NCBI GenBank assembly: GCA_903922735.1
Contig: CAIXUZ010000078.1
Span: forward strand, 1-64,000
Length of the DNA stretch: 64,000 bases
From: an uncultured Verrucomicrobia subdivision 3 bacterium
GTDB lineage: Bacteria > Verrucomicrobiota > Verrucomicrobiia > Limisphaerales > UBA11358
Reading direction: 5' to 3'
Shown here: in pieces, positions 1 through 64,000 of the stretch
Layout of the letters: each line of letters opens with the position of its first letter
How positions within the stretch are numbered: the first letter of the stretch is position 1
Notes under the pieces: generated by a model
The model's input: the letters and a program-made list of their open reading frames with translations, nothing else
Told to the model about the DNA's origin: nothing
Databases searched by the model: none
Program-made: the position numbers and the translations under genes

Positions 1-126
1 ATGTTCCCGCGTTTTATGTCGATGTTCCCGCGTTTTATGTCGATGTTCCCGCGTTTTATGTCGATGTTCCCGCGTTTTATGTCGATGTTCCCGCGTTTTA
101 TGTCGATGTTCCCGCGTTTTACCTTG
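1..126. repeat. 21-bp minisatellite, five full units plus a partial sixth
   Basis: Five identical 21-bp units run head to tail at 1-21, 22-42, 43-63, 64-84 and 85-105. A sixth (106-126) diverges after its first 15-16 bases. The unit begins ATGTTCCCGCG and is a multiple of three, so the plus frame is open through the array and reads MFPRFMS repeatedly, stopping at 130-132. There are no spacers, so this is not CRISPR. The array reaches the window edge and may extend further left. Confidence 0.95.
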
Positions 127-140
127 AGGTAAAACGCGGG
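111..140. repeat. Perfect hairpin ending the 21-bp array
   Basis: Positions 111-124 (CCCGCGTTTTACCT) are perfectly complementary to 127-140, leaving a 2-nt centre. The left arm is the start of the sixth minisatellite unit, so the hairpin looks like a unit meeting an inverted partial copy of itself. A second small stem (GAGCC/GGCTC, 140-153) follows directly. There is no T-run, so a rho-independent terminator is unlikely for either strand. Confidence 0.8.
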
Positions 141-380
141 AGCCTCAAGGCTCCGGACGGGAACAACGTGGTTATTACCAAATCTGGCAGGGTCATTTAC
201 CCCGGCCAGCAGGCAATGGCTGGCGACGGTGGCATCTTCTTTCCTTGCCGCAACCTCTTCGCCGTCGGCCCGATGCCTTCACTTGCTTGCGCATTTGGCC
301 GGGAGAAAACAAACCCGGATCCGGTTGTCCGCGCAAATTGGAACTTGCGGGATTTCCTCCGCCGCCCATCCTTGCCGGAT

Positions 381-1187
381 ATGCTTTTAACGCATCCCTT
401 TTGTTTCCGGCGGTGGCTGCTGTTCGTCGCGCTTTGGCTGGTCATCAGCCCGGCCGCTTGGGCGGACGATGCCGCCCCCCCGGTTCCGTCCGCGCCGTAT
501 GATTACGCCGAACCCAAACTGATCACGGGCACGGTCTACGAAACCGGCTCCGAACAGAAGAAAATCCTCTACACCTTCCAGCGCACCGCCACGCGAACCA
601 ACGACACCGTCTATGCCGAGCGCCGATTCCTCCGGCCCGACGGCTTCGTCGCCGCCGTGGAAAACATCGTTTATAAATCCGGCCGCCTGACGTCCTTTCA
701 AATGAAAGAATTTCAGGCCAACGTTTCCGGCACCATCGACATTGCCCCCGACCCCAAGAATCCGACTCAGCAAAATATCTGCATCGGCTACGACAAAGGC
801 CTCACCCCGCAAAAAGGCGAACCCAAAAAACTCCCGCCCGACATCGTGATCGACGATACCGTGTATCCCTTCCTGCTCGCGCATTGGGACAAACTGATGA
901 AAGGCGACAGCGTAAAATTCCGCTTCGTCGCGCTGGAATGGGAACGCACGTTTATGTTCCGCTTTGTGAAGACCGGCGAAACCACGATGCACGGGCACAC
1001 CCACGTCCAGATCAAGATGGAGCCGACCAATCTGCTCGTGGCGCCCATGGTGAATCCGCTGTTCTTCATGATGGAAAAAGACGGCGACCACCATTTGGTT
1101 TCCTACATTGGCCGCACCACGCCCCGCGTCCAAAAAGGCAAAACCTGGAAATATCTCGACGCCGAAACTGTCTTTGATTGGAAGTAA
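381..1187 (+). CDS. Secreted protein of unknown function
   Basis: I do not recognise a family. The reading frame is open from a GTG at 168, but the first 71 codons of that frame look non-coding. The ATG at 381 begins a convincing signal peptide: Arg-Arg, a hydrophobic stretch WLLFVALWLVI, then a cleavage-like AWA-DD near residue 29. The mature part of about 240 residues is rich in beta-type sequence (GTVYETGSEQKK, YAERRFLRPDGF) and has no cysteine cluster or obvious catalytic motif. It has the feel of a periplasmic beta-rich DUF3108-like protein, but that is only an impression. It is convergent with mfd, with 24 bp between the stop codons. Confidence 0.7.
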   Translation: MLLTHPFCFRRWLLFVALWLVISPAAWADDAAPPVPSAPYDYAEPKLITGTVYETGSEQKKILYTFQRTATRTNDTVYAERRFLRPDGFVAAVENIVYKSGRLTSFQMKEFQANVSGTIDIAPDPKNPTQQNICIGYDKGLTPQKGEPKKLPPDIVIDDTVYPFLLAHWDKLMKGDSVKFRFVALEWERTFMFRFVKTGETTMHGHTHVQIKMEPTNLLVAPMVNPLFFMMEKDGDHHLVSYIGRTTPRVQKGKTWKYLDAETVFDWK

Positions 1188-1211
1188 AAAAACTGAGCGG
1201 CCCGATACAAA

Positions 1212-4200
1212 TCAAATCGCCAATAACAGCCGCTTGATCTCTTTGAGCCGGGCCGGGACCTCTTTTTTGGTCAGGCGCGGAAATTTGCCGCCCAGCTGGA
1301 TGAAATCTCCGTGCCGCGTGATTTTCAATTTGTCTTCTTCCACTTCGATGGCGGTCACCGCCTTCTCGCTGGCGAGGATTTTCAGTTCCCCCACCGCCAG
1401 CAACAGTTCCACCTCCGGCGGCAGCGGGCCGAAACGGTCGCGCACTTCTTTTCGCAACGCGTCCAGCAGCGGTTTTTCATTCGCCTGCGCCAGCTTGCGG
1501 TAAATCTCAATGCGATGATGGGCTTCGGTGACGTAGTTGTGGGGCAAACCGGCCGTGGTAGGGCGCGTCACTCCGTGCGCGCCGTCATTCGCGGTCGTGC
1601 GCTCGGCGGGCAGAGGACTGCCCGCCCTACCTGATTCAGCCGCATTCATCTCCAAAAAATCCAGCGCGATGCGGACGTCCATGCGCGGCTTCACTTTCTC
1701 GCCTTTCAACGCGCCGACGCTTTGCTTGAGCAACTGGCAGTAGAGCTCAAAGCCCACGGCGGTGATGTGGCCGCTTTGTTCCGATCCGAGCAGATTGCCC
1801 GCGCCGCGAATCTCCAGATCGCGCATGGCGATCTTGAACCCGCTGCCGAGCGAAGCGTATTGCTTCATCGCACTGATGCGTTTGCGCACATCGGTGAGCA
1901 GGCGCGCGTGCCGCGGCAGCAGCAGATACGCGTAAGCCTGATGCTTGTAGCGCCCGACCCGCCCGCGCAACTGGTATAGCTCGCTCAAGCCAAACCGATC
2001 GGCGCGGTCAATGATGATGGTGTTGGCGTTCGGGATATCGAGGCCGCTCTCGATAATCGTCGTGGAGAGCAGCACATCCGCCTCGCCGTTGACGAACTGC
2101 GTCATCACTTCCTCCAGATCATCCGCGTGCATCTGGCCGTGGCCGACAACGATGCGCGCGTCAGGAACCAGCGAGGCCAATTTCGCGCGCATGGTTTCAA
2201 TCGTCAGCACGCGGTTGTGCAGGAAAAAAACCTGGCCGCCGCGCGCCAGTTCGCGTTTGATCGCGTCGCGGATGGTGCGCTCGTCGTAAGGCACGGCAAT
2301 CGTCTCGACGGGCAAGCGGTCGTGCGGCGGCGATTGGATGGTGCTCATGTCGCGCGCGCCGGTGAGCGCGAGATAGAGCGTGCGGGGAATCGGCGTGGCG
2401 CTCAGCGTCAGCACATCCACCATCGTCCGCAGCCGTTTGAACTTTTCCTTGTGCAGCACGCCGAAGCGCTGTTCTTCATCAATCACCACGAGGCCGAGGT
2501 CCTTGAACGCAATATCCTCCTGCACGATGCGATGCGTGCCGATGACAATATCCACCGCGCCCGCCGCGAGATCCTTGATTACCCGGTCCTGCTCGCGGCG
2601 CGTGCGGAACCGCGAGAGCAATTCCACGCGGATCGGATAATCCGCCATGCGCTCGCGGAAATTATTAAAATGCTGCTGAGCCAAAACGGTCGTCGGCACC
2701 AGAATCGCGACCTGCTTGCCGTCCATCACACATTTGAACGCGGCGCGGATGGCGACTTCCGTTTTCCCGAAGCCGACGTCACCACAGATGAGGCGATCCA
2801 TCGGCTTGGGACGCTCTTGATCCGCCTTCGTGTCCGCGATGGCAGTGATCTGGTCACGCGTTTCCTCGTAGAGGAAGGCGCTCTCAAACTCGCGCTGCCA
2901 TTGCGTGTCCGGCTGGCAGGGATGGCCAGGCTGCGTTTCGCGCACGGCCTGAATACGAAGCATTTCCGCCGCGATGTCGCGCACGGCTTTTTCCGTCTGC
3001 TCCCGGGCCCGGGCCCAGCGCGTTCCGCCGAGTTGGTTCAAGGGTGGATTGGCCTTGCCGGCACCGACGTATTTGCTGACGAGGTGCGCCTCGCTGACGG
3101 GAACATAAAGTTTCGGCGGCTCAACGGCATCACCGCCGGGGGCGTATTCGATGACGAGGCATTCGGTTTCGGATTGGCGATTGCCGATTGCCGATTGCCG
3201 ATTGCCCGAAGCCGCCGGCAGGTTTTTCAGCCCCAGAAATTTTCCGATGCCGTGCTGGAGATGCACCACCAAATCACCTTCTTCCAAATCCGTGAAATCA
3301 ATGTCCAGCGCGGAACGGGCCGCCAGCGCGTGGGTGGATTTTTGGCGACGCGGTCGCTGAATTTTGTAGCGCCCAAATATTTCCGCGTCGGTCACCACCA
3401 CCAGTTTGGCCTCGTCGCAGATAAACCCGCGGGCCAGCGAACCGAGCTGGATGACCAGCCGAGGTTCGGCAGCAAAACTGTGCTCTTTCCAAATCTCCTC
3501 AAATCGCTGCCGCTCGCCCGGATTATTGCAAAAGACGTGTATGGCGTAATCCTGCCGCAACCAGCGGTGAAGCTGCTGAAAAAATTCCCGCCGCTGCGCC
3601 TCGGCAATTTGCGGTTCCGGCGCCCGCTCCGCCAGCGGACGAAAGGCGTCAAGCGAAGCAAACAACGGAGCGCCGAACTCCGGGTCGGCGGAGTGATGCG
3701 AATCGCCCGCTTCTCCCTCACCCTGACCCTCTCCCGCTGGGAGAGGGAACAGCCGTTGCGCGCTATTACTTGCAGATAAATCTGTCGAGCAGGATTCAGC
3801 CGTGGATTCTTCAGAAAGCTGGGAACGTTTTTCCCTCTTCCCGGGAGAAAAGGCCGGGGTGAGGGGAAAAACGTCTTCTAGCAACTCAACGGAAGTGAAA
3901 CCACGACGGTTCAGATCAACCAGAAAATCCGGCCAGGAGATGAAGAATAGATCGTCTTTGGGGACCTGTTGTTCATAGGCATCGGCATGAACGGCGAGCA
4001 ACTCCGGTTCGCAGAGAAGGAAAATGGCTTCACCCGGCAGATAATCCAACAGCGTGGCCAGGGCGGGTTGATGCTTGATCCCGCCGGCTTCATTCGGCCG
4101 CTGCTTGAGAATTCCCAGTTCGCCGGCGGGCGGCAACGTGACGCCGGTGATTTCTTCACGCGAAATCTGCGTGAGCGGATCGAAGCAGCGGAGTGATTCA

Positions 4201-4844
4201 AGTTCGTCGCCAAAAAATTCCAGCCGCACCGGCCACGGATTGGTCGGCGGAAAAATGTCCACGATGCCGCCCCGCAGGGCGAGCTCCCCCTTTTGTGAAA
4301 CCTGCGCCTCCGGCTCGTAGCCCTGCATCTCCAGAAATTCGATCAGATCCAGCGGAGCAATCTGGTCACCCCGTTCGAGCCGGCGGGTGCGCTGCTGGAT
4401 TTCAGCGGGCGAAAACGTTTTTTGCAGCAACGCCTTCACGTCGGCGACGATCAGTTTGGAAATTTTGGTTTTTAGCTTTGCGTTGGCAGAAAGCTCAACG
4501 AGCGTTTGCAGCCGCTCGCTAATCACATCGGCGTGCGGCAGCCTGCCTTCATGCGGCAAGACTTCCCAGGCGGGATAAAACAGCGGTGGTGCGCCCAGCC
4601 ATGTTTCCAAATCCTGTTGAAAACTTTCCTGGGTCTTCAGATTTTCCGTGACGATGACGACGGTTTTTTGCGGAAACATCTGCCGCACCAGCGCAGCGAA
4701 AAACGGTTGCGCCGACGCGGTAACACCGGAAAAAGACAGCACTCCGCCATGCTCCAGTCGCCGGGCGAGGGATGGCACAGCGGGAGTTTGCAAAAGGTCA
4801 GCAAACAGTTTGCCCACCGCTGACGAGGATTCGTTTTGCGCCAA
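1212..4844 (-). CDS. mfd: Transcription-repair coupling factor Mfd
   Basis: Mfd displaces RNA polymerase stalled at DNA lesions and recruits the UvrAB excision machinery. The 1210-residue product has an N-terminal UvrB-like part ([31 protein letters not shown]), the RNAP-interacting region ([16 protein letters not shown]), RecG-like helicase motifs ([42 protein letters not shown]) and the C-terminal TRCF domain. E. coli Mfd is 1148 residues. The extra length here is largely three low-complexity, repeat-like segments near residues 325-390, 546-557 and 1071-1096, each coinciding with a DNA repeat and each keeping the frame. The helicase core is intact, so the gene is probably functional. A decayed copy of its 3' end lies near 14.85 kb. 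Confidence 0.97.
1557..1631. repeat. Palindromic repeat inserted in frame in mfd
   Basis: The outer arms GGTAGGGCG (1557-1565) and CGCCCTACC (1623-1631) are inverted repeats. An inner hairpin CGGGCAG/CTGCCCG (1607-1613, 1618-1624) has a 4-nt loop. In Mfd it encodes a Gly/Pro/Thr-rich segment (about residues 1071-1096) that interrupts the TRCF domain region just before [16 protein letters not shown]. It looks like a REP/MITE-like mobile repeat. Confidence 0.65.
3172..3206. repeat. Heptanucleotide tandem repeat inside mfd
   Basis: Five head-to-tail 7-bp units (GATTGGC, then GATTGCC four times). In the Mfd frame on the minus strand they encode the [15 protein letters not shown] segment at about residues 546-557. 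Heptamer arrays of other sequence also occur at 4960-5027. Confidence 0.85.
3727..3874. repeat. Paired palindromes inserted in frame in mfd
   Basis: A perfect 9-bp hairpin, CCCTCTCCC (3727-3735) with GGGAGAGGG (3739-3747), lies about 80 bp from a second palindrome, ACGTTTTTCCCTC (3825-3837) with its near-perfect complement at 3861-3874 (one bulged G). The block encodes a Ser/Pro/Gly/Glu-rich stretch of Mfd at about residues 325-390 that is unlike the surrounding protein. Confidence 0.7.
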
Positions 4845-5274
4845 GCACGGAGAAATTCGCAGCGAAGACCGGTGAAGTCAAGCGACGGCGGAGCTTCGTC
4901 ACGGGCCGGCAGCGAAGGTTTCAGAGGTCAGCGGAGAGATAAAGGGGAACAAGAGAAAAGCGGAAAGCGGAAAGCGGAAAGCGGAAAAATCCAACATTCA
5001 ACATCCAACATTCAACATTCAACGCTCAACAGACAGTGGGCATTGATAATTCGTAATTGGGATCGTAATTGGTAATTAGGCACTGGGCATTCTGCAGAAG
5101 GGGGTTGATGCTGGTGCAGGAGTCCGCGCTGAGGTGCGTTGGGCCAGCGCCAAGAACAAGCACGGTGTCGGGTATGGGAAAACAGGACGGGTGGCCGCAG
5201 GCCAAGCCCAGGTAGCAGAACTTCTTGTTTTTCCCCCGCCAAACTTTCATCTTAAACCATAAAAGAAAAAAACC
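4845..5274. other. Intergenic region with heptanucleotide repeats
   Basis: This is the gap between the divergent starts of mfd and the family-2 glycosyltransferase. It holds four GCGGAAA units (4960-4987), five AACATTC-type units (4993-5027) and a looser period-7 stretch (about 5053-5093, TAATTGG/TAATTAG/GCATTCT-like). The last 25 bp before the ATG at 5275 are A-rich. I see no convincing gene, promoter pair or terminator. Confidence 0.6.
4960..5027. repeat. Two adjacent heptanucleotide arrays
   Basis: GCGGAAA is repeated four times at 4960-4987. After 5 bp, AACATTC (with AACATCC and AACGCTC variants) is repeated five times at 4993-5027. The shared 7-bp period with the array in mfd suggests a common expansion mechanism. 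Confidence 0.85.
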
Positions 5275-6222
5275 ATGTCGTTCAGCGATACCATCAAGCC
5301 TTCAATCTCGGTCGTCATTCCGGTCTATAACAGCGAACTGACGCTGCCCAGACTGGTCGAACGCCTGCTGCCAGTCCTGAGCGGGCTGGCACGCGATTAT
5401 GAACTGGTGCTGGTCAATGATGGCAGCCGGGATCAAAGCTGGTCGGTGATCCAACGGCTCGCCGTTGAGCATCAATGGATCCGCGGAATCAACCTGATGC
5501 GAAATTACGGACAGCATAACGCGATTCTCTGCGGCATCCGGGCTGCCCGGTTCAACATCCTGGTGACGATGGATGACGACCTGCAGCATCCACCGGAGGA
5601 GTTGCCGAAACTTTTGGCGAAATTGGAGGAAGGCTTGGATGTCGTCTACGGCACGCCCGAGGAGGAGCAGCACGGACTGCTGCGCGATGTCGCCTCGATG
5701 ATCACGAAAATCGCATTGCAGAGCGCGATGGGCACCGAGACGGCGCGGGGCGTGAGCGCGTGGCGTGTGTTCAGCACGCAGTTGCGCGACGCGTTTGCCG
5801 GTTATCACAGCCCCTTTGTGAGCATTGACGTGCTGCTGACCTGGGGCACGACGAAGTTCGGCTCCGTGCGCGTGCGCTATGATCCGCGCACCATTGGGAA
5901 GTCCAACTACAGTTTTCGCAAGCTGGTGCGCCATGCGATGAACATGATGACCGGATTTTCAGTGTTGCCGTTGCAACTGGCGAGCATCATCGGGTTCGTC
6001 TTCACCCTGTTTGGAATCGGGGTGCTGTTTTTTGTTTTGGGAAGATACCTCATCACCGGCACGAATGTCGCGGGTTTTCCGTTCCTCGCCTCGATCATCG
6101 CCATTTTTTCCGGCGCGCAACTTTTTGCGCTGGGCATCATCGGCGAATACCTAGCGCGGATGCACTTCCGCACGATGGACAAGCCGACGTATACGGTCAG
6201 GCAAATCACCAACACACTTTGA
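5275..6222 (+). CDS. Family 2 glycosyltransferase, polyprenol-phosphate type (ArnC/GtrB/DPM1-like)
   Basis: Probably transfers a sugar from an activated nucleotide to undecaprenyl phosphate at the inner membrane. The 315-residue protein has a GT-A domain opening with ISVVIPVYNSE, the nucleotide-binding LVNDGSRD, the metal-binding MDDDLQHPPEE (about residues 100-110), and two C-terminal membrane helices (about 230-255 and 265-290), the usual ArnC/GtrB layout. The next gene starts 4 bp after the stop. The following WecD-like and WecE genes suggest a 4-amino-4,6-dideoxy sugar is being prepared for a surface glycan. The exact sugar cannot be read from sequence. Confidence 0.88.
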   Translation: MSFSDTIKPSISVVIPVYNSELTLPRLVERLLPVLSGLARDYELVLVNDGSRDQSWSVIQRLAVEHQWIRGINLMRNYGQHNAILCGIRAARFNILVTMDDDLQHPPEELPKLLAKLEEGLDVVYGTPEEEQHGLLRDVASMITKIALQSAMGTETARGVSAWRVFSTQLRDAFAGYHSPFVSIDVLLTWGTTKFGSVRVRYDPRTIGKSNYSFRKLVRHAMNMMTGFSVLPLQLASIIGFVFTLFGIGVLFFVLGRYLITGTNVAGFPFLASIIAIFSGAQLFALGIIGEYLARMHFRTMDKPTYTVRQITNTL

Positions 6223-6226
6223 CCGG

Positions 6227-6970
6227 ATGAACGACAAGCTTCCACGCTCCCTGATCTCAGATTTGGATTCCGACCGGTTTGGAGTTCGTATTGGCAGGGC
6301 AAATATTTCCAACTTCGATGAATGGGCGCCGATGCTCGCCGCCTGTGAACAGGAGGCTGTCCGGATGCTGATCATCCGGTGCCGGACGGATGATTTCCAA
6401 TCAATCCATCGCATGGAAGCGGCGGGAGCAAGGCTCATGGATACGCTGGTGTATTATCACCGCAACCTTCGAAAAGGCACATGGCCGGATGAATTGAAAA
6501 AAAACATCATCCGACCGATGCAAGATTCTGATGCCCCTGAAATCCAAAAAATAGCCGGCGAAATATTTCGCGGTTATCTTGGCCACTATCACGCGGATCC
6601 GAAGCTGGACCACGCAAAGTGTGATGAAGGATACGTTGAGTGGGCGACCCAAATGTGCATGAACCGAAATCCTTCGCGCGAGGTTCTGGTGGCGGAGAAT
6701 GCTTCTGGCGTTCTGGCTGGCTTTGCCACCATGCGGCTCAATGACGCCGATGAAGGAGAAGGAGTCCTCTTTGGCGTGCATCCTGCGTTTGAAGGTCGTG
6801 GACTTTATTGGTCATTCATGGTTCATGCCATGAATTGGTGCCGCAATCGTGGCGCTGCAAGAATGGCAGTGTCCACCCAAATCACCAACACCACCGTGCA
6901 GAAAGTCTGGACACGTTTTGGCTTTGAGCTTACCCACAGCTATTACACCTTTCACCTCTGGTTTGATTGA
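6227..6970 (+). CDS. GNAT N-acetyltransferase, WecD-like
   Basis: Probably acetylates the 4-amino group of a dTDP-4-amino-4,6-dideoxy sugar using acetyl-CoA. The 247-residue protein has a WecD-like arrangement: an N-terminal accessory domain containing DSDRFGVRIGRANI (like the FFGV segment of WecD) and a C-terminal GNAT fold with the acetyl-CoA loop region VHPAFEGRGLYWSF (about residues 185-198) and the beta-bulge region NTTVQKVWTRFGFE. It lies directly upstream of the wecE homologue, as wecD does in the enterobacterial common antigen cluster. GNAT substrate prediction is weak by nature, and the assignment rests mainly on this neighbour. Confidence 0.75.
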   Translation: MNDKLPRSLISDLDSDRFGVRIGRANISNFDEWAPMLAACEQEAVRMLIIRCRTDDFQSIHRMEAAGARLMDTLVYYHRNLRKGTWPDELKKNIIRPMQDSDAPEIQKIAGEIFRGYLGHYHADPKLDHAKCDEGYVEWATQMCMNRNPSREVLVAENASGVLAGFATMRLNDADEGEGVLFGVHPAFEGRGLYWSFMVHAMNWCRNRGAARMAVSTQITNTTVQKVWTRFGFELTHSYYTFHLWFD

Positions 6971-6987
6971 GTGAACTTGCCTGCAAC

Positions 6988-8127
6988 ATGAATGATTATA
7001 GCATTCCTTTCAACCGATCCTCGATCCAAGGCCGGGAATTGGAACACATTTTCCGGACGATGACCATCGGCCAAATCGCCGGAAATCAGACCTATTCCCA
7101 AAAGTGCCATGCCTTCCTGGAGCAGTCGCTGCAAGTGCAAAAAGCCATGGTCACCACTTCCTGCACGCACGCCCTGGAAATGTCCGCCCTGCTGCTCGAC
7201 ATCCAGCCCGGCGATGAAGTGATTGTCCCCTCGTTTACCTTCGTTTCCACGGCGAATGCTTTTACCCTGCGCGGGGCAAAAATTATATTTTCCGACATTC
7301 GACCCGACACGCTCAATCTGGACGAGCGGCAACTGGAAGGCCTCGTTTCTTCCCGGACGAAAGCGATTGTCCCGGTGCATTATGCCGGAGTGGGCTGCGA
7401 GATGGGGGTGATTGGCGAGATCGCCGCCCGGCACGGTTTGCCGGTGGTGGAAGACAATGCCCACGGATTGTTTGGCAAATTCCGCGGCCGCTGGCTGGGC
7501 ACCTTTGGTTGTCTGGCCGCCCAGAGCTTCCACGAAACAAAAAACATCACTTGCGGCGAAGGCGGCGCCCTGCTGATCAACGACCCGCGCCTGATTGAGC
7601 GGGCCGAGATCATTCGTGAAAAAGGGACAAACCGCAGCCGGTTCTTCCGGGGACAGGTGGATAAGTATTCCTGGGTGGACATCGGTTCGAGCTATGTCAT
7701 GAGCGATGTTCTGGCGGCGTTTCTCTTCGCCCAGCTGGAAATGTGGCAAAACATACAGGCCCAACGGGAGCGCATCTGGAAATATTATGACCAGCACCTG
7801 CGCGATTGGGCGCGGGAACATGGGATTGGCCAGCCCGTGGTGCCCGCCCACTGCGAGCAGTCTTTCCACATGTATTACCTGATCATGCCGTCTTTGGAAA
7901 GGCGCCAGGCGCTCATTTCATTTCTCAAGTCGCGCGGCATCCTCAGTGTATTCCATTATGTGCCGCTCCATCTCTCGCCCATGGGCATGCGGATGGGCGG
8001 GCGCAAAGGGGCTTATCCAATCACTGAGGACCGAAGTGATCGTTTGGTGCGACTGCCTTTTTACAACAGCCTTAACACTGACAATCAAGACCGAGTCATT
8101 CGAGCCGTCCAAGAATTCGATGCGTGA
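6988..8127 (+). CDS. wecE: dTDP-4-amino-4,6-dideoxygalactose transaminase
   Basis: A PLP-dependent sugar aminotransferase of the DegT/DnrJ/EryC1/StrS family that converts dTDP-4-keto-6-deoxyglucose to the 4-amino sugar. It closely resembles WecE (RffA) along its length: IPFNRSSIQGRELEHI, LLDIQPGDEVIVPSFTF, IVPVHYAGVGCEM, SFHETKNITCGEGG (the PLP lysine is in ETKN), REKGTNRSRFFRGQVDKY and VFHYVPLHLSP. I chose the ATG at 6988 because WecE proteins begin at IPFN. A TTG at 6967 would add seven residues and overlap the previous stop. The 379-residue length is normal. dTDP-glucose synthase and dehydratase genes are not in this window. Confidence 0.93.
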   Translation: MNDYSIPFNRSSIQGRELEHIFRTMTIGQIAGNQTYSQKCHAFLEQSLQVQKAMVTTSCTHALEMSALLLDIQPGDEVIVPSFTFVSTANAFTLRGAKIIFSDIRPDTLNLDERQLEGLVSSRTKAIVPVHYAGVGCEMGVIGEIAARHGLPVVEDNAHGLFGKFRGRWLGTFGCLAAQSFHETKNITCGEGGALLINDPRLIERAEIIREKGTNRSRFFRGQVDKYSWVDIGSSYVMSDVLAAFLFAQLEMWQNIQAQRERIWKYYDQHLRDWAREHGIGQPVVPAHCEQSFHMYYLIMPSLERRQALISFLKSRGILSVFHYVPLHLSPMGMRMGGRKGAYPITEDRSDRLVRLPFYNSLNTDNQDRVIRAVQEFDA

Positions 8128-10006
8128 TTTGAACTCAGGCAGGACGCTGCAAAGTTTGGCCGCAACCACTTTCAACGCCGCATGGTTTGCAAGGTGTTCA
8201 CGCTGGCTGGCCGGCCGGCGCGGAGGCTTTCAGGCGCTCCTTTGGGCAGCTGCGCTCAACCTCATCTTGTTTGGAGTATTTCTATCTTGGGCCACACCGG
8301 TTTATGAAACCAATGACGACCTGATGATGCAATCAATCGCGTCGGGTTTTTACACGGGGCACCCCGACGCACATCTCGTTTTTACCAATATTTTAATGGG
8401 GTGGACGCTCCAGTTTCTTTATGCAACCTGGGCGGGTTGCAACTGGTATTTTAGCTACCTCATAGCAGTGCATTATGCCGCGCTTACGGCCATTGCCTTC
8501 CTCGTTGTTTCCCGCCGGGGTGGCTGGTGGTTTGCGTTGCTCTACATCGGGTTTTTCCTGGTTGTTGAGATGCGCATTCTGTTGCATCTCCAATTCACCA
8601 CCACCGCCTTTCTGGCTGGAACCGCAGGTTTATTGCTGCTGGTGGACGGACTTCGCCCGGGTCATCCGGCGCATTGGACTAAAGTGATTGCCGGAATCGC
8701 ATTGGCAAGCCTCATGTGCCTGATTCGGGAGCCCATTGCGCTGTTATTCGGGGTGGTCGCCGGTCCATTTTTTTTGGAACGATTAGGCCCAGCCGAATGG
8801 CGCAGGCTATTGGGAACGGGTTTGGCCTTCGTGGGAATCTTCCTGCTCCTGCACGGAATCAATCGCTGGGCATATCAGCGGGATCGTGCATGGGCCGAAT
8901 TTTCGGAGTATAACCGCATGCGCGGTGAAATTCACATCACCCCGCTGGCGAAATTCATTCCTCAGGCTGCTCCTGAAGTCGGCTGGAGCGAAAATGACGG
9001 ATGGATGTTTTCCAAGTTCTATTTTTCCGAACAGGAGGTTTACGCCGGGGAGCTCAAGATGCATCTGCTATTGGACAAATTGAGGTTTTTGGCGCGAACC
9101 GAGCCGGCGCCTTCGTGGACGTTTTCGGCAAAGTTTCTATTTTTACCACTCATATTTATCCGTGACGCGAGCACCCTGATGATGCTCGCCATCTTGAATG
9201 CGTCGTGGTGCGTCCTCGCCGCAGGGGCTTTCCGCCGTCGCTGTCTGGTCGCCTTGCTGATTTCTTATGGTCTTTTTGCAATGCTTAGTTTTTATCTCCT
9301 GACGACGGCCCGCCTGCCCGAACGCGTCGCATACAACTATCCGCTATTGATTAACGCCATTTGCCTTTATTGGGCAACCGGCTTTCCCAACCTGAATGTC
9401 CATTCAATCCGAACCCGCTGCCTTAACGCTTTGTTCGCGCCAAGCTGTCGGGCCAAAGTTTTGCGGCTGGTGGCTCTCTCGCTTTTTTATGTTTGGGCCG
9501 CTCTGTATCTATTCAGTCTGTCCAAATTGGCACAAAGCTTGTGGTCGGCGAACGCATCGAATCGCAACTTGGAGCATATCAGCCACAAGATACTGGGGCC
9601 GGTTCGCACACTCATGCCAGATCGAAGATTACCGGTCCTGATTGCGATGCCCTTCGATTCGGTATTGGAACAAAGCATTTTTTTCTGGCCTTCAGCGGAG
9701 AAGCCTCCGTTTTACCTAGTGCCCTACGGCTGGATCACCCATTCACCACTTTTCAACCAGATCTTGGGACGACACCACCTTCAACCTTATTCCCTTTCAC
9801 TGGTGGATCGACCGGATGTCTTTTTTATGATGGAAACAAGGTGGATCGGACCACTCAGGATTTTTTATCGCGAGCATTACGGGTTGGACATCCGGTTTGA
9901 CATGGTGCTGAACACGAATGCGATGCCCCAGTTCGAAGACTGCAAGCTTCATCTCTACCAAGCCCATATCGTCGACTATAAGACACCGATTGGAAAGGCC
10001 CCATGA
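8120..10006 (+). CDS. Large polytopic membrane protein, GT-C-like, unknown function
   Basis: A 628-residue protein with about 10-12 predicted membrane segments (for example LLWAAALNLILFGVFLSW, VIAGIALASLMCLI, LFYVWAALYLFSLSKL) and a C-terminal soluble part. A motif YETNDDLMMQSI after the first helix places two acidic residues in the first external loop, as in GT-C glycosyltransferases, but I cannot assign a family. The ATG at 8120 overlaps the end of wecE by 8 bp, typical of translational coupling. The same frame is open further upstream inside wecE. Context suggests a lipid-linked sugar transferase or an O-unit polymerase/flippase-like role. Confidence 0.7.
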   Translation: MRDLNSGRTLQSLAATTFNAAWFARCSRWLAGRRGGFQALLWAAALNLILFGVFLSWATPVYETNDDLMMQSIASGFYTGHPDAHLVFTNILMGWTLQFLYATWAGCNWYFSYLIAVHYAALTAIAFLVVSRRGGWWFALLYIGFFLVVEMRILLHLQFTTTAFLAGTAGLLLLVDGLRPGHPAHWTKVIAGIALASLMCLIREPIALLFGVVAGPFFLERLGPAEWRRLLGTGLAFVGIFLLLHGINRWAYQRDRAWAEFSEYNRMRGEIHITPLAKFIPQAAPEVGWSENDGWMFSKFYFSEQEVYAGELKMHLLLDKLRFLARTEPAPSWTFSAKFLFLPLIFIRDASTLMMLAILNASWCVLAAGAFRRRCLVALLISYGLFAMLSFYLLTTARLPERVAYNYPLLINAICLYWATGFPNLNVHSIRTRCLNALFAPSCRAKVLRLVALSLFYVWAALYLFSLSKLAQSLWSANASNRNLEHISHKILGPVRTLMPDRRLPVLIAMPFDSVLEQSIFFWPSAEKPPFYLVPYGWITHSPLFNQILGRHHLQPYSLSLVDRPDVFFMMETRWIGPLRIFYREHYGLDIRFDMVLNTNAMPQFEDCKLHLYQAHIVDYKTPIGKAP

Positions 10007-10076
10007 TGACTTGCCGGATATTTCGACACGCTTCTACCGGCACAGAACTTCCATCTTTGACTGGGCAGCTGGACTT

Positions 10077-10096
10077 TGTAAGATGCTGTAAGATGC
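10077..10096. repeat. Direct repeat, 10 bp twice
   Basis: TGTAAGATGC occurs twice in tandem in the 176-bp gap between the membrane protein and the methyltransferase. It is too short to assign a role. Confidence 0.5.
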
Positions 10097-10182
10097 ATTG
10101 TGATTGGTGGAGAAGCGCCCGCCTTTGGTGCCGGTTGCGAACGATTTTGTATGCGATGCTAATTCGATGCGACTGATATAAT

Positions 10183-10800
10183 ATGAACATCATCGGCAAG
10201 ATTTCCTCGATTCTAAGTTTCCCTGCCGGTTACCGATTTTTCCAGCGGATGGTCGGCGCGGAGTCATCCCGGAAAACTTATCTGGTGGAGCATGTCAAAC
10301 CGTGTCCCGGGGACAAGATACTCGATATCGGGTGCGGACCGGGGGATATTTTAAATCATCTTCCCAATGTCCGCTACACGGGACTCGATATTAGTCCGGA
10401 ATACATTGCGGCGGCAAAGCAACGCTATGGATCCCGGGGGCGGTTCTTTTGCAGTGATGTTGGCCTGGCGGCGATTGAGGGAGAGCACGGCTCCTTTGAC
10501 CTGGTGCTGTCGGTTGGAGTGATCCATCATTTAGACGATGCGCAGGCGGATAAATTATTTGCCCTGGCCCGCCGGGTTCTGAGTCCCACCGGACGGCTGG
10601 TCACTTATGACGGATGCTACGTGCCCCAACAATCACGCATCGCACGCTGGATGTTGTCAAAAGATCGTGGAAAATTTGTCCGCACCCGCGAGGAATACCT
10701 ACGGCTCGCAGCGCCCCACTTCTCGACGGTGGAACCCCAGTTGAGACATGACCTGCTTCGCATACCCTATACGCACCTGATCCTGCGCTGCTCAGGCTAG
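10183..10800 (+). CDS. Class I SAM-dependent methyltransferase
   Basis: A small (205-residue) Methyltransf_11/25-type enzyme. SAM motif I is DIGCGPGDIL (about residues 47-56). An acidic residue follows in YTGLDISPEYI, and motif post-I/IV is LVLSVGVIHHLDDA. Its neighbours imply a surface-sugar, lipid or small-molecule substrate, but nothing specific can be read. It is convergent with the next gene and the two stop codons share the palindrome CTAG (10797-10800). Confidence 0.85.
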   Translation: MNIIGKISSILSFPAGYRFFQRMVGAESSRKTYLVEHVKPCPGDKILDIGCGPGDILNHLPNVRYTGLDISPEYIAAAKQRYGSRGRFFCSDVGLAAIEGEHGSFDLVLSVGVIHHLDDAQADKLFALARRVLSPTGRLVTYDGCYVPQQSRIARWMLSKDRGKFVRTREEYLRLAAPHFSTVEPQLRHDLLRIPYTHLILRCSG

Positions 10801-12515
10801 TTTACCGGCGGCGACAAACGGTCAGCCGGCCCAGGCTTATAACCTGCGAAGCGGATCAGCGCCAGGTTCTCCAGGCAGCACACCGGCCCGGCCACGGGCA
10901 TTTCCAAAACCTGCTCGCGCAACGCATGGCTCACTAGAACGGACGAAACTTGCGCGTTCCAGTAGTTGAAATACGTCCCAAACCATTTGACTGGCTGGGC
11001 CGATGGCGGCGGATCCGGGCGCAGGGCGGACATATTTCCCACCAGCCAGACATTATGACTATTTTGCAAGGTGCTGATGATCTCGCGCAATACCGGAAGC
11101 ATTGGATCCGGTTCGTTCATTTTTTCAAACACCTGATCGTTGCGATGCACATTGTGTGAATCAACCGGCGGAATCGTCACCCAATGAGTCTGACCGTGAT
11201 AATACCGGTTGAAGGTGATCCCCTCAAAGACACTGTTGACCACGATGATGTCCCCTGCGGAGGCATTCCGATCGAGAAAAGCGGCGATGAGATCCAAGTT
11301 GCTCCGCCGTGTATGCGCTTCTTCCCAAGCTGACTTTGCGCCCCAGGTCATCATCACCACCATGAATCCGATACGCAGCCAGCCCCAAGGGCGCAGCCTG
11401 GGCCAGTTTGCCCCCAGCAGTCCGTCCAGCGAAATCGCGCACAGACAAAGCAACTCGACATAATACCATGACTGCGTCCAATAGTGCAACTTGACCAGAA
11501 AGGCAAAATACCCCAACACCCCGAACAGCAGGCTCACGACACAGAACAAGGCCAGGTCGGCACGAATCTGGATGGTGACCGCGGCGGCAGCCTCCGGGTT
11601 GTGCGGCTGGCGTCCGAGCGCCAACTGCATCACAATTGCCGCCACGAATCCGCCCAATAGCAGCCCGATCCAAAGCCAGATTTCCGGGCCGCTGGCTCCA
11701 AGTTGAGCGCTGCTTCGTGCCGCCGTGGCTTCGCCGAACCGGTTCCACAAGGTTGCGTAGTTGAAGGATGGCAATTGCATCATCGACACATAAGCCGATC
11801 CCCGGCGGATGATGGGCAGGTAGATTGCCAGCGAGGCGGCGGATACCGTGCCGATCCCCGTCAGCGCCACCAGCGTTTTCCATTGTCGCCGGCGAATCGC
11901 CACCATGGCGCCACCCGCCAGCATCGCGCCGAGAAAGACCCCGTCATAATAGACGCAATGGGCGAACAGAAAGCAGATGAAACCGGCCAGAAGAACCCGC
12001 GACCGCGACGGAAACTCGAGCAGCCGCCAGATCGTTCCGAAACTGAGCACCAGCAGGCAGCTCGCCAGCCCATAAGCCCGGTTCGCTCCCACGATGAAGA
12101 CAAACGCCGGGAGACAACCCAGCAGGGCAATGCTCAAGATCGGTGCGCGGCATCCCATCCAGCGTGAGCACACCCACAGCGAGACGAGAAATAAAAGGCC
12201 CACATACAATCCCAGAAGACGGATGCCCGGGTCACTGCCGGCCAGGCCGAGAAAGCCGCAGCCGCGCAGCAGCAGAGGCCACAGCGGGGGAAACGACTCG
12301 AAGGGCATGCTGTTCCATAACTCCTTCAGCGAGGACATCTGCGCCACGTTGAGGGTGTTGATCTCATCGCGCCACAGTGGTCCCGCGTAAATCGCCGTTA
12401 AAACCAGCAAGGCCGCCGCGAATATAGTGCCAACCAGTGCCGCCGCAATTTCCACCCCCGGCATGGATAGGCGCGGTGGTGGTGTCGTTTTAAGATTGGC
12501 CGGAAGAGCCATCAC
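10797..12515 (-). CDS. GT-C-like membrane protein, tandem copy A
   Basis: A 572-residue polytopic protein with about 10 membrane helices in the first 400 residues and a C-terminal extracytoplasmic domain. The first loop carries GPLWRDEINTLNVAQM. The RDE matches the acidic pair of GT39/ArnT-type GT-C glycosyltransferases, which transfer sugars from polyprenyl phosphates. It is very similar to the next copy (12986-14665): both contain FESFPPLWPLLLRG, GANRAYGL, FLFAHCVYYD, RRRQWKTL and FNRYYHG. The substrate is unknown. Confidence 0.8.
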   Translation of the reverse strand: MMALPANLKTTPPPRLSMPGVEIAAALVGTIFAAALLVLTAIYAGPLWRDEINTLNVAQMSSLKELWNSMPFESFPPLWPLLLRGCGFLGLAGSDPGIRLLGLYVGLLFLVSLWVCSRWMGCRAPILSIALLGCLPAFVFIVGANRAYGLASCLLVLSFGTIWRLLEFPSRSRVLLAGFICFLFAHCVYYDGVFLGAMLAGGAMVAIRRRQWKTLVALTGIGTVSAASLAIYLPIIRRGSAYVSMMQLPSFNYATLWNRFGEATAARSSAQLGASGPEIWLWIGLLLGGFVAAIVMQLALGRQPHNPEAAAAVTIQIRADLALFCVVSLLFGVLGYFAFLVKLHYWTQSWYYVELLCLCAISLDGLLGANWPRLRPWGWLRIGFMVVMMTWGAKSAWEEAHTRRSNLDLIAAFLDRNASAGDIIVVNSVFEGITFNRYYHGQTHWVTIPPVDSHNVHRNDQVFEKMNEPDPMLPVLREIISTLQNSHNVWLVGNMSALRPDPPPSAQPVKWFGTYFNYWNAQVSSVLVSHALREQVLEMPVAGPVCCLENLALIRFAGYKPGPADRLSPPVN

Positions 12516-12985
12516 GCGTCAGTTGACTTTCCCTTGACCTGAAAGTTCAGGAGCCATTTTGCCGTCACGATCATTTTTGTCATAGAATCTTTTAATTACA
12601 AACAACCGTTCCGACAAAGGGCTGTAAACAGGTGTGCAAACCGCACGGCGCTCAGCATATCGCAAATAAATAACTGCCCGCTGGCGGCGTGAAAAGCAAT
12701 GCTGAATTTCAGATCACTCACTTTGGCTGGCTGCACACACGGCGTTACCCGTTGGATTCAATTTCAAGGCGGAAATAACTCACCTTCACAGGATGGTAAT
12801 CAAAGCAAAGGTGTGGCGTTCCGGCTGTCATGCGCGCGAGGGTTTCGGTAATCTCAAGTCTGAGGATCGGGTGCGTGGCAAAATCCAGATGACAACCAAC
12901 CAAGGCCGCCGCAAACGTCGTTTTCCGGGCAGCACCCAGCTTGTGCTGAACGGCAAGGAGTTATTCGTCCCGACCGGCTGGTTGG
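12516..12985. other. Intergenic region, partly a duplicated upstream region
   Basis: The first part (about 12516-12712) resembles the region upstream of the next copy (about 14666-14855). A shared stretch reads like AAAGCAATGCT, followed by ATTTCA and ATC, and breaks off where the mfd remnant starts in the other copy. The remainder (12713-12985) shows only a short open frame on the plus strand (12793-13023) that overlaps the neighbouring gene end and looks accidental. Confidence 0.5.
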
Positions 12986-14665
12986 TCACTCTGCATCCGG
13001 CTTATAGCCGGAGAACTGCGTGACCGTCTGATTCTCAAAGCGGCTCACCGGCCCGCCAGTCGGCAGTTCCAAATTCTGCTTTCGCATCGCATGATCCAAC
13101 AGGATGACGGAAACTTGCGCGCTCCAGTAAAGGCTGTATGGCCCAATAAATTTAACCGCACGGTCCGATGGCGGCGGATTCGGGCGAATGTTTAACAGGT
13201 CTCCCACCAGCCAGACACAATGGCCGCGCTGCAAGGTATTGGTGACCTCGCGCAACACCGGAGCCATTGGGTCCGGCTGGTTCATCTTTTCGAACACCAG
13301 ATCGTTGCGATGAACCTTGTGTGAATCAATCGGCGGCACGGTCAACCATTCGGCAGGGCCGTGATAATATCGGTTGAAGGTGATCCCCACCCAAGGGCTC
13401 TGCACGACTACCAGATCTCCGGCGATGGCCCGCTGATTGAAAGCGACGGCAATGAGATCCACATTGGTCCGCCGGGTATGCGCTTCAACCCATGCCGACT
13501 TCGCATACCAAGTCATAATCACCACCATAAAACCAATACGGAACATACCCCAGGGGCGCAGCGCAGGCCAGCTCGCCCCCATCAATCCGTCCAGGGCAAC
13601 GGCACAAAGACAAAACATTTCGACGTAATACCACGTCTGTGTGGGATACTGTAATTTTAGCAGAAAAGCCATATACCCCTCGGTCCCGAGAAGCAGGCTC
13701 ACGGTGCAAAACAATGCCAGGTCGGCGCGAGATTGGACAGGAATCGTTACCAGGGCGCTCCCCTGACGCACGCGGGCTCTTTGCATCACGAGCCCTAAAA
13801 CTGATCCGCCAATGATCAGCACAATCCAAAGCCAAACGCCCATGCCGCCGAATCTGGCATTGCTCCGAGCCCATAGAGTATGACCCAGCGCATACCACAG
13901 CGTTGAGTAATCCATGTATTGAAGCTGATTCATCGGCACATAGTCCGATCCCCGGTGGATGACGGGCAAATATATGGCCAGGGAAGAAGCGGACACCGCA
14001 CCAATCACGACCAGCGTCAGCAGCGTCTTCCATTGTCGCCGGCGAATCACCACCATGGCTCCGCCGGCCAGCATGGCGCACAGAAAAACCACGTCATAAT
14101 AGACGCAATGCGCAAACAAAAAGCAAATGAGACCGGTCAAAAGCACCCATGACCGCGTAGGGCGCTCGATCATTCGCCAAATCATTCCAAAACTAAGAAC
14201 CAAAAGAGCGCTTCCCAGCCCATAAGCCCGATTTGCTCCAACGATGAAAATAAAGGCCGGCAGGCTGCCCATCAGGGCAATGGTTATCATCGGCGCACGC
14301 GCCCCGATACAGCGGGAGCAGAACCAGACAGAAGCGAGGAAGAAAAATCCCGTGAACAGTCCTAAAATCCGGATGTCCGCATCGCTGTTGGCCAGGCCCA
14401 AAAAGTCCCACCCCCGCAATAGCAACGGCCAAAGCGGAGGAAACGACTCGAACGACATGTTATGCCACAACTCCGGCATCGAGGCCATTTTCGCCACATT
14501 AATGGTGTTGACCTCATCTCGCCAAAGCGGCCCCGCGTTCATTGCAGCGACAATCAGCAAAAGCGCTGAAAACGCAGTGCCAAGCAATGCCACCATCGTT
14601 TCCATCCCAAACTTCGGTGACCGGGGCGCGGATATTTCCCTGGCTTCGGTTTGATGAGTTATCAC
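12986..14665 (-). CDS. GT-C-like membrane protein, tandem copy B
   Basis: A 559-residue paralogue of the gene at 10797-12515, with the same order of landmarks: GPLWRDEVNTINVAKM in the first loop, SFESFPPLWPLLLRGW, FIVGANRAYGLGS, ICFLFAHCVYYDVVF, VVIRRRQWKTLLTL, and the C-terminal NRYYHGPAEWLTVPPIDSHKVHRND. The likely role is a polyprenyl-phosphate-sugar-dependent glycosyltransferase in the inner membrane. Similarity continues into the upstream region, so the duplication took in non-coding DNA. Keeping two intact copies beside a decayed third suggests gene-family turnover. Confidence 0.8.
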   Translation of the reverse strand: MITHQTEAREISAPRSPKFGMETMVALLGTAFSALLLIVAAMNAGPLWRDEVNTINVAKMASMPELWHNMSFESFPPLWPLLLRGWDFLGLANSDADIRILGLFTGFFFLASVWFCSRCIGARAPMITIALMGSLPAFIFIVGANRAYGLGSALLVLSFGMIWRMIERPTRSWVLLTGLICFLFAHCVYYDVVFLCAMLAGGAMVVIRRRQWKTLLTLVVIGAVSASSLAIYLPVIHRGSDYVPMNQLQYMDYSTLWYALGHTLWARSNARFGGMGVWLWIVLIIGGSVLGLVMQRARVRQGSALVTIPVQSRADLALFCTVSLLLGTEGYMAFLLKLQYPTQTWYYVEMFCLCAVALDGLMGASWPALRPWGMFRIGFMVVIMTWYAKSAWVEAHTRRTNVDLIAVAFNQRAIAGDLVVVQSPWVGITFNRYYHGPAEWLTVPPIDSHKVHRNDLVFEKMNQPDPMAPVLREVTNTLQRGHCVWLVGDLLNIRPNPPPSDRAVKFIGPYSLYWSAQVSVILLDHAMRKQNLELPTGGPVSRFENQTVTQFSGYKPDAE

Positions 14666-14847
14666 GGGTAAAATATTTTCCGTTATCTAAAATATCCAGG
14701 GCCGCTCAAGGTGGAATACTCAACCTTGCCAAATTTATCGTTAACAGCCGTTTAACAAGAACGCGCGTCAGACATGGTCGCGAACTTCTGCCAACCATCG
14801 CAAAATAGATGTCTGCCCGACGATGAGCCGGAAAGCAATGCTAGATT

Positions 14848-14950
14848 TCAAATCGCCAGCAGCAGCCGTTTGAATTCCTTGAGCCTAGCCCTGGCTTCCT
14901 GCTTGGTAAGGCGGAGGCGGGAATTTGCCGCCGAGCCGAATGTAATCGCC
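14848..14950 (-). pseudogene. Remnant of the mfd 3' end
   Basis: The last residues read here, LTKQEARARLKEFKRLLLAI, closely match the true Mfd C-terminus [20 protein letters not shown] (1212 onward, same strand). Just upstream, in another frame, GDYIRLGGKFP matches Mfd [11 protein letters not shown]. The two parts are joined by a 4-bp insertion (GGCGGAGGCGGG against GGCGCGG), so the tail is frameshifted. About 100 bp of mfd-like DNA thus sits some 13.6 kb from the intact gene. Confidence 0.88.
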
Positions 14951-16057
14951 GCATTCGCAGGGCCGGTGGGGCTGACACCCACGCATAAACGGCACAAGCA
15001 GCCGCGATGACCAAAACGCAAAACGCGGGCCAGCGGGTGGATGCGCGGCAGAATCGCATCGCAACAAACGGCGGCAAAAACGAGCGCGGGAATATAATAC
15101 CAAGGCTCGGTGGGCAAACCGGACAGATGAATAAGAAAACCGAATCCAGCCAACCCCAGAACCAGCGACAGACTGTCGAACCAAAGCAAATCAGTCTGCT
15201 CCGGCGGGTCATCGGATGCGGTCTGGATGCAGACACGACCGATTCCGAACAGCACCGCAAACAGAATCAAAACGACCCAGACATCAATCAACAGGCCCGT
15301 GGCTTCGCTGATCCGACTCAAAAAGCCATTGAAATTAATACCAGCCTTGCTCAACAACCACCAGCTTTGGGCGTGGCGCAAAGGCACCACATACGGCAGC
15401 ATAGAAATGGCGGCCGCCAGGCCCAGACTCAAAAACCCAAACGCCCGGGGCCATTGCCGGCGGCGAACACAAACCGCCATGCCACCAAGGCAAATGGCCA
15501 GCAACAGGAACGCGTTCTGATAAAGAGTTTGCACGCTCAACACCGCAAACACGCCGGCCAGCAGCCAGCGCCGCCGATTGGGAGCTTCGAGGCAACCCAC
15601 ACCAACGACAGGGTGAGAAGGATTAGCGCGGTCGCCAAGCCGTAGGCAGGAATGGAATCACCATAACGAATGACGGTAAAGTTCAAGCCGGCGAGCGACA
15701 GCGAAATAAGCGGCAGCCCCTGGCCCAGCTTCCGACCGGCCAGCCAGAGCGCCACCAGCAGCACGAATCCGCAAACCAACCCCAGAACCCGCAGATTCAC
15801 ATCGGAGCTTCCCAATCCGACCGCCGGCCAGCCACGCACGAGCAAGAGAAACAGCATCGGGCAATGATCGTGCGGCATGGCTTCCCAGACCCGCCCAGAG
15901 TTGGCAACGTGGCGATGTTCACGACTCAGATTTCATCCCGCCACAGCGGCCCGACATGCTGCCAAAACACCCATTGCAAAACCATGGCAGCCACGGAAAA
16001 TAAAATCGCCGCCGCCAATTCAACCGAAGACAGTCTGCGCCGGAGAAATGCGTTCAT
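14848..16057 (-). pseudogene. Decayed third GT-C copy ending in a displaced mfd tail
   Basis: An ATG at 16057 starts a frame that reads as the paralogues do up to GPLWRDEI, then meets an in-frame TGA. Similarity continues as VVNIATLP, shifts frame to CPMLFLLLVRGWPAVGLGSSD and then SIPAYGLATALILL, and shifts again to RRRWLLAGVFAVLSVQTLYQNAF and VRRRQWPRAFGF. The C-terminal extracytoplasmic domain of the intact copies is missing. At least one stop and two frameshifts make sequencing error unlikely as the sole cause. The 3' end is fused to a remnant of mfd, listed separately. The upstream GT39-like gene ends 3 bp before this start. Confidence 0.85.
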
Positions 16058-16060
16058 GGT

Positions 16061-17674
16061 TCAATGCGCGGGAATGGCGGCACGGCCAGTCCCGCTGCGT
16101 TTTAGCTGATAGACAAACAGCGGACACCCCAGGGTTTTGCCGGCGGGCGCGGGTTCACCGGCCGACAACACTTTGGTGTAATTGGTTTGGTAAGCATTCC
16201 ACCAGTCAAAGATTTTAGGATTCGAACCGGCGCACCGCCCCCAAGAAGTGTCGCCCCGAACATAGATGATGAATTCCGGAGCGACTGCTTCAATTTCCCG
16301 GATCATCTCCGCCTGCATTGGCAAGGCGAATGGCTGCGGCTCCATCAGCGGATACGTGTAAATATAGCCGGTAGCCGAATGGCGGCGGGCGAGAAAATAA
16401 ATTTCCGGCTCGGAACCGATCACCGCCACGCGGGCGGCGGCCAACGAATTGGTGCGGATAAAATTGGCGACGTTTTCCGCTTCCGCAAACAATGGCAGCC
16501 CGTAGATTTCCCGCGACGCTTGAACCGGAGATTTGACGAACCAAAGGTCGCGATTGACAAAAAACGTGGCGGCCAGAAAAACGGCATAGACGGCGAACAA
16601 TGGATTTCGCACCGGTGACCTGCCGCCGGCTGGCTGCAGTCGGATGATGGCGGAAACAGCGCAACCAGCACATAACGCCGCCGCCGGCAAAGTCACAAGA
16701 AAATAGTGCGGACGAAAATAAAAGCCGGGAAACACAGTCAGCGCCGACGCCAGACTGAAACTCACCAGCCAAAGCCGCACGCCACGCAATCGTTCATCAA
16801 ACCACATCAGCACCAAGCCCGCCGCCGCCAGCAGCCAGAGCAACACGGTGGTCGCGGCAACCTGCGGGAACACCAGCCAAAAGCGGCTGACCGCTTCAGA
16901 GTTGGATTTGATGACGGCGTATTGGCGCGCATAATCAATCGTCCAAAACCAGAATTTCCCAAAGACACCCGCATTCCACAACAGGCAGCAGCAGAGGATA
17001 AATGGCAACAGCATGCCCATGGCACAAGCCACAACCAGCCGCAGCCGGCGGTTCCATGGGATTCCTGCCAGGCGAAAGCAGGTCACGGCAAAGGCAATCC
17101 CGGCCCACGCCGCGATAATCACCGCATGCTGCTTCATCAAGATGGCCAGCCCCAGCAAAAAACCGGAAACGAACGCCGCCAGCCGGCTTTCCGCCGACCA
17201 CGCCCGCCACAACCCACACAAACCCGCCGTCACAAAAAAAGCGCAGAAATGCGTCGCATGACCGGCCAGACCGAGCATGGAAGGACTCGCCGCCAGCAAC
17301 GCATAGCTGGTGGCGGCAACGACGCCGGCAGTTTCATCGAGAATTTTTTTACCAAGCCAGAACAACATCAGCGCGGTTCCCGTAGTCATCAACAAAAGCC
17401 CCAGATGGATGCCCGCCGGCGTCTGTCCGAACACCGCCATAATGGCAGCGTAGGCCAGATAAGTGCCAGGGAATTTCATGTTGTAAGCCAGCTCGTAAGG
17501 CGGGAAACCTTGCAGCATGAGCTGGCCGGCGTAGGCGTATTCGCCTTCGTCGCGTTCGAGCGGAAAATTCAGCAACCGCAACCGCGCCACGGCCACGAGC
17601 GCCAGCACGGCCAACATGAACCACCACGTCCAGTGGCGTTTAAACCTTCGTGAAGCGTTTTCCGGCGGCGGCAT
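16061..17674 (-). CDS. GT39-like (PMT/ArnT-type) membrane glycosyltransferase
   Basis: A 537-residue inner-membrane protein with about 11 hydrophobic segments. Near residue 39 the first loop carries LERDEGEYAYAGQLML, the acidic motif of the PMT/ArnT GT-C families. FPPYELAYNMKFPGTYLAYA and AGHATHFCAFF are also typical of bacterial GT39-like 'glycosyltransferase family 39' proteins. Such enzymes use polyprenyl-phosphate sugars on the periplasmic face. It precedes the three related but shorter-motif GT-C copies on the same strand. It is divergent from the transporter at 17767, with a 92-bp gap containing a dispersed repeat. Confidence 0.85.
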   Translation of the reverse strand: MPPPENASRRFKRHWTWWFMLAVLALVAVARLRLLNFPLERDEGEYAYAGQLMLQGFPPYELAYNMKFPGTYLAYAAIMAVFGQTPAGIHLGLLLMTTGTALMLFWLGKKILDETAGVVAATSYALLAASPSMLGLAGHATHFCAFFVTAGLCGLWRAWSAESRLAAFVSGFLLGLAILMKQHAVIIAAWAGIAFAVTCFRLAGIPWNRRLRLVVACAMGMLLPFILCCCLLWNAGVFGKFWFWTIDYARQYAVIKSNSEAVSRFWLVFPQVAATTVLLWLLAAAGLVLMWFDERLRGVRLWLVSFSLASALTVFPGFYFRPHYFLVTLPAAALCAGCAVSAIIRLQPAGGRSPVRNPLFAVYAVFLAATFFVNRDLWFVKSPVQASREIYGLPLFAEAENVANFIRTNSLAAARVAVIGSEPEIYFLARRHSATGYIYTYPLMEPQPFALPMQAEMIREIEAVAPEFIIYVRGDTSWGRCAGSNPKIFDWWNAYQTNYTKVLSAGEPAPAGKTLGCPLFVYQLKRSGTGRAAIPAH

Positions 17675-17675
17675 G

Positions 17676-17727
17676 CGCGAGCATGAGACAAAAACAAACC
17701 GCTAAATTCAATTCAATTTGCCGGTTT
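17676..17727. repeat. Dispersed repeat, copy 1
   Basis: It begins CGCGAGCATGA and ends AATTCAATTTGCCGGTT. A second copy with the same ends and a diverged centre lies at 40006-40056. Both copies are in intergenic DNA. Confidence 0.6.
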
Positions 17728-17766
17728 CAGTTGACCCGCCCATCCGCGTCCGCGAAAATTTTCCCG

Positions 17767-19023
17767 ATGCCGGCGCCCCACCCCATTTTAATTCTGCCCT
17801 TCGCGCTGCTGCTGGGCGCGATGGCTTTTGCCCCGGTGCTGGCTCCGCGCTGGTGGTTGCGGCATTACGCCAAAGTCGCGCTCAGCCTCGGCGCGGTCAC
17901 CGCCGGTTATTATCTATTGGTGGCGCGGGACTGGCATGGTTTCGGCGAGACGGCCCGCGAATACATCAGCTTTATCGCGCTGGTCGGCTCGTTGTTCGTC
18001 GTGTCCGGCGGCATCCATATCGGCGTGAAAGGCGAGGCGACACCTGTCCGCAACGTGGTGTTTCTGCTCATTGGCGCGGTGGCGGCAAACGTCCTCGGCA
18101 CCACTGGTGCCGCGATGCTGCTCATCCGCCCGTGGATCCGGATGAATAAATACCGGGTGACGACCCACCACATTGTTTTCTTTATTTTCATCGTTGCCAA
18201 TATCGGCGGCTGCCTGACCCCGATTGGCGACCCGCCGCTGTTTCTCGGCTATCTGCAAGGCGTCCCATTCTGGTGGGTGGCCCAAAACTGCTGGCCCATG
18301 TGGGCGGTGGGCGTCGGCGCGCTGCTCGCGATTTTTTACAGCCTGGATAAAATCAATTTTCACCGCGCGCCGCGCATCGTTCGGGAAAAGGAAACCGCGC
18401 ATGAGACCTGGAGCTTTGACGGCCGGCCCAATTTGTTTTTCCTCACGGTGATTCTCGGCGCCGTGTTTGTGGAAAAACCGCTTTTTATGCGTGCAGGCTT
18501 GATGCTGGCAGCGGCACTGGGCTCCTATTTCACGACCAAAAAAACCGTCCATGCGGCGAACGACTTCAATTTTCATCCGATCCAAGAGGTAGCCATTCTC
18601 TTTGCGGGCATCTTCAGCACGATGATGCCGGCATTGGCCTGGCTGAACCAGAGCAGCCGGTCGCTGCTGGGTGATCAGCCTTCGACCGGAATTTTTTATT
18701 GGGGCACGGGTGTGCTTTCCAGCACTTTAGACAACGCCCCCACCTATCTCGGTTTCCTGAGCGCGCTGCAAGGCGTGACCGGAGCGGAAAACCTCCATGG
18801 CTTGCTGGGAACCCATTCGGGACACATTCTAGCCATCAGCATCAGCGCGGTGTTTTTTGGCGCGGCCACCTACATCGGCAACGGCCCGAATTTCATGGTC
18901 AAAGCCATCGCCGAACAAAACAAGGTGCGGACGCCATCCTTCGTCGAATTCATCCTGAAATTCACGCTGCCTTTCCTGCTGCCGGTGCTGGCGGCTATCT
19001 GGCTGCTTTTTTTCCGGGATTGA
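17767..19023 (+). CDS. Sodium:proton antiporter / CitMHS-type transporter
   Basis: A 418-residue membrane protein of the ion-transporter (ArsB/NhaD/CitMHS) superfamily with about 11 helices. The signature LTPIGDPPLFLGYLQGVPFWW (about residues 150-170), NVLGTTGAAMLLIRP and the C-terminal repeat AATYIGNGPNFMVKAI are typical of the group often annotated as putative sodium:proton antiporter or putative citrate transporter. I chose the ATG at 17767 because the frame upstream of it is not membrane-like and overlaps the divergent gene start. Ion specificity cannot be decided from sequence. Confidence 0.8.
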   Translation: MPAPHPILILPFALLLGAMAFAPVLAPRWWLRHYAKVALSLGAVTAGYYLLVARDWHGFGETAREYISFIALVGSLFVVSGGIHIGVKGEATPVRNVVFLLIGAVAANVLGTTGAAMLLIRPWIRMNKYRVTTHHIVFFIFIVANIGGCLTPIGDPPLFLGYLQGVPFWWVAQNCWPMWAVGVGALLAIFYSLDKINFHRAPRIVREKETAHETWSFDGRPNLFFLTVILGAVFVEKPLFMRAGLMLAAALGSYFTTKKTVHAANDFNFHPIQEVAILFAGIFSTMMPALAWLNQSSRSLLGDQPSTGIFYWGTGVLSSTLDNAPTYLGFLSALQGVTGAENLHGLLGTHSGHILAISISAVFFGAATYIGNGPNFMVKAIAEQNKVRTPSFVEFILKFTLPFLLPVLAAIWLLFFRD

Positions 19024-19108
19024 AAATGCGCCGCAATTGTGAAACCTTACCACAATTCAGTCGTCTAAGTTTAAAAGCTCAAGACCGACAACGGGTTGGG
19101 AATTACTA

Positions 19109-20437
19109 GTGCGAACTCTTTACAACATCTTATTCCTGATATTTTTTGTGCTGTCAGCGCCATATTATTTCTGGCGGATGCGGCGGCGCGGCAACTGGCA
19201 GCACGGGTTCGGACAACGTTTCGCCATTTACGATCCCTCCATAATGCAGGCACTGACCAACCGCCATGTCATCTGGCTGCATGCAGTCAGCGTCGGCGAA
19301 GTCAACCTCTGCACCCAACTCATCCAAGCGCTGGAACCACGCGTGCCTAATTTAAAGTTTGTCGTCTCCTGCACCACCACCACCGGCATGGCGGAACTGC
19401 GGCGACGGCTGCCAACGCATGTGACCAAAATTTACTATCCAGTTGACCGCCGCAAATACGTCCACCGCGCTTTAGCCGTCATCCATCCGGTGGCCATCGT
19501 TCTGGTCGAAGCAGAAATCTGGCCCAATTTCCTGTGGCGGGCACGCAACATGAGAATCCCGGTTTTTCTCGCGAACGCCCGGCTATCTGAGCGCTCCTAT
19601 CCGCGCTACGTGAAATTCGGCTGGCTGTTCCACGATTTGTTCGCATCGTTCACCGGTGTAGGCTGCCAAAATGAAACGGACGCCGCGCGGCTTCGAACAG
19701 TGGGCTGCCGCCCGGAGGCGGTGCAGGTGGTGGGCAATTTAAAATTCGATGCAGCCAGCCTAACCGAACAACGGCATTTTGATGTCCGCGCCCTGCTGCA
19801 GCAAATCGGCATGGCTGACGACGCCCCCGTGCTCGTGGCCGGCAGCACGCACGACGGCGAGGAATTATTATTGGCGGACATCGCAGAACGGCTGCGCAAA
19901 AAATTTCCCACCCTGTTTCTGATCCTGGTACCGCGCCATTTTGAACGCGGCAAGGACATCGGCCAGAAGTTGCAGGCGCGCGGTATAAAATTCCTCTACC
20001 GCAACCAGATTTTTCCCGGCCCCCCGCTTAAAACCGGCACGGTGAACTGCCTGCTGGTGAATACCACGGGCGAATTAAAACTCTTCTACGAACCCGCCAC
20101 AGTAGTGTTTGTCGGCAAAAGCCTCACTGCCATCGGCGGACAGAATCCCATCGAGCCGGGCGCGCAGGGCAAAACCATCGTGTTTGGGCCAAACATGCAA
20201 AATTTTAGCGATATCACACGGAATTTTCTGGCGAAGGACGCCGCCATACAAGTGAATGACCCGGAGGAACTCGAGCGTGTCCTGGGTGAATTGCTCGGCA
20301 ATCCCGCCCGCCGAAAGGAATTGGGCCAGCATGCACGCGAGGTCGTCGCTGAAAATCTCGGCGCCGTAGATCGCACCGTGGAGATGATCCTGCCCCACCT
20401 GAAAGCCAACGGCATTTTTGTGACGTCAGAAAAATAA
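19109..20437 (+). CDS. waaA: 3-deoxy-D-manno-octulosonic acid (Kdo) transferase
   Basis: WaaA (KdtA) transfers Kdo from CMP-Kdo to lipid IVA, so this cell makes Kdo-type LPS. The 442-residue product has an N-terminal membrane anchor (YNILFLIFFVLSAPYYFW), the catalytic-glutamate motif HAVSVGEVNL, LVEAEIWPNFLWRAR, VGNLKFDA, VAGSTHDGEE and the CMP-binding FVGKSLTAIGGQNPIEP. Translation probably starts at the GTG at 19109, 85 bp after the transporter stop. The length is normal for the family. Confidence 0.95.
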   Translation: MRTLYNILFLIFFVLSAPYYFWRMRRRGNWQHGFGQRFAIYDPSIMQALTNRHVIWLHAVSVGEVNLCTQLIQALEPRVPNLKFVVSCTTTTGMAELRRRLPTHVTKIYYPVDRRKYVHRALAVIHPVAIVLVEAEIWPNFLWRARNMRIPVFLANARLSERSYPRYVKFGWLFHDLFASFTGVGCQNETDAARLRTVGCRPEAVQVVGNLKFDAASLTEQRHFDVRALLQQIGMADDAPVLVAGSTHDGEELLLADIAERLRKKFPTLFLILVPRHFERGKDIGQKLQARGIKFLYRNQIFPGPPLKTGTVNCLLVNTTGELKLFYEPATVVFVGKSLTAIGGQNPIEPGAQGKTIVFGPNMQNFSDITRNFLAKDAAIQVNDPEELERVLGELLGNPARRKELGQHAREVVAENLGAVDRTVEMILPHLKANGIFVTSEK

Positions 20438-20534
20438 CGCGCCACGTTTCGCCACTTGACGCGGACAAGCCGACTTTTATTATGCCTCCACTCTTCGCGT
20501 CCCCACCGGTGTTTGGCGAAGACATGACGCAACT

Positions 20535-22313
20535 ATGTCAAAGTCAAAGGCCCGTAAAAGCGAAACGCCCCCCGTACTTGAAACGGTCACGGCACAGACC
20601 TTGCCCCACGCTGACCCAATCGCGGCGCTGGCCGAAAAGATCAAGGAAATAGTCAAGCTTGCCCGCGAGCAAGGCCACCTGACTTTTGATGACGTGGGGG
20701 AGATTTTGACGGAAGCGTATTCCACGCCGGCCGATCTAGACCAAGTTTTCGCCAAGCTGCGCGAACTGGAAATAGAAGTGGTGGATGCAGCCGAAGTGGA
20801 TAACGTCAATTCCACCAGACGTGAAGACGAGGACGGAGGCAGCCGCCGACTGGATGCACTCGACGATCCCGTGCGGATGTATCTCAAGCAGATGGGTGCC
20901 GTGCCGCTCTTGACTCGCGAGCAGGAGGTGCAGATTTCCAAACGCATCGAGGCAGCGGAGACCGAGGTTCGCCAAATCGTTTACCGTTTTGGTTTCGCCG
21001 CCAAGGAACACATCGCGCTCGCCGAAAAACTGCTGTCCGATCCTCCGCGCGAACGGTTTGACCATGTGGTGCTGGATAAAAAAGTGGACAGCCGCGACGC
21101 CCACCTGCAAACGCTACGGCGGCTGATTGATCGGGTGCGCAAGCTTGATCAGGAAGTGGACCAGCACTTCAGCCACTGGCACGGGACTCATCTAAAAGCC
21201 AAACGCAACCGCGCGCGCGCCGAATTTGAGAAGCGGGATAAGAAATTGCAGGCGACGTTCCCGAAATTCTATTACAAGCACAAGGTGCTCGAAGAGCTGG
21301 CACAGGTGGCGGAGAACATTCACGAAAAAATCAACTGCAACCTTTACGCCATCACCGAAGCAAAAAAACAACGCGGTTCCAGCGCGCAGAAGCAGGTCAT
21401 CGAAACCGAGCAGCAAACCCTGCGCGCACTGGAAGAATTTGTGCGGATGCCCCACCGGGACTTCGCCCTGGCATTCGACCATCTATGCACCGCGACCAGC
21501 CGCGCATTGCAGGCCAAGACGGAAATGGTGGAGGCCAATCTGCGACTGGTGATTTCCATCGCCAAAAGATACACCAACCGCGGGCTGTCTTTTCTGGATT
21601 TGATTCAGGAAGGCAACATGGGACTGATGAAGGCCGTGGAGAAATTTGAATATCGGCGCGGCTATAAATTTTCCACCTACGCGACCTGGTGGATCCGGCA
21701 GGCCGTCACCCGCGCCATTGCCGACCAGGCGCGCACCATCCGCATCCCGATCCACATGATCGAGATCATCAACAAACTCCTGCGGGCACAGAAAAAATTA
21801 TTCCAGGAACTTGGCCGCGAAGCCACGCCGGAGGAAATTGCCGAGGAGATGCAGTTGCCGGCGGCTCGAGTGCGGGCGGTTTTGAAGATGGCCCAACAGC
21901 CGATTTCGCTCCAGTCGCCGGTGGGTGACGGCGAGGAAGTCAGCTTCGGTGATTTCATTGAAGACAAGGCGGCGGAAAATCCCATTGACATAACGAGCTT
22001 TAGCTTGCTCAAGAATAAGCTGGGCGACGTGCTTTGCAGTCTTACCGAACGCGAACGGCAAGTGCTGGAACTTCGCTTCGGTATCGGGGACGGCAACGTG
22101 CGAACGCTGGAAGAAGTCGGCCGGCAGTTCCGCGTCACGCGTGAACGTATCCGTCAAATCGAAGCCAAAGCGCTCCGCAAAATGCGGCACCCGACCCGGC
22201 TACGGCAGTTGCACGGTTTCCTCAATATCGATCAACTGGATGTGGAGTTGATGGTAGAATTGGCTTGTCGCGCCAACGCAACCGCGCAAAATATAAACGG
22301 CAAGGGCCCATAG
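20535..22313 (+). CDS. rpoD: RNA polymerase primary sigma factor RpoD
   Basis: The housekeeping sigma-70 factor, 592 residues. A region 1.1-like N-terminus is followed by region 1.2 ([18 protein letters not shown]), a charged non-conserved region, region 2 ([37 protein letters not shown]), region 3 and region 4.2 ([19 protein letters not shown]). Like other Verrucomicrobiota and chlamydial relatives, it has a short tail after region 4.2. The tail ends NINGKGP and its stop codon lies inside the following tRNA gene: the last 10 bases of the CDS are the first 10 bases of the tRNA. No clear Shine-Dalgarno sequence is seen. Confidence 0.97.
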
Positions 22314-22379
22314 CTCAGCGGTTAGAGCAGGCGACTCATAATCGCTTGGTCCTCGGTTCAAATCCGAGTGGGCCCACCA
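22304..22379 (+). tRNA. tRNA-Ile(CAU), the lysidine-type isoleucine tRNA
   Basis: A complete 76-nt cloverleaf: acceptor GGGCCCA/TGGGCCC, D stem GCTC/GAGC, anticodon stem GGCGA/TCGCT with loop CTCATAA (anticodon CAU), T arm with GGTTCAAATCC, and an encoded CCA. The anticodon arm and flanks (AGAGCAGGCGACTCATAATC) match the E. coli Ile2 (ileX) tRNA rather than elongator or initiator Met tRNA. It should therefore be modified by TilS to read AUA. It overlaps the 3' end of rpoD by 10 bp on the same strand. Confidence 0.95.
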
Positions 22380-22439
22380 TCAAAATTCGGCATTGCTTTC
22401 ACTTTATCCCAACGAGTTAGATTGATTTTGGGTTCCCCC

Positions 22440-23711
22440 TTAACGGGCATTGAACTCCCGCACCGCTTCAAACATTGCCACCAGATTGGCCACCGGTGTG
22501 CGGGCCTGCAAATTGTGGATGGAATCAAACACGAACCCGCCTCCGGGAGAGAAGATTTCGCAGCGAGACAAAACCTCCTCGCGCACTTGCGCCGGAGATC
22601 CAAAGGGCAAGGTCTTTTGCGTGTCAACACCTCCACCCCAAAACGTAATTTGGTCGCCAAAATCTTTCTTCAATCCCATTGGCTCCATGCCGGTGGCCGA
22701 GCATTGCACCGGATTGAGAACATCAAATCCCGCCGCAATCAGTTCCGGAATCAGGGGGCGCACCGCCCCGCAAGTGTGCTTCATGGTTTTCCATTTCGTA
22801 TTTTTGTGAATCCAGTCGTTCACCGCCCGATAGCAGGGCTGATAAACTTCGCGGAAAGTATTCACCGAACAGAACTGCGAGATCTGAGTACCAAAATCCG
22901 TGCCGCACAGAAAAACGACGTCTATGTTGTCGCCCGTCGCCACAGCTACTTTCGCCAGATTCGCCAGAGCGATTTCACATTGCTTTTCAAAAATGGCTCG
23001 CACGAATTCCGGCCGCTCGGAAATGGCCACATACCATTCTTCCACGTCGCGAATACCTCGCGGCCGTTTCATAAAGGGGCCCGGCACCAGCGCAATGTCA
23101 CCGAACGCAGTGCCACCAATCGTTGCTACGACCGCCGTTCCCTTGCCAGCCGCAGCTTGCGCCGCCTCACGGAAATGGGCCACGTCGCTTTCAGCAAACG
23201 GGGCAAACTCCTCGAGATTGTCCTCCACTTTCAAATTATCTTCATCTATCGGTTCCTGCCGGATAATCGTGTCGAAGAAGTAACCCGTGGCCGTCAGATG
23301 ACCACTGGCGGGGACGCTGGTATCGCCGCCAGGATAAATATGCAAGCCACCATTAGGAGCTGCCGTGGTTATAAAATCTCCCGGTACCATCAAATCCTGC
23401 CCCCACGGCGCACGCCATGGTTTCCAGCGGTCATTACGAAAACCGAACATATTGACCGGTGGCAATACATGGGTGGTGTCTATGCCCAAGGCATCGCGCA
23501 AATCCGGTTCGACCACGCCGAGCATCTGATATGGCTCGATCACGGTCACCGGATGTTCCGGCAGGCTGTAATGTTTGCGCAGTGCCGCCACGCAGGTGAC
23601 GTGCATCCCTGTTACGGCGGTGGAGCCAAAATCCATCGGCACGCAATCCGGCTGCTTGTGTTCGAGCGCAGCGCGCACGCGCTGCCGGCTATTCTTGGGC
23701 TGTGGCTTCAT
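22440..23711 (-). CDS. UroD-family methyltransferase (MtvB/VdmB-like), copy 1
   Basis: A uroporphyrinogen decarboxylase-superfamily protein (COG0407 type) of 423 residues. It is not a HemE: it lacks the HemE N-terminal porphyrin motif and has the zinc-site pattern KHTCGAVRPLIPELI of corrinoid-dependent methyltransferases. Its start, NSRQRVRAALEHKQPDCVPMDFG, and end, FSPGGGFVFDSIHNLQ, match the subgroup in O-demethylase clusters of acetogens, where such proteins move a methyl group from a methoxylated substrate to a corrinoid protein. It lies 82 bp upstream, in plus-strand terms, of a second UroD protein and near a corrinoid protein. The substrate is unknown. The closest relative in the window is the protein at 33699-34937. 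Confidence 0.85.
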   Translation of the reverse strand: MKPQPKNSRQRVRAALEHKQPDCVPMDFGSTAVTGMHVTCVAALRKHYSLPEHPVTVIEPYQMLGVVEPDLRDALGIDTTHVLPPVNMFGFRNDRWKPWRAPWGQDLMVPGDFITTAAPNGGLHIYPGGDTSVPASGHLTATGYFFDTIIRQEPIDEDNLKVEDNLEEFAPFAESDVAHFREAAQAAAGKGTAVVATIGGTAFGDIALVPGPFMKRPRGIRDVEEWYVAISERPEFVRAIFEKQCEIALANLAKVAVATGDNIDVVFLCGTDFGTQISQFCSVNTFREVYQPCYRAVNDWIHKNTKWKTMKHTCGAVRPLIPELIAAGFDVLNPVQCSATGMEPMGLKKDFGDQITFWGGGVDTQKTLPFGSPAQVREEVLSRCEIFSPGGGFVFDSIHNLQARTPVANLVAMFEAVREFNAR

Positions 23712-23793
23712 AAAATGTGCCTAACTATCACAAATCGAATAATTGACCGTCAAATTATCATTCCAAATCGTATTCCGCCGATAAAAATTTGAA

Positions 23794-24825
23794 TCAGGCC
23801 GTCGTTAAAAACGCCTCGACCTTCGCCTTGATGGTCTGCTCGCTACCGGAAACGCTTAAGATGTCGCATTCGCTGCCCAAGATGAAAGGATGGCCGACCG
23901 CTCGCATCCGGCGGTTGAGGTCAGCGGAAAGCTGCCGAACCTTTTCCACACTCATCAAAGAGTCGGAGTAAAATTGTTTCGTCGGCAGGTTGCCGTAGAG
24001 CACAGTGGTCTTGGGCAACAGCGCGGCGTCCTCCCAGAGCAACCTCGAACTTCCCAGACTGATCATCGCCGGATCGAGCGTGGCAAACCGCCGCACCATT
24101 CCGTCGAGCAATTCACCGCAGTCGTGGAAAATCAAGTCCACCCCGCGCGACCGCAGTTGTTCCCGAATGGCCAGATTGAACCGCATCACATAGCGGTCGA
24201 AAACGTCGTAACTCTCGGCGAGCTGGTTGGGCGAGAAATAAACCTTGTTGGCCGCCGGCTCGCACAAAATGATGGCCTTCGCTCCGGCATCCATTTGCGC
24301 ATCGAGATATTTCTGGATGGTCGCAAAGCCCAGTTCCAATAACCGCTCCACCAAGGCTACTTCAGGGTCGTCTTCGCCGGTCGCTCCCGTGCCAGCCATA
24401 AAGACGGGCGCGATGGGATCGGAAATGAGCTTGGTCATCAGGGAGAACGGCCCGATGCCCATGCCCACCGGAATCAGATCGGTTTCAGTGGCGATGTAAC
24501 GAATCGCCCCGCACACCGCATCCATGGTTTTGGTGAGCGGGAACTCACCCACTTTCTCAGGGATTTCTGAAAAATGGTAGCTGTCCACCGCCGCTGCCGG
24601 CACGCCGCGCGCGTGCAGAAGCGCCTCTTTCTCCAGCTTAAGATCCATGAGCGGGAATGCCATGGGCATCCGGAAACGACGGGCTGATTCTTCCACCACC
24701 CGGCCCAGACGTTGGCCGTCCTGCACAATGCCCGCATGGTCCGAATGTTCGTGCAACACCAGATGCGTGCCGATGGGCATGCTTAACCCGGATGCAGCCA
24801 GATCGAGATAGAATTGCCGGTCCAT
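23794..24825 (-). CDS. UroD-family methyltransferase (MtaA/MtbA-like), copy 2
   Basis: A 343-residue protein of the MtaA/CmuA branch of the UroD superfamily. FHDCGELLDGM supplies the His-Cys zinc ligands, and ILGSECDILS near the C-terminus supplies the second cysteine motif typical of MtaA. MtaA-like enzymes move methyl groups between a corrinoid protein and an acceptor such as a thiol. I chose the ATG at 24825, 22 bp after the corrinoid protein stop, because an upstream extension of the frame would overlap that gene and reads as junk. It is probably co-transcribed with the corrinoid protein. Confidence 0.85.
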   Translation of the reverse strand: MDRQFYLDLAASGLSMPIGTHLVLHEHSDHAGIVQDGQRLGRVVEESARRFRMPMAFPLMDLKLEKEALLHARGVPAAAVDSYHFSEIPEKVGEFPLTKTMDAVCGAIRYIATETDLIPVGMGIGPFSLMTKLISDPIAPVFMAGTGATGEDDPEVALVERLLELGFATIQKYLDAQMDAGAKAIILCEPAANKVYFSPNQLAESYDVFDRYVMRFNLAIREQLRSRGVDLIFHDCGELLDGMVRRFATLDPAMISLGSSRLLWEDAALLPKTTVLYGNLPTKQFYSDSLMSVEKVRQLSADLNRRMRAVGHPFILGSECDILSVSGSEQTIKAKVEAFLTTA

Positions 24826-24847
24826 GATGACAACAAACCCGGTGCCC

Positions 24848-25483
24848 TTAGGCCCTGGCTTGCACCAGCGCCATGGCGGCGTCCACCGCACTACCGGCAT
24901 CCGGCGAATATCCATCCGCACCGATTTCTCGGGCATATTCCAGCGTGATCGGCGCACCGCCGACCACAATTTTCACCGGCAACCCCGCATCACGGATGGC
25001 TTTTACAGTATCACGCATGGCGGGCATCGTCGTGGTGAGCAACGCCGACAAACCGACCAACTTCGGCTTATGTTGACGGACGGCCTCGACAAACTTCGCC
25101 ACCGGCACATTCACCCCAAGGTCAATCACCTCGATGTTGGCGCCCTTCCACATCATGGCGACGAGATTTTTGCCGATGTCGTGCAAATCGCCCTCGACGG
25201 TGCCAATGACCGCGTTGTGCTCCGGCTTGATGCCGGCGGCCACAAGTTTGGGTTCCAGAATTTTTAACGCCTCTTTCATGGCGCGGGCGGCAATGAGCAT
25301 TTCAGGAACGAAGATCTCGTTGCGCTTGAACTTCTCGCCGACGACCGCCATGCCGGGCACGAGGCGGTTTTCCACAATGGATCCGGCGGTTTCGCCGGCA
25401 TCGAGACATTGCTGCACGCATTGCGGCACTTCTTTGCGGCGGCCGGCAATGATGGCTTGAGTCAGGGGATGGTCGATATTCAT
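24848..25483 (-). CDS. Corrinoid (B12-binding) methyl-carrier protein
   Basis: The methyl shuttle of a corrinoid-dependent methyltransferase system (MtaC/MtvC/COG5012 type). It has the usual two parts in 211 residues: an N-terminal helical cap (residues 1-85, IVENRLVPGMAVVGEKF) and a Rossmann-like B12 domain with the lower-ligand motif DLHDIG (D99, H101, G104), then SALLTTTM (147-154) and GGAP (175-178). I chose the ATG at 25483. One seven codons upstream is possible, and longer frames run into the divergent purU. It is followed by two UroD proteins on the same strand. No B12 riboswitch was recognised upstream. Confidence 0.95.
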   Translation of the reverse strand: MNIDHPLTQAIIAGRRKEVPQCVQQCLDAGETAGSIVENRLVPGMAVVGEKFKRNEIFVPEMLIAARAMKEALKILEPKLVAAGIKPEHNAVIGTVEGDLHDIGKNLVAMMWKGANIEVIDLGVNVPVAKFVEAVRQHKPKLVGLSALLTTTMPAMRDTVKAIRDAGLPVKIVVGGAPITLEYAREIGADGYSPDAGSAVDAAMALVQARA

Positions 25484-25537
25484 AGCGTCAGCAACATAAC
25501 GCATCAGACCGGAAGGGTCTTGTATTCTGGGATGATT

Positions 25538-25560
25538 CTTTGGTGCTTTGGTGCTTTCGG
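25538..25560. repeat. Short tandem repeat, 8-bp unit
   Basis: CTTTGGTG is repeated twice and followed by CTTTCGG, in the 174-bp gap between the divergent corrinoid-protein and purU genes. Confidence 0.5.
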
Positions 25561-25657
25561 CGCATACGGTATTGCTTCCCAACGCGGCAAGGGGTAGAAA
25601 CTTCAAAGACATGCGCCACCAAATTTCCCTCAACCAAAATAATTCCGGAGGAACTCC

Positions 25658-26494
25658 ATGAGCACCCAAGTCCTGCTCGTGGAATGCGAGGATCGCCGTG
25701 GCCTCGTCCACACCATCACCGGCGTGCTGCTCAAACACGGCGTCAACGTCGTCGGCAACCAGGAATTTGTGGATCGCGGCCCGGCGCGCTTTTTCATGCG
25801 CACGGAATTTGACGGAGACGTGAATGCCGGACAACTCGAAGCCGAGCTCCGCGCGACACTGCCCGCCGCCGCAAACATCCGGCTTTCCAATCTAAAACCG
25901 AAGCGCATCGTGGTGCTCGCCTCCAAGGAACATCATTGCCTGGGCGACATCCTGATCCGCCACGCCTTCGGCGAACTCAACGCTCAGGTGCTTGGCGTCA
26001 TCAGCAACCACACCGGGCTGAAAACGCTCGCCACCCGGTTTGACCTGCCGTTTCATTTCATCAACCACGAATCGCTTAGTCGCGAAGCCCATGAAGCGCA
26101 ATTGCTGAAAATCATCGACCCGCTTCAGCCGGATTATCTCGTGCTGGCGAAATACATGCGCGTGCTTACGCCGGAATTCGTGCGCCACTTTCCGGCGCGC
26201 ATCATCAATATTCACCACTCATTTTTGCCGGCGTTCATCGGCGCAAAACCCTATCAACAGGCATTTGATCGCGGTGTCAAAGTCATCGGCGCCACCGCCC
26301 ATTACGTCACTGAGAAACTGGATGAAGGCCCCATCATTGTCCAGCAGGTCATCCCGGTGGATCACACGCACACCGCGCAAGATCTTTCGCAAGCCGGACA
26401 CGATGTGGAGCAAATGGTGCTCGCCCGCGCCTTGCGGATGGTATTTGAAGACCGCGTTTTCCTCTGCGGCAATCGCACCGTGATTTTCGACTAA
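25658..26494 (+). CDS. purU: Formyltetrahydrofolate deformylase
   Basis: Hydrolyses 10-formyl-THF to formate and THF. The 278-residue protein has an N-terminal ACT domain (LVECEDRRGLVHTITGVL) and a C-terminal formyltransferase fold with IHHSFLPAFIGAKPYQQA and DEGPIIVQQVIPVDH, as in E. coli PurU. A good Shine-Dalgarno (GGAGGA) lies just before the ATG, unusual in this window. It is divergent from the corrinoid protein and 12 bp upstream of the homocysteine methyltransferase. In methylotrophic or demethylating bacteria PurU drains excess C1 units and regenerates THF, which fits this neighbourhood. Confidence 0.95.
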   Translation: MSTQVLLVECEDRRGLVHTITGVLLKHGVNVVGNQEFVDRGPARFFMRTEFDGDVNAGQLEAELRATLPAAANIRLSNLKPKRIVVLASKEHHCLGDILIRHAFGELNAQVLGVISNHTGLKTLATRFDLPFHFINHESLSREAHEAQLLKIIDPLQPDYLVLAKYMRVLTPEFVRHFPARIINIHHSFLPAFIGAKPYQQAFDRGVKVIGATAHYVTEKLDEGPIIVQQVIPVDHTHTAQDLSQAGHDVEQMVLARALRMVFEDRVFLCGNRTVIFD

Positions 26495-26506
26495 CCAACA
26501 AAATTC

Positions 26507-27415
26507 ATGAACAAGACCCCACTGCTCGAAGAACTCTCCCGCCGTCCGCTCGTTTGCGACGGCGCGATGGGCACGCAACTCATGGCTCGCGGCCTCGCCA
26601 GCGGCGCGTGCGGCATGACCTGGAACCTCGACCGCCCCGGCGATGTCGGCGGCATCCACCTCGCCTATCGCAACGCCGGCTGCGACCTCATCACCACCAA
26701 TTCCTTTGGCGGCACGCGGTTCGCACTTGCGCTGCATGGCTTGGAAGCTCGCGTGACGGAATTAAACCGAGCCGCCGCCCGCGTGGCGCGCGCCGCCGGC
26801 GGCGACAACAGCTGGGTACTCGGCGACGTCGGCCCATTCGGCGATTTCCTCGAACCCGTTGGCGATGTCACGGCAGATGAATTGCGCGCGGCGTTTCAGG
26901 CGCAAATCGCCGCCCTGCTCGAAGGCGGCGCGGACGCCATCCTCGTGGAAACCATGAGCGATCCCGCCGAGGCCATCGTCGGAGTCGAGGCGGCGAAAGC
27001 TTGCAACCCCAAAATTCCAGTCATCGTCACCTACTCCTTTCAGAAAACTGGCGGTGAATTCCGCACGATGATGGGCACGAGCGCCGCCGACGCCATGCGC
27101 CGCGCCATCGCCGCCGGTGCCGACATTGTCGGCACCAATTGCGGCACGGATTTGAGCTTGGACGATTATGTAAAACTGGCCGGACAGCTCGTCGCCGCCG
27201 CAGGCAAAACGCCGGTAATCGTGCAGCCCAACGCTGGATCACCGCACATGGAAAACGGCGAAACGATCTACAAAGCCACACCGGAAGAAATGGCCGCCAC
27301 GGCCACGCGCCTGCTCGCCGCTGGAGTGTGCATCATCGGCGGCTGCTGTGGAACCACGCCCGCCCTGCTCGCCGCCATGAGTCGCGCGGTCAAGAACATC
27401 AAAACGCCAGTCTAG
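26507..27415 (+). CDS. Homocysteine S-methyltransferase family protein
   Basis: A 302-residue BHMT/MetH-N-type barrel that methylates homocysteine (or a similar thiol) to methionine. It has the N-terminal DGAMGTQLMARGL motif, DLITTNSFGGT, and the three zinc cysteines: C212 in GTNCGT, then C280 and C281 in GGCCGTTP. The methyl donor cannot be read. The adjacent corrinoid protein and UroD methyltransferases make a methyl-corrinoid donor plausible, and betaine or S-methylmethionine are alternatives. It is convergent with the AraC gene, sharing the stop palindrome CTAG at 27412-27415. Confidence 0.9.
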   Translation: MNKTPLLEELSRRPLVCDGAMGTQLMARGLASGACGMTWNLDRPGDVGGIHLAYRNAGCDLITTNSFGGTRFALALHGLEARVTELNRAAARVARAAGGDNSWVLGDVGPFGDFLEPVGDVTADELRAAFQAQIAALLEGGADAILVETMSDPAEAIVGVEAAKACNPKIPVIVTYSFQKTGGEFRTMMGTSAADAMRRAIAAGADIVGTNCGTDLSLDDYVKLAGQLVAAAGKTPVIVQPNAGSPHMENGETIYKATPEEMAATATRLLAAGVCIIGGCCGTTPALLAAMSRAVKNIKTPV

Positions 27416-28425
27416 CATTTTGAACGATAACCCGTCGGATTGACCCCGAAGCGTTTGGCAAAGACGGTGGCAAAATACTGGCTGGAGTTAAATCCGTTTT
27501 GGAACGCAATTTCGGTCACGGACTGAACTGTGCTTTCCTTGAGCTGCCTGGCCGCCCGGTTTAGGCGGCATTGATTCAGATACTCAACCGGGCCGTTGTT
27601 CACCAGTTCGCGGCAATATTTTGAGAAGGCCGTGATGCCCATGCCGCAATGATCGGCCATTTTGTCCAGCGTCCAAGGCTCGCGGATGCTCGCGGCGTTT
27701 TCGGAAAGGTCGCGGAGGAAAAGTTCCACGGTGCGCCGCCGGGAGGTCAGTTCCGGATTCTGGTGTTGTTGCTGGGCGGTGAGCGCCGTCAGAATGCCCA
27801 GCAAAAGCTGGTTCAACAATACCAGCATTCGCGATTCCATGTGCGGCTGCGGCCATCTGCCCACTCCGTCGGACAGGCCACGAAACGCGGCGCAGATTTC
27901 CGGCGAGGAATTCCAGACAGGATTTTCGTTGTGCCGTAGCTTGTGGGTTAGTTCAGTCTGATCATGATTGGTCAGCGTCACCCAGTCCGGCCAGCACCAG
28001 TTCTGATTTGGCCGTCGCACCCCCACATCCAGGATGAGCCAGTGCAGCTTTCCCGGTCCGATGTTGGGGGCGCCAAGCCGGTGCAACTGCCAGGGACGCG
28101 TGATGGTGAAATGACCGGAGCGAAGTTCAAATTTCTTCGCTTCGACGGCGAAAGCCATCGCACCGGTTTCAAGAAAAGTGATTTCAATGCCTTCATTACG
28201 ATGCGCCTCCAGCCCCCAGTCCTGGGCGCTCGTGCCATTCCAATAGCCGATGCTGGCGATACCGGGCAACTGGTCCGGCTGCAATAAAACGCCGGGATAA
28301 TGGCCTTTTGAAAGCGCGTGCATCTGGATCTTGCCGCCGCGCACGGCGGCGGACTGCGGCGCGCAGGAGTCAACTTCAAACCGTGATTTTTGGGTTTTAT
28401 AAATGGGCGCGACGGACGCTGGCAT
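27412..28425 (-). CDS. AraC-family transcriptional regulator
   Basis: A 337-residue regulator with an N-terminal sensory half and a C-terminal AraC DNA-binding domain: first HTH around DKMADHCGMGITAFSKYC, second around VTEIAFQNGFNSSQYFATVFAKRFGVNP. It is divergent from the GH29 fucosidase gene, with about 75 bp between the starts, so it probably controls the fucosidase-symporter-mutarotase operon in response to a sugar. A shorter start (ATG near 28323) would give about 303 residues, closer to the usual length. Confidence 0.9.
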   Translation of the reverse strand: MPASVAPIYKTQKSRFEVDSCAPQSAAVRGGKIQMHALSKGHYPGVLLQPDQLPGIASIGYWNGTSAQDWGLEAHRNEGIEITFLETGAMAFAVEAKKFELRSGHFTITRPWQLHRLGAPNIGPGKLHWLILDVGVRRPNQNWCWPDWVTLTNHDQTELTHKLRHNENPVWNSSPEICAAFRGLSDGVGRWPQPHMESRMLVLLNQLLLGILTALTAQQQHQNPELTSRRRTVELFLRDLSENAASIREPWTLDKMADHCGMGITAFSKYCRELVNNGPVEYLNQCRLNRAARQLKESTVQSVTEIAFQNGFNSSQYFATVFAKRFGVNPTGYRSKC

Positions 28426-28500
28426 GGATGTTCAATATCCTTCGCTGAATGAATTTGCAAGACCGGGCTGACCAACTTAGGCATGCTCTAGGCTCATCCA

Positions 28501-30216
28501 ATGAAAAATTCCTTTCGCAACGGCCTGATTGCCTGCGCGCTGACGCTATCAATCAGCGTGGTCCGAGCTCAACCCACCAACGCCACATCCGCTCCAGCCT
28601 GGCCCAAGGCAGACCCGGCTGCCGTGGCGCGCTGGCAAGATATGCGTTTCGGCATGTTCATCCATTGGGGGCCGGTGAGTCTGACTGGACATGAGATCGG
28701 CTGGTCGCGCGGCAAGGAGACCCCCATCGCAACCTACGACAGCCTTTACAAAAAATTCAACCCCACGAATTACAATGCCGCCGAATGGGTGAGCGCCGCG
28801 AAAGCCGCCGGCATGAAATACATCGTGCTCACGACTAAACACCACGACGGCTTCTGCCTGTGGGACACCCAGCAGACCGACTACAACATCATGAACACCC
28901 CGTTCAAGCGCGACGTGGTCAAGGAACTCGCCGCTGCGTGCAAGAAGCAGGGCATCGCCTTTGGCACTTATTACTCCACCTGCGACTGGCATCATCCGGA
29001 TTTCCCGCTCACCAGCCCCGGTGGCAAGGTGACGCGCGCGAAGTCGGACCTGGATTCCTACCAGCGCTACCTGCTCGCACAGATCAAGGAACTCATCACC
29101 AACTACGGTCCGTTGATCACCATCTGGAACGACGTGCCGCAGAAATTCCAAGGGCGCGGCGCGGCCACCATCAAGATGGTCCGCGAACTTCAGCCGGATA
29201 TTCTCATCAACAACCGCACCGGCGACGGCGGTGATTACGACACCCCCGAACAACGCGTGGGTAAATATCAGGACGACCGGCCGTGGGAAACCTGCATGAC
29301 CATTTGCCGGCAATGGTCATGGAAGCCGAACGACGACATGAAGTCGCTGAAGCAGTGCCTCCAGACGCTTGTCACCTGTGCCGGCGGCGACGGCAATCTG
29401 CTGTTCAACGTCGGCCCGACGGCGGATGGCATCATCGAGGCGCGACAAGTGGAGCGACTCAAGGAAATGGGCGCATGGTTGGCGAAGAACGGCGATTCAA
29501 TCTATGGCACCCGCGGCGGACCCTATAAACCGACCAAGAGCGTTGCCGCGACGCGCAAGGGCAACGTTATCTTCATTCATATTACTGCGTGGCCTGCAGA
29601 AACGCTAACTCTGCCGCCACTGCCCGCGAAGATCGTCAAGAGCCATGTGCTTACCGGCGGCGCGGCAACCGTGAAACAAACCGAAGCGGGCATCGAAATT
29701 TCAGTCCCCGCTGCAAGCCGGCAGGAGATTGACACCATCGTCGCACTTGAACTTGACAAACCCGCCATGGAAATCTCGTCAATCAGCGTCAGCCTTGCCG
29801 GTGAATCGCTGACCACGCACAAAAAGGCGCATGCCTCCAACGTTTATGAGAACAACCAAAACCGCTTTGGTGCCGACAAAGCCGTGGATGGCGAGGATCA
29901 AACACGTTGGGCCACCGATGGCAATGCCAAGCAAAGTTGGATCGAAGTGGACCTTGGCAGGAATGAAACCTTTGATCGCGCCGTTATTCAGGAGTGCATT
30001 GATTTTGACGCACGCGTGCAGTCATTCGAACTACAAATCAAAGATGGCATCTCCTGGAAGACTTTTTACAAAGGCGGCTTAATCGGTAAAAGATTGGAAG
30101 TAAAATTCGATCCGATCAACGCGCGAATCGTCCGCCTCAGTTTAAACAGCGTAAAAGGTCCAAGCATTCACGAGTTCGATCTATTCGCACCAGTCGCAAA
30201 TAAAACTGAGCCATGA
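28501..30216 (+). CDS. Alpha-L-fucosidase GH29 with C-terminal CBM32 (F5/8 type C)
   Basis: A secreted retaining alpha-L-fucosidase, 571 residues. A signal peptide (residues 1-23, ending VRAQ) is followed by the GH29 catalytic domain with FGMFIHWGPVS, KHHDGFCLWDT (113-123) and LITIWND, whose D211 is in the position of the GH29 nucleophile. A beta domain follows, and at about residues 430-570 there is an F5/8 type C (CBM32) module (DGEDQTRWATDG, SWIEVDLG). It leads an apparent operon with a sodium:solute symporter and a lipoprotein mutarotase and is divergent from an AraC regulator. Some GH29 members act on other deoxy-sugars. Confidence 0.95.
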   Translation: MKNSFRNGLIACALTLSISVVRAQPTNATSAPAWPKADPAAVARWQDMRFGMFIHWGPVSLTGHEIGWSRGKETPIATYDSLYKKFNPTNYNAAEWVSAAKAAGMKYIVLTTKHHDGFCLWDTQQTDYNIMNTPFKRDVVKELAAACKKQGIAFGTYYSTCDWHHPDFPLTSPGGKVTRAKSDLDSYQRYLLAQIKELITNYGPLITIWNDVPQKFQGRGAATIKMVRELQPDILINNRTGDGGDYDTPEQRVGKYQDDRPWETCMTICRQWSWKPNDDMKSLKQCLQTLVTCAGGDGNLLFNVGPTADGIIEARQVERLKEMGAWLAKNGDSIYGTRGGPYKPTKSVAATRKGNVIFIHITAWPAETLTLPPLPAKIVKSHVLTGGAATVKQTEAGIEISVPAASRQEIDTIVALELDKPAMEISSISVSLAGESLTTHKKAHASNVYENNQNRFGADKAVDGEDQTRWATDGNAKQSWIEVDLGRNETFDRAVIQECIDFDARVQSFELQIKDGISWKTFYKGGLIGKRLEVKFDPINARIVRLSLNSVKGPSIHEFDLFAPVANKTEP

Positions 30217-30346
30217 AAACTTTTTACAATCCTTGGGTAACCACCAAAAAAATATATTCAAAGTGAATCATCCCGCGATACACATCCCAGTAATTGATTT
30301 ACAGCTCAAAGCGGCCAAATAATAAATCCATTCTGGAATTTTCCGC

Positions 30347-32212
30347 ATGAAAAACATCAACGCCATTGACCTCGTCGTTATTGTTCTTTACCTTGCCGGC
30401 ATCGTCGGCGCGGGCGTGTGGATCGGCCTGCGCAAGCGCAAAGGCAGCGAGGCGGGCAGCTATTTTCTCGCCGGAAACACCTTGAGCTGGACCTCCATTG
30501 GTCTGGCGCTGTTTGCCACGAACATCTCCTGCCTGCATCTCGTGGGCCTAGCGCAGGCGGGCTATGACTCCGGGCTGCTGATGGGCAATTTCGAGTGGCT
30601 GGCGGCCTACACGCTGATCATTTTGAGCCTGTTCTTCGTGCCATTTTACCTGCGCGCCAAGGTTGCCACGCTGCCGGATTTTCTGGAAAAACGCTATTGC
30701 ACCGAGTGCCGCGACTGGCTGGCGGGACTCTCAATGGTGACGGCAATTATTTTCAACATTGCCTTTCCGCTCTCGACCGGCTGGCTCGTGCTGCACGGCG
30801 TGTTTGGCATTGATAAATGGGTTTGCATCATCACGCTGACGACGCTGACGGCAGTTTACACCGTTCTGGGCGGACTCTCGGCGGTCGTGCTGACCGAGAC
30901 CATCCAAGCCGTAATTTTGCTGGTGGGCTGCATCATCATCACGGCGCTGGCCTACCTGAAAGTCGGCGGCTGGCAGGGCATGACCGATCAACTACATGCC
31001 AGCGGCGAGACCATGAAATTGACCATGCTGCGCTCCTCCGCCGAAGAACCCGGCCTGCCGTGGTATGCGATTTTGCTCGGGTATCCGGCGTTAAGCATCT
31101 GGTATTGGTGCGCCGACCAGACCATCGTGCAGCGCGTCCTCGGCGCGAAGGATGAAAATCACGCCCGCACCGGCCCGTTGTTTTGTGGATTGCTGAAAAT
31201 TTTTCCCGTCTTCGTTTTCATCCTGCCCGGCCTGATGTTTCTGACCATGATTCAAGGCGGCAAGCTTGACGGAATGGCCCAGCTACGCGTGCGCAACGAA
31301 CAAACCGTTGCTGCGTCCGGCAAACAATACCAACTGGAACTCACCGGCAAGGCGCTGGGAGGCCAGACCAAAAAAATCGCCTTTGCCGACGGCCAGCCAC
31401 CGATTGACTTGACCAAGGAACTCGCCAACGATGGCAAACCGCTGACCTTGGTGTCCGGTCTCGACCCCAAAAACCTGGTGCTGCCCGCGAACGTCACCGC
31501 CATGTCGTCAAAGGAAACCTACGGCCTGATGATCAAAAGCCTGATGCCCGTCGGTTTATTCGGAGTGATGGCGGCGGCCCTGATGGCCTCGCTGATGGGC
31601 AATCTGGCCAGCGCGTCCAACTCCATCGCCACGCTGTTCAGCTACGATCTGTATCGCCGCTTCCGGCCGGCGACGCCGGAGCACCGGCTTGTCCTGATCG
31701 GACGGCTGGCCTCGCTTGCGGCCTTTCTGCTGGGCATTGCCATGGTGCCGTTGCTGGACAGTTACAAAAGTATTTTTGCCGGCATCAACGACATCATCGC
31801 GCACATTGCGCCGCCGGTTTCTTGCGTGTTCGCCGTGGGCGTCTTCTGGCCGCGTGCCTCGGCGTTCAGCGCCAAGTGGACGATGTGGATCGGCTCGCTC
31901 ACCGGAGCGCTGGTCTTCGCCGCCAAGACGCTGCACATCTGGAAGCCGGAGTCGTTTGGTTGGATTCCCGCATTTATCTACACGACACCATTCATGCTCA
32001 TGGCGTTCTACCTGCTTTGCTATTGCATCGGGTTGCAAATGGCGCTGACCCTTGCGCGCCCGAAACTGGCGGCGGAAGATCCGCAAAAATTATTCTGGGC
32101 CAATCCATTGGACGCGCTGAAATCTCCCGGCTGGCCAGGCCTAGCGAATTACAAGGTGCTGGCGGGGCTCATCTTCATCGTCATGACCGGGCTCTACATC
32201 ATTTTCCGCTAA
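30347..32212 (+). CDS. Sodium:solute symporter (SSS/SGLT family)
   Basis: A 621-residue sodium-coupled sugar importer with about 13 membrane helices. Motifs are DLVVIVLYLAGIVGAG, SYFLAGNTLSWTSIGLALFATNIS, PDFLEKRY, YTVLGGLSAVVLTETIQ and ALMASLMGNLASASNS. Compared with typical family members it has an extra soluble loop at about residues 305-385 (QLRVRNEQTVAAS to LPANVTAMSS), a common addition in Planctomycetes-Verrucomicrobia homologues. It probably imports L-fucose or a related sugar released by the upstream fucosidase. The mutarotase follows after 24 bp. Confidence 0.93.
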   Translation: MKNINAIDLVVIVLYLAGIVGAGVWIGLRKRKGSEAGSYFLAGNTLSWTSIGLALFATNISCLHLVGLAQAGYDSGLLMGNFEWLAAYTLIILSLFFVPFYLRAKVATLPDFLEKRYCTECRDWLAGLSMVTAIIFNIAFPLSTGWLVLHGVFGIDKWVCIITLTTLTAVYTVLGGLSAVVLTETIQAVILLVGCIIITALAYLKVGGWQGMTDQLHASGETMKLTMLRSSAEEPGLPWYAILLGYPALSIWYWCADQTIVQRVLGAKDENHARTGPLFCGLLKIFPVFVFILPGLMFLTMIQGGKLDGMAQLRVRNEQTVAASGKQYQLELTGKALGGQTKKIAFADGQPPIDLTKELANDGKPLTLVSGLDPKNLVLPANVTAMSSKETYGLMIKSLMPVGLFGVMAAALMASLMGNLASASNSIATLFSYDLYRRFRPATPEHRLVLIGRLASLAAFLLGIAMVPLLDSYKSIFAGINDIIAHIAPPVSCVFAVGVFWPRASAFSAKWTMWIGSLTGALVFAAKTLHIWKPESFGWIPAFIYTTPFMLMAFYLLCYCIGLQMALTLARPKLAAEDPQKLFWANPLDALKSPGWPGLANYKVLAGLIFIVMTGLYIIFR

Positions 32213-32236
32213 ACCATAAATACATCAAACCCGTCT

Positions 32237-32668
32237 ATGAAAAAAATCCTGAACTGCATTTTGCCATTGCTGGCGCTGGCTTTCTTCACAGGCTGCGCCA
32301 GCCATACCGGCAACTCCCCGTCGGTGACCCCGCAACGCTACGCCTGGATCACCGGGCTGAAACCGGAAAAGGCGGAGTATTACGAATATATCCACGCCCA
32401 CCCCCGTCCGGCGGTGAATAAAACGCTCAAGGAAATTCACATCCAGAATTTCTCCATCAACAAATGTGAAATTGACGGCAAATTCTACCTGTTTGCCTAT
32501 CTGGAATATACCGGCACCAATTTCGACGCCGACATGAAGCAGATGGCCGCCGATCCCGCCACGCAAGATTGGTGGAAGGAAACTGATCCCTGCCAGTCGC
32601 CCCTGCCCGCCGCTGCCGCCAAGGGCAAAATCTGGAGCGACATGAAAGAGGTTTTCTATTTGCAATAG
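32237..32668 (+). CDS. L-rhamnose/L-fucose mutarotase-family lipoprotein (RhaM/DUF718)
   Basis: A RhaM-type protein, which interconverts the alpha and beta anomers of L-rhamnose, and in some bacteria of L-fucose. The core reads RYAWITGLKPEKAEYYEYIHAHP, YSINKCEIDG-like NKCEIDGKFYLFAYLEY and DWWKETDPCQSPLP, a good family match over about 105 residues. Unusually, the N-terminus is a lipoprotein signal: LLALAFFTGCASH puts the lipobox cysteine near residue 20. RhaM enzymes are normally cytoplasmic. Its place after a GH29 enzyme and a symporter suggests it equilibrates sugar anomers in the periplasm before uptake. Confidence 0.88.
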   Translation: MKKILNCILPLLALAFFTGCASHTGNSPSVTPQRYAWITGLKPEKAEYYEYIHAHPRPAVNKTLKEIHIQNFSINKCEIDGKFYLFAYLEYTGTNFDADMKQMAADPATQDWWKETDPCQSPLPAAAAKGKIWSDMKEVFYLQ

Positions 32669-32685
32669 ACCTGCGGAACGTCGGC

Positions 32686-33696
32686 ATGCGAAAAATCCTC
32701 CAGCATTTCATTCCCGGCACGCCGCATTCCGATCCCGGCGTGCGCAATGCCAAAGGCGAGTGGCGGCCGGATTATCCGTGCCGCTACGCCCCGGTGTTCG
32801 TCTGGCCGCCGCGGCCGATGACGTTACTGAAATGGCTCGTCACCTGGCCCGGTTTCATGTGGCCGCGCAATCTCGTGCTGCTGGTGATTTCGGCAGTGTC
32901 GTGGTTGTGGTTTCAGCCGGAACTGGCGCGTTGCGCGCTATTCCACTGGGATTGGATCTCCCAGCTTTTTCTCCGCAATCAGGTTTTGATCTGGTTGGTT
33001 TATGGCAGCTACCACCTGTATTTCTACATCCATAAAGGCGAAGGCACGAAGGGCAAATACGATTCCCGATGGCCGGCGCGGAATAGCCGGACCTTTCTCT
33101 TCCGCGATCAGGTTTATGACAACATTTTTTGGACCTGCGTCATTGGCTGCGCCTTCATGACGGCCTACGAAGTCCTGACCCTGTGGCTATATGCAAATCA
33201 TCGGCTGCCTTATGTCAGTTGGAGCGAGCATCCCGTGTGGTTTGTGGCATGGCTGATTCTCATCCCGTTCTGGCGGGAATTCCATTTCTACTGGGTGCAC
33301 CGGCTGATCCACTGGAAGCCGCTTTACCAGCGCGTGCATTATTTGCATCACAAAAACATCAATCCCATTCCATGGTCCGGGATGGCCATGCATCCGGTCG
33401 AGACGTTCCTCTATTTCAGCGTGGTGCTCATCCACTGGATCGTGCCGTCGCATCCGTTCCATTTCCTGTTCAACCTCCAGCACACCGGACTTTCGCCCGC
33501 GTGCGGGCATCACGGATTTGAAGGGCCGGTCATCGAGGAAAAATGGCCGACCGGCTCCTACTTTCACTACCTGCATCACCGCTATTTTGAGTGCAATTAC
33601 GGCGAGGCCGGCATCCCGCTGGACAAATGGTTCGGCACCTTCCGCGACGGGTTGCCGGAAGGTGCGGGCGCAAAACTTCAGGAAGAACAAAAATAA
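32686..33696 (+). CDS. Sterol desaturase / fatty acid hydroxylase family protein
   Basis: A 336-residue integral-membrane di-iron enzyme of the fatty acid hydroxylase superfamily. The clustered histidines expected for iron binding are present: HFYWVHRLIHW, HYLHHKN, and near the C-terminus HHGFEGPV and HYLHHRYFECNYG. About four to five membrane helices surround them. Known relatives hydroxylate or desaturate lipids, sterols or carotenoids using oxygen. The substrate is unknown. It follows the mutarotase by 17 bp and precedes a UroD gene by 2 bp, so all may share a transcript, although functional linkage to fucose use is not obvious. Confidence 0.88.
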   Translation: MRKILQHFIPGTPHSDPGVRNAKGEWRPDYPCRYAPVFVWPPRPMTLLKWLVTWPGFMWPRNLVLLVISAVSWLWFQPELARCALFHWDWISQLFLRNQVLIWLVYGSYHLYFYIHKGEGTKGKYDSRWPARNSRTFLFRDQVYDNIFWTCVIGCAFMTAYEVLTLWLYANHRLPYVSWSEHPVWFVAWLILIPFWREFHFYWVHRLIHWKPLYQRVHYLHHKNINPIPWSGMAMHPVETFLYFSVVLIHWIVPSHPFHFLFNLQHTGLSPACGHHGFEGPVIEEKWPTGSYFHYLHHRYFECNYGEAGIPLDKWFGTFRDGLPEGAGAKLQEEQK

Positions 33697-33698
33697 TT

Positions 33699-34937
33699 AT
33701 GAACTCCCGCGAACGCATCCTCGCCGCCATCGAACACCGTCAGCCCGACCGCGTGCCCGTGGATCTCGGCGCGACGCCCAGCAGCGGCATCTCGGCCATC
33801 GCCTACGGCAACCTCAAGCAACATCTCGGCCTCCAGCAGGGCAACACGCTGGTCTATGACGTCGTCCAGCAGCTTGCCCAACCGGAGGAATTCATCCTCG
33901 ACCGCTTCCAGGTGGACGTGGTGGACATTGGCCGCGCCTTCAACACCGAGCCTTCGGCCTGGCGACCGACGACGTTGATGGATGGGCAATCCGCGCTTTA
34001 CCCGGCGTGGTTCAATCCCGAACGCCAGCCCGACGGCTCTTTCATCGCGCGGATGAGCGATGGCCTCGACATCGCCCACATGCCGGCACGCGGCACGTTT
34101 TACGATCAAACCTACTTTCCGTATCTCGACGATTATCCGGCGGATTACCGCGATCTGGGCAAGGAAATGAGCCGCATCCTCTGGGCCGCGCTCGTCCACA
34201 GCCCGTGGGACCATGCGAACGATCCGGGGTTCTGGGCAACGTTGCGGGAAAAAACACTGGAGCTCCGCCGCACCAGCGACCGGGCGCTCATGATTGTCGT
34301 CGGCTGCAACTTATTTGAATGGGGAACGTTTCTGCGGCGCATGGATAATTTCCTCATGGACCTCGCCGCCGAACCGGAACAGGTCGAGCGCCTGCTGGAC
34401 GCGCTGATGGAACGTCACCTCACCACGCTCGAAAAAGTCTGCAGCGCCGTAGGCGACATTGCCGATATCGTCCGCTTCGGCGACGACCTCGGCACGAATG
34501 GCGGACCGTTCATGTCGCCGAACATGTATCGCCAGCTCTTCAAGCCACGCCACACGATGCTATGTGACTACGTCCACAAACATTCCAAGATGAAAACCTT
34601 CCTGCATTCGTGCGGCTCCATCCGCGCCCTGATGCCCGACCTCATCGAAGCAGGTTACGACATCATCAATCCGGTGCAGACAACCTGCCTGGGGATGGAG
34701 GCCGAGGGATTGAAAGCCGACTTCGGCAAGGATATCTGTTTTTGGGGCGGTGGCTGCGATACGCGGACCGTGCTCCCCACCGGCTCGCCGCAGGAGGTCA
34801 AGGATCATGTCAAACGCCGGCTCGAAATCCTCATGCCTGGCGGCGGATTTGTGTTCAACACCGTTCACAACATCCTGCCCGACGTGCCGCCGCAAAACAT
34901 CGTGGCCATGTTTGAGGCCATTGAGGAGTTCTCCTGA
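33699..34937 (+). CDS. UroD-family methyltransferase (MtvB/VdmB-like), copy 3
   Basis: A 412-residue UroD-superfamily protein of the same subgroup as the one at 22440-23711. Shared landmarks are the N-terminal MNSRERILAAIEHRQPDRVPVDLG, the zinc motif LHSCGSIRALMPDLIEAGYDIINPVQ, FWGGGCDT and LMPGGGFVFNTVHN. The likely role is methyl transfer from a methoxylated compound to a corrinoid protein. The ATG at 33699 is chosen because the longer frame overlaps the hydroxylase gene. It is 2 bp from that gene, so translation is probably coupled. No corrinoid protein is adjacent; the nearest is at 24848. Confidence 0.85.
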   Translation: MNSRERILAAIEHRQPDRVPVDLGATPSSGISAIAYGNLKQHLGLQQGNTLVYDVVQQLAQPEEFILDRFQVDVVDIGRAFNTEPSAWRPTTLMDGQSALYPAWFNPERQPDGSFIARMSDGLDIAHMPARGTFYDQTYFPYLDDYPADYRDLGKEMSRILWAALVHSPWDHANDPGFWATLREKTLELRRTSDRALMIVVGCNLFEWGTFLRRMDNFLMDLAAEPEQVERLLDALMERHLTTLEKVCSAVGDIADIVRFGDDLGTNGGPFMSPNMYRQLFKPRHTMLCDYVHKHSKMKTFLHSCGSIRALMPDLIEAGYDIINPVQTTCLGMEAEGLKADFGKDICFWGGGCDTRTVLPTGSPQEVKDHVKRRLEILMPGGGFVFNTVHNILPDVPPQNIVAMFEAIEEFS

Positions 34938-35033
34938 CTCGGGCAAGGTTGAATGATTTTATATCCAGCCGTGACACGCGCATCTTCAGCGCTTGCGGCG
35001 GCGCCACCCCTGCCCTGCTCCGGCCCCTTGAAT

Positions 35034-36191
35034 CTATTTCACCTCAGCCGGCGCCGCTTCCTTTTTCTCCTCGACTAGGAGCTCTTTCCTGGGCTTGAGC
35101 AGTGAGTCAACCGTGTAACTGGGAAACTGATAAATCCAGCCGGCAAACCTTTTTTCGACCGCGAGTTTTTCGGCCAGCTTCGCCCGGCGTTCTTTGAATT
35201 CCTTGTCGATCTTGGCTTTGTCCCCAGCCTTCTCGTCTTGGGCCACCACGCGCTCCGTGGCAAGGTTCGCACTGACAATGATGTTGACGGGATAATTTCC
35301 ATTCTCGCTCGCGCCAATTTTGGCGACATAGGTGAAGCCGTCAAACGTCTCCACCGTCAGGGTCGTTCCGGCCGGCGCGTTGCTGGCATTGAGCGCAGCG
35401 ACATCGCTGAAGCTCGCCGAACTGAAGGGGCTGGTCACGCCGGACACTTTCGCCGGGTCCAGTTTCTCGTCCGCCTTGGCGTCGGCAAGCTGCCAGTCGT
35501 TTGTTTCGGCGGCGCGCGTCAGTTTCCATGAATTGGTCGCCTCCGCCAGCTGCACGGCAATGGTGCGCGGTTTTTCAACGTGGACAAAATCCTTGTTCAA
35601 CCACGCGTCCGGCTTGGGCTGAACGTTATCCAGCGGGTCGGAAACCACGGCGAGCGTCTTCGCGCCACTGCCGACCATGACGTAGCGGCCATCCGGCCAG
35701 CCTTCGTCGCCGCCCATGCCGCCGAGTTGTCCGCCACGCGCCTTGTTCATGTGTTTCTTGCCGAGCAAAACCGAATTGCGCGTCTTGCCGGCGGCGTCCT
35801 TGAACTCGATCTGCGTCGCGGTTTTCGCGCCCGCGCCCGGCGGCAGCAATTCAAATCGCCCCAGCTGCGATGCGCCGACTTCTTCGCTCTGCACCACTTT
35901 CAGGTCGGCGAACTTCAGCAGCAGGCCGCTGAGGTCGGCAAAGTTCGCGGGGTAATCGCTGCGCTCGCGCACGCACCAGACGTTGTCGCGGCGGGCGAGG
36001 TTCAATTCACTGCCTCCGGCCTGGACGGTGATTTGCGCGATGTCGTTGACCGGCAGACCGGGCAGCAATTTCCGGCCGATGGCCTGCCCGGCGCTCTGCC
36101 AGGAGCTTTGCCCGCGTTGACGAATAACCAATCCCGCCGCGCCGATGACGAGGACGAGCACCAAGAGGAGGATGAATTGTTTCCGGTTCAT
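35034..36191 (-). CDS. DUF4340 domain-containing protein
   Basis: A 385-residue membrane-anchored extracytoplasmic protein. An N-terminal helix (FILLLVLVLVIGAAGLVI) is followed by the DUF4340 region (ITVQAGGSELNLARRDNVWCVRE and related repeats). DUF4340 proteins regularly follow GldG-type genes and are thought to work with the same ABC system; their biochemical role is unknown. The start overlaps the end of the GldG gene by 4 bp. It is the last gene of the operon. Confidence 0.88.
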   Translation of the reverse strand: MNRKQFILLLVLVLVIGAAGLVIRQRGQSSWQSAGQAIGRKLLPGLPVNDIAQITVQAGGSELNLARRDNVWCVRERSDYPANFADLSGLLLKFADLKVVQSEEVGASQLGRFELLPPGAGAKTATQIEFKDAAGKTRNSVLLGKKHMNKARGGQLGGMGGDEGWPDGRYVMVGSGAKTLAVVSDPLDNVQPKPDAWLNKDFVHVEKPRTIAVQLAEATNSWKLTRAAETNDWQLADAKADEKLDPAKVSGVTSPFSSASFSDVAALNASNAPAGTTLTVETFDGFTYVAKIGASENGNYPVNIIVSANLATERVVAQDEKAGDKAKIDKEFKERRAKLAEKLAVEKRFAGWIYQFPSYTVDSLLKPRKELLVEEKKEAAPAEVK

Positions 36192-38086
36192 TTGGCTGAG
36201 GTCTTTTTGCGTTTGATCAGGGCGATGCCCACGCCGGCGAGCGTCACGCCGAACGGCATCGCGAGAATATTAAGCCACTTGAGGCGGGCCTCCAGCGAGA
36301 CGACTTCCTTGCGCAAATCTTTCTGCGCCTGCTTCAGCTCCTTGCTGACCTCCGCCTGCTTCTTGCGGAAGTTTTCCAGCTCGGCCTTCTGCTCGGCGGA
36401 GAGGATGAAGCGCTGGTCCTTGTCCTTGCGCTGCGCCTGCAGCTCGCTCAAGCGCTGCTGCGTCTCGCTGAGGCTCTGCTGCAATTCCAAAACCTTCGCC
36501 TGCCCGCGCGCCTGAGCCTCGGCTTCCATCTTCTTCACGAGCGTGAACGGCCGGGTCAAGGTCGCCCGGCTGCGCACCCCGATGAGATTGCTGTCGCCCG
36601 CCATCTGCTCGACCAGGTTTTGCGCGAGGCTCAGGTTCGCGTTCATCGGCGTGACCATCGGGCCGAACGGACTGTCAATGCGGCGCAGCGAAAATTCATC
36701 CGCCAGAAAATCCACGTCGCCGACGAGCACGACCGAGGTTTCCGCCTTGGATTCCTTGAGCGAATCCGCCTTGGCGACCGCGTTGGTGGCGGCGGGATCT
36801 TTCGGTTCGCCCTCGGGGAAGGCGGTCTTGAATTTGCCGGTCAGGCGCACGGCGAGTTTGTATTCCACGCCGGCCGCTTTGAAGCTGTTCAGGATGCTTT
36901 CGCCGTTCATGCTGGCGAGGAAGCCATCCACCAGCTGCGCGTTCTTGGTGCTGTGGAGCAGGACGGTTTCCTTCAATCCGGCGGCGGGCGTGCCGGTGAA
37001 GGCGCCGGCCATCGGCAGCCAGATATTGTCAATCTGGCTCGTGGCGATGTCGTCACGGTTCACGCCCTCGGCGGTGAGGCCGAGCCACGCGGGCGCCTCG
37101 GCCGGCTGGCCGGTGCGGCCGCGGAGCTGCATCTTGAAATTCAGGTCGGCGACAACCTTGCTGGTGTCGAACGAAAGCCCCCAGACTTTCAGCAGCTTCT
37201 CGAGCGAGGAAGTTCCGCCGCCGCCGCCGCCCATCATCGGGTTCTGCTGCCGGCTGTCCAAGGCGCATTGCGCGTCGAGGAACGCGATCAGCTTGCCGCC
37301 GCGCAGCACAAATTGGTCGAGGGCGAACTGCGCCTGGTCGGATATCTCCTTGGGATGGATGACCACCAGCACCTTGACGTCGTCGTCAATTTTGCCCGCC
37401 GTCATCTCGATCCGCCGGAGATTGAAATCCTGCTTCAACTGCTCGATCAGCGTCCACGCTTGCGCCCCCCCGCCGCGCTGGCCCATCTGCGCCATCATCG
37501 GGTTCGCCGGCTCGCCGAACACCGGCAGCGGACTCATCACCCCCACCACCGGTTTCTCCGGCGTGAAGGCCCGCGCGATGGCGCGCGTCAGGTCATACTC
37601 GAGCATTTTTTCGCGGCTGGGATCGAGGAACGGCAGCGCCACGCGCTCGTCGGCGATGCCCACCGCCAGACCGAGGTAATAGCGGTCGCTGCCGGACAAT
37701 TCCTGCGGCTCCAGTCCGTCCAGCCGCGCGGAATCTTCGGCATCGGAGTCCGGCTGCGGGTCGAATTTCTCGATGACGAGGTTTTTGCCGGCGACCTGTC
37801 TATATTCCTGCAGCAGGTCTTCCACCTTGCGGGCGTAGCTTTTCAGATAGACGGTTTCCGGCGTGGCGGTCTCGCTTTGCGTGCAGTAGAAGCGGACTTT
37901 CACCGGCGTATCGAGCTTCTTCAGCACCGCCCGGGTGCCGGCGGAGAGCGTGTAGGATTTTTCCTGCGTCAGGTCCACGCGCACCGGCGCGACGCCAAAG
38001 ATGACGTTGACCGCGATGAGGATGACCAGCATCAAGCCGATGCCGGCCGTGGAATAGAGAATGGTTTCGAGCGACTTCTTTTGCAT
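36188..38086 (-). CDS. GldG-like ABC transporter auxiliary protein
   Basis: A 632-residue protein of the Gldg/ABC-type uncharacterised auxiliary family. An N-terminal helix (LYSTAGIGLMLVILIAVNVIF) is followed by VRVDLTQEKSYTLSAGTRAVLKKLD, a large extracytoplasmic region including KVLVVIHPKEISDQAQFALDQFVLRGGKLIAF, a coiled-coil stretch rich in Gln/Glu/Lys (about residues 535-605) and a C-terminal helix (ILAMPFGVTLAGVGIALI). In Bacteroidota GldG works with GldA and GldF in gliding motility, but homologues occur widely in non-gliding bacteria. Function here is not established. Confidence 0.9.
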   Translation of the reverse strand: MQKKSLETILYSTAGIGLMLVILIAVNVIFGVAPVRVDLTQEKSYTLSAGTRAVLKKLDTPVKVRFYCTQSETATPETVYLKSYARKVEDLLQEYRQVAGKNLVIEKFDPQPDSDAEDSARLDGLEPQELSGSDRYYLGLAVGIADERVALPFLDPSREKMLEYDLTRAIARAFTPEKPVVGVMSPLPVFGEPANPMMAQMGQRGGGAQAWTLIEQLKQDFNLRRIEMTAGKIDDDVKVLVVIHPKEISDQAQFALDQFVLRGGKLIAFLDAQCALDSRQQNPMMGGGGGGTSSLEKLLKVWGLSFDTSKVVADLNFKMQLRGRTGQPAEAPAWLGLTAEGVNRDDIATSQIDNIWLPMAGAFTGTPAAGLKETVLLHSTKNAQLVDGFLASMNGESILNSFKAAGVEYKLAVRLTGKFKTAFPEGEPKDPAATNAVAKADSLKESKAETSVVLVGDVDFLADEFSLRRIDSPFGPMVTPMNANLSLAQNLVEQMAGDSNLIGVRSRATLTRPFTLVKKMEAEAQARGQAKVLELQQSLSETQQRLSELQAQRKDKDQRFILSAEQKAELENFRKKQAEVSKELKQAQKDLRKEVVSLEARLKWLNILAMPFGVTLAGVGIALIKRKKTSAK

Positions 38087-38101
38087 GTTATCTCCGGAGA
38101 A

Positions 38102-38854
38102 TTAGGTGGTGCGATGCGTGCGCAGTATCACGCTGGTGGTGAACAGCGAGAACCCGATCACGGACAAAAAGAAAATGACGTCGCGCGAATCGAGCACGCC
38201 CTTCTGGAAGCCTTCAAAGTGCGTGATGACGCTGAACGACGTGACGACGTCCACCAGCCATTGCCAGTTGTGCGAGAGGCTATGCAGCAGGTTGATGACC
38301 GGCGGAAATCCCGCCAGAATCAGGAACAGGCACGCGACCACCGAGATGATGAAGCTCACCACCTGGCTGCGCGTGATGGCCGAGGTGATGCAGCTCACCG
38401 CCAGATACGCGCCCGCCATCAGCCAGCTCCCGACGTAGGCCGCGAAGATGACGCCGTTGTCCGGGCTCCCAAGGTGATTCACCGTCAGCACGATGGGAAA
38501 CGTCAGCACCAGCGCGAGCCCGAGAAACACCCAGGACGCGATGAACTTCCCGACAATGGCTTCCCACGGCGCGATGGGCATCGTCAGCAGCAATTCCAGC
38601 GTGCCGACGCGCCGTTCATCCGCCCACAGCCGCATGCCGACCGCCGGCACGAGGAACAGGTAGAACCACGGATGCCAGTTGAAGAACGAGTTGGCCAGCG
38701 ACGCCTCGCCGCGCTCGAAGAATCCGCCGATCATGAACGTGAAAAATCCGTTCAACAGCAGAAAGATCACGATGAACACATACGCCACCGGCGAGGTGAA
38801 ATACGCCGTCAGCTCGCGCTTGGCGATGGTCTTGATGTTGCCTATACCGTTCAT
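38102..38854 (-). CDS. ABC-2 type permease, GldF-like
   Basis: A 250-residue permease with six membrane helices. RELTAYFTSPVAYVFIVIFLLLNGFFTF at the N-terminus and MRLWADERRVGTLELLLTMPIAPWEAIVGK are standard for ABC-2/GldF permeases. Its start overlaps the end of the ATPase gene by 4 bp, and GldG follows after 15 bp. It should form the membrane channel with the ATPase. The substrate is unknown. Confidence 0.93.
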   Translation of the reverse strand: MNGIGNIKTIAKRELTAYFTSPVAYVFIVIFLLLNGFFTFMIGGFFERGEASLANSFFNWHPWFYLFLVPAVGMRLWADERRVGTLELLLTMPIAPWEAIVGKFIASWVFLGLALVLTFPIVLTVNHLGSPDNGVIFAAYVGSWLMAGAYLAVSCITSAITRSQVVSFIISVVACLFLILAGFPPVINLLHSLSHNWQWLVDVVTSFSVITHFEGFQKGVLDSRDVIFFLSVIGFSLFTTSVILRTHRTT

Positions 38855-39807
38855 AGTTTTGCCTCCTTCGCCGCCGTGTCCGGCATGGTGATGCCGCGGA
38901 AAACTTCATCCAGCCGGCCCTCCTCCGTGCGGAGCTCCTCCACCTGCCAGCCGCTCGTGGCCTCGATGACTTCGCGCGTCAGGTCGCCGTCGCCCGCCGT
39001 GCGCGGATACACCGTCACCGTCACGTGCGAACCGCTGGTGGCGGTGGCAACCTTCTTCGCCGCCCGCAATTGATCCAGCTTCTGCCGCACCGCGCTTTCC
39101 GCGACGTTGTTCACCCGCAGCGTCACCGCGCCCGCCCACTCCGACTTGCGGCGCAACTCCGCCGGCGTGCCGTTCGCCACGATGATGCCCCGGTCAATGA
39201 TGATGGCCCGCGAACAGACCGCATCCACCTCTTCCAGGATATGCGTCGAAAAAATGATCGCCTTCTGCTCGCCCATCTTGCGGATGAGCTGCCGGATTTC
39301 GTGCTTTTGGTTCGGGTCCAGCCCGTCCGTCGGCTCATCGAGCACGAGGATATCCGGGTCGTGGATGATGGATTGGGCGAAACAGGTGCGATGCCGGTAG
39401 CCCTTGGAAAGCGTGTCCACGTTCTGGTGCAGCACGGACTTGAGGAAGCACAGCTCCACCACCCGGTTGACCGCCGTTTTCTTCGCGTCACCGCGCAAGC
39501 CGCGGATTTCGGCGGTGAAATCGAGAAAGCCATGCACCGTCATGTCCGTGTAGGCGGGGGCGTTTTCCGGCAGATAGCCCATGAGCCGCTTCGCGGGAAT
39601 GGGATCCTCGGCAATATCAAAGCCGCCCACCGTGATCTTCCCGCCGCTGGGCGGCAGAAAGCCGGTGATCATCCGCATCGTGGTGGATTTCCCCGCGCCG
39701 TTCGGCCCGAGGAACCCCAGGACTTCCCCGCGCGCCACGGAAAACGAGATTCCGTCCACCGCGCGTTTCGTCCCGAATACTTTGGTCAGGTTCTCTACTT
39801 TAATCAT
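38851..39807 (-). CDS. ABC transporter ATP-binding protein, GldA-like
   Basis: A 318-residue ATPase with Walker A GPNGAGKST, Q-loop region GYLPENAPAYTDMTV, Walker B ILVLDEPTDGLDPNQ and H-loop STHILEEV. The usual ABC signature appears as TLSKGYRHR, a slightly altered LSGGQ typical of the GldA/CcmA branch. The last 100 residues are a DUF4162-type C-terminal extension. It is the first gene of a four-gene operon (ATPase, permease, GldG, DUF4340). Confidence 0.94.
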   Translation of the reverse strand: MIKVENLTKVFGTKRAVDGISFSVARGEVLGFLGPNGAGKSTTMRMITGFLPPSGGKITVGGFDIAEDPIPAKRLMGYLPENAPAYTDMTVHGFLDFTAEIRGLRGDAKKTAVNRVVELCFLKSVLHQNVDTLSKGYRHRTCFAQSIIHDPDILVLDEPTDGLDPNQKHEIRQLIRKMGEQKAIIFSTHILEEVDAVCSRAIIIDRGIIVANGTPAELRRKSEWAGAVTLRVNNVAESAVRQKLDQLRAAKKVATATSGSHVTVTVYPRTAGDGDLTREVIEATSGWQVEELRTEEGRLDEVFRGITMPDTAAKEAKL

Positions 39808-40113
39808 TTCATCTATCGGCTGTTGCTGCGGGCGCCGCCGGCCGCCCCGCTGGGCTTCCGCGTCCGCGCACGTTTGTGTTTATTGACAATCAGGCTGAAA
39901 AACGTTCAAAAATAATCGGCCGGTTAATTACCATGAACCCCCGCCCCAAAACAACCCATAAAATGGCCCGGGGAAACCCCGATCCTAGACCGCCACGGAT
40001 GGCCGCGCGAGCATGAAATAAGATTAAACCCGCCAAGACAATTCAATTTGCCGGTTCATTCGGGGAGGTGGAAACAACGGACAGGGCAGGACCGGTTTTG
40101 TTAGAAAACATGG
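39808..40113. other. Intergenic region with a dispersed repeat copy
   Basis: Upstream of the Gld-like operon. On the minus strand a weak promoter-like pair (TTGAAC, 17 bp, TCAATA) lies about 70 bp before the ATPase start; this is speculative. A dispersed repeat occupies 40006-40056. No gene is seen. Confidence 0.5.
40006..40056. repeat. Dispersed repeat, copy 2
   Basis: Begins CGCGAGCATGA and ends AATTCAATTTGCCGGTT, matching 17676-17727 in order and approximate spacing with a diverged middle. It lies between two genes. Confidence 0.6.
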
Positions 40114-40455
40114 TCATAATACTAAATCTCGGCTTACTAAAAAATAAATGGCATATGCCCAGAGCGCGATGCCAGCAAAGCTAGTAAATGCTGACAGAAA
40201 CCAAAGCCAAGAAAATCCTGTCTCACTCATTCGTCTCACGGCAATGTAAACCAGCAATGGACTGTAAAGCCAGCCGGTAGAAAAAACTATCGTGGTGAAT
40301 GAGTCGTGCCACCGATGCTGAACTCCGAAAAGAACCTCCGCCATAGCTGCAAGCACGACTAAACTCGCCACCAGAATCTGGCCGGCAGTGAAACGAACAA
40401 CTATGGAACGCTTCAGCCTGATGCTCTCCGGCCGCTTGAAGATATGAAAATCCAT
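40114..40455 (-). CDS. Small hypothetical membrane protein
   Basis: A 113-residue protein with three likely membrane helices (ILVASLVVLAAMAEVLFGV, FSTGWLYSPLLVYIAV, FTSFAGIALWAYAIYFLV) and a basic N-terminus. I do not recognise a family. Amphipathic and hydrophobic patterning, rather than repeat-like composition, suggests it is a real gene. It is isolated: non-coding DNA lies on both sides. Confidence 0.55.
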   Translation of the reverse strand: MDFHIFKRPESIRLKRSIVVRFTAGQILVASLVVLAAMAEVLFGVQHRWHDSFTTIVFSTGWLYSPLLVYIAVRRMSETGFSWLWFLSAFTSFAGIALWAYAIYFLVSRDLVL

Positions 40456-40904
40456 AGCGCGTAATGCTGCCTAACATAATAATAAACATCGGATTTGATG
40501 TTTATCTGGTTTCATTGAAGTTGTTTTAATTTCTTTTATCTGGCGTGTCCAGCGCCATTTGGGTGGGAATCTTATTTAAAAGGGGAACCGGCTAAAACCG
40601 CATTGGCCCGGCGGGCTGGTTTTCGTCCCAATTTCCAACCGCCGGCCCAAAGCGCTAGAGGGCTAGCGCACTCCAAGACGCTTCGCGCCGTTCGGGAATC
40701 GCCGGTCCACGCGCCAGCGTTTTGGAGTGCGGCGGCCCTCCGCCGCTTTTCCCCCCGTTTCTGCCTCGGGGTTCCCTCGGTGTGAATCGGTCCCGCAGCT
40801 GGTTCCGGCTAAAACCCCGTTTTTGACCCGTTTTTGGACAAAACTACCCTTTGGACCTTCATTTTTGCTGTTTTTTGCCGTTTTTGGCGTTTATTGGCAC
40901 TTAT
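40456..40904. other. Non-coding region with inverted repeat and T-rich tract
   Basis: Contains the inverted repeat at 40669-40729 and then a stretch rich in GTTTTTG/TTTTTTGCCG runs (about 40816-40895) leading into the minisatellite. No protein-like frame or RNA gene is recognised. Confidence 0.6.
40669..40729. repeat. Inverted repeat, 14-bp arms (REP/MITE-like)
   Basis: CACTCCAAGACGCT (40669-40682) pairs with AGCGTTTTGGAGTG (40716-40729), with one G-T position and a 33-nt loop. A GCGCTAG...CTAGCGC palindrome lies just to its left (40652-40669), and a GGCGGCCCTCCGCC palindrome just to its right. The nested palindromes look like a mobile REP-type unit. Confidence 0.65.
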
Positions 40905-41114
40905 AACGTCGCAATCGAAGTGTCTAACGTCGCAATCGAAGTGTCTAACGTCGTAATCGAAGTGTCTAACGTCGTAATCGAAGTGTCTAACGTCGTAATC
41001 GAAGTGTCTGACGTCGCATTCGAAGTGTCTGACGTCGCATTCGAAGTGTCTGACGTCGCATTCGAAGTGTCTGACGTCGCATTCGAAGTGTCTGACGTCG
41101 CATTCGAAGTGTCT
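40905..41114. repeat. 21-bp minisatellite, ten units, open on both strands
   Basis: Ten contiguous 21-bp units in three types: two with AACGTCGCAATCG, three with AACGTCGTAATCG and five with GACGTCGCATTCG, each followed by AAGTGTCT. The ordered blocks suggest stepwise expansion. Plus-strand translation gives NVAIEVS/NVVIEVS/DVAFEVS. Minus-strand translation gives DTSNATS/DTSITTL/DTSIATL-type repeats. The frame is open for about 110 codons on the plus strand (40851-41186) and about 86 on the minus (40901-41161). I do not call either a gene. Confidence 0.95.
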
Positions 41115-41456
41115 GGCGTGATGGCAGACAACTCGATAATAGCGGTAGAGGTGCCTGCCAAGGAATCAGACGGGTGTGCTAAATAAGCAATTCAAGTGAG
41201 CGGCCAGTGGAGCCCGTTCTCTGTCTGGGTGATGTCCGAGTCCTAGCGGACGGCCACCTTGGCGAACGAGCACACCTTCCGGTGGGGCACCATGGCGGAA
41301 AGTTTTACCTTTATCTTCTTCGCGTCCTTCGCGCGAATCAGGTCACTGCCCGATGAGGTGGTCGGGTTTTGATTTGAGACTCGTCACCTCGTCTCCTACG
41401 GGAGAGTCCGCTCCATCTGAATACGGGAAGAAGTTAGAGCCGGTGTCTTCCCGGCG
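41115..41456. other. Non-coding region downstream of the minisatellite
   Basis: 342 bp between the array and the end of the AraC gene. It includes CTTCGCGTCCTTCGCG-type short repeats (near 41318) but no gene, RNA or clear terminator that I can recognise. Confidence 0.5.
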
Positions 41457-42185
41457 TCATGCCCCGTTCGGGCGGGCGGCGGAGCGGAATTGTCCGGGCG
41501 TCATCCCTTTCACATCCTGAAACACGCGGGTGAAATAGCTCTGGTCGCAGAAGCCGCAGGTGTCGGATATTTCCGCCAGCGGCTGCCGGGTGCCGCCCAG
41601 TAATTCACAGGCCAGGTCCACCCGGCATTGCCGCAACAATTCCGTGAACGACCGCCCGGTGCGCTCCTTGAGCAGCCGCGAGAAATGGCTGGGGGAAATC
41701 CCCGCATGGCGGGCGACCTCGTCCCGCGAGATGTCGCAGTGCAGATTCCGGCGCATGAAATCGAGCGCCTTGCCGATGAGCAGCGGCGGGGTGAAATCCT
41801 CCTGCTGCTCGATGGTGGACATGACGTGTTCCAGGATTTTGCGCAGCCACGCGGCGAGCTGTTCGTCGTCGTCGATCTCCGCCAGCTCCGTCAGGAAGCG
41901 GAAGTTCATGCCCAGCACCTCCGATTGCACCGCGCCCGCCTCGACGGCCGCGCGGGAGATCATCACGACGAGTTCGAGCAGCAGGCCTTTCAGCAAATCG
42001 CTCCGCTCCTCGCCCGCGCTGTAGATGTGGACGAGGACGTGATTGATGATCCGCCGCGATTCGCCGCGGTCGCCGCGCCGGATGGCGGCCAGCAGCATGG
42101 GCTCCTGCAACAGGTAGAGTTCGCGAATCCGGTCGTAGGGCCGGTGTTCCAGCAGCGGCACGGCGGGAAAGTCGTTCGGGTTCAT
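41457..42185 (-). CDS. AraC-family regulator linked to corrinoid genes
   Basis: A 242-residue regulator with a C-terminal AraC DNA-binding domain (HTH 1 around RDEVARHAGISPSHFSRLLKE, HTH 2 around LAEISDTCGFCDQSYFTRVFQ). The N-terminal half (ELYLLQEPMLLAAIRRGDRGESRRIINHVLVHIYSAGEE) is the helical input region seen in PocR-like regulators beside corrinoid-dependent pathways, without a cupin. It ends the apparent operon and overlaps the RACo gene end by 4 bp, so it is probably autoregulated with the demethylation genes. Confidence 0.88.
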   Translation of the reverse strand: MNPNDFPAVPLLEHRPYDRIRELYLLQEPMLLAAIRRGDRGESRRIINHVLVHIYSAGEERSDLLKGLLLELVVMISRAAVEAGAVQSEVLGMNFRFLTELAEIDDDEQLAAWLRKILEHVMSTIEQQEDFTPPLLIGKALDFMRRNLHCDISRDEVARHAGISPSHFSRLLKERTGRSFTELLRQCRVDLACELLGGTRQPLAEISDTCGFCDQSYFTRVFQDVKGMTPGQFRSAARPNGA

Positions 42186-43822
42186 GGCAGCATCAGGTGC
42201 TCGATGTAACGGTCTTCAAACCCGTCGGCCAGGTTCAGTTCGACGACCGCCACCTGGCGCCGCAAATTCTCCATTTCCGCGAGCGTGGTCCGGTCCACCA
42301 AGGCCAGCAGCGCGCCGGCCAGCGCGGTATTGCCCACCACCCGCACCTGCTCCTCGCGAAAGCCCGGCAGCAAGCCGATGGCGATGGCGTGCGGCACATT
42401 CAGGTGCATCCCGAAGCCGCCGGCGAGATACACGCGGCCCAGATCCGCGGCCTGGATGCCCGCGGTCTCGAGCAAAGTTTCGATGCCGGCCCCGATCGCC
42501 GCCTTGGCCTGCAGCAGCAGGGCGACATCCACCTCGCTGATGCGCAATTCACTGCTGCCGCCAGCCGCCACGAGACGCAACGCCTGTTCGTTATCCGCCG
42601 TGAAACGATTTTCGGCCGGCAGGTTTTCCCAGGCGGATTTCTCGAACCGGCCGGAATATCCCAGCAGACCGGCACTGCGCGCCGTCGCCAGAAAATCCAC
42701 ATAGGCCGAACCGCAAATGCCATTCGCCCGCGCCAGGGGAATCCGGCCGATGACTTCGGCCTCGAGCGAGAACGGATTCAGCTTCAAATCCAGATCGCTG
42801 ACCGCGCCGTCGCGCGCCCGCGTGCCGCAGCGCAAGCCGCAGCCTTCAAACGCCGGACCGGCGGCGGTGGCGCAGGCGGTAAGTTTGCCGCCGCTCTGCA
42901 AAACGATTTCGCCGTTGGTGCCGACATCCACCAGCAGGCTCGGCGCCGGATCAAAGGCCATGCCGGTGGCATACACGCCGGCGGTGATGTCCGCCCCGAT
43001 ATAGGCGCCGATGCCCGGCAGCAATTGCACGGGCGTCGCCGGCGCCAGGCCGTCGGCGATCAAGGCCATTTGCCCGGCGGTAAAACTCATTCCCTCGATA
43101 AAGCGCGGCGTGAACGGGGCGATGCCCAGCGGGGTCGGATCTTCGCCGACGAGCAGATGCAACATGGTGGTATTGCCGGCGATCGTGCCCCCGGCAATGC
43201 GCTCCAAGGAGCGCCCGGCCCGCGCGCAGGCGTTCACCAGCAATGGCTGGATGGTCTCCATCACGATGGCCCGCTGCAGCGCGATGAGATTCTCCGGCCG
43301 GCGCGCGGCTTCGATGCGGGTGATGACATTGTCGCCAAAGCGGATCTGCTCGTTGAACGCCCCGGCGCGCGACAGCACTTCGCCGGTGACCAGATCCACC
43401 AGCAGCACCACCACGGTGGTGGTGCCGACATCCACGGCAAACGCCGTGTCGCGCCCGCCGGCCACCGGGGCAAACAGCGGCTGATGCGCACAGGGTATCG
43501 CAATCTCAAACGTCTCGCCGACCTGCGGCTGGTGCTCAATGCGCGAGCGGGCGGGAATGAAGATCGCGGCCGCGGCACCGGCTTTGGCCCGGCAGGCTTG
43601 AACCGTGGCGGGCGCGGTGACGATGGCACCGTTGACGGTGAGTTCGCCGCTGCGCAATTCCACTTCGCAGCCGCGACACAGCCCGCGCTGGCCGCAGCGC
43701 GTGTTCAGCGGCAGGCCGTGCGCCGCCAGCGCGTCCGCCAGCGAACGTCCGCCGGACGGCGCGGGAAGCTCCCGGCGCTCACCGGAGGCGAGTTCGATTT
43801 GAAGCTGCGGCGGGCGGCTCAT
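42182..43822 (-). CDS. RACo-type corrinoid activation protein (ASKHA domain, DUF4445)
   Basis: Reductive activator of corrinoid proteins: uses ATP to return oxidised Co(II) corrinoid to the active Co(I) state. The 546-residue protein has an N-terminal [2Fe-2S] ferredoxin domain with C43, C49, C52 and C77 (TRCGQRGLCRGCEVEL and VQACRAK), a linker, and an ASKHA ATPase domain opening with AFAVDVGTTTVVVLLVD and continuing through NTTMLHLLVGEDP, VDVGTNGEIVLQ and YLAGGFGMHLN. I chose the ATG at 43822, which overlaps the preceding DUF1638 gene by 4 bp. Its presence shows that corrinoid methyl transfer operates in this cell. Confidence 0.94.
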   Translation of the reverse strand: MSRPPQLQIELASGERRELPAPSGGRSLADALAAHGLPLNTRCGQRGLCRGCEVELRSGELTVNGAIVTAPATVQACRAKAGAAAAIFIPARSRIEHQPQVGETFEIAIPCAHQPLFAPVAGGRDTAFAVDVGTTTVVVLLVDLVTGEVLSRAGAFNEQIRFGDNVITRIEAARRPENLIALQRAIVMETIQPLLVNACARAGRSLERIAGGTIAGNTTMLHLLVGEDPTPLGIAPFTPRFIEGMSFTAGQMALIADGLAPATPVQLLPGIGAYIGADITAGVYATGMAFDPAPSLLVDVGTNGEIVLQSGGKLTACATAAGPAFEGCGLRCGTRARDGAVSDLDLKLNPFSLEAEVIGRIPLARANGICGSAYVDFLATARSAGLLGYSGRFEKSAWENLPAENRFTADNEQALRLVAAGGSSELRISEVDVALLLQAKAAIGAGIETLLETAGIQAADLGRVYLAGGFGMHLNVPHAIAIGLLPGFREEQVRVVGNTALAGALLALVDRTTLAEMENLRRQVAVVELNLADGFEDRYIEHLMLP

Positions 43823-44592
43823 TGTTTCACCGCCGGCTTGGCGCACAGAATTTTCTCATCGGCGGAGTGGGCGAGTGCTTCACCCGGCTCGATGATTTGA
43901 AAGCGTTCTGAATCCCAATGGCCCCAAAGCAAATCCCGCAGCAGCCTGGGATCGCCCGCGAGCCGCTCGAATTTCCAGCCCAGCCAGTCCGCGCAGCGCC
44001 GGGCATAATCCGCCTCCGGTTCGGCGTCATCCGTGCCGAGGTCAAGATAAGTGACGGTGTCATGCATCGCCCATAGTTCCCGCTCCGTCTCGATCAGCAT
44101 TTCCACGTCATCCGGCGCATATTTTTTGGCAAGTTCGGACTGTAGCGCCGCCAGTCTTTCCGGACCGGGCACGCGCCGCTCACGATTCCAGCCCGGCGAA
44201 TAGTAAATGCAGGTCGGGCAGCGGCGTTGATGCGCGGCGTAGGCTTCTTTGCTGCCCATGAAGACGGTGATGCAATCATGCGCCCGCGGAATGACCAACC
44301 GGTGGCGCAAGGGACGCAAGCCCGCCGTGCCAAGACCGCACAGCCCGTAGGCCAGGACCACGGCATCAAGGTCAGCACGCGCCTCGACGGATTGGATTTC
44401 GGCTTGCAACTTCTCACGGAGCTGATCGGACCGGTCATGCAGGCCGACCTCGAAGAAGCGGGTTTCCAAAATATGGCTGGCTCCCGCCGCAAGCAGCGCG
44501 ATCTCCTTTTCAAACACGCGGCAGGCCAGCAGCGCAATGCGCGGCGGCGGCGGTGCTCCGCTGGCAGGTGTCGGATCGGAAGCCATTTTCAT
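43819..44592 (-). CDS. DUF1638 domain-containing protein
   Basis: A 257-residue cytoplasmic protein of the DUF1638 family, whose members recur beside corrinoid methyltransferase and RACo genes; their role is not established. Cysteines are prominent: LLACRVFEKE, YGLCGLG, HDCITVFMGS and CPTCIYYSPGW, consistent with metal or cofactor binding. I chose the ATG at 44592, which forms an ATGA overlap with the stop of the TIM-barrel gene before it. It overlaps RACo by 4 bp, so these three genes are translationally coupled. Confidence 0.9.
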   Translation of the reverse strand: MKMASDPTPASGAPPPPRIALLACRVFEKEIALLAAGASHILETRFFEVGLHDRSDQLREKLQAEIQSVEARADLDAVVLAYGLCGLGTAGLRPLRHRLVIPRAHDCITVFMGSKEAYAAHQRRCPTCIYYSPGWNRERRVPGPERLAALQSELAKKYAPDDVEMLIETERELWAMHDTVTYLDLGTDDAEPEADYARRCADWLGWKFERLAGDPRLLRDLLWGHWDSERFQIIEPGEALAHSADEKILCAKPAVKQ

Positions 44593-45410
44593 CCACGCAA
44601 GCCGACCAACTTCATCAGCTTGTCCGTCTGGGTGTAGGCTTCCGTCACCCACTCGACAATCCGCTTCGGATCGGGCGAATATTCCAGCTCGATGGAAATG
44701 ACGCCGTTGATTTTCAATTCCTTGATGGCTTGGAGGTACGGCTCAAACTTCACAATCCCGCGTCCGGGCGGAAGATCGCCGTGCACTTTCCCGTCGCAGT
44801 CGCTGAGGTGAACGTGAATCGCCCTGCCCTTGAGCTTGGCCAGATCCAGCGGACTGGTGTCGGCCAGAACCAGATGGCTGACATCAATGTTGGCGCGCAC
44901 GCGCGGGTGTTTGCAGTCCTTCACGAACCGCACCATCTCGTCCACATTGTGAAGCAGGCTCAGGCGGAACGGTTCCAGTTCCAGCGCGATGTCCACATTC
45001 TTTTTCCCGGCATAATCGCCGATTTCGCGGCAGGTTTCCACGGCCCACTGCCATTGCGCGGCCGGCGGAATGACTTCGCGCTGCCAGAGATATTCGCCCA
45101 GCACGAGCAGGATATTTTTCGCGCCAAACTCGGCGGCGAGGTCCACGAACCGCTTGCAGCGCGCGACGTGAAAGGCGCGGACAGGATCATTGAAATCAAT
45201 CAAGCCGGTGGCGACCACCGGCAAAGAAATGATGGGGAGCCGCGCCCGGTCGCAAGTGCGGGCGATGAGCAGCTTCTCCTTTTTGGAAATCGTTATCGCT
45301 TCGGTGAAGATATCCACGCAATCGAAACCGATGCGGGCGATATGTTTAAGGCCGGTGGCGGTATCCACGCCCGCCTGGCCAAACGCGCTGTTGATGATTC
45401 CTAGTTTCAT
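44589..45410 (-). CDS. Sugar phosphate isomerase/epimerase-type TIM barrel
   Basis: A 273-residue AP-endonuclease-2-fold barrel (IolE/xylose-isomerase-like). Likely metal ligands are in ALELEPFRLS, ANIDVSHLVL, IHVHLSD and SIELEYS. These enzymes isomerise or epimerise sugars, or act on keto-inositols and 3-keto-sugars. The adjacent Gfo/Idh oxidoreductase is a classic partner for 3-keto-sugar chemistry. The substrate is unknown. It sits 24 bp after the Gfo/Idh gene and overlaps DUF1638 by 4 bp. Confidence 0.88.
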   Translation of the reverse strand: MKLGIINSAFGQAGVDTATGLKHIARIGFDCVDIFTEAITISKKEKLLIARTCDRARLPIISLPVVATGLIDFNDPVRAFHVARCKRFVDLAAEFGAKNILLVLGEYLWQREVIPPAAQWQWAVETCREIGDYAGKKNVDIALELEPFRLSLLHNVDEMVRFVKDCKHPRVRANIDVSHLVLADTSPLDLAKLKGRAIHVHLSDCDGKVHGDLPPGRGIVKFEPYLQAIKELKINGVISIELEYSPDPKRIVEWVTEAYTQTDKLMKLVGLRG

Positions 45411-45434
45411 AACATGTTTTTACGGAATTTTTGT

Positions 45435-46517
45435 TCAGGCGGCAATTTCAGCGGGGTTCACCACCCGTTTTTGCCGGGCGCTCAAATAGGCCGCATCGAC
45501 GAGCGCCATGGTTTTCAAATTATCGCGCCCGCTGATGGCGGGTTCTTTGCCGGTTTCCAGCGCAATGAGCAGTTGTCCCATCGTGCCGCCAAAAGCATCG
45601 GGAAACCAGCTCTCGCTCCACTTCGGCTCATGAAATTCTTTATCGCCTTTGGCCGCGTAACGAATGGTAGAAACGCTCGTGTAAGGATCTTTGCACCAGC
45701 CAAGGTCGCCCATGGCGAGTCCGTTCAATCCTTCAATCCGCCATTTGATGCTGATGTCAGCGGGACAACCTTCCTTGGCCGGCCCGGTCCAGGTGTCATC
45801 AATCGCCACGCAGCGCAAGCCTCCAGCGTATTCAAGGATGTAGGCGCAGATGCCGTCGGTGTGCGGAAATCGGGTGCGCGGATCCGGACGCGTGGTGCAA
45901 AAGATCCCTTCCGGATCGCCAAACCAAAAACGGAAGCAATCCAGATGATGGATGGACATGACCCGCAACGTGACCCAGCCTAGTTCCGCCTGCCACGGCG
46001 CCCAGTGAGGAATGCCGCGCATGTCAATCGTCGCCAGCACCGGCTCACCAATGGTGCCGTTGGTGAGCAGCGTCTTGGCGGCGCGCACGGATTGGTCGTA
46101 GCGCATGTTCTGATTCACGGCAAGCGTGATGCCGGCCTGCTCGCAACCCTGGACGGCTTCGAGCGCTTCGGCGTAATTCATGCCCAGAGGCTTCTGCGCA
46201 AGGATACCTTTGACCGTTTTGCGTTGGCAGGCGGCTTTGATGAGCGCGAGTTGCGCGTTCGGAGGCACGGCGATGTCCAGCACTTCGATGGTGGGATCGT
46301 CCAGCAATTGCTCGCAAGTGTCGCAAACCTTGGGAATGGAATGAAGCGCAGCCACCTTGGCGGCATGGTCACGCGACCGCGACGCGATGGCGACCGGATT
46401 GAAGCCGGCCTTGCGATAGCTCACCAAATGGCAATCGTTCACGATGAAACCGCTGCCCAAAACACCGATGCGAAAATCCCTTTTCGCCGGCAGCGGTGGA
46501 TTAATATTCAGTTCCAT
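45435..46517 (-). CDS. Gfo/Idh/MocA-family oxidoreductase
   Basis: A 360-residue NAD(P)-dependent sugar or polyol dehydrogenase. The N-terminal Rossmann fold begins FRIGVLGSGFIVNDCHL. The usual EKP catalytic motif appears as LAQKPLGMNY, a common variant. The C-terminal half is the alpha/beta substrate domain. I chose the ATG at 46517 because it places the Rossmann strand near residue 13. It lacks a signal, so it is cytoplasmic, unlike the paralogue at 48721-50085. It probably oxidises a sugar, perhaps a methylated one given its UroD and P450 neighbours. Confidence 0.9.
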   Translation of the reverse strand: MELNINPPLPAKRDFRIGVLGSGFIVNDCHLVSYRKAGFNPVAIASRSRDHAAKVAALHSIPKVCDTCEQLLDDPTIEVLDIAVPPNAQLALIKAACQRKTVKGILAQKPLGMNYAEALEAVQGCEQAGITLAVNQNMRYDQSVRAAKTLLTNGTIGEPVLATIDMRGIPHWAPWQAELGWVTLRVMSIHHLDCFRFWFGDPEGIFCTTRPDPRTRFPHTDGICAYILEYAGGLRCVAIDDTWTGPAKEGCPADISIKWRIEGLNGLAMGDLGWCKDPYTSVSTIRYAAKGDKEFHEPKWSESWFPDAFGGTMGQLLIALETGKEPAISGRDNLKTMALVDAAYLSARQKRVVNPAEIAA

Positions 46518-46559
46518 GGGATGAATAAAAACGTACCAGCTGGCGGTCAAAAGCGCAGG

Positions 46560-47558
46560 TCAAATTTTGGCAAAGCACCGCACGTTTTCTGGCGGTGAAT
46601 GCCGGGGCAATTCGCACCCGGCACCGGCAATCCACGCGGCTCCGGCATCAGCGCGGCACTTCGCCAGTTCGCGGCGCACGTCATCCACGGTGCCATTCTT
46701 GACCACATTCACGGTGTGAATATTGCCGAGCAAAACCTGACGATCACCCATTGCAGTGCGGGCGGCACGCAGGTCAACCAGTGTGTCCAAGTCCACAATC
46801 TCGCAGCCGAGTTTGGCCAGGGCGTCGGCCAGCTGGCTGGTGCGGCCGCAGATGTGCAACCGCACTTTGCCGCCGGCGGCGTGGATGCCAGCAATGAGTT
46901 TCTGCTCGTGCGGGAAAACAAATTCGTCGTATAGCTCGCGCCCGACGAGCGAGGCGGCGGCATCGCCCACGCCGATGATATCCGCGCCGGCCTCGATCTG
47001 CGCGGTGGCGAATTTCAGCGCGTTGTCCACGGTGAAAGCCGCAAGCGCGTGGACGAAATCCGCGTCGTCGTAGTAATCGGTCATCAGCGTGTTGATGCCG
47101 CGCAGGTCGGCACTTTCGGCGCACGGGCCTTCGACCCAGCCCTCAATCAGATGCGTGTCGCCCATTTGCTGGCGCAGCAAACGAACAGCCTCGATGCGGT
47201 TGGCCATGCGGCTGCCCGCGCGATGCGGATCGGGAACCCGCAGCGAACTCAAGGTGGCGGGGTCGGCCAGCAATGCCTTTTCCTCAATGATTGCCGGCGG
47301 GCCATCCGGCGGATAAAAAATCGCCGCGCCCAAATCCGCCGCCTCACAGCATGGGTCAGAAATGACAGAAACGTGGTCGAAGCCAAATTGTTGCGCGGCG
47401 GCGATTTGACCAGCGACCTGGATTTCGGCGCGCGTCGCGTAATCGTGGTATTTCGCGCCGACGAGGTCGGCGGCCCACATCATGGTGATGGGCATGGCAG
47501 GCGGACGATCCACCGGCTTGCCGGCGATCAGATTCAGGACCCGTTCTCTTGAGTTCAT
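46560..47558 (-). CDS. UroD-family methyltransferase (MtaA/MtbA-like), copy 4
   Basis: A 332-residue protein of the MtaA/MtbA branch. It starts MNSRERVLNLIAGKPVDRPPAMPIT, with DPCCEAADLGA, the zinc ligands in RLHICGRTSQL and the C-terminal cysteine motif AGCELPRHSPPEN, which closely matches methylcobamide:acceptor methyltransferases. It has the role of moving methyl groups on or off a corrinoid protein. It lies between P450 (15 bp gap) and Gfo/Idh (42 bp gap) on the same strand. No corrinoid protein is in this operon, so it would rely on one encoded elsewhere, such as at 24848. Confidence 0.88.
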   Translation of the reverse strand: MNSRERVLNLIAGKPVDRPPAMPITMMWAADLVGAKYHDYATRAEIQVAGQIAAAQQFGFDHVSVISDPCCEAADLGAAIFYPPDGPPAIIEEKALLADPATLSSLRVPDPHRAGSRMANRIEAVRLLRQQMGDTHLIEGWVEGPCAESADLRGINTLMTDYYDDADFVHALAAFTVDNALKFATAQIEAGADIIGVGDAAASLVGRELYDEFVFPHEQKLIAGIHAAGGKVRLHICGRTSQLADALAKLGCEIVDLDTLVDLRAARTAMGDRQVLLGNIHTVNVVKNGTVDDVRRELAKCRADAGAAWIAGAGCELPRHSPPENVRCFAKI

Positions 47559-47573
47559 AAATTTATCCAAAAA

Positions 47574-48716
47574 TCAGAGTGACGATAGTTTGACGATCAA
47601 TGATTCGTAACCCATCACGCGCTGATAGCTCGCCTCATTTTCAACTCGTTCCTTCGCCCCCAGCACGGTGATAGCAGCGACCCGCTCGGTGCATTTCTGG
47701 AGCAAGGTGCGGAGAATCAGCCGCGCATGGGGAGCGCCCAGACAAAGGTGGGCGCCAAAGCCGAAAGCAAGATGCGGATTCGGTTTTCGAGCGAGGCGCA
47801 CTTCATCCGGCGCTTCAAATACGGTTTCATCCCGGTTGGCCGACGCCCAACCCAGCGATACCCGGCCCCCGGGTTTCACTTTGATGCCGTGAACATCGGT
47901 CGCCACCGGGCAAACGCGACCGATATGGGTGAGCGGCATAAAGACGCGGAAGAATTCCTCGCTGGCAAGGACGATGCGCGACGGATCCTGACGCAGAAAC
48001 TCCAGCGCCTGAGGATTTTTGCCGAGATAGGCGACCACTGATGAGAGACAGTGAATGATCGTATCGCGTCCACCGGCAAACGTGAGGTTGGCAAACCCCA
48101 TCATCTCCTCACGCGTAAGCGGTCGACCGCGGAAAGTTGCCTTGGTCAGCGCGCTGAAAAAATCTTCACCCGGATTCGCCAGCGCCTGATCGAACCGCTG
48201 CTGGAGGTAAGTTTCCAGCGCCGCGCCTTTTTTCTGTCCGTCGCCGCCATCATGGAAGACATGAATGCCCCACCCGACCCACGTTTCCGCCTCCGCTTCG
48301 GGCACGTTGAGCAGGTGAGTCAGCGCGCGCGACTGCAAGGGAAGAGCAAATTCGCGAACCACTTCGATGGATTCCCGGCCCAGCGCATCCTGCAACATAC
48401 GCTCAATGAGCGCCTCCACCTTGACCACAACGGCCGGAATTTTGGCGCGCAAGAAAAACGGCTCGACGATTTCCCGATATTCGGTGTGTTCAGGCGGATT
48501 GGTTTCGAGGGGCAATTGCCGCATCGTGCGGACATCTTCCTCCGACGGGATGGGCACACGGAATGGTGCATCCGAACTGAATGTCTTCCAATCCTTCGCC
48601 GCGCGGCGCACCGCTTCATGGCGCAAAATCATCGGCACGCTCTCGTTCTGGAAATCGCATTTGAGAATGCCAGCCGCCTGGCGCCAGTCGCGGAAGGGGT
48701 CGGGAGCGCGTTCCAT
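47574..48716 (-). CDS. Cytochrome P450
   Basis: A 380-residue soluble bacterial class I-type P450. The I-helix oxygen-binding motif is AGGRDT (214-219), ExxR is EFFR (254-257), and the heme loop FGFGAHLCLGAPH carries the axial cysteine C325. The start at 48716 is 4 bp from the end of the preceding gene. No ferredoxin or ferredoxin reductase is adjacent. Known sugar and lignin O-demethylases (CYP236, CYP255, CYP199) belong to this general type, but this sequence cannot be placed in one of them by eye. Its place beside a methyltransferase makes O-demethylation an attractive but unproven role. Confidence 0.93.
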   Translation of the reverse strand: MERAPDPFRDWRQAAGILKCDFQNESVPMILRHEAVRRAAKDWKTFSSDAPFRVPIPSEEDVRTMRQLPLETNPPEHTEYREIVEPFFLRAKIPAVVVKVEALIERMLQDALGRESIEVVREFALPLQSRALTHLLNVPEAEAETWVGWGIHVFHDGGDGQKKGAALETYLQQRFDQALANPGEDFFSALTKATFRGRPLTREEMMGFANLTFAGGRDTIIHCLSSVVAYLGKNPQALEFLRQDPSRIVLASEEFFRVFMPLTHIGRVCPVATDVHGIKVKPGGRVSLGWASANRDETVFEAPDEVRLARKPNPHLAFGFGAHLCLGAPHARLILRTLLQKCTERVAAITVLGAKERVENEASYQRVMGYESLIVKLSSL

Positions 48717-48720
48717 GGGA

Positions 48721-50085
48721 TTACAGCGTCCAGCCTTTGCGATACTCGGCGCGGACATATTGATTGGCCTCGGGCAAGTTGGTGACTTTCATATTGGCAG
48801 CATCCCACTCGATGCGGGAATCCACCCGGGTGGCGATGTTTCCGAGGAGGCAGATTTCCGTCAGCGGCGCGGAATAACCAAAGTGCGCGCCCGGTTGCGT
48901 TCCCGTTTTGCAGGCGTTGACCCAGTCCATTTCGTGCGTGCCTTTGATGCGCGGCAACATTTTCGGCGGCCGTTTGTATTCCCGCATTTTGCTTTCGGGA
49001 AACAGCCGCGGGCTGCCGCCATAAACACCACAGGCAATCTGACCTTTGTCGCCTTTGAAAATAACCCCGCCACCGTTTTCGCCCAGCTCCGATCCTTCCT
49101 CGGCTTCCGGCGGACGCGGGGGACGCGTGCCTTCATACCAGGTCAATTTCACCGGGGGAAGATTTCCGCGCGCGGGAAAACGGAAGGTGATGATGGCCGA
49201 CAATGGATGAATTTCCCTGGTCATCCCGCAGGAGGTGGCTTCGATGCTGGTGGGCGCACCGAGCTTGAGTGCGGTGACAATGGGATCGAATGAGTGCGCG
49301 CCCCGGTCACCCATCATCCCATTGCCGAAGTCCCACCAGCAGCGCCAAACACCGGGATGATAAGCCGGATGGTAGGGTCTTTCCGGCGCTGGTCCGAGCC
49401 ACAAGTCCCAGTTCAACTTGTCTGGCAGCGGTTGAAAGTCTTTGGGACGTCCACCGTCACCACCCCATTTTGAACTCCAATAGGCGTGACCCCACGGATA
49501 ATAGGAAAGACTGCACCAGGCATCCACTTCGCGTACTTCGCCAATAGCGCCCGCCCAAATCCATTCGCAAATGAGCCGAAGCCCCTCGCCGCTGTGACCC
49601 TGGATGCCCATTTGCGTGGCGACCTTTGCTTCGCTCGCGGCCTTAGCCAGCATCCGTGCTTCATAAATATCGTGGCAGAGCGGTTTCTGGCAATAGACGT
49701 GTTTGCCGGCGCGAATCGCCGCCATGGAAATGACCGCGTGTGTATGATCCGGGGTGGCGATCATGACGGCGTCTATGTCCTTCTGCTGCTCCAGCATTTC
49801 GCGGTAGTCGGTCCAGACTTTCGCCTTGGGATATTTGGCGATGGTTTTGGCGGCGTAGTTAATATCCACATCACAAAGCGCAACGATGTTTTCAGATTCC
49901 AGATTGAGCAGATTATTGGCCCCCATCCCGCCGATGCCGATGCCGGCGATGTTCAGTTTTTCGCTCGGCGGTTTTTCCCCGGAACCGGCCACGAGATGGC
50001 GCGGGACAAGGAGAAAAGACGAGGCCATGGCGGTGGTGGCGACAAACTGGCGGCGGCTGATCAGGCGGTTTGAATTGCTATTCAT
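48721..50085 (-). CDS. Tat-exported Gfo/Idh/MocA-family oxidoreductase
   Basis: A 454-residue protein with a twin-arginine signal (ISRRQFVATTAMASSFLLVP, about residues 7-26), then a Rossmann fold (LNIAGIGIGGMGANNL) and the substrate domain. The EKP position reads YCQKPLCHDIYEA. Such periplasmic Gfo/Idh proteins with bound cofactor are abundant in Verrucomicrobiota and Planctomycetota. The ATG at 50085 is chosen because it places the RR motif correctly. It seems to be the first gene of the operon that runs on to P450, UroD and RACo, and is divergent from an AraC gene. Confidence 0.93.
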   Translation of the reverse strand: MNSNSNRLISRRQFVATTAMASSFLLVPRHLVAGSGEKPPSEKLNIAGIGIGGMGANNLLNLESENIVALCDVDINYAAKTIAKYPKAKVWTDYREMLEQQKDIDAVMIATPDHTHAVISMAAIRAGKHVYCQKPLCHDIYEARMLAKAASEAKVATQMGIQGHSGEGLRLICEWIWAGAIGEVREVDAWCSLSYYPWGHAYWSSKWGGDGGRPKDFQPLPDKLNWDLWLGPAPERPYHPAYHPGVWRCWWDFGNGMMGDRGAHSFDPIVTALKLGAPTSIEATSCGMTREIHPLSAIITFRFPARGNLPPVKLTWYEGTRPPRPPEAEEGSELGENGGGVIFKGDKGQIACGVYGGSPRLFPESKMREYKRPPKMLPRIKGTHEMDWVNACKTGTQPGAHFGYSAPLTEICLLGNIATRVDSRIEWDAANMKVTNLPEANQYVRAEYRKGWTL

Positions 50086-50221
50086 AGTTAAATGGATGGT
50101 GAAACGGAATTGTTTAGCATAATGGATTTTTCCTGTCTCCGCCTGCACGGCTAAAGACTGCCAATGTATTGACACGAACAGCCTTGCTGGAATGGGCCGA
50201 CATCATTAGCGTTTGAGGCGA

Positions 50222-51097
50222 ATGCAACTTCCGGCCAAAGCTGAGTTTGAATTGATCCCCAAAAGCGAGTTGCATTCCTTTGCCGTAAGGGAATTCACTT
50301 TGCCCGGTTTCAAAGTTCCTTGGCATTTCCATCCGGAATGCGAGCTGACACTCATTCTCCAGAGCCGTGGCCGGCGGTTTGTCGGCGACAGCCTTGAGGA
50401 ATTCGCCCCCGGCGACCTGGTGCTCATCGGATCGAACCTGCCGCATTACTGGCGCAACCCGGAACCGGAAAAAGCCACCCGAAAACAATCAAAAGCCATC
50501 GTCGTGCAGTTCCGGGAGGAATGCTTCGGCGTGGATTTCCTCGGCCTGCCAGAGCTGACCGGCATTCGGAACCTCCTCCTGAACGCCCGGCGCGGCCTCC
50601 AGTTCGCCGGAAAAACCCGCGACGCCGTGGCGACAATCATGTCCCGCCTACCCCACCGCAAGGGTTTCGACCGGCTCCTTGCGTTGCTAAACATCTTCAA
50701 ACTTCTGCAGGAATCGCCGGAAGTTCGCGTCCTGTCCAGCCCGGGTTTTTCGCCGTTGCTGGATGAATTTGCCAGTGAACGCATCAACCGCGCCTACAAA
50801 TTCATCTTTGAACATTTCGCAGCCCCCATCCGGCATGAGGAGATTGCGCGGGGCGCGGGCATGAGCCTTTCGGCGTTCGGTCATTACTTCAAGCGCGTCA
50901 CCGGACGCACGCTGACGGATTTTATCAACGACGTCCGGGTCGGCCACGCCTCGCGGCTGCTCATCGAGACGGACCAGCCTGTTTCCAAAATCGCCTACGC
51001 CAGCGGCTTTGAAAGCCTTTCCAATTTCAATCATCGCTTCCGCAAATTAACCGGCATCAACCCCAAGGAATACCGGCACAAACACCATGCCGGATGA
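50222..51097 (+). CDS. AraC-family regulator with cupin sensor
   Basis: A 291-residue regulator. An N-terminal cupin sugar-sensing domain (WHFHPECELTLILQSRGRRFVGD, FAPGDLVLIGSNLPHYW) is followed by a C-terminal AraC domain (HEEIARGAGMSLSAFGHYFKRVTGRTL; VSKIAYASGFESLSNFNHRFRKLTGINP). It is divergent from the Tat Gfo/Idh gene with about 136 bp between starts, so it is the most likely controller of the P450-UroD operon. A TTG at 50213 is an alternative start. Confidence 0.92.
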   Translation: MQLPAKAEFELIPKSELHSFAVREFTLPGFKVPWHFHPECELTLILQSRGRRFVGDSLEEFAPGDLVLIGSNLPHYWRNPEPEKATRKQSKAIVVQFREECFGVDFLGLPELTGIRNLLLNARRGLQFAGKTRDAVATIMSRLPHRKGFDRLLALLNIFKLLQESPEVRVLSSPGFSPLLDEFASERINRAYKFIFEHFAAPIRHEEIARGAGMSLSAFGHYFKRVTGRTLTDFINDVRVGHASRLLIETDQPVSKIAYASGFESLSNFNHRFRKLTGINPKEYRHKHHAG

Positions 51098-51136
51098 AAC
51101 CCCCGTCCGCCGGCTCGCCAAATATTGACCAGCATT

Positions 51137-52558
51137 TCAGTTCTTGCGCGCCCAGCTTTGTTCGATTTCTTCCAGTGACCGCCCCTTGGTTTCTGGCACC
51201 AACCGCCAGACCACGAGCAGCAGCACGGCGCAAAACACCGCATAGATGTAGAACGGAAAGGCGTGATCGAAATGCGCAACGAACCAGGAACCTTTCGCGT
51301 CCATCATCGGAAAGGTCTGCGTGACGACATAATCCGCCGTCCACAGAAAGAAGGTCGCCAAGCCGAGGGCTCGACCGCGCACTGCCGTGGGGAATATCTC
51401 CGACAGAATCACCCAAGTCACCGGTCCCACCGACAGGCCGAAGCAGCCGATGTAAAGCAGGATGAAAAACAGCATCCATCCGCTGGCGGTTGCCGGATCC
51501 GTCAGGGTTTGAGCCATGATGCCCATGGCCAAAAGACTGATGCCCATGCCCGCCGCGCCGACAAACATCAGCGGCTTGCGTCCCCATTTGTCCACCGTGG
51601 CAATGGCGATGACCGTGAATAGCACACCCGCGCCGTTGATGATGAGTTGCTGCAGCAAACCGGCATCCACGCCCGTCGAAGAACTCATGGTTTTGAAAAT
51701 GGTAGCTCCAAAATACATGAAGACGTTGATGCCGGTGACTTGCTGGAGGACTGCCAGCAGCACGCCGATGAGCAGCGGCAACCGGAGCTTGGCGGAAAAT
51801 AGTTCACCCCAGGTGCCCCGCTCCTGTGAAAGCGCGGCCTTGATGCTATCGAATTCGGCACCGGCAAATTCCGCGCCACCGACTTTTTCCAGAATCCGCT
51901 GCGCATCGGCTTCACGTTTTTTCTCGATCAACCAGCGCGGGCTTTCGGGAATTGGAATCAGCAGCAAGCCAAAGAGGATGGCGGGCACAATGCCCGTGCC
52001 AAACATCCAGCGCCAGCCGGTTTCAATCAACCAGGCCTGATCACCGCGCCCAGCGATGAAATAATTGATGAACGACGTCAGCGCGATGCCGCCGACGATG
52101 GCGATCTGGTTCACCGCCACCATCCGTCCACGGATGTTTGCCGGTGTGATTTCCGCGATATACATCGGCGTGGAGATGGATGCGATGCCGATGCCAATGC
52201 CCCCGATAATACGGAAAACGATAAACGTCCAGATATCATTCGGCATGGCGGTGCCAATGGCGGAAACGAGAAACATCATTGCTGCCAGAAACATGGCCGG
52301 CCGACGGCCAAAACGATCCGAGATTGACCCGACCATCAGCACGCCCGCCGCACAACCTGCGAGCACGCAGCCTGAAGCCCAGCCTTTCATGAAGTCACTG
52401 AGGTTGAAGCAAGCGGTCAGCGGCTCAATGGCTCCGGAAATAACGCCGGTGTCGTAGCCAAATAATAATCCGCCGAGCGTGGCGACGAGGCAGATGGGCA
52501 GCAAATATGAGAAGTTGACCTTCGCAATCCTGCCCGCAGACGATATTTCTGTTTTCAT
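51137..52558 (-). CDS. Sugar porter, major facilitator superfamily (XylE/GalP type)
   Basis: A 473-residue proton-coupled sugar importer with 12 membrane helices and the family signatures GGLLFGYDTGVISGA (helix 1), RFGRRP (loop 2-3), PESPRWLIEKK (end of helix 6) and PETKGRSLEEIEQ (C-terminus). It is the last gene of the xylanase operon, 36 bp after the GH120 gene, so xylose or arabinose is a plausible substrate. Confidence 0.93.
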   Translation of the reverse strand: MKTEISSAGRIAKVNFSYLLPICLVATLGGLLFGYDTGVISGAIEPLTACFNLSDFMKGWASGCVLAGCAAGVLMVGSISDRFGRRPAMFLAAMMFLVSAIGTAMPNDIWTFIVFRIIGGIGIGIASISTPMYIAEITPANIRGRMVAVNQIAIVGGIALTSFINYFIAGRGDQAWLIETGWRWMFGTGIVPAILFGLLLIPIPESPRWLIEKKREADAQRILEKVGGAEFAGAEFDSIKAALSQERGTWGELFSAKLRLPLLIGVLLAVLQQVTGINVFMYFGATIFKTMSSSTGVDAGLLQQLIINGAGVLFTVIAIATVDKWGRKPLMFVGAAGMGISLLAMGIMAQTLTDPATASGWMLFFILLYIGCFGLSVGPVTWVILSEIFPTAVRGRALGLATFFLWTADYVVTQTFPMMDAKGSWFVAHFDHAFPFYIYAVFCAVLLLVVWRLVPETKGRSLEEIEQSWARKN

Positions 52559-52594
52559 CGTGGAGAAATCAAGTTGCCATGTGAAGGCACATCA

Positions 52595-54916
52595 TCACCA
52601 GACTTTTAGTTTAAGATTGCCCGGGCCGGGATTTTCAAATGGTCCGGATGTGGGGGTTGTCTTGCTCCGGGCCTTGCCGAAATAATCCGAATCGATTTTC
52701 AGCGGCGAGCCATCGGCATTTTCATAAGACAGGCCGGCAATCTTCGACTTGTTCAACAAAGCGGTTGTGACGGGCCGGGTGGAAACTTGTTTCAATTCCG
52801 GACCTGAGTTGAACTGGATAAAAACCTGTCCGCCTCCCTCCATGATTTTCAACTTCGGATCAACATTCGACAGCGCTAATGAATTGGAATCATTGGCATA
52901 GGACTTCGCACTATTGAGATACACATTGCCGCCGGTTTGCAGAGGCAACTCACGTTTGTCATACACCCACAAGCCATAGCCAATGTCTGACTGGGGTTTA
53001 TTGGCAGTTGGTTTGACAGTGTTGGTGGTGAAAGTTGAAGATTCGCCGCCACCTATGAAAAGGTTGTTGTAGAAACGATTGTCGCCACCCCTGATGCTCA
53101 GCAAGCCGGCGATCTTCGTCAAGTGCGCGGGATGAAACGGCGTCTCGCGGCGCGGCTCAGGCCGGCTGATGATTTTGCCAGCCATCAGATTGTGCACGTA
53201 GGCACCGCCTTCGGACCAGTCCATCAGGCTGACGGGGGACAGAAATAAATTATTATCCATTAAAAACGGGCCGTGGTTAACCTCAACAAACAGATCCTGG
53301 TCGTTATCGTGAAAAAGATTTCGCGAGACGCGCGTGCCCTGCGCCATCCAGTCCAGCCAGAGCCCGCGGCAAGTCAGATAGATGTGGTTGCGACTGATTT
53401 CGGTGTCAATGGCGGCATGGAATTTGATGCCGGCCATTTCCGCGCCGGTAAAAAGCCGCCGGACGTGAATGTCGTGGATGATGTTCCCGGTGACCGTGCT
53501 GAACGAACAACCCAGGCTGCCGACGATGCCCGCTTGTTCGCAGTGTGAAACGGTGTTGTTGCGAACGATATGGTGGCCGATGTTTTCCTTCGTCCACGCG
53601 ATGGCATGGGCATGGGCGCGCTCGATGGTCTTGACGTAGCCTTCGGCACTGTCAGCGGAGGTGTTGTCGAACTGGTCGCCATGTTTCCCGAGCGAGATGC
53701 CGGAACAGATGGAATGACTGACGATGTTGCTCTCAATGATCCAGCCCTTGCTCCAATGCGTGCCGATGAGGCCGACTTGCTCGGCGGTTGGCGGTGCCCA
53801 CGGCGTGGCGGCGTGGCGCATCGTGAAACCACGGACGGTGATGAAGTTGCGCCCCAGCTGGTCGGGGTAGAACACGGTTTGGCGCACGTTAATTTCAACG
53901 AGCTGTTCATTCGGATTCATGCCCTTGAACTGCGCCCAGATCGTGGTGTTTGTCGAGTCCACTTGTGCAAACCACAACCGGGGATTCAAGGCTGATGGAT
54001 TATGGCCCTTAAACACGAGACAAAGGGTCTTCACTCCGCTGACCGGCTTGATGGTGGTCTTGTGCGAAACCCACGCTTGCCAGCCACCGGTGTTCGCAAC
54101 GTAACACGTTCCCAGAAGATCCCCATCCGGCGTATCCAGCCGCAGTTCGATGATTCCGCCTTCCGAGGCTGACGCCGCGCGAATCTCCACCTGTCTGACC
54201 CCCTGCTTGAAGTCCATCTGCTCGTAGCGAACCCAATCGCCGGACATGATCCAGCCGAGACACTCTCCGCCCTCCGAACACGGTGCGTTGGTCGTCCCGC
54301 TCCTGACTGCAAAACTCGTCGCTGGAGTGCGCGGAGTATTCCCAGCGCTGCTGTCCAGCCGTAACCAGGCCACGTTTAGCAGAACAGGCTTTCCCCCTTT
54401 GGTAAGCCACGCCGGACTGCCCGGCATTAGCACTTCTTCCAGTTTGGCCGCCTCGGTCAGCCACTCGCCATTGAGATAGACTGCGCCGGTATGATGTTCG
54501 CGGCCTTTCGCGTTGAACCAGTCGCCGCGAATGAGGTCGCTGTAGGGATTAAAGCCGCCGAACAACGAGTTCGGCAGCGTAACCTTCCAGACATCGCCCT
54601 GAACCTTCGTCCAATTCTTGACGACCTCCGACCCCTTGATCTCCACCTTCTCGCCCGGCGCGGCCCGATAGACGATGCGTTTCTTGTCGGACGTGCCGCC
54701 GCGCGGCGGATTGATGCGCTCGCGATAGATGCCTTCATGCACGGTGATTACATCGCCCGGCTGCGCGATTCTGGCTGCGGCAGAAATGGTCTTGAAGGGG
54801 TTTGCCAATGAGCCGGTGTTGCTGTCGTTTCCGTTTATAGCGACAGAAAACTCTGCGGCTTGAATTGCGGTTGCAGCGAGCGCCAGCGCACCCGCGATAA
54901 TTCGGTGTAAGTTCAT
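52595..54916 (-). CDS. GH120 beta-xylosidase-type protein with inserted CBM6-like domain
   Basis: A secreted right-handed parallel beta-helix enzyme, 773 residues, with signal peptide MNLHRIIAGALALAATAIQA. Matches to GH120 XylC run throughout: FKTISAAARIAQPGDVITVH, HAATPWAPPTAEQ, GLIGTHWSKGWIIE, GLWLDWMAQGTRVSRNLF and DLFVEVNHGPFL. The GH120 catalytic pair is present: Asp522 (in LWLDW) and Glu545 (in FVEV), 23 residues apart as in XylC. Inserted at about residues 205-305 is a carbohydrate-binding module of the CBM6/35 type (GDWVRYEQMDF, VEIRAAS, GGWQAWVSHKTTI) that the classical enzyme lacks. It should release xylose from xylo-oligosaccharides. Confidence 0.88.
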   Translation of the reverse strand: MNLHRIIAGALALAATAIQAAEFSVAINGNDSNTGSLANPFKTISAAARIAQPGDVITVHEGIYRERINPPRGGTSDKKRIVYRAAPGEKVEIKGSEVVKNWTKVQGDVWKVTLPNSLFGGFNPYSDLIRGDWFNAKGREHHTGAVYLNGEWLTEAAKLEEVLMPGSPAWLTKGGKPVLLNVAWLRLDSSAGNTPRTPATSFAVRSGTTNAPCSEGGECLGWIMSGDWVRYEQMDFKQGVRQVEIRAASASEGGIIELRLDTPDGDLLGTCYVANTGGWQAWVSHKTTIKPVSGVKTLCLVFKGHNPSALNPRLWFAQVDSTNTTIWAQFKGMNPNEQLVEINVRQTVFYPDQLGRNFITVRGFTMRHAATPWAPPTAEQVGLIGTHWSKGWIIESNIVSHSICSGISLGKHGDQFDNTSADSAEGYVKTIERAHAHAIAWTKENIGHHIVRNNTVSHCEQAGIVGSLGCSFSTVTGNIIHDIHVRRLFTGAEMAGIKFHAAIDTEISRNHIYLTCRGLWLDWMAQGTRVSRNLFHDNDQDLFVEVNHGPFLMDNNLFLSPVSLMDWSEGGAYVHNLMAGKIISRPEPRRETPFHPAHLTKIAGLLSIRGGDNRFYNNLFIGGGESSTFTTNTVKPTANKPQSDIGYGLWVYDKRELPLQTGGNVYLNSAKSYANDSNSLALSNVDPKLKIMEGGGQVFIQFNSGPELKQVSTRPVTTALLNKSKIAGLSYENADGSPLKIDSDYFGKARSKTTPTSGPFENPGPGNLKLKVW

Positions 54917-54918
54917 AT

Positions 54919-56130
54919 TCAACTTTTCAATTGGAGGGGATAATTCGGCAGCTTGCCGTGGTGAATCACATCCGTCAACCGTCGGTGCCAGGCGATGTCG
55001 CGCCACATGCCCTTGAACTGCGGGCCGCAGAAATTACTCGTGGCCAGCGCCGCCCAGCAACCCGTCGCCGAGGCTGTGCGGACGCCGTGTTCGGTCAGGT
55101 CTTTCACCCAGTCCCAATTCAGCAGCGGCCAGTCTTTGAAAACCACCACGCCCCAGCATTCGGTGGTGATCAGCGGCTTGCCGCTGGCGCGCGACCATTT
55201 AGCGAGAAGGTTGATGCCATATTCCTGTCGCGATTGCCAATGGGCTGGGTTGGACCGATAGAGCGTCTCGGCTTTGGCGACAATCTTTTCGTAACCGACC
55301 GCATCGAACAGTTCCCACTTGTAGCCAACTTGCTGATAGAAATCGGAGAAGTTCGTCATCCACACGTGCGGCTCCAAAAAATCGAGGAAAGCCGCATTCG
55401 GTTCGCGCAACGTTTCAAATTCGCGGTCAATGGAAAAGGTGTAGCTGAACTGCGGATAAGCGCGGCGCGCCACGGCAATCGAGTCGCGCATCCAGCGTTC
55501 GCCCTCGGGCGAATGGCGTTTGAAATCCTTGGGCAAGAATGGCGTCGAGATGTGTGCCGGAAACTCGTTGCAGAAATCCACATACAGAATATGCCGGCGC
55601 AACTCCGGACTGATCGAGTCAAGCGTCACTTTCCAAATCCGCCCCAACTCCTCCGGCGAGGCAATCTTCGCGCAGAGATTTTCCGAAGCATCTTCGCGGA
55701 ACCAAGTTGAAAGGCCGACAAGCAAACCACGTTCCCCGCACTTGGCGATGAATTCATTCAGCGCCGATTGCACTCGAACGCGACAACGCGCCGGACTGCC
55801 CCAGTCGTGCTGGTTCCAGCACGGCAGCAATTCCCATTCGCGCTCGGCACCGGCGGCGATCAGGTGCGGATAGGCATCAATGCGCACGGCGTCGTAGCCG
55901 CGCTCCTTGAGTTCGTCCAATGCCTGGTCCCAATCCTCGTAGCCCGCCCCCGGCCAGCGGCGTTCCAGCCAGGAGAAATCCCACATCGTAATCGCCAGCG
56001 GCCGCGTCAAGCGGTGGCCGGAGAGCGTCACGCCTCTTTGCATGGCAACGTCTCGCGAGGTGATGCAGCCACCCATCAGTGAACCGGCGGCAGCGGCAAG
56101 AGTGGTTTGAAGAAAGCATCTGCGATTCAT
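54919..56130 (-). CDS. GH5-like (cellulase-fold) secreted lipoprotein
   Basis: A 403-residue clan-A-type TIM barrel. The N-terminus MNRRCFLQTTLAAAAGSLMGGC carries both an RR motif and a lipobox cysteine near residue 22, so it is likely a Tat-exported lipoprotein. The catalytic acid/base candidate is the Glu of VDFCNEFP, and the nucleophile candidate is the Glu of PLITTECWG, at the ends of strands 4 and 7 as expected. I cannot assign a numbered subfamily. It lies 2 bp upstream of the GH120 gene and 42 bp downstream of GH10. Xylan or a related hemicellulose backbone is the likely target. Confidence 0.78.
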   Translation of the reverse strand: MNRRCFLQTTLAAAAGSLMGGCITSRDVAMQRGVTLSGHRLTRPLAITMWDFSWLERRWPGAGYEDWDQALDELKERGYDAVRIDAYPHLIAAGAEREWELLPCWNQHDWGSPARCRVRVQSALNEFIAKCGERGLLVGLSTWFREDASENLCAKIASPEELGRIWKVTLDSISPELRRHILYVDFCNEFPAHISTPFLPKDFKRHSPEGERWMRDSIAVARRAYPQFSYTFSIDREFETLREPNAAFLDFLEPHVWMTNFSDFYQQVGYKWELFDAVGYEKIVAKAETLYRSNPAHWQSRQEYGINLLAKWSRASGKPLITTECWGVVVFKDWPLLNWDWVKDLTEHGVRTASATGCWAALATSNFCGPQFKGMWRDIAWHRRLTDVIHHGKLPNYPLQLKS

Positions 56131-56172
56131 CGTATTTATGGTTCAACTTTCAGAAACGCCTGCAAGTCAAAA

Positions 56173-57990
56173 TCACAGCGGAACGGTGATGGTTTGCATA
56201 GCGGCGCCGGGAGCCAGTTTGAGGCGCACGGTTTTGGTTTTTCCGGCGTGAGTGACCGTGACGTCGTAGTCGCCGTAGAAGCCGCGCGTCGCGTAGGTGC
56301 CATTAACGGCGGTGCGCCCATCGGCATCGGTGCGCCAGGTCTTGGTCACCATGTCAACAAACGCCTGTCCGTGTTTGCGTAGGCTCCAATCCTTGTTCCA
56401 CAGGCCGGCGCTGGGGAAATAGTGCGACCCCGCCCAGAAGCCCCATTGCACCAACCCCTCGGTGTGGGGATTGCTGAACACGGCGGTCATGAAGTCGCGC
56501 ATATAGCTGGCCTGAAAATCCTCGTCGTTGCTGTTCATGTCGAACTCGGTGATCGTGATGGGATAGCCCAGCACGGCAAAACGCTCCAGCCGAGCCAGCA
56601 CCAAGGGTATGCCGGGCGGTGAACCGCCGACATGCGCCTGCTCGCCGAGTCCCTGGAGCGGCGCACCCTTCTCTTTGAGAAACTTGATGGTCTCGAAAAA
56701 ATGCTCCGGCCCGGGGCCGTCGGGATGGAACATTGTGTATTCGTTGTAACAGAGTTTTACATCCGGAGCGCCGGCCTGCGCCGCGCGATACCACGCCACG
56801 ATTTCGTCGCGGCCGAGAATATCCACCAGATCGTGATTTGCGAAAAGCTCGTTCGTCACATCCCATTGAACATACCGGCCCTTCATCACGCGCGTCTGCC
56901 GCTCGATATTCTTGAACACTTCGCGACGCAACGTGGCAGGGTCGTTCTGGAACTCCTTCAGATACACGGGCAGATGGCGCCAGGAGGGCCACACCATGGG
57001 TGTCGCACGGGCAGTCAGGCCATGCTCCTTGACCCAGTCCAAGATAGGGAGTAGCGCTTCGGGCTTGTAGTTCTGCGCCGCCCAGAGCGGCCACTTCATG
57101 TCGTTATCGAAGACGACGTGATTGAAATAGGTTGAAACAATCTTCCGGTAGCGTTGCGCGTCCGGGCTGGCCGCGTCCAACATGTTTCGGGAGCCAATCG
57201 CCGTGCCAATCAGGAAGTCGAGCCGCCTCATACGCACCGCGACCGCTGCGTCGGCCACAGGGCGACCGTCACGGTCCATCACCTTGAGCATCAACTCGCC
57301 TTTGCGAAACTTCTCGATGCGTTCGGCAGCCGCCGCCCGCCAAGGGGCATCCGGCTCGGAGCCGCCGTAGCGCACCACGCTGCGGGGTAAATCCGTCACG
57401 CGGATATTCGACCCGCAATTGATGAAGGTGACCGGGCCGATTTCAAAACGTTGCGGATAGTGATCGAAACTCATCGCCAAGCGCATGTCTGCGGGCCCGA
57501 CCTTCCGCTCCATCGCGTAGGGAATGCTGACCTCCGTCCATTCGCGCCCGACTGAAACGCCGCGTTCGAGATAAGGCGGCCATTTGTATTTACCGTTCAC
57601 GAGCTGGTCGAAGCGCAGCTCGAAGGCCGCTTCCCCACTCTCGCGTTTGGCTTCAAGACAACGGGCTTTGAATGAAATCCACAACACATCGCCCTGTTTC
57701 ACGGGCGCAGCAAGGCGGGCATATAACCCAAAATCAGTCTTGGGCCTGGCCACCACGCCGAAGGTATTCACCTGCAGCGCTTGGGAAAAATCCTGACCGA
57801 CGACCGGCACCACCTTGACCACGGATGCTGGAGCCGGATCCCCGGGGCCGAAGTAGATGAGCGAGCGCGGCTCGGCGATAATCAGCGGTTCGCCCACGGG
57901 TTTCGCCGCAGAAGCGCAAGACGCTGTGATGAGCAGGCTCAAGACGCCTGCCAGTGCGCTCATGCTGATTTGGGTAATGATTGAGATCAT
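56173..57990 (-). CDS. Endo-1,4-beta-xylanase GH10 with N-terminal CBM-like domain
   Basis: A secreted 605-residue xylanase. A signal peptide (about residues 1-29) is followed by a beta-sandwich carbohydrate-binding-like domain (about 40-195, DVLWISFKARC, ISIPYAMERK-like) and a GH10 barrel (about 235-520) with WPLWAAQNYKPE, VQWDVTNELF (acid/base E381), GLGEQAHVGG and ITEFDMNS (nucleophile E482). A C-terminal beta domain (about 525-605) is Ig/CBM-like. It cleaves the xylan backbone internally and lies 12 bp from the GH2 gene in the same operon. Confidence 0.93.
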   Translation of the reverse strand: MISIITQISMSALAGVLSLLITASCASAAKPVGEPLIIAEPRSLIYFGPGDPAPASVVKVVPVVGQDFSQALQVNTFGVVARPKTDFGLYARLAAPVKQGDVLWISFKARCLEAKRESGEAAFELRFDQLVNGKYKWPPYLERGVSVGREWTEVSIPYAMERKVGPADMRLAMSFDHYPQRFEIGPVTFINCGSNIRVTDLPRSVVRYGGSEPDAPWRAAAAERIEKFRKGELMLKVMDRDGRPVADAAVAVRMRRLDFLIGTAIGSRNMLDAASPDAQRYRKIVSTYFNHVVFDNDMKWPLWAAQNYKPEALLPILDWVKEHGLTARATPMVWPSWRHLPVYLKEFQNDPATLRREVFKNIERQTRVMKGRYVQWDVTNELFANHDLVDILGRDEIVAWYRAAQAGAPDVKLCYNEYTMFHPDGPGPEHFFETIKFLKEKGAPLQGLGEQAHVGGSPPGIPLVLARLERFAVLGYPITITEFDMNSNDEDFQASYMRDFMTAVFSNPHTEGLVQWGFWAGSHYFPSAGLWNKDWSLRKHGQAFVDMVTKTWRTDADGRTAVNGTYATRGFYGDYDVTVTHAGKTKTVRLKLAPGAAMQTITVPL

Positions 57991-58002
57991 GGCTTTTTGA
58001 TA

Positions 58003-60153
58003 TTATTTGGCGGGCGCTGAAATCTGAGGTGTTTCGATGATCATTTCGCGCACACTGCGAACTGGATGTCCGTCCGCGCCGCGCAACTCGGCTTCGATGG
58101 TGCAGTTTCCAGTTTGTTCAGGAAGTTTGACATCAAAGACGAGATTTGTCCGGCCCAAGGCTTCAATCCGGCATGGCAATTGCCGCTTGGAGATGATGCG
58201 TTCGCCAATCTTGAGGCGAAGCGTGACAGAACCTTTCCATGCCTCGTATAGATCATTGATGGCGACCACTGGAATTTTTACGACCGTCCCGGCTCCAACT
58301 TTCTCCTCAAAGAAATCCACCATCAATCCGACCGGCGCGAACGAATCCCGGACATACCGGTAGAACTCCGGCTCCCATTCAAGTTTCGCGATGCCATTTT
58401 CATTCCAGTGGTCGCTGGTCTGGCCGTCGGCCCGGGAATAACCGAGCGCGGTAAAATGCAGGACGGCGGCGACTTTCCGGTGGCTGCGCCAGAATTCGGT
58501 TTCGGCGGCGGTGTAGCGCGCGTAAAGATTCCGCCGCTGTTCCGTCGTGGAATTTGTGCCGAGAAGATTAAGATAAAGATTGCTGGTCAGCGTGGTCGGC
58601 GTGCCATCGCGATTCAGCCAGAGCCAACCGTATTCATTGATGACGACCGCGTGCTTGCCGTCGTTGGTGAAGACGTTGCCGGCGGGAACCGGGTTGGCGG
58701 TGGCCAGCCCGGACAACTTGAATTTGGGATTACTAAAATGGTAAGGGTGAGATTCATAAACATCACCGAGGTCTTGCGGATAATTGTAGCTATCATCCCA
58801 CGGGCGGTTCGAGAGATCCAATCCGCGCACCGACTGGATGGCAGGCCCGGTTTCAGAACAAACCGTTTCGTTGTTTGCATCCCAGACCACCACAGACGGA
58901 TGGTTCCAGCGCTCGCGCATCCACTCGGCATATTCTTTCGCCAATTCGTCCGTCTTCAATTCCTTCGACAAAGCGCTCCACTTGGTCCCGCCGAACCAGA
59001 TCGGAAACTCGTCCTGAATCAGCACGCCCTCCTCGTCCGCGATGCGATACCAGAATTCCGGGGGAAATCCGATGCAGTAGCGCAGGCTGTTCCAGTGCAT
59101 GTCCTTCATGCGCTGGTGCAGCTTACGCACCCAAGCCTCGCTCCACGGCAGCACGCCACGTTCGGAATCCTCAAAAAACCTATAGAGCGTGATGTTGCTG
59201 CCGCGCATGAAATAGGGTTTACCGTTCAGCATCGCCCGCCCCGTCGCCGGATCCAATTTGAACTCGCGCATTCCAAACCGCGTCGTGAACTCATCGCCCG
59301 CCGTTCGCGCGGTCAATTCATAAAGAAACGGGTCTTCCGGCGACCACCACCGGCACCCGGCCATTGGTAATACAAGATCAACCACCTGATTTGCCGACGA
59401 CGTCAAACGGGCCTTGCATTTGCCGATAACCTTGCGCGATTTCGCCGCGCGCACATCAACTGTCACCTCCCCATCGGTAACTCCCTTCAACCAGATCCGC
59501 ACCTTGGCCTGCTGATTGGTCAAATCGGGCGCGACCTGCACATTCACGATGTTCGGCGTGCCGCATAAAATTAATTCCACCGAATCGAAAATGCCGGGAA
59601 TGTAACGATCCTTCTCAAAATCGAATCCCGACGGCACCGCCGCCGGCACCGCATCGCGATCCGCACCAACCCGGATGAGCAATTCGTTCTCACCGGTTTT
59701 CAGCGCGTCCTTAGCCTCAAAATATCCCGGGGTGAAACATGGAGCATGGTCACCCAGCAATTTACCATTCAGAATCACTCGCGTGCCGAACATGGCTTTG
59801 CCGACCTTCAGCGTCGCCAACGCCGGAATCGGAGCGGTCAGGGTAAATGTCCGCCGATACCAGAACGCATCCCGCCGGGAATCTTTCTGTGGAACCTGTT
59901 TCCGATTCGCCACCTTCGGTCCAGGTTCCACAAACGACGGTGTGGCGAGATCCACCAGCCCCGGGACCGTCACCGTCCGGTCAAAACGCATCGGCACGTT
60001 CGACAGCGAACCTTCGGCAATCTGCCAGGCGCCATCGAGAGAAATGACTTGCCGCTTACCGGCGGCGCTGGCATTTGCCGCATGGTTATTATCCGCCCGC
60101 ATATACCCAGCGGACGCCAGCGCGATTAATCCGGCAACGTATAGTTTTTTCAT
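58003..60153 (-). CDS. GH2-family glycoside hydrolase
   Basis: A secreted 716-residue member of GH2 (beta-galactosidase/beta-glucuronidase/beta-mannosidase clan), with signal peptide MKKLYVAGLIALASAGYMRA. Jelly-roll and Ig-like domains (about 35-300) precede the TIM barrel, with VVVWDANNETVC (acid/base E429) and VINEYGWLW (nucleophile Glu). FWYRIADEEGVLIQDEFP is typical of the family. Specificity cannot be decided; beta-glucuronidase or alpha-arabinopyranosidase activities on xylan side chains would suit the operon. It is the first gene of the xylan operon and divergent from an AraC regulator. Confidence 0.9.
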   Translation of the reverse strand: MKKLYVAGLIALASAGYMRADNNHAANASAAGKRQVISLDGAWQIAEGSLSNVPMRFDRTVTVPGLVDLATPSFVEPGPKVANRKQVPQKDSRRDAFWYRRTFTLTAPIPALATLKVGKAMFGTRVILNGKLLGDHAPCFTPGYFEAKDALKTGENELLIRVGADRDAVPAAVPSGFDFEKDRYIPGIFDSVELILCGTPNIVNVQVAPDLTNQQAKVRIWLKGVTDGEVTVDVRAAKSRKVIGKCKARLTSSANQVVDLVLPMAGCRWWSPEDPFLYELTARTAGDEFTTRFGMREFKLDPATGRAMLNGKPYFMRGSNITLYRFFEDSERGVLPWSEAWVRKLHQRMKDMHWNSLRYCIGFPPEFWYRIADEEGVLIQDEFPIWFGGTKWSALSKELKTDELAKEYAEWMRERWNHPSVVVWDANNETVCSETGPAIQSVRGLDLSNRPWDDSYNYPQDLGDVYESHPYHFSNPKFKLSGLATANPVPAGNVFTNDGKHAVVINEYGWLWLNRDGTPTTLTSNLYLNLLGTNSTTEQRRNLYARYTAAETEFWRSHRKVAAVLHFTALGYSRADGQTSDHWNENGIAKLEWEPEFYRYVRDSFAPVGLMVDFFEEKVGAGTVVKIPVVAINDLYEAWKGSVTLRLKIGERIISKRQLPCRIEALGRTNLVFDVKLPEQTGNCTIEAELRGADGHPVRSVREMIIETPQISAPAK

Positions 60154-60331
60154 ATTTATGTTTCTGCAACGCAGTCACCAATGCGCCGTAACAAACGGCG
60201 GATTGCAGTGGTGTTCGCCGCCCAAGATAACGCCCCGGTCCCGGACAAAGAATGACTGCCTTCACCAAAAACATATCTGCCATCACCGTCTGACATTGAC
60301 GGTTTTAGCTACCCAGACATAATTAGTCATC

Positions 60332-61159
60332 GTGTATGACTTCGGCACAAACATTGCCTGGATAAACCGGCGGGTTTCAACCGCGCAAATCACCATTGGC
60401 GAAGTGCGCTATCAGCCAGGCGGACAATGCGGCCCACGGCGACAGCGCCATTACGAACTTGTGCTGCTGCAATCCGGCAGTTGCCGGGTCACAGTGGACA
60501 AAGTCCCTCAAGAACTGACTACGGGCTTGGTCTACCTCTTCCGTCCCGGACACCGCGAGCACTGGGAATTTTCCGCCCGATACGAAACGCATCATTCCTG
60601 GTGCGAAATCAAGCCGACGAGCTTGCCGAAAACAATTCAGCGGGCGCTGCTCAACGCCCCGGTAGCGGTGCCGCCGTCGGTGATCTGGCGCAACCTGCTG
60701 GCCACCGCGCTGGAACTGCGCAACAACCGCAATCCTGCGGTTTTGTGGGAGATTGATTTTCTGGGTCTCGCCCTGTTTGCAGAATACCTCAACATCTCGG
60801 AACAATCCGCCGCCGTGCCAGGCAGCGACGAAGTGGTTCACAAAGTGATCCGGCACATGCGATCCCACTTGGGCGCGGAAGACTGCCTGCGGGATGCCCA
60901 GGCGGCGGCGGGAGTTTCCCGGAACGTGGTCATCCGCCGTTTTCAAGCCGCGGTCCAGACCACGCCGGCGCGTTACTTGTGGAAACTGCGCACGGAACGG
61001 GGCATTGCCATGCTCGGCGAAAGCGGCCACACCGTGGGCGAGATCGCCTACCTGTGCGGCTTCAAAAATCCGTTTCATTTCTCCCGTTGGGTCAAACAGC
61101 TTCAAGGCGGGTCACCCCTAAAAGTCCGGCAGGCAGCCTGGCAATCCAAACCAAATTGA
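60332..61159 (+). CDS. AraC-family regulator of the xylan operon
   Basis: A 275-residue regulator that probably starts at the GTG at 60332. The N-terminal half is a cupin-like arabinose-binding fold (GQCGPRRQRHYELVLLQSGSCRV), and the C-terminal half is an AraC domain (LRDAQAAAGVSRNVVIRRF; VGEIAYLCGFKNPFHFSRWVKQ). It is divergent from GH2 (58003-60153), with 178 bp between starts, and therefore probably controls GH2-GH10-GH5-GH120-sugar porter. Confidence 0.9.
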   Translation: MYDFGTNIAWINRRVSTAQITIGEVRYQPGGQCGPRRQRHYELVLLQSGSCRVTVDKVPQELTTGLVYLFRPGHREHWEFSARYETHHSWCEIKPTSLPKTIQRALLNAPVAVPPSVIWRNLLATALELRNNRNPAVLWEIDFLGLALFAEYLNISEQSAAVPGSDEVVHKVIRHMRSHLGAEDCLRDAQAAAGVSRNVVIRRFQAAVQTTPARYLWKLRTERGIAMLGESGHTVGEIAYLCGFKNPFHFSRWVKQLQGGSPLKVRQAAWQSKPN

Positions 61160-61210
61160 GCTAATCAGGAAATCAACTTCCGGCTCTTCGCCCGCCAAGG
61201 CTATAATGGA

Positions 61211-62041
61211 TTAATGGCGTGATAAAAAATTGTCGCGTTCACGAATTGCCATCCAGTCACAGATATCTGCCAAGTTGGCTACGGGAGCCTGCGTGAACGG
61301 CAGCAAGTGCAGATAAGGCGCGGGGCCAAATTCAGGCGTCAGCGTGGACGTGGCAACACCGCGCTGTTTTTGGATTTTCCAGATTTGATTCCACCATGCT
61401 TCGTGAGCAGCCAGATGCCCCGCCCATTCCGGCGCGCGCGGGTCCGAAACTTGCGGGCCTTCCTCATAGCCGACACGGGCATGCAGGTGATGGCAGTGCT
61501 GCGCCGCCAACTGGATGATCTCGCCACAGTCTGGCAGCAACCGTTCCGCCACGCACACCCAATGACTGAAATCACAGGTCAGCTTCAGTGCCGGGAAGCG
61601 TTCAAGAATCAGCCGCGTCGTCCACGGGTTGCCGAAATAGCGCAGGCGATGGGTTTCATGCGCAATCGCCACGCCAAGACGACGCTCCAGTTCCAGCACG
61701 GCCCCGTAAAAATCCTCCGCCTGCGCCAGGCTCCAGGTATCGGAGCCGCTGTGGGCATTGAAAAAAATCGGCTGGTGCACCAAACACTCCTCGATTTGCT
61801 TCTGCAATGAATCCAGATGTTCACGCACGGTTCCGCCCGGCACAAAGTCGCGGCTAAAAACCTGCGGCACCCATTGCAGGCCATCCTCCTTGAGCAAACG
61901 CAGAAGCGCCGGGCGGTTCGGCGACAACCGCAACGAAGCTTCGACGACTTCGTAACCGACCTCCCGCCAGCGCGGCAGGTAATGGCTGTATCCCTGCGTG
62001 CCATCCACGCCCCACAAATGACGGACTAGTTTTAGTTTCAT
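61211..62041 (-). CDS. TIM-barrel protein, sugar phosphate isomerase/epimerase-like
   Basis: A 276-residue cytoplasmic barrel of the AP-endonuclease-2 superfamily. Candidate metal ligands are in AIAHETHRLR, LTCDFSHWV, HLHARVGY and TLTPEFGP. Specificity is unknown. It lies 40 bp after the desaturase-Rieske fusion gene on the same strand, which is an odd pairing, so the two may be unrelated in function. Confidence 0.82.
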   Translation of the reverse strand: MKLKLVRHLWGVDGTQGYSHYLPRWREVGYEVVEASLRLSPNRPALLRLLKEDGLQWVPQVFSRDFVPGGTVREHLDSLQKQIEECLVHQPIFFNAHSGSDTWSLAQAEDFYGAVLELERRLGVAIAHETHRLRYFGNPWTTRLILERFPALKLTCDFSHWVCVAERLLPDCGEIIQLAAQHCHHLHARVGYEEGPQVSDPRAPEWAGHLAAHEAWWNQIWKIQKQRGVATSTLTPEFGPAPYLHLLPFTQAPVANLADICDWMAIRERDNFLSRH

Positions 62042-62081
62042 TGGATATTTATTTTTTTGACGCTAAAAAGTTAATAACAAA

Positions 62082-64000
62082 TCAAAACTCATCGAAGGCG
62101 ATCCGGCTCTTGGGCACATTCAGTTCATCGAGCATTTTTGTGGCAGCCTGCACCATCACGGGCGGGCCGCACAGGTAGTATTCGATGCCGCCCGGAGCAG
62201 CGTGATTCTTTAGATAGTTTTCCAGCAGAACTTCGTGAATGAAACCCGTCGCACCCGTCCAGTTGTCGGCCGGTTGCGACTCGGACAACGCGAGCTGAAA
62301 ACTAAAGTTTGGATACTGTTTTGCCAGTTGCTCAAAATATTCCTGATAAAAAACCTCCTGCCGCGACCGTGCGCCATACCAGAAACTCACGCGGCGTCCG
62401 GTCTTAAGCGTTTCAAAGTGATGCGACAAATGCGAGCGCAGCGGGGCCATCCCCGCGCCGCCGCCGATATAAATCATTTCCGCATCGCCGGGTTTTACAT
62501 GAAACGTCCCAAACGGCCCGATGGCCGTGACCTGATCGCCCGGCTTGAGCCGGTGAACATACGCCGAGCCGGCACCCGCCGGACAATCCTGCCCGCGCGG
62601 CGGCGTGGCGATGCGAACGTTAAAGCGAAGCTGCTTGTCCGTGGCCGGATTCGTCGCCAGCGAGTAGTTGCGGCGGATCGGCGCGGCGTTCTCGGAACGA
62701 AAATCAAAAACGTGCTGCGCCTTCCAGACTTCGGCGAACGGCGGCTTCACGGAGATTTCGCTGAATGAGATTTCGCCGTAGGCCGGAATGTCGAGTTGCA
62801 GGTAATCACCCGGCTGGTAAGGCGGCAGCGATGAGCCGGGCTCCGGCTCCAGCACCAGCTCCTTGATGAAGGTGGCCACGTTTTCATTGCTGACGACGCG
62901 GAATTTGTAGGTCGTGGCCGGCTGCGCAAGCCCGCAGCCGCCGGCGGAATTCAAATCGAGGAAAATTTTTCCGTCGTGTTCTTTCGCCTTGTAAGTCTTG
63001 AGCGCGACGCACACCGGCTGGCGTTGCGGCGAGCCGTCGGTGATATCAAAGCGCCCGTTGTGCTTGGGACATTCGATGAGTTTGCCTTTGACGAGTCCGT
63101 CGGCGAGATGGGTGTTGCCGTGCGTGCAAATGCCATCCGTCGCGTGAAGCGTTCCCCCGGCGGTGCGATAGATGGCGTAGGTTTTGGTTTCGTGGTCGAA
63201 GCGTATTACATCCTCCGTTTTCAGAAACGTGCTGACGCAGACTTCAATCCAGCCGTTCACGACCTGCCCTTTGGCGGTGAAAACATGCGTGGTCGGCGGC
63301 GCTTCGGCACGGTGGGTAGGCGTGGGCAGCTGGCGTTTCACGCAATAGCCCGGGTCTTTCACCTGCCGTAAAACGGCGGGGACGATCTCGCACCAGGCGT
63401 TCCAGAGGCTGGGGTAAGGCGCCGGCATGTCCGGCTTCACGATTTCGTGGAGCTTCGGGAGATTGTGATACGGCACCAGCGGGAACATGTGATGTTCCAC
63501 ATGATAATTCATGTTCCAGTAAAGGTAGCGATGGATGAAATTCATGTAGACCGTCCGGCAGTTGAGCCGGTGATCCAAAACATTTTCCGCCAGTCCGGCA
63601 TGCTGGGTGTAGCCATAGATGGGCATCAGCCATGAACCATAAATCGCCGGCAGGCCGATGAACATGAGCGGCAGCAGGCTGTGGTGGTAAAAAGCCAGGG
63701 CGACGACTGCGGCATAAATAAAAACATAAACCCGCGCCCGGAGGAACACCTTGCCATACTCGGATTCAGGAATGTAGGTCTTCTCCGCGGGCGTGATCCG
63801 ACCGGTGCAATGCAAAAAGACATTCCGGAAATATCCGGGAATCTGCTTCAGGCCAAAAATCTTGACCCCCATTTCAAACAGGTTGGGCGGGCGCGGCACG
63901 GCAATCTCAGGATCGCGTCCGACAATGATGGTGTCACTGTGATGGCGGGTATGGCTCCAGCGCCAGGGCACGGATTCGCGCAGCACCATGAAGGAGGCGA
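62082..64000 (-). CDS. Desaturase-Rieske-NqrF-like reductase fusion (partial, N-terminus off window)
   Basis: Three domains in the 635+ visible residues, running off the right edge. First, a fatty-acid-desaturase-type membrane domain with HTRHHSDT and NYHVEHHMFP and several helices. Second, a Rieske [2Fe-2S] domain with CTHGNTHLADG and CPKHNGRFD. Third, an NqrF-like FAD/NAD reductase domain with RNYSLATNP, IGGGAGMAPLRSHL and YYLCGPPVMVQAATKML. This would be a self-contained membrane oxygenase in which NADH electrons pass through flavin and a Rieske cluster to the di-iron site. Substrate unknown; a lipid is most likely. The missing N-terminus should hold the first HxxxH motif. Confidence 0.93.
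   Translation of the reverse strand, partial: ASFMVLRESVPWRWSHTRHHSDTIIVGRDPEIAVPRPPNLFEMGVKIFGLKQIPGYFRNVFLHCTGRITPAEKTYIPESEYGKVFLRARVYVFIYAAVVALAFYHHSLLPLMFIGLPAIYGSWLMPIYGYTQHAGLAENVLDHRLNCRTVYMNFIHRYLYWNMNYHVEHHMFPLVPYHNLPKLHEIVKPDMPAPYPSLWNAWCEIVPAVLRQVKDPGYCVKRQLPTPTHRAEAPPTTHVFTAKGQVVNGWIEVCVSTFLKTEDVIRFDHETKTYAIYRTAGGTLHATDGICTHGNTHLADGLVKGKLIECPKHNGRFDITDGSPQRQPVCVALKTYKAKEHDGKIFLDLNSAGGCGLAQPATTYKFRVVSNENVATFIKELVLEPEPGSSLPPYQPGDYLQLDIPAYGEISFSEISVKPPFAEVWKAQHVFDFRSENAAPIRRNYSLATNPATDKQLRFNVRIATPPRGQDCPAGAGSAYVHRLKPGDQVTAIGPFGTFHVKPGDAEMIYIGGGAGMAPLRSHLSHHFETLKTGRRVSFWYGARSRQEVFYQEYFEQLAKQYPNFSFQLALSESQPADNWTGATGFIHEVLLENYLKNHAAPGGIEYYLCGPPVMVQAATKMLDELNVPKSRIAFDEF

Follow-up and report, generated by a model that had tools for sequence, protein, structure and literature searches.

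Many polysaccharides of plants and algae carry methyl ethers. The bacterial enzyme known to us for taking them off sugars is a marine cytochrome P450. The structures 6g5o/6g5q, entitled "a carbohydrate active P450", presumably represent this enzyme from marine Flavobacteriia, which we take to demethylate 6-O-methyl-D-galactose and to carry the name CYP236. Acetogens use three-component O-demethylases consisting of a substrate methyltransferase, a corrinoid protein and a reductive activator. The split methionine synthase of Phaeobacter comprises a corrinoid protein, a PF02574 protein, a RamA-like protein and a DUF1638 protein, of which the latter two reportedly matter for methionine synthesis under aerobic growth (PMC5764234); a second paper describes the same pair in aerobic Ruegeria (PMC12478193).

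Here we describe an operon in a 64,000-nucleotide stretch (the window) of contig CAIXUZ010000078.1 from an uncultured Verrucomicrobia subdivision 3 bacterium. In this and a few other genomes a close relative of that P450 forms part of a B12-dependent methyl-transfer module, and the organisms also encode terminal oxidases. The joining of P450 and B12-dependent enzymes suggests that one gene cluster may serve to remove methyl groups from sugars of plants or algae by two distinct kinds of chemistry. A pairing of P450 and corrinoid module was not described among the matches listed in a search of openly licensed papers by title and opening of the abstract.

Organization of the operon

The operon consists of eight minus-strand open reading frames, the positions of which agreed throughout with the predicted ones. 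According to Pfam profiles the families are, from the AraC end, AraC HTH, RACo, DUF1638, AP_endonuc_2 TIM barrel, Gfo/Idh, URO-D, P450 and Gfo/Idh, exactly as originally predicted. The predicted compact arrangement on one strand was likewise recovered: assuming the likely ATG starts, the gaps are 4 nt (Gfo-Tat/P450), 15 nt (P450/UroD), 42 nt (UroD/Gfo2) and 24 nt (Gfo2/TIM barrel), and 4-nt overlaps join TIM barrel and DUF1638, DUF1638 and RACo, and RACo and AraC. Judged by spacing and synteny, the eight genes would share a transcript. The gene of the AraC-family regulator adjoins RACo in 10 of 12 relatives. The features are listed in Table 1.

Table 1. Features of the operon, the corrinoid region and the xylan-type locus in the window.
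Feature	Position	Strand	Basis or remark
Scar at the mtaB position of genome G003	23758..23806		1371 G003 bases missing; last mtaB bases kept (31/34)
Second URO-D family protein, adjoins corrinoid gene; probable start 24825	23794..24825	-	PF01208
Stand-alone corrinoid protein (MtbC/MtgC-like), putative methyl carrier of the module; probable start 25483	24848..25483	-	PF02310, PF02607
PurU, formyltetrahydrofolate deformylase	25658..26494	+	TIGR00655, 370 bits (above cut-off 285.95)
Homocysteine S-methyltransferase domain protein	26507..27415	+	PF02574; NC and GGCC cysteine motifs
AraC-family regulator	41457..42185	-	PF12833
RACo-type corrinoid reactivation protein with 2Fe-2S domain	42182..43822	-	PF14574, PF17651, PF00111
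DUF1638 protein, tied to corrinoid reactivation	43819..44592	-	PF07796; literature
Xylose-isomerase-like TIM barrel, epimerase-like	44589..45410	-	PF01261
Gfo2, second Gfo/Idh/MocA oxidoreductase	45435..46517	-	PF01408
UroD, URO-D family methyltransferase-like protein, HxC...C zinc motif	46560..47558	-	PF01208
Cytochrome P450, 6g5o/6g5q relative	47574..48716	-	PF00067; PDB match
Gfo-Tat, Gfo/Idh/MocA oxidoreductase with RR (Tat-like) N-terminus	48721..50085	-	PF01408
Cupin-AraC regulator, divergent from operon	50213..51097	+	PF12833, PF07883
Sugar transporter (MFS), upstream of operon	51137..52558	-	PF00083
Xylan-type glycoside hydrolases: GH120 with CBM6 (52595), cellulase-like, GH10 (56173), GH2 (58003)	52595..60153	-	Neighbouring xylan-type locus

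The cytochrome P450 and the sugar-related genes

By its sequence, the P450 is clearly related to the solved carbohydrate-active enzyme, far above other P450s: 6g5o/6g5q was the best PDB match (E 1.1e-105; next best 7.5e-41), with 178 of 375 aligned residues identical (47.5%). The motifs FGFGAHLCLG, EFFR and AGGRDT, which we take to be the haem-cysteine, ExxR and I-helix motifs, are present and aligned with the PDB chain. Because the structure model was of low quality, with a pLDDT of 68 and an rmsd of about 10 against 6g5q, only its match list and the entry titles were used. The two P450s have in common this identity, the signature motifs and a polysaccharide setting, which is porphyran in the marine bacteria and xylan-type here, where the P450 is coupled to corrinoid genes. 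In the marine system genes for ferredoxin and its reductase lie alongside, whereas none was found among the eight genes of the operon, in which the only Fer2 domain is that of RACo; this counts against the two-route reading proposed below.

Close relatives of the P450 were found in 82 of 320 genomes of the order. Among 255 stretches with a P450, 80 loci were examined, seven of which lacked a called P450 gene and were excluded from the neighbour analyses, the enrichment statistic and the P450 tree. Sulfatases were the most frequent family among operonic neighbours of the other P450 copies (16 of the 95 proteins scanned, i.e., 96 minus one of 2256 aa in L062, omitted for its size), which speaks for the two-route reading proposed below.

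Regarding the oxidoreductases, the best family of Gfo-Tat was NF058561 (BT_2158-like glycoside 3-dehydrogenase), at 493.9 bits and thus below the cut-off of 750. Its gene is missing from the corresponding point in G003 and adjoins the P450 in G129 (L030) and L036. Homologues of Gfo2 (E <= 1e-80) occur in 89 of the 320 genomes, and the closest PDB sequences of the TIM barrel are D-psicose/D-tagatose 3-epimerases (E 2e-10). The xylan locus noticed by the original prediction is real, with GH10, GH120 with CBM6, GH2 and the sugar transporter, whose gene directly adjoins that of the P450 in G003. In G009 the corrinoid module adjoins xylan-type genes and the P450 is absent; GH115 was found in seven of eight genomes checked. 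From this context a xylan methyl ether, e.g., 4-O-methyl-glucuronate, is the leading substrate candidate.

The demethylation of methylated sugars that had been proposed is thus supported by the P450 match, by the adjoining xylan genes and transporter, and by the frequent position of UroD homologues beside corrinoid-system genes. The P450 subfamily could have pointed to an unrelated role and turned out favourable. Lignin-related aromatics, the other substrates suggested, were set aside: nothing pointing to them was found in the nearest solved relative of the P450 or in the neighbouring genes.

The corrinoid module and its probable methyl acceptor

It had been noted that the operon holds no corrinoid protein and that one is encoded at 24848. 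The latter protein is real, with B12-binding_2 and B12-binding domains and a DxHxxG motif, but the account was incomplete: judged by gene order, this protein is the other half of the operon's own module, contiguous in relatives and split here. In L157, L160, L163 and L165 the genes for corrinoid protein, homocysteine methyltransferase, AraC and RACo form one uninterrupted block. Since the open reading frame of 328 aa runs into PurU on the opposite strand and most copies in relatives have 211 aa, the gene probably spans 24848-25483. Among eight PF02310 loci examined, the protein is the only one of methyl-carrier type besides MetH. The adjoining second URO-D protein has copies of 343 aa in G003 and G086. 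RACo exceeded the cut-offs of PF17651, PF14574 and PF00111, carries a Fer2 domain with a CX5CX2C motif and matched 3zyy (E 3e-82); it remained below the cut-off of NCBIfam AcsV (326 versus 800 bits).

The premise that RACo and DUF1638 mark oxygen-sensitive chemistry proved weak, and an exclusively anoxic reading was dropped: aerobic Phaeobacter and Ruegeria reportedly use both proteins (PMC5764234, PMC12478193), and COX1-family proteins are encoded in all eight genomes checked.

Regarding UroD, H239 and C241 are invariant in an alignment of 16 rows, and C319 is present in 15, the remaining row being truncated. The closest fold is that of M. mazei MtaA, an acceptor-side enzyme, which counts against a donor-side role. 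With 161.5 bits against TIGR01463 (MtaA/CmuA; cut-off 235.4), UroD probably works like a member of this family without being classified as one; UroD, RACo, the corrinoid protein and Gfo-Tat each score below the curated NCBIfam cut-off of their best family, which also weakens the proposed functions. A corrinoid, homocysteine-methyltransferase, RACo or MtaB gene adjoins UroD homologues (50-58% identity) in nine of 15 loci, one of which (L247) was picked because both genes had already been seen on its contig; in the other six no corrinoid-system gene adjoins, which speaks against the second route. Six plasmid records matched UroD at 23.5-31.1% identity and were uninformative.

MtaB, of the methanol:corrinoid methyltransferase family, is encoded beside the corrinoid gene or one gene away in G010, G009, G244, G086 and G003, which indicates methyl donors other than methyl-THF. 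The MtaABC system is resembled by the relatives' module and by the MtaA-like fold and zinc motif of UroD; it differs from the present module, which has a PF02574 homocysteine methyltransferase, no MtaB and a UroD below the family cut-off. The relatives' MtaB lends weight to a reading with two C1 sources, in which methoxy-sugars would be demethylated by the P450 and another donor, e.g., methanol or a small methylated compound, would be used by UroD and the corrinoid protein. One operon would then serve both because the same plant or algal material supplies the two donors. We regard this as possible but on the unlikely side, given that MtaB (PF12176) had no match in this genome (95.4% complete), where a deletion scar takes its place, nor in G152, which has an 81% identical UroD inside the module.

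Neither MtrH nor a stand-alone PF00809 methyl-THF:corrinoid methyltransferase was found in this genome, the PF00809 proteins of which are MetH, DHPS and a DHPS-like protein. Together with the missing MtaB and the activation domain that MetH itself carries, this makes homocysteine the likely methyl acceptor and the PF02574 protein at 26507 the probable acceptor-side enzyme. Acetogen O-demethylases share with this locus a substrate methyltransferase, a corrinoid protein and a reductive activator, but differ in that here no MtrH/PF00809 acceptor enzyme was found, nothing points to aromatics and oxidase genes are present.

The corrinoid part could also be a split methionine synthase as in Phaeobacter, with UroD accessory or on the acceptor side and the P450 an unrelated neighbour. 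That system and Ruegeria MtgBCDE share with this locus the corrinoid protein, the PF02574 protein, RamA-like/RACo and DUF1638, and the MtaA-like fold of UroD would fit. We nevertheless consider it improbable: a MetH with an activation domain of its own is already present, no stand-alone pterin-binding methyltransferase was found in this genome, and relatives' modules contain MtaB. This locus also differs from both systems in having URO-D proteins in place of the pterin-binding MtgD, and P450 and sugar genes in the operon.

Conservation in relatives and proposed routes

The seven genes from P450 to AraC occur in the same order in G003, of the same genus (86-97% protein identity), and AraC-GfoTat-P450-UroD recurs in G129, of another family (81-90% identity), where the contig ends after UroD. 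The P450 is also paired with other UroDs in G086 and L050. As P450-UroD pairs do not form a single clade in the UroD tree (one duplicate, L212, omitted) or the P450 tree, the adjacency arose more than once. These observations argue against a chance or transient juxtaposition of a movable P450 without fixed partners, which we hold to be quite improbable. It would account for the variable surroundings of the P450 over the 80 loci, for the close copy in only one (G003) of 35 same-genus genomes and for an enrichment of UroD near the P450 of only p 0.04, from loci that are not independent.

Neighbourhood conservation, on which the original prediction also depended, was mixed. Among the loci examined, clusters combining P450, UroD and RACo were confined to this genome, G003 and G086, and the P450 adjoins UroD in just four of the 80 P450 loci, a rarity that counts against two linked routes. 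A phylum-wide conserved P450 neighbourhood was not found: once P450 copies and shadow frames are set aside, even the most widely shared gene cluster occurred in no more than 13 of 80 loci. Nor does the P450 mark the presence of the corrinoid module, being absent from eight of 13 genomes with a close RACo, although several of these are incomplete; this too counts against the two linked routes.

We consider it plausible, with somewhat less than an even chance, that the operon unites two methyl-removal routes supplied with sugars by the neighbouring xylan-type locus. In the first, suggested by the nearest characterised relative, the P450 would draw on O2 and on a ferredoxin system whose genes lie elsewhere to hydroxylate a sugar O-methyl group, yielding free sugar and formaldehyde. 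In the second, to which modules and motifs point, the zinc site of UroD would transfer the methyl group of a methylated substrate to the Co(I) centre of the corrinoid protein, from which the homocysteine methyltransferase would take it onward to methionine; RACo with DUF1638 would spend ATP on re-reducing any cobalt lost to the Co(II) state. PurU could free C1 units as formate, and the Gfo/Idh proteins and TIM barrel would process the released sugar by oxidation or epimerisation. The methyl group would be oxidised via the P450 or salvaged via the corrinoid, perhaps from the same sugars. Corrinoid attack on the alkyl ether of a sugar, however, has no precedent known to us, which counts against this reading. 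Gene content, synteny, motifs and the missing MtaB, MtrH and stand-alone PF00809 methyltransferase are observed; which substrates are used, in which direction UroD works, that the genes share a transcript and that the two routes act on related sugars is inferred.

A more specific version, in which UroD is a new type of corrinoid methyltransferase cleaving a sugar or uronic-acid methyl ether (e.g., 4-O-methyl-glucuronate) towards methionine and the P450 acts on the same ether, so that the methyl group is burnt or salvaged, appears rather unlikely. If both enzymes do act on sugar ethers, a corrinoid-dependent route would exist for alkyl methyl ethers, and demethylation of 4-O-methyl-glucuronate and similar sugars would become directly testable. 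Homologues of the divergent cupin-AraC regulator (80-84% identity) are encoded near the P450 in L030 and L050.

Operon layout and its counterpart within the genus

Open reading frames and domain searches confirmed the predicted minus-strand operon of eight genes, which encode a Gfo/Idh protein with a Tat-like N-terminus (Gfo-Tat), a P450, UroD, a second Gfo/Idh protein (Gfo2), a TIM barrel protein, DUF1638, RACo and AraC. Counted from the likely start codons, the spacings are 4, 15, 42 and 24 nt, followed by three 4-nt overlaps. The stretch from P450 to AraC, seven genes, has the same order in G003, a genome of the same genus (record CAIOIC010000080.1, locus L023), with 86-97% protein identity. 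G003 lacks the Gfo-Tat and divergent AraC genes, and its P450 gene shares 4 nt with a sugar transporter gene. The combination of a P450 with corrinoid genes is unusual; every part is of a known kind.

Positions of the features in the window and in related loci
Position	Feature	Remark
1-121	21-bp tandem repeat array	5.8 copies, 100%
22440-23711	URO-D family protein
23.8-27.4 kb	second module piece	URO-D protein (23794), corrinoid protein (24848), PurU (25658), homocysteine methyltransferase PF02574 (26507)
32686-33696	fatty-acid-hydroxylase-family protein	adjoins URO-D gene; possible further oxygenase between the two half-modules
33591-34937	URO-D family protein
40906-41119	21-bp tandem repeat array	10.2 copies, 97%
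41457-50085 (-)	eight-gene operon	URO-D protein at 46560
41475-48722	DNA alignment with G003	88.5%
~41.5-44.6 kb	first module piece
48723-51160	without counterpart in G003
50213-51097 (+)	divergent cupin-AraC gene
62082-64000, continuing L172:2082-4358	758-aa fusion of membrane desaturase, Rieske and FAD/NAD reductase	oxygenase-like
L172:4370-5512	URO-D family protein
L161:7371-9629	60% homologue of the fusion (G244)	one gene from RACo module
L163:10163-12711	417-aa and 430-aa proteins without Pfam match (G086)	between P450-UroD pair and RACo module; beside ketohexokinase-family gene

The P450 and its pairing with UroD

The best PDB sequence match of the P450 (E 1.1e-105; next match 7.5e-41) is 6g5o/6g5q, entitled 'The structure of a carbohydrate active P450', with 178 of 375 aligned residues identical; we take it to be a Zobellia enzyme of known crystal structure. 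Passages of PMC10033563 attribute the Zobellia P450 crystal structure to Robb 2018 and describe how a P450, together with ferredoxin and reductase, converts 6-O-methyl-D-galactose to galactose and formaldehyde. Within the same order, 82 of 320 genomes encode close relatives (E <= 1e-120), and the named collection contains them in 255 stretches; among the best 80 of these 255, 77 bear Verrucomicrobiota names and the gene neighbourhoods differ. Sulfatases are the commonest family among the operonic neighbours scanned (16/95, from 69 loci), which fits sulfated-polysaccharide loci. Because of the carbohydrate-active match, the varied neighbourhoods and the sulfatases, the P450 looks like a movable sugar-demethylating gene, and its predicted activity is most likely the oxidation of sugar methyl ethers.

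Besides the window, four of the best 80 of 255 loci have P450 and UroD as direct neighbours or with a single gene between them. The UroD profile matched 4/271 genes at most two positions from a P450 versus 1/555 farther out (p 0.04, over 73 non-independent loci). Neither the P450-adjacent UroDs (p 3.6e-29, in a tree with long branches) nor the UroD-adjacent P450s (p 0.013, in a quick tree) form a single clade, which indicates that the pairing arose more than once. In G129, from another family, AraC, Gfo-Tat, P450 and UroD recur (81-90% identity), the last two separated by a TIM-barrel gene. The arrangement resembles a transferred cassette; this contig stops after UroD, and the RACo piece of G129 lies on another. 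G152 has both P450 and UroD on different contigs. The neighbourhood conservation that was to be checked is thus mixed: seven genes are ordered alike in G003, but P450, UroD and RACo were seen to share a single cluster only in the window's genome, G003 and G086.

The corrinoid module and its probable methyl transfer

Close RACo copies (69-100%) occur in 13 of 320 genomes of the order, the window's genome included. RACo is adjoined by AraC in 10 and by DUF1638 in 9 of the 12 relatives, the misses falling at contig ends except for DUF1638 in G009. At four loci (L157, L160, L163, L165) the RACo run extends further, with genes for a homocysteine methyltransferase and then for a corrinoid protein that shares 79-87% identity with the one at 24848, and at L161 the corrinoid gene directly abuts AraC. 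Since the module is contiguous in relatives and split into two pieces in the window and G003, the gene at 24848 very probably encodes the corrinoid partner of the operon; the original prediction located this gene correctly outside the operon but was incomplete, as it belongs to the same module. RACo and DUF1638 had also been taken as markers of oxygen sensitivity, a premise weakened by the portions of PMC5764234 and PMC12478193 that describe RamA-like and DUF1638 proteins functioning in aerobic bacteria. COX1-family proteins are present in all eight genomes examined.

The window's genome yielded ten B12-binding matches, and the domain scan covered the eight strongest, which have loci. These are 24848, six radical SAM proteins and one MetH that carries an activation domain (PF02965) of its own. 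MtaB, of the methanol:corrinoid methyltransferase family, is encoded next to the corrinoid gene or one gene away in G010, G009, G244, G086 and G003, and has no match in the window's genome. At the matching place the window lacks 1371 bases of G003 and retains 31 of the last 34 mtaB bases, a remnant that indicates loss here and not gain in G003. MtrH and a stand-alone PF00809 methyl-THF:corrinoid methyltransferase were likewise not found in this genome, whose PF00809 proteins number three (MetH, DHPS and a DHPS-like one); at 95.4% completeness and 5.6% contamination, these absences are strong, not final.

The UroD model (pLDDT 93.3) is nearest in fold to Methanosarcina mazei MtaA (4ay8, 4ay7; TM up to 0.89) and retains H239, C241 and C319; its score of 161.5 falls short of the 235.4 required for TIGR01463. 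UroD homologues (50-58%) adjoin a corrinoid, homocysteine-methyltransferase, RACo or MtaB gene in 9 of 15 loci, including L247, chosen because both genes had already been seen there, and no such gene in the other six, including L239, where the UroD frame is uncalled in the map. UroD could act like MtaA, passing a methyl group from cobalt to a thiol; the MtaB loss favours, but does not prove, a role on the donor side. Homocysteine remains the likely methyl acceptor, and methyl salvage for methionine is the most likely joint role predicted for UroD, the corrinoid protein, RACo, DUF1638 and the homocysteine methyltransferase.

Xylan setting and a further oxygenase-like protein

As predicted, a xylan locus (GH10, GH120, GH2 and a sugar transporter) abuts the operon. 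GH115 frees 4-O-methyl-glucuronate from xylan; it is present in seven of eight genomes examined, including the window's and excluding G086, and in G003 shares a contig with the operon. The corrinoid module of G009 stands beside glycoside hydrolase and sugar-transporter-type genes without a P450. Gfo2 is common alone (89/320 genomes) and is paired with the TIM barrel gene, without P450, in four (L260, L262, L268, L277) of 18 relatives' loci mapped. The desaturase-Rieske-reductase fusion at the window's end has a 94% counterpart in G003.
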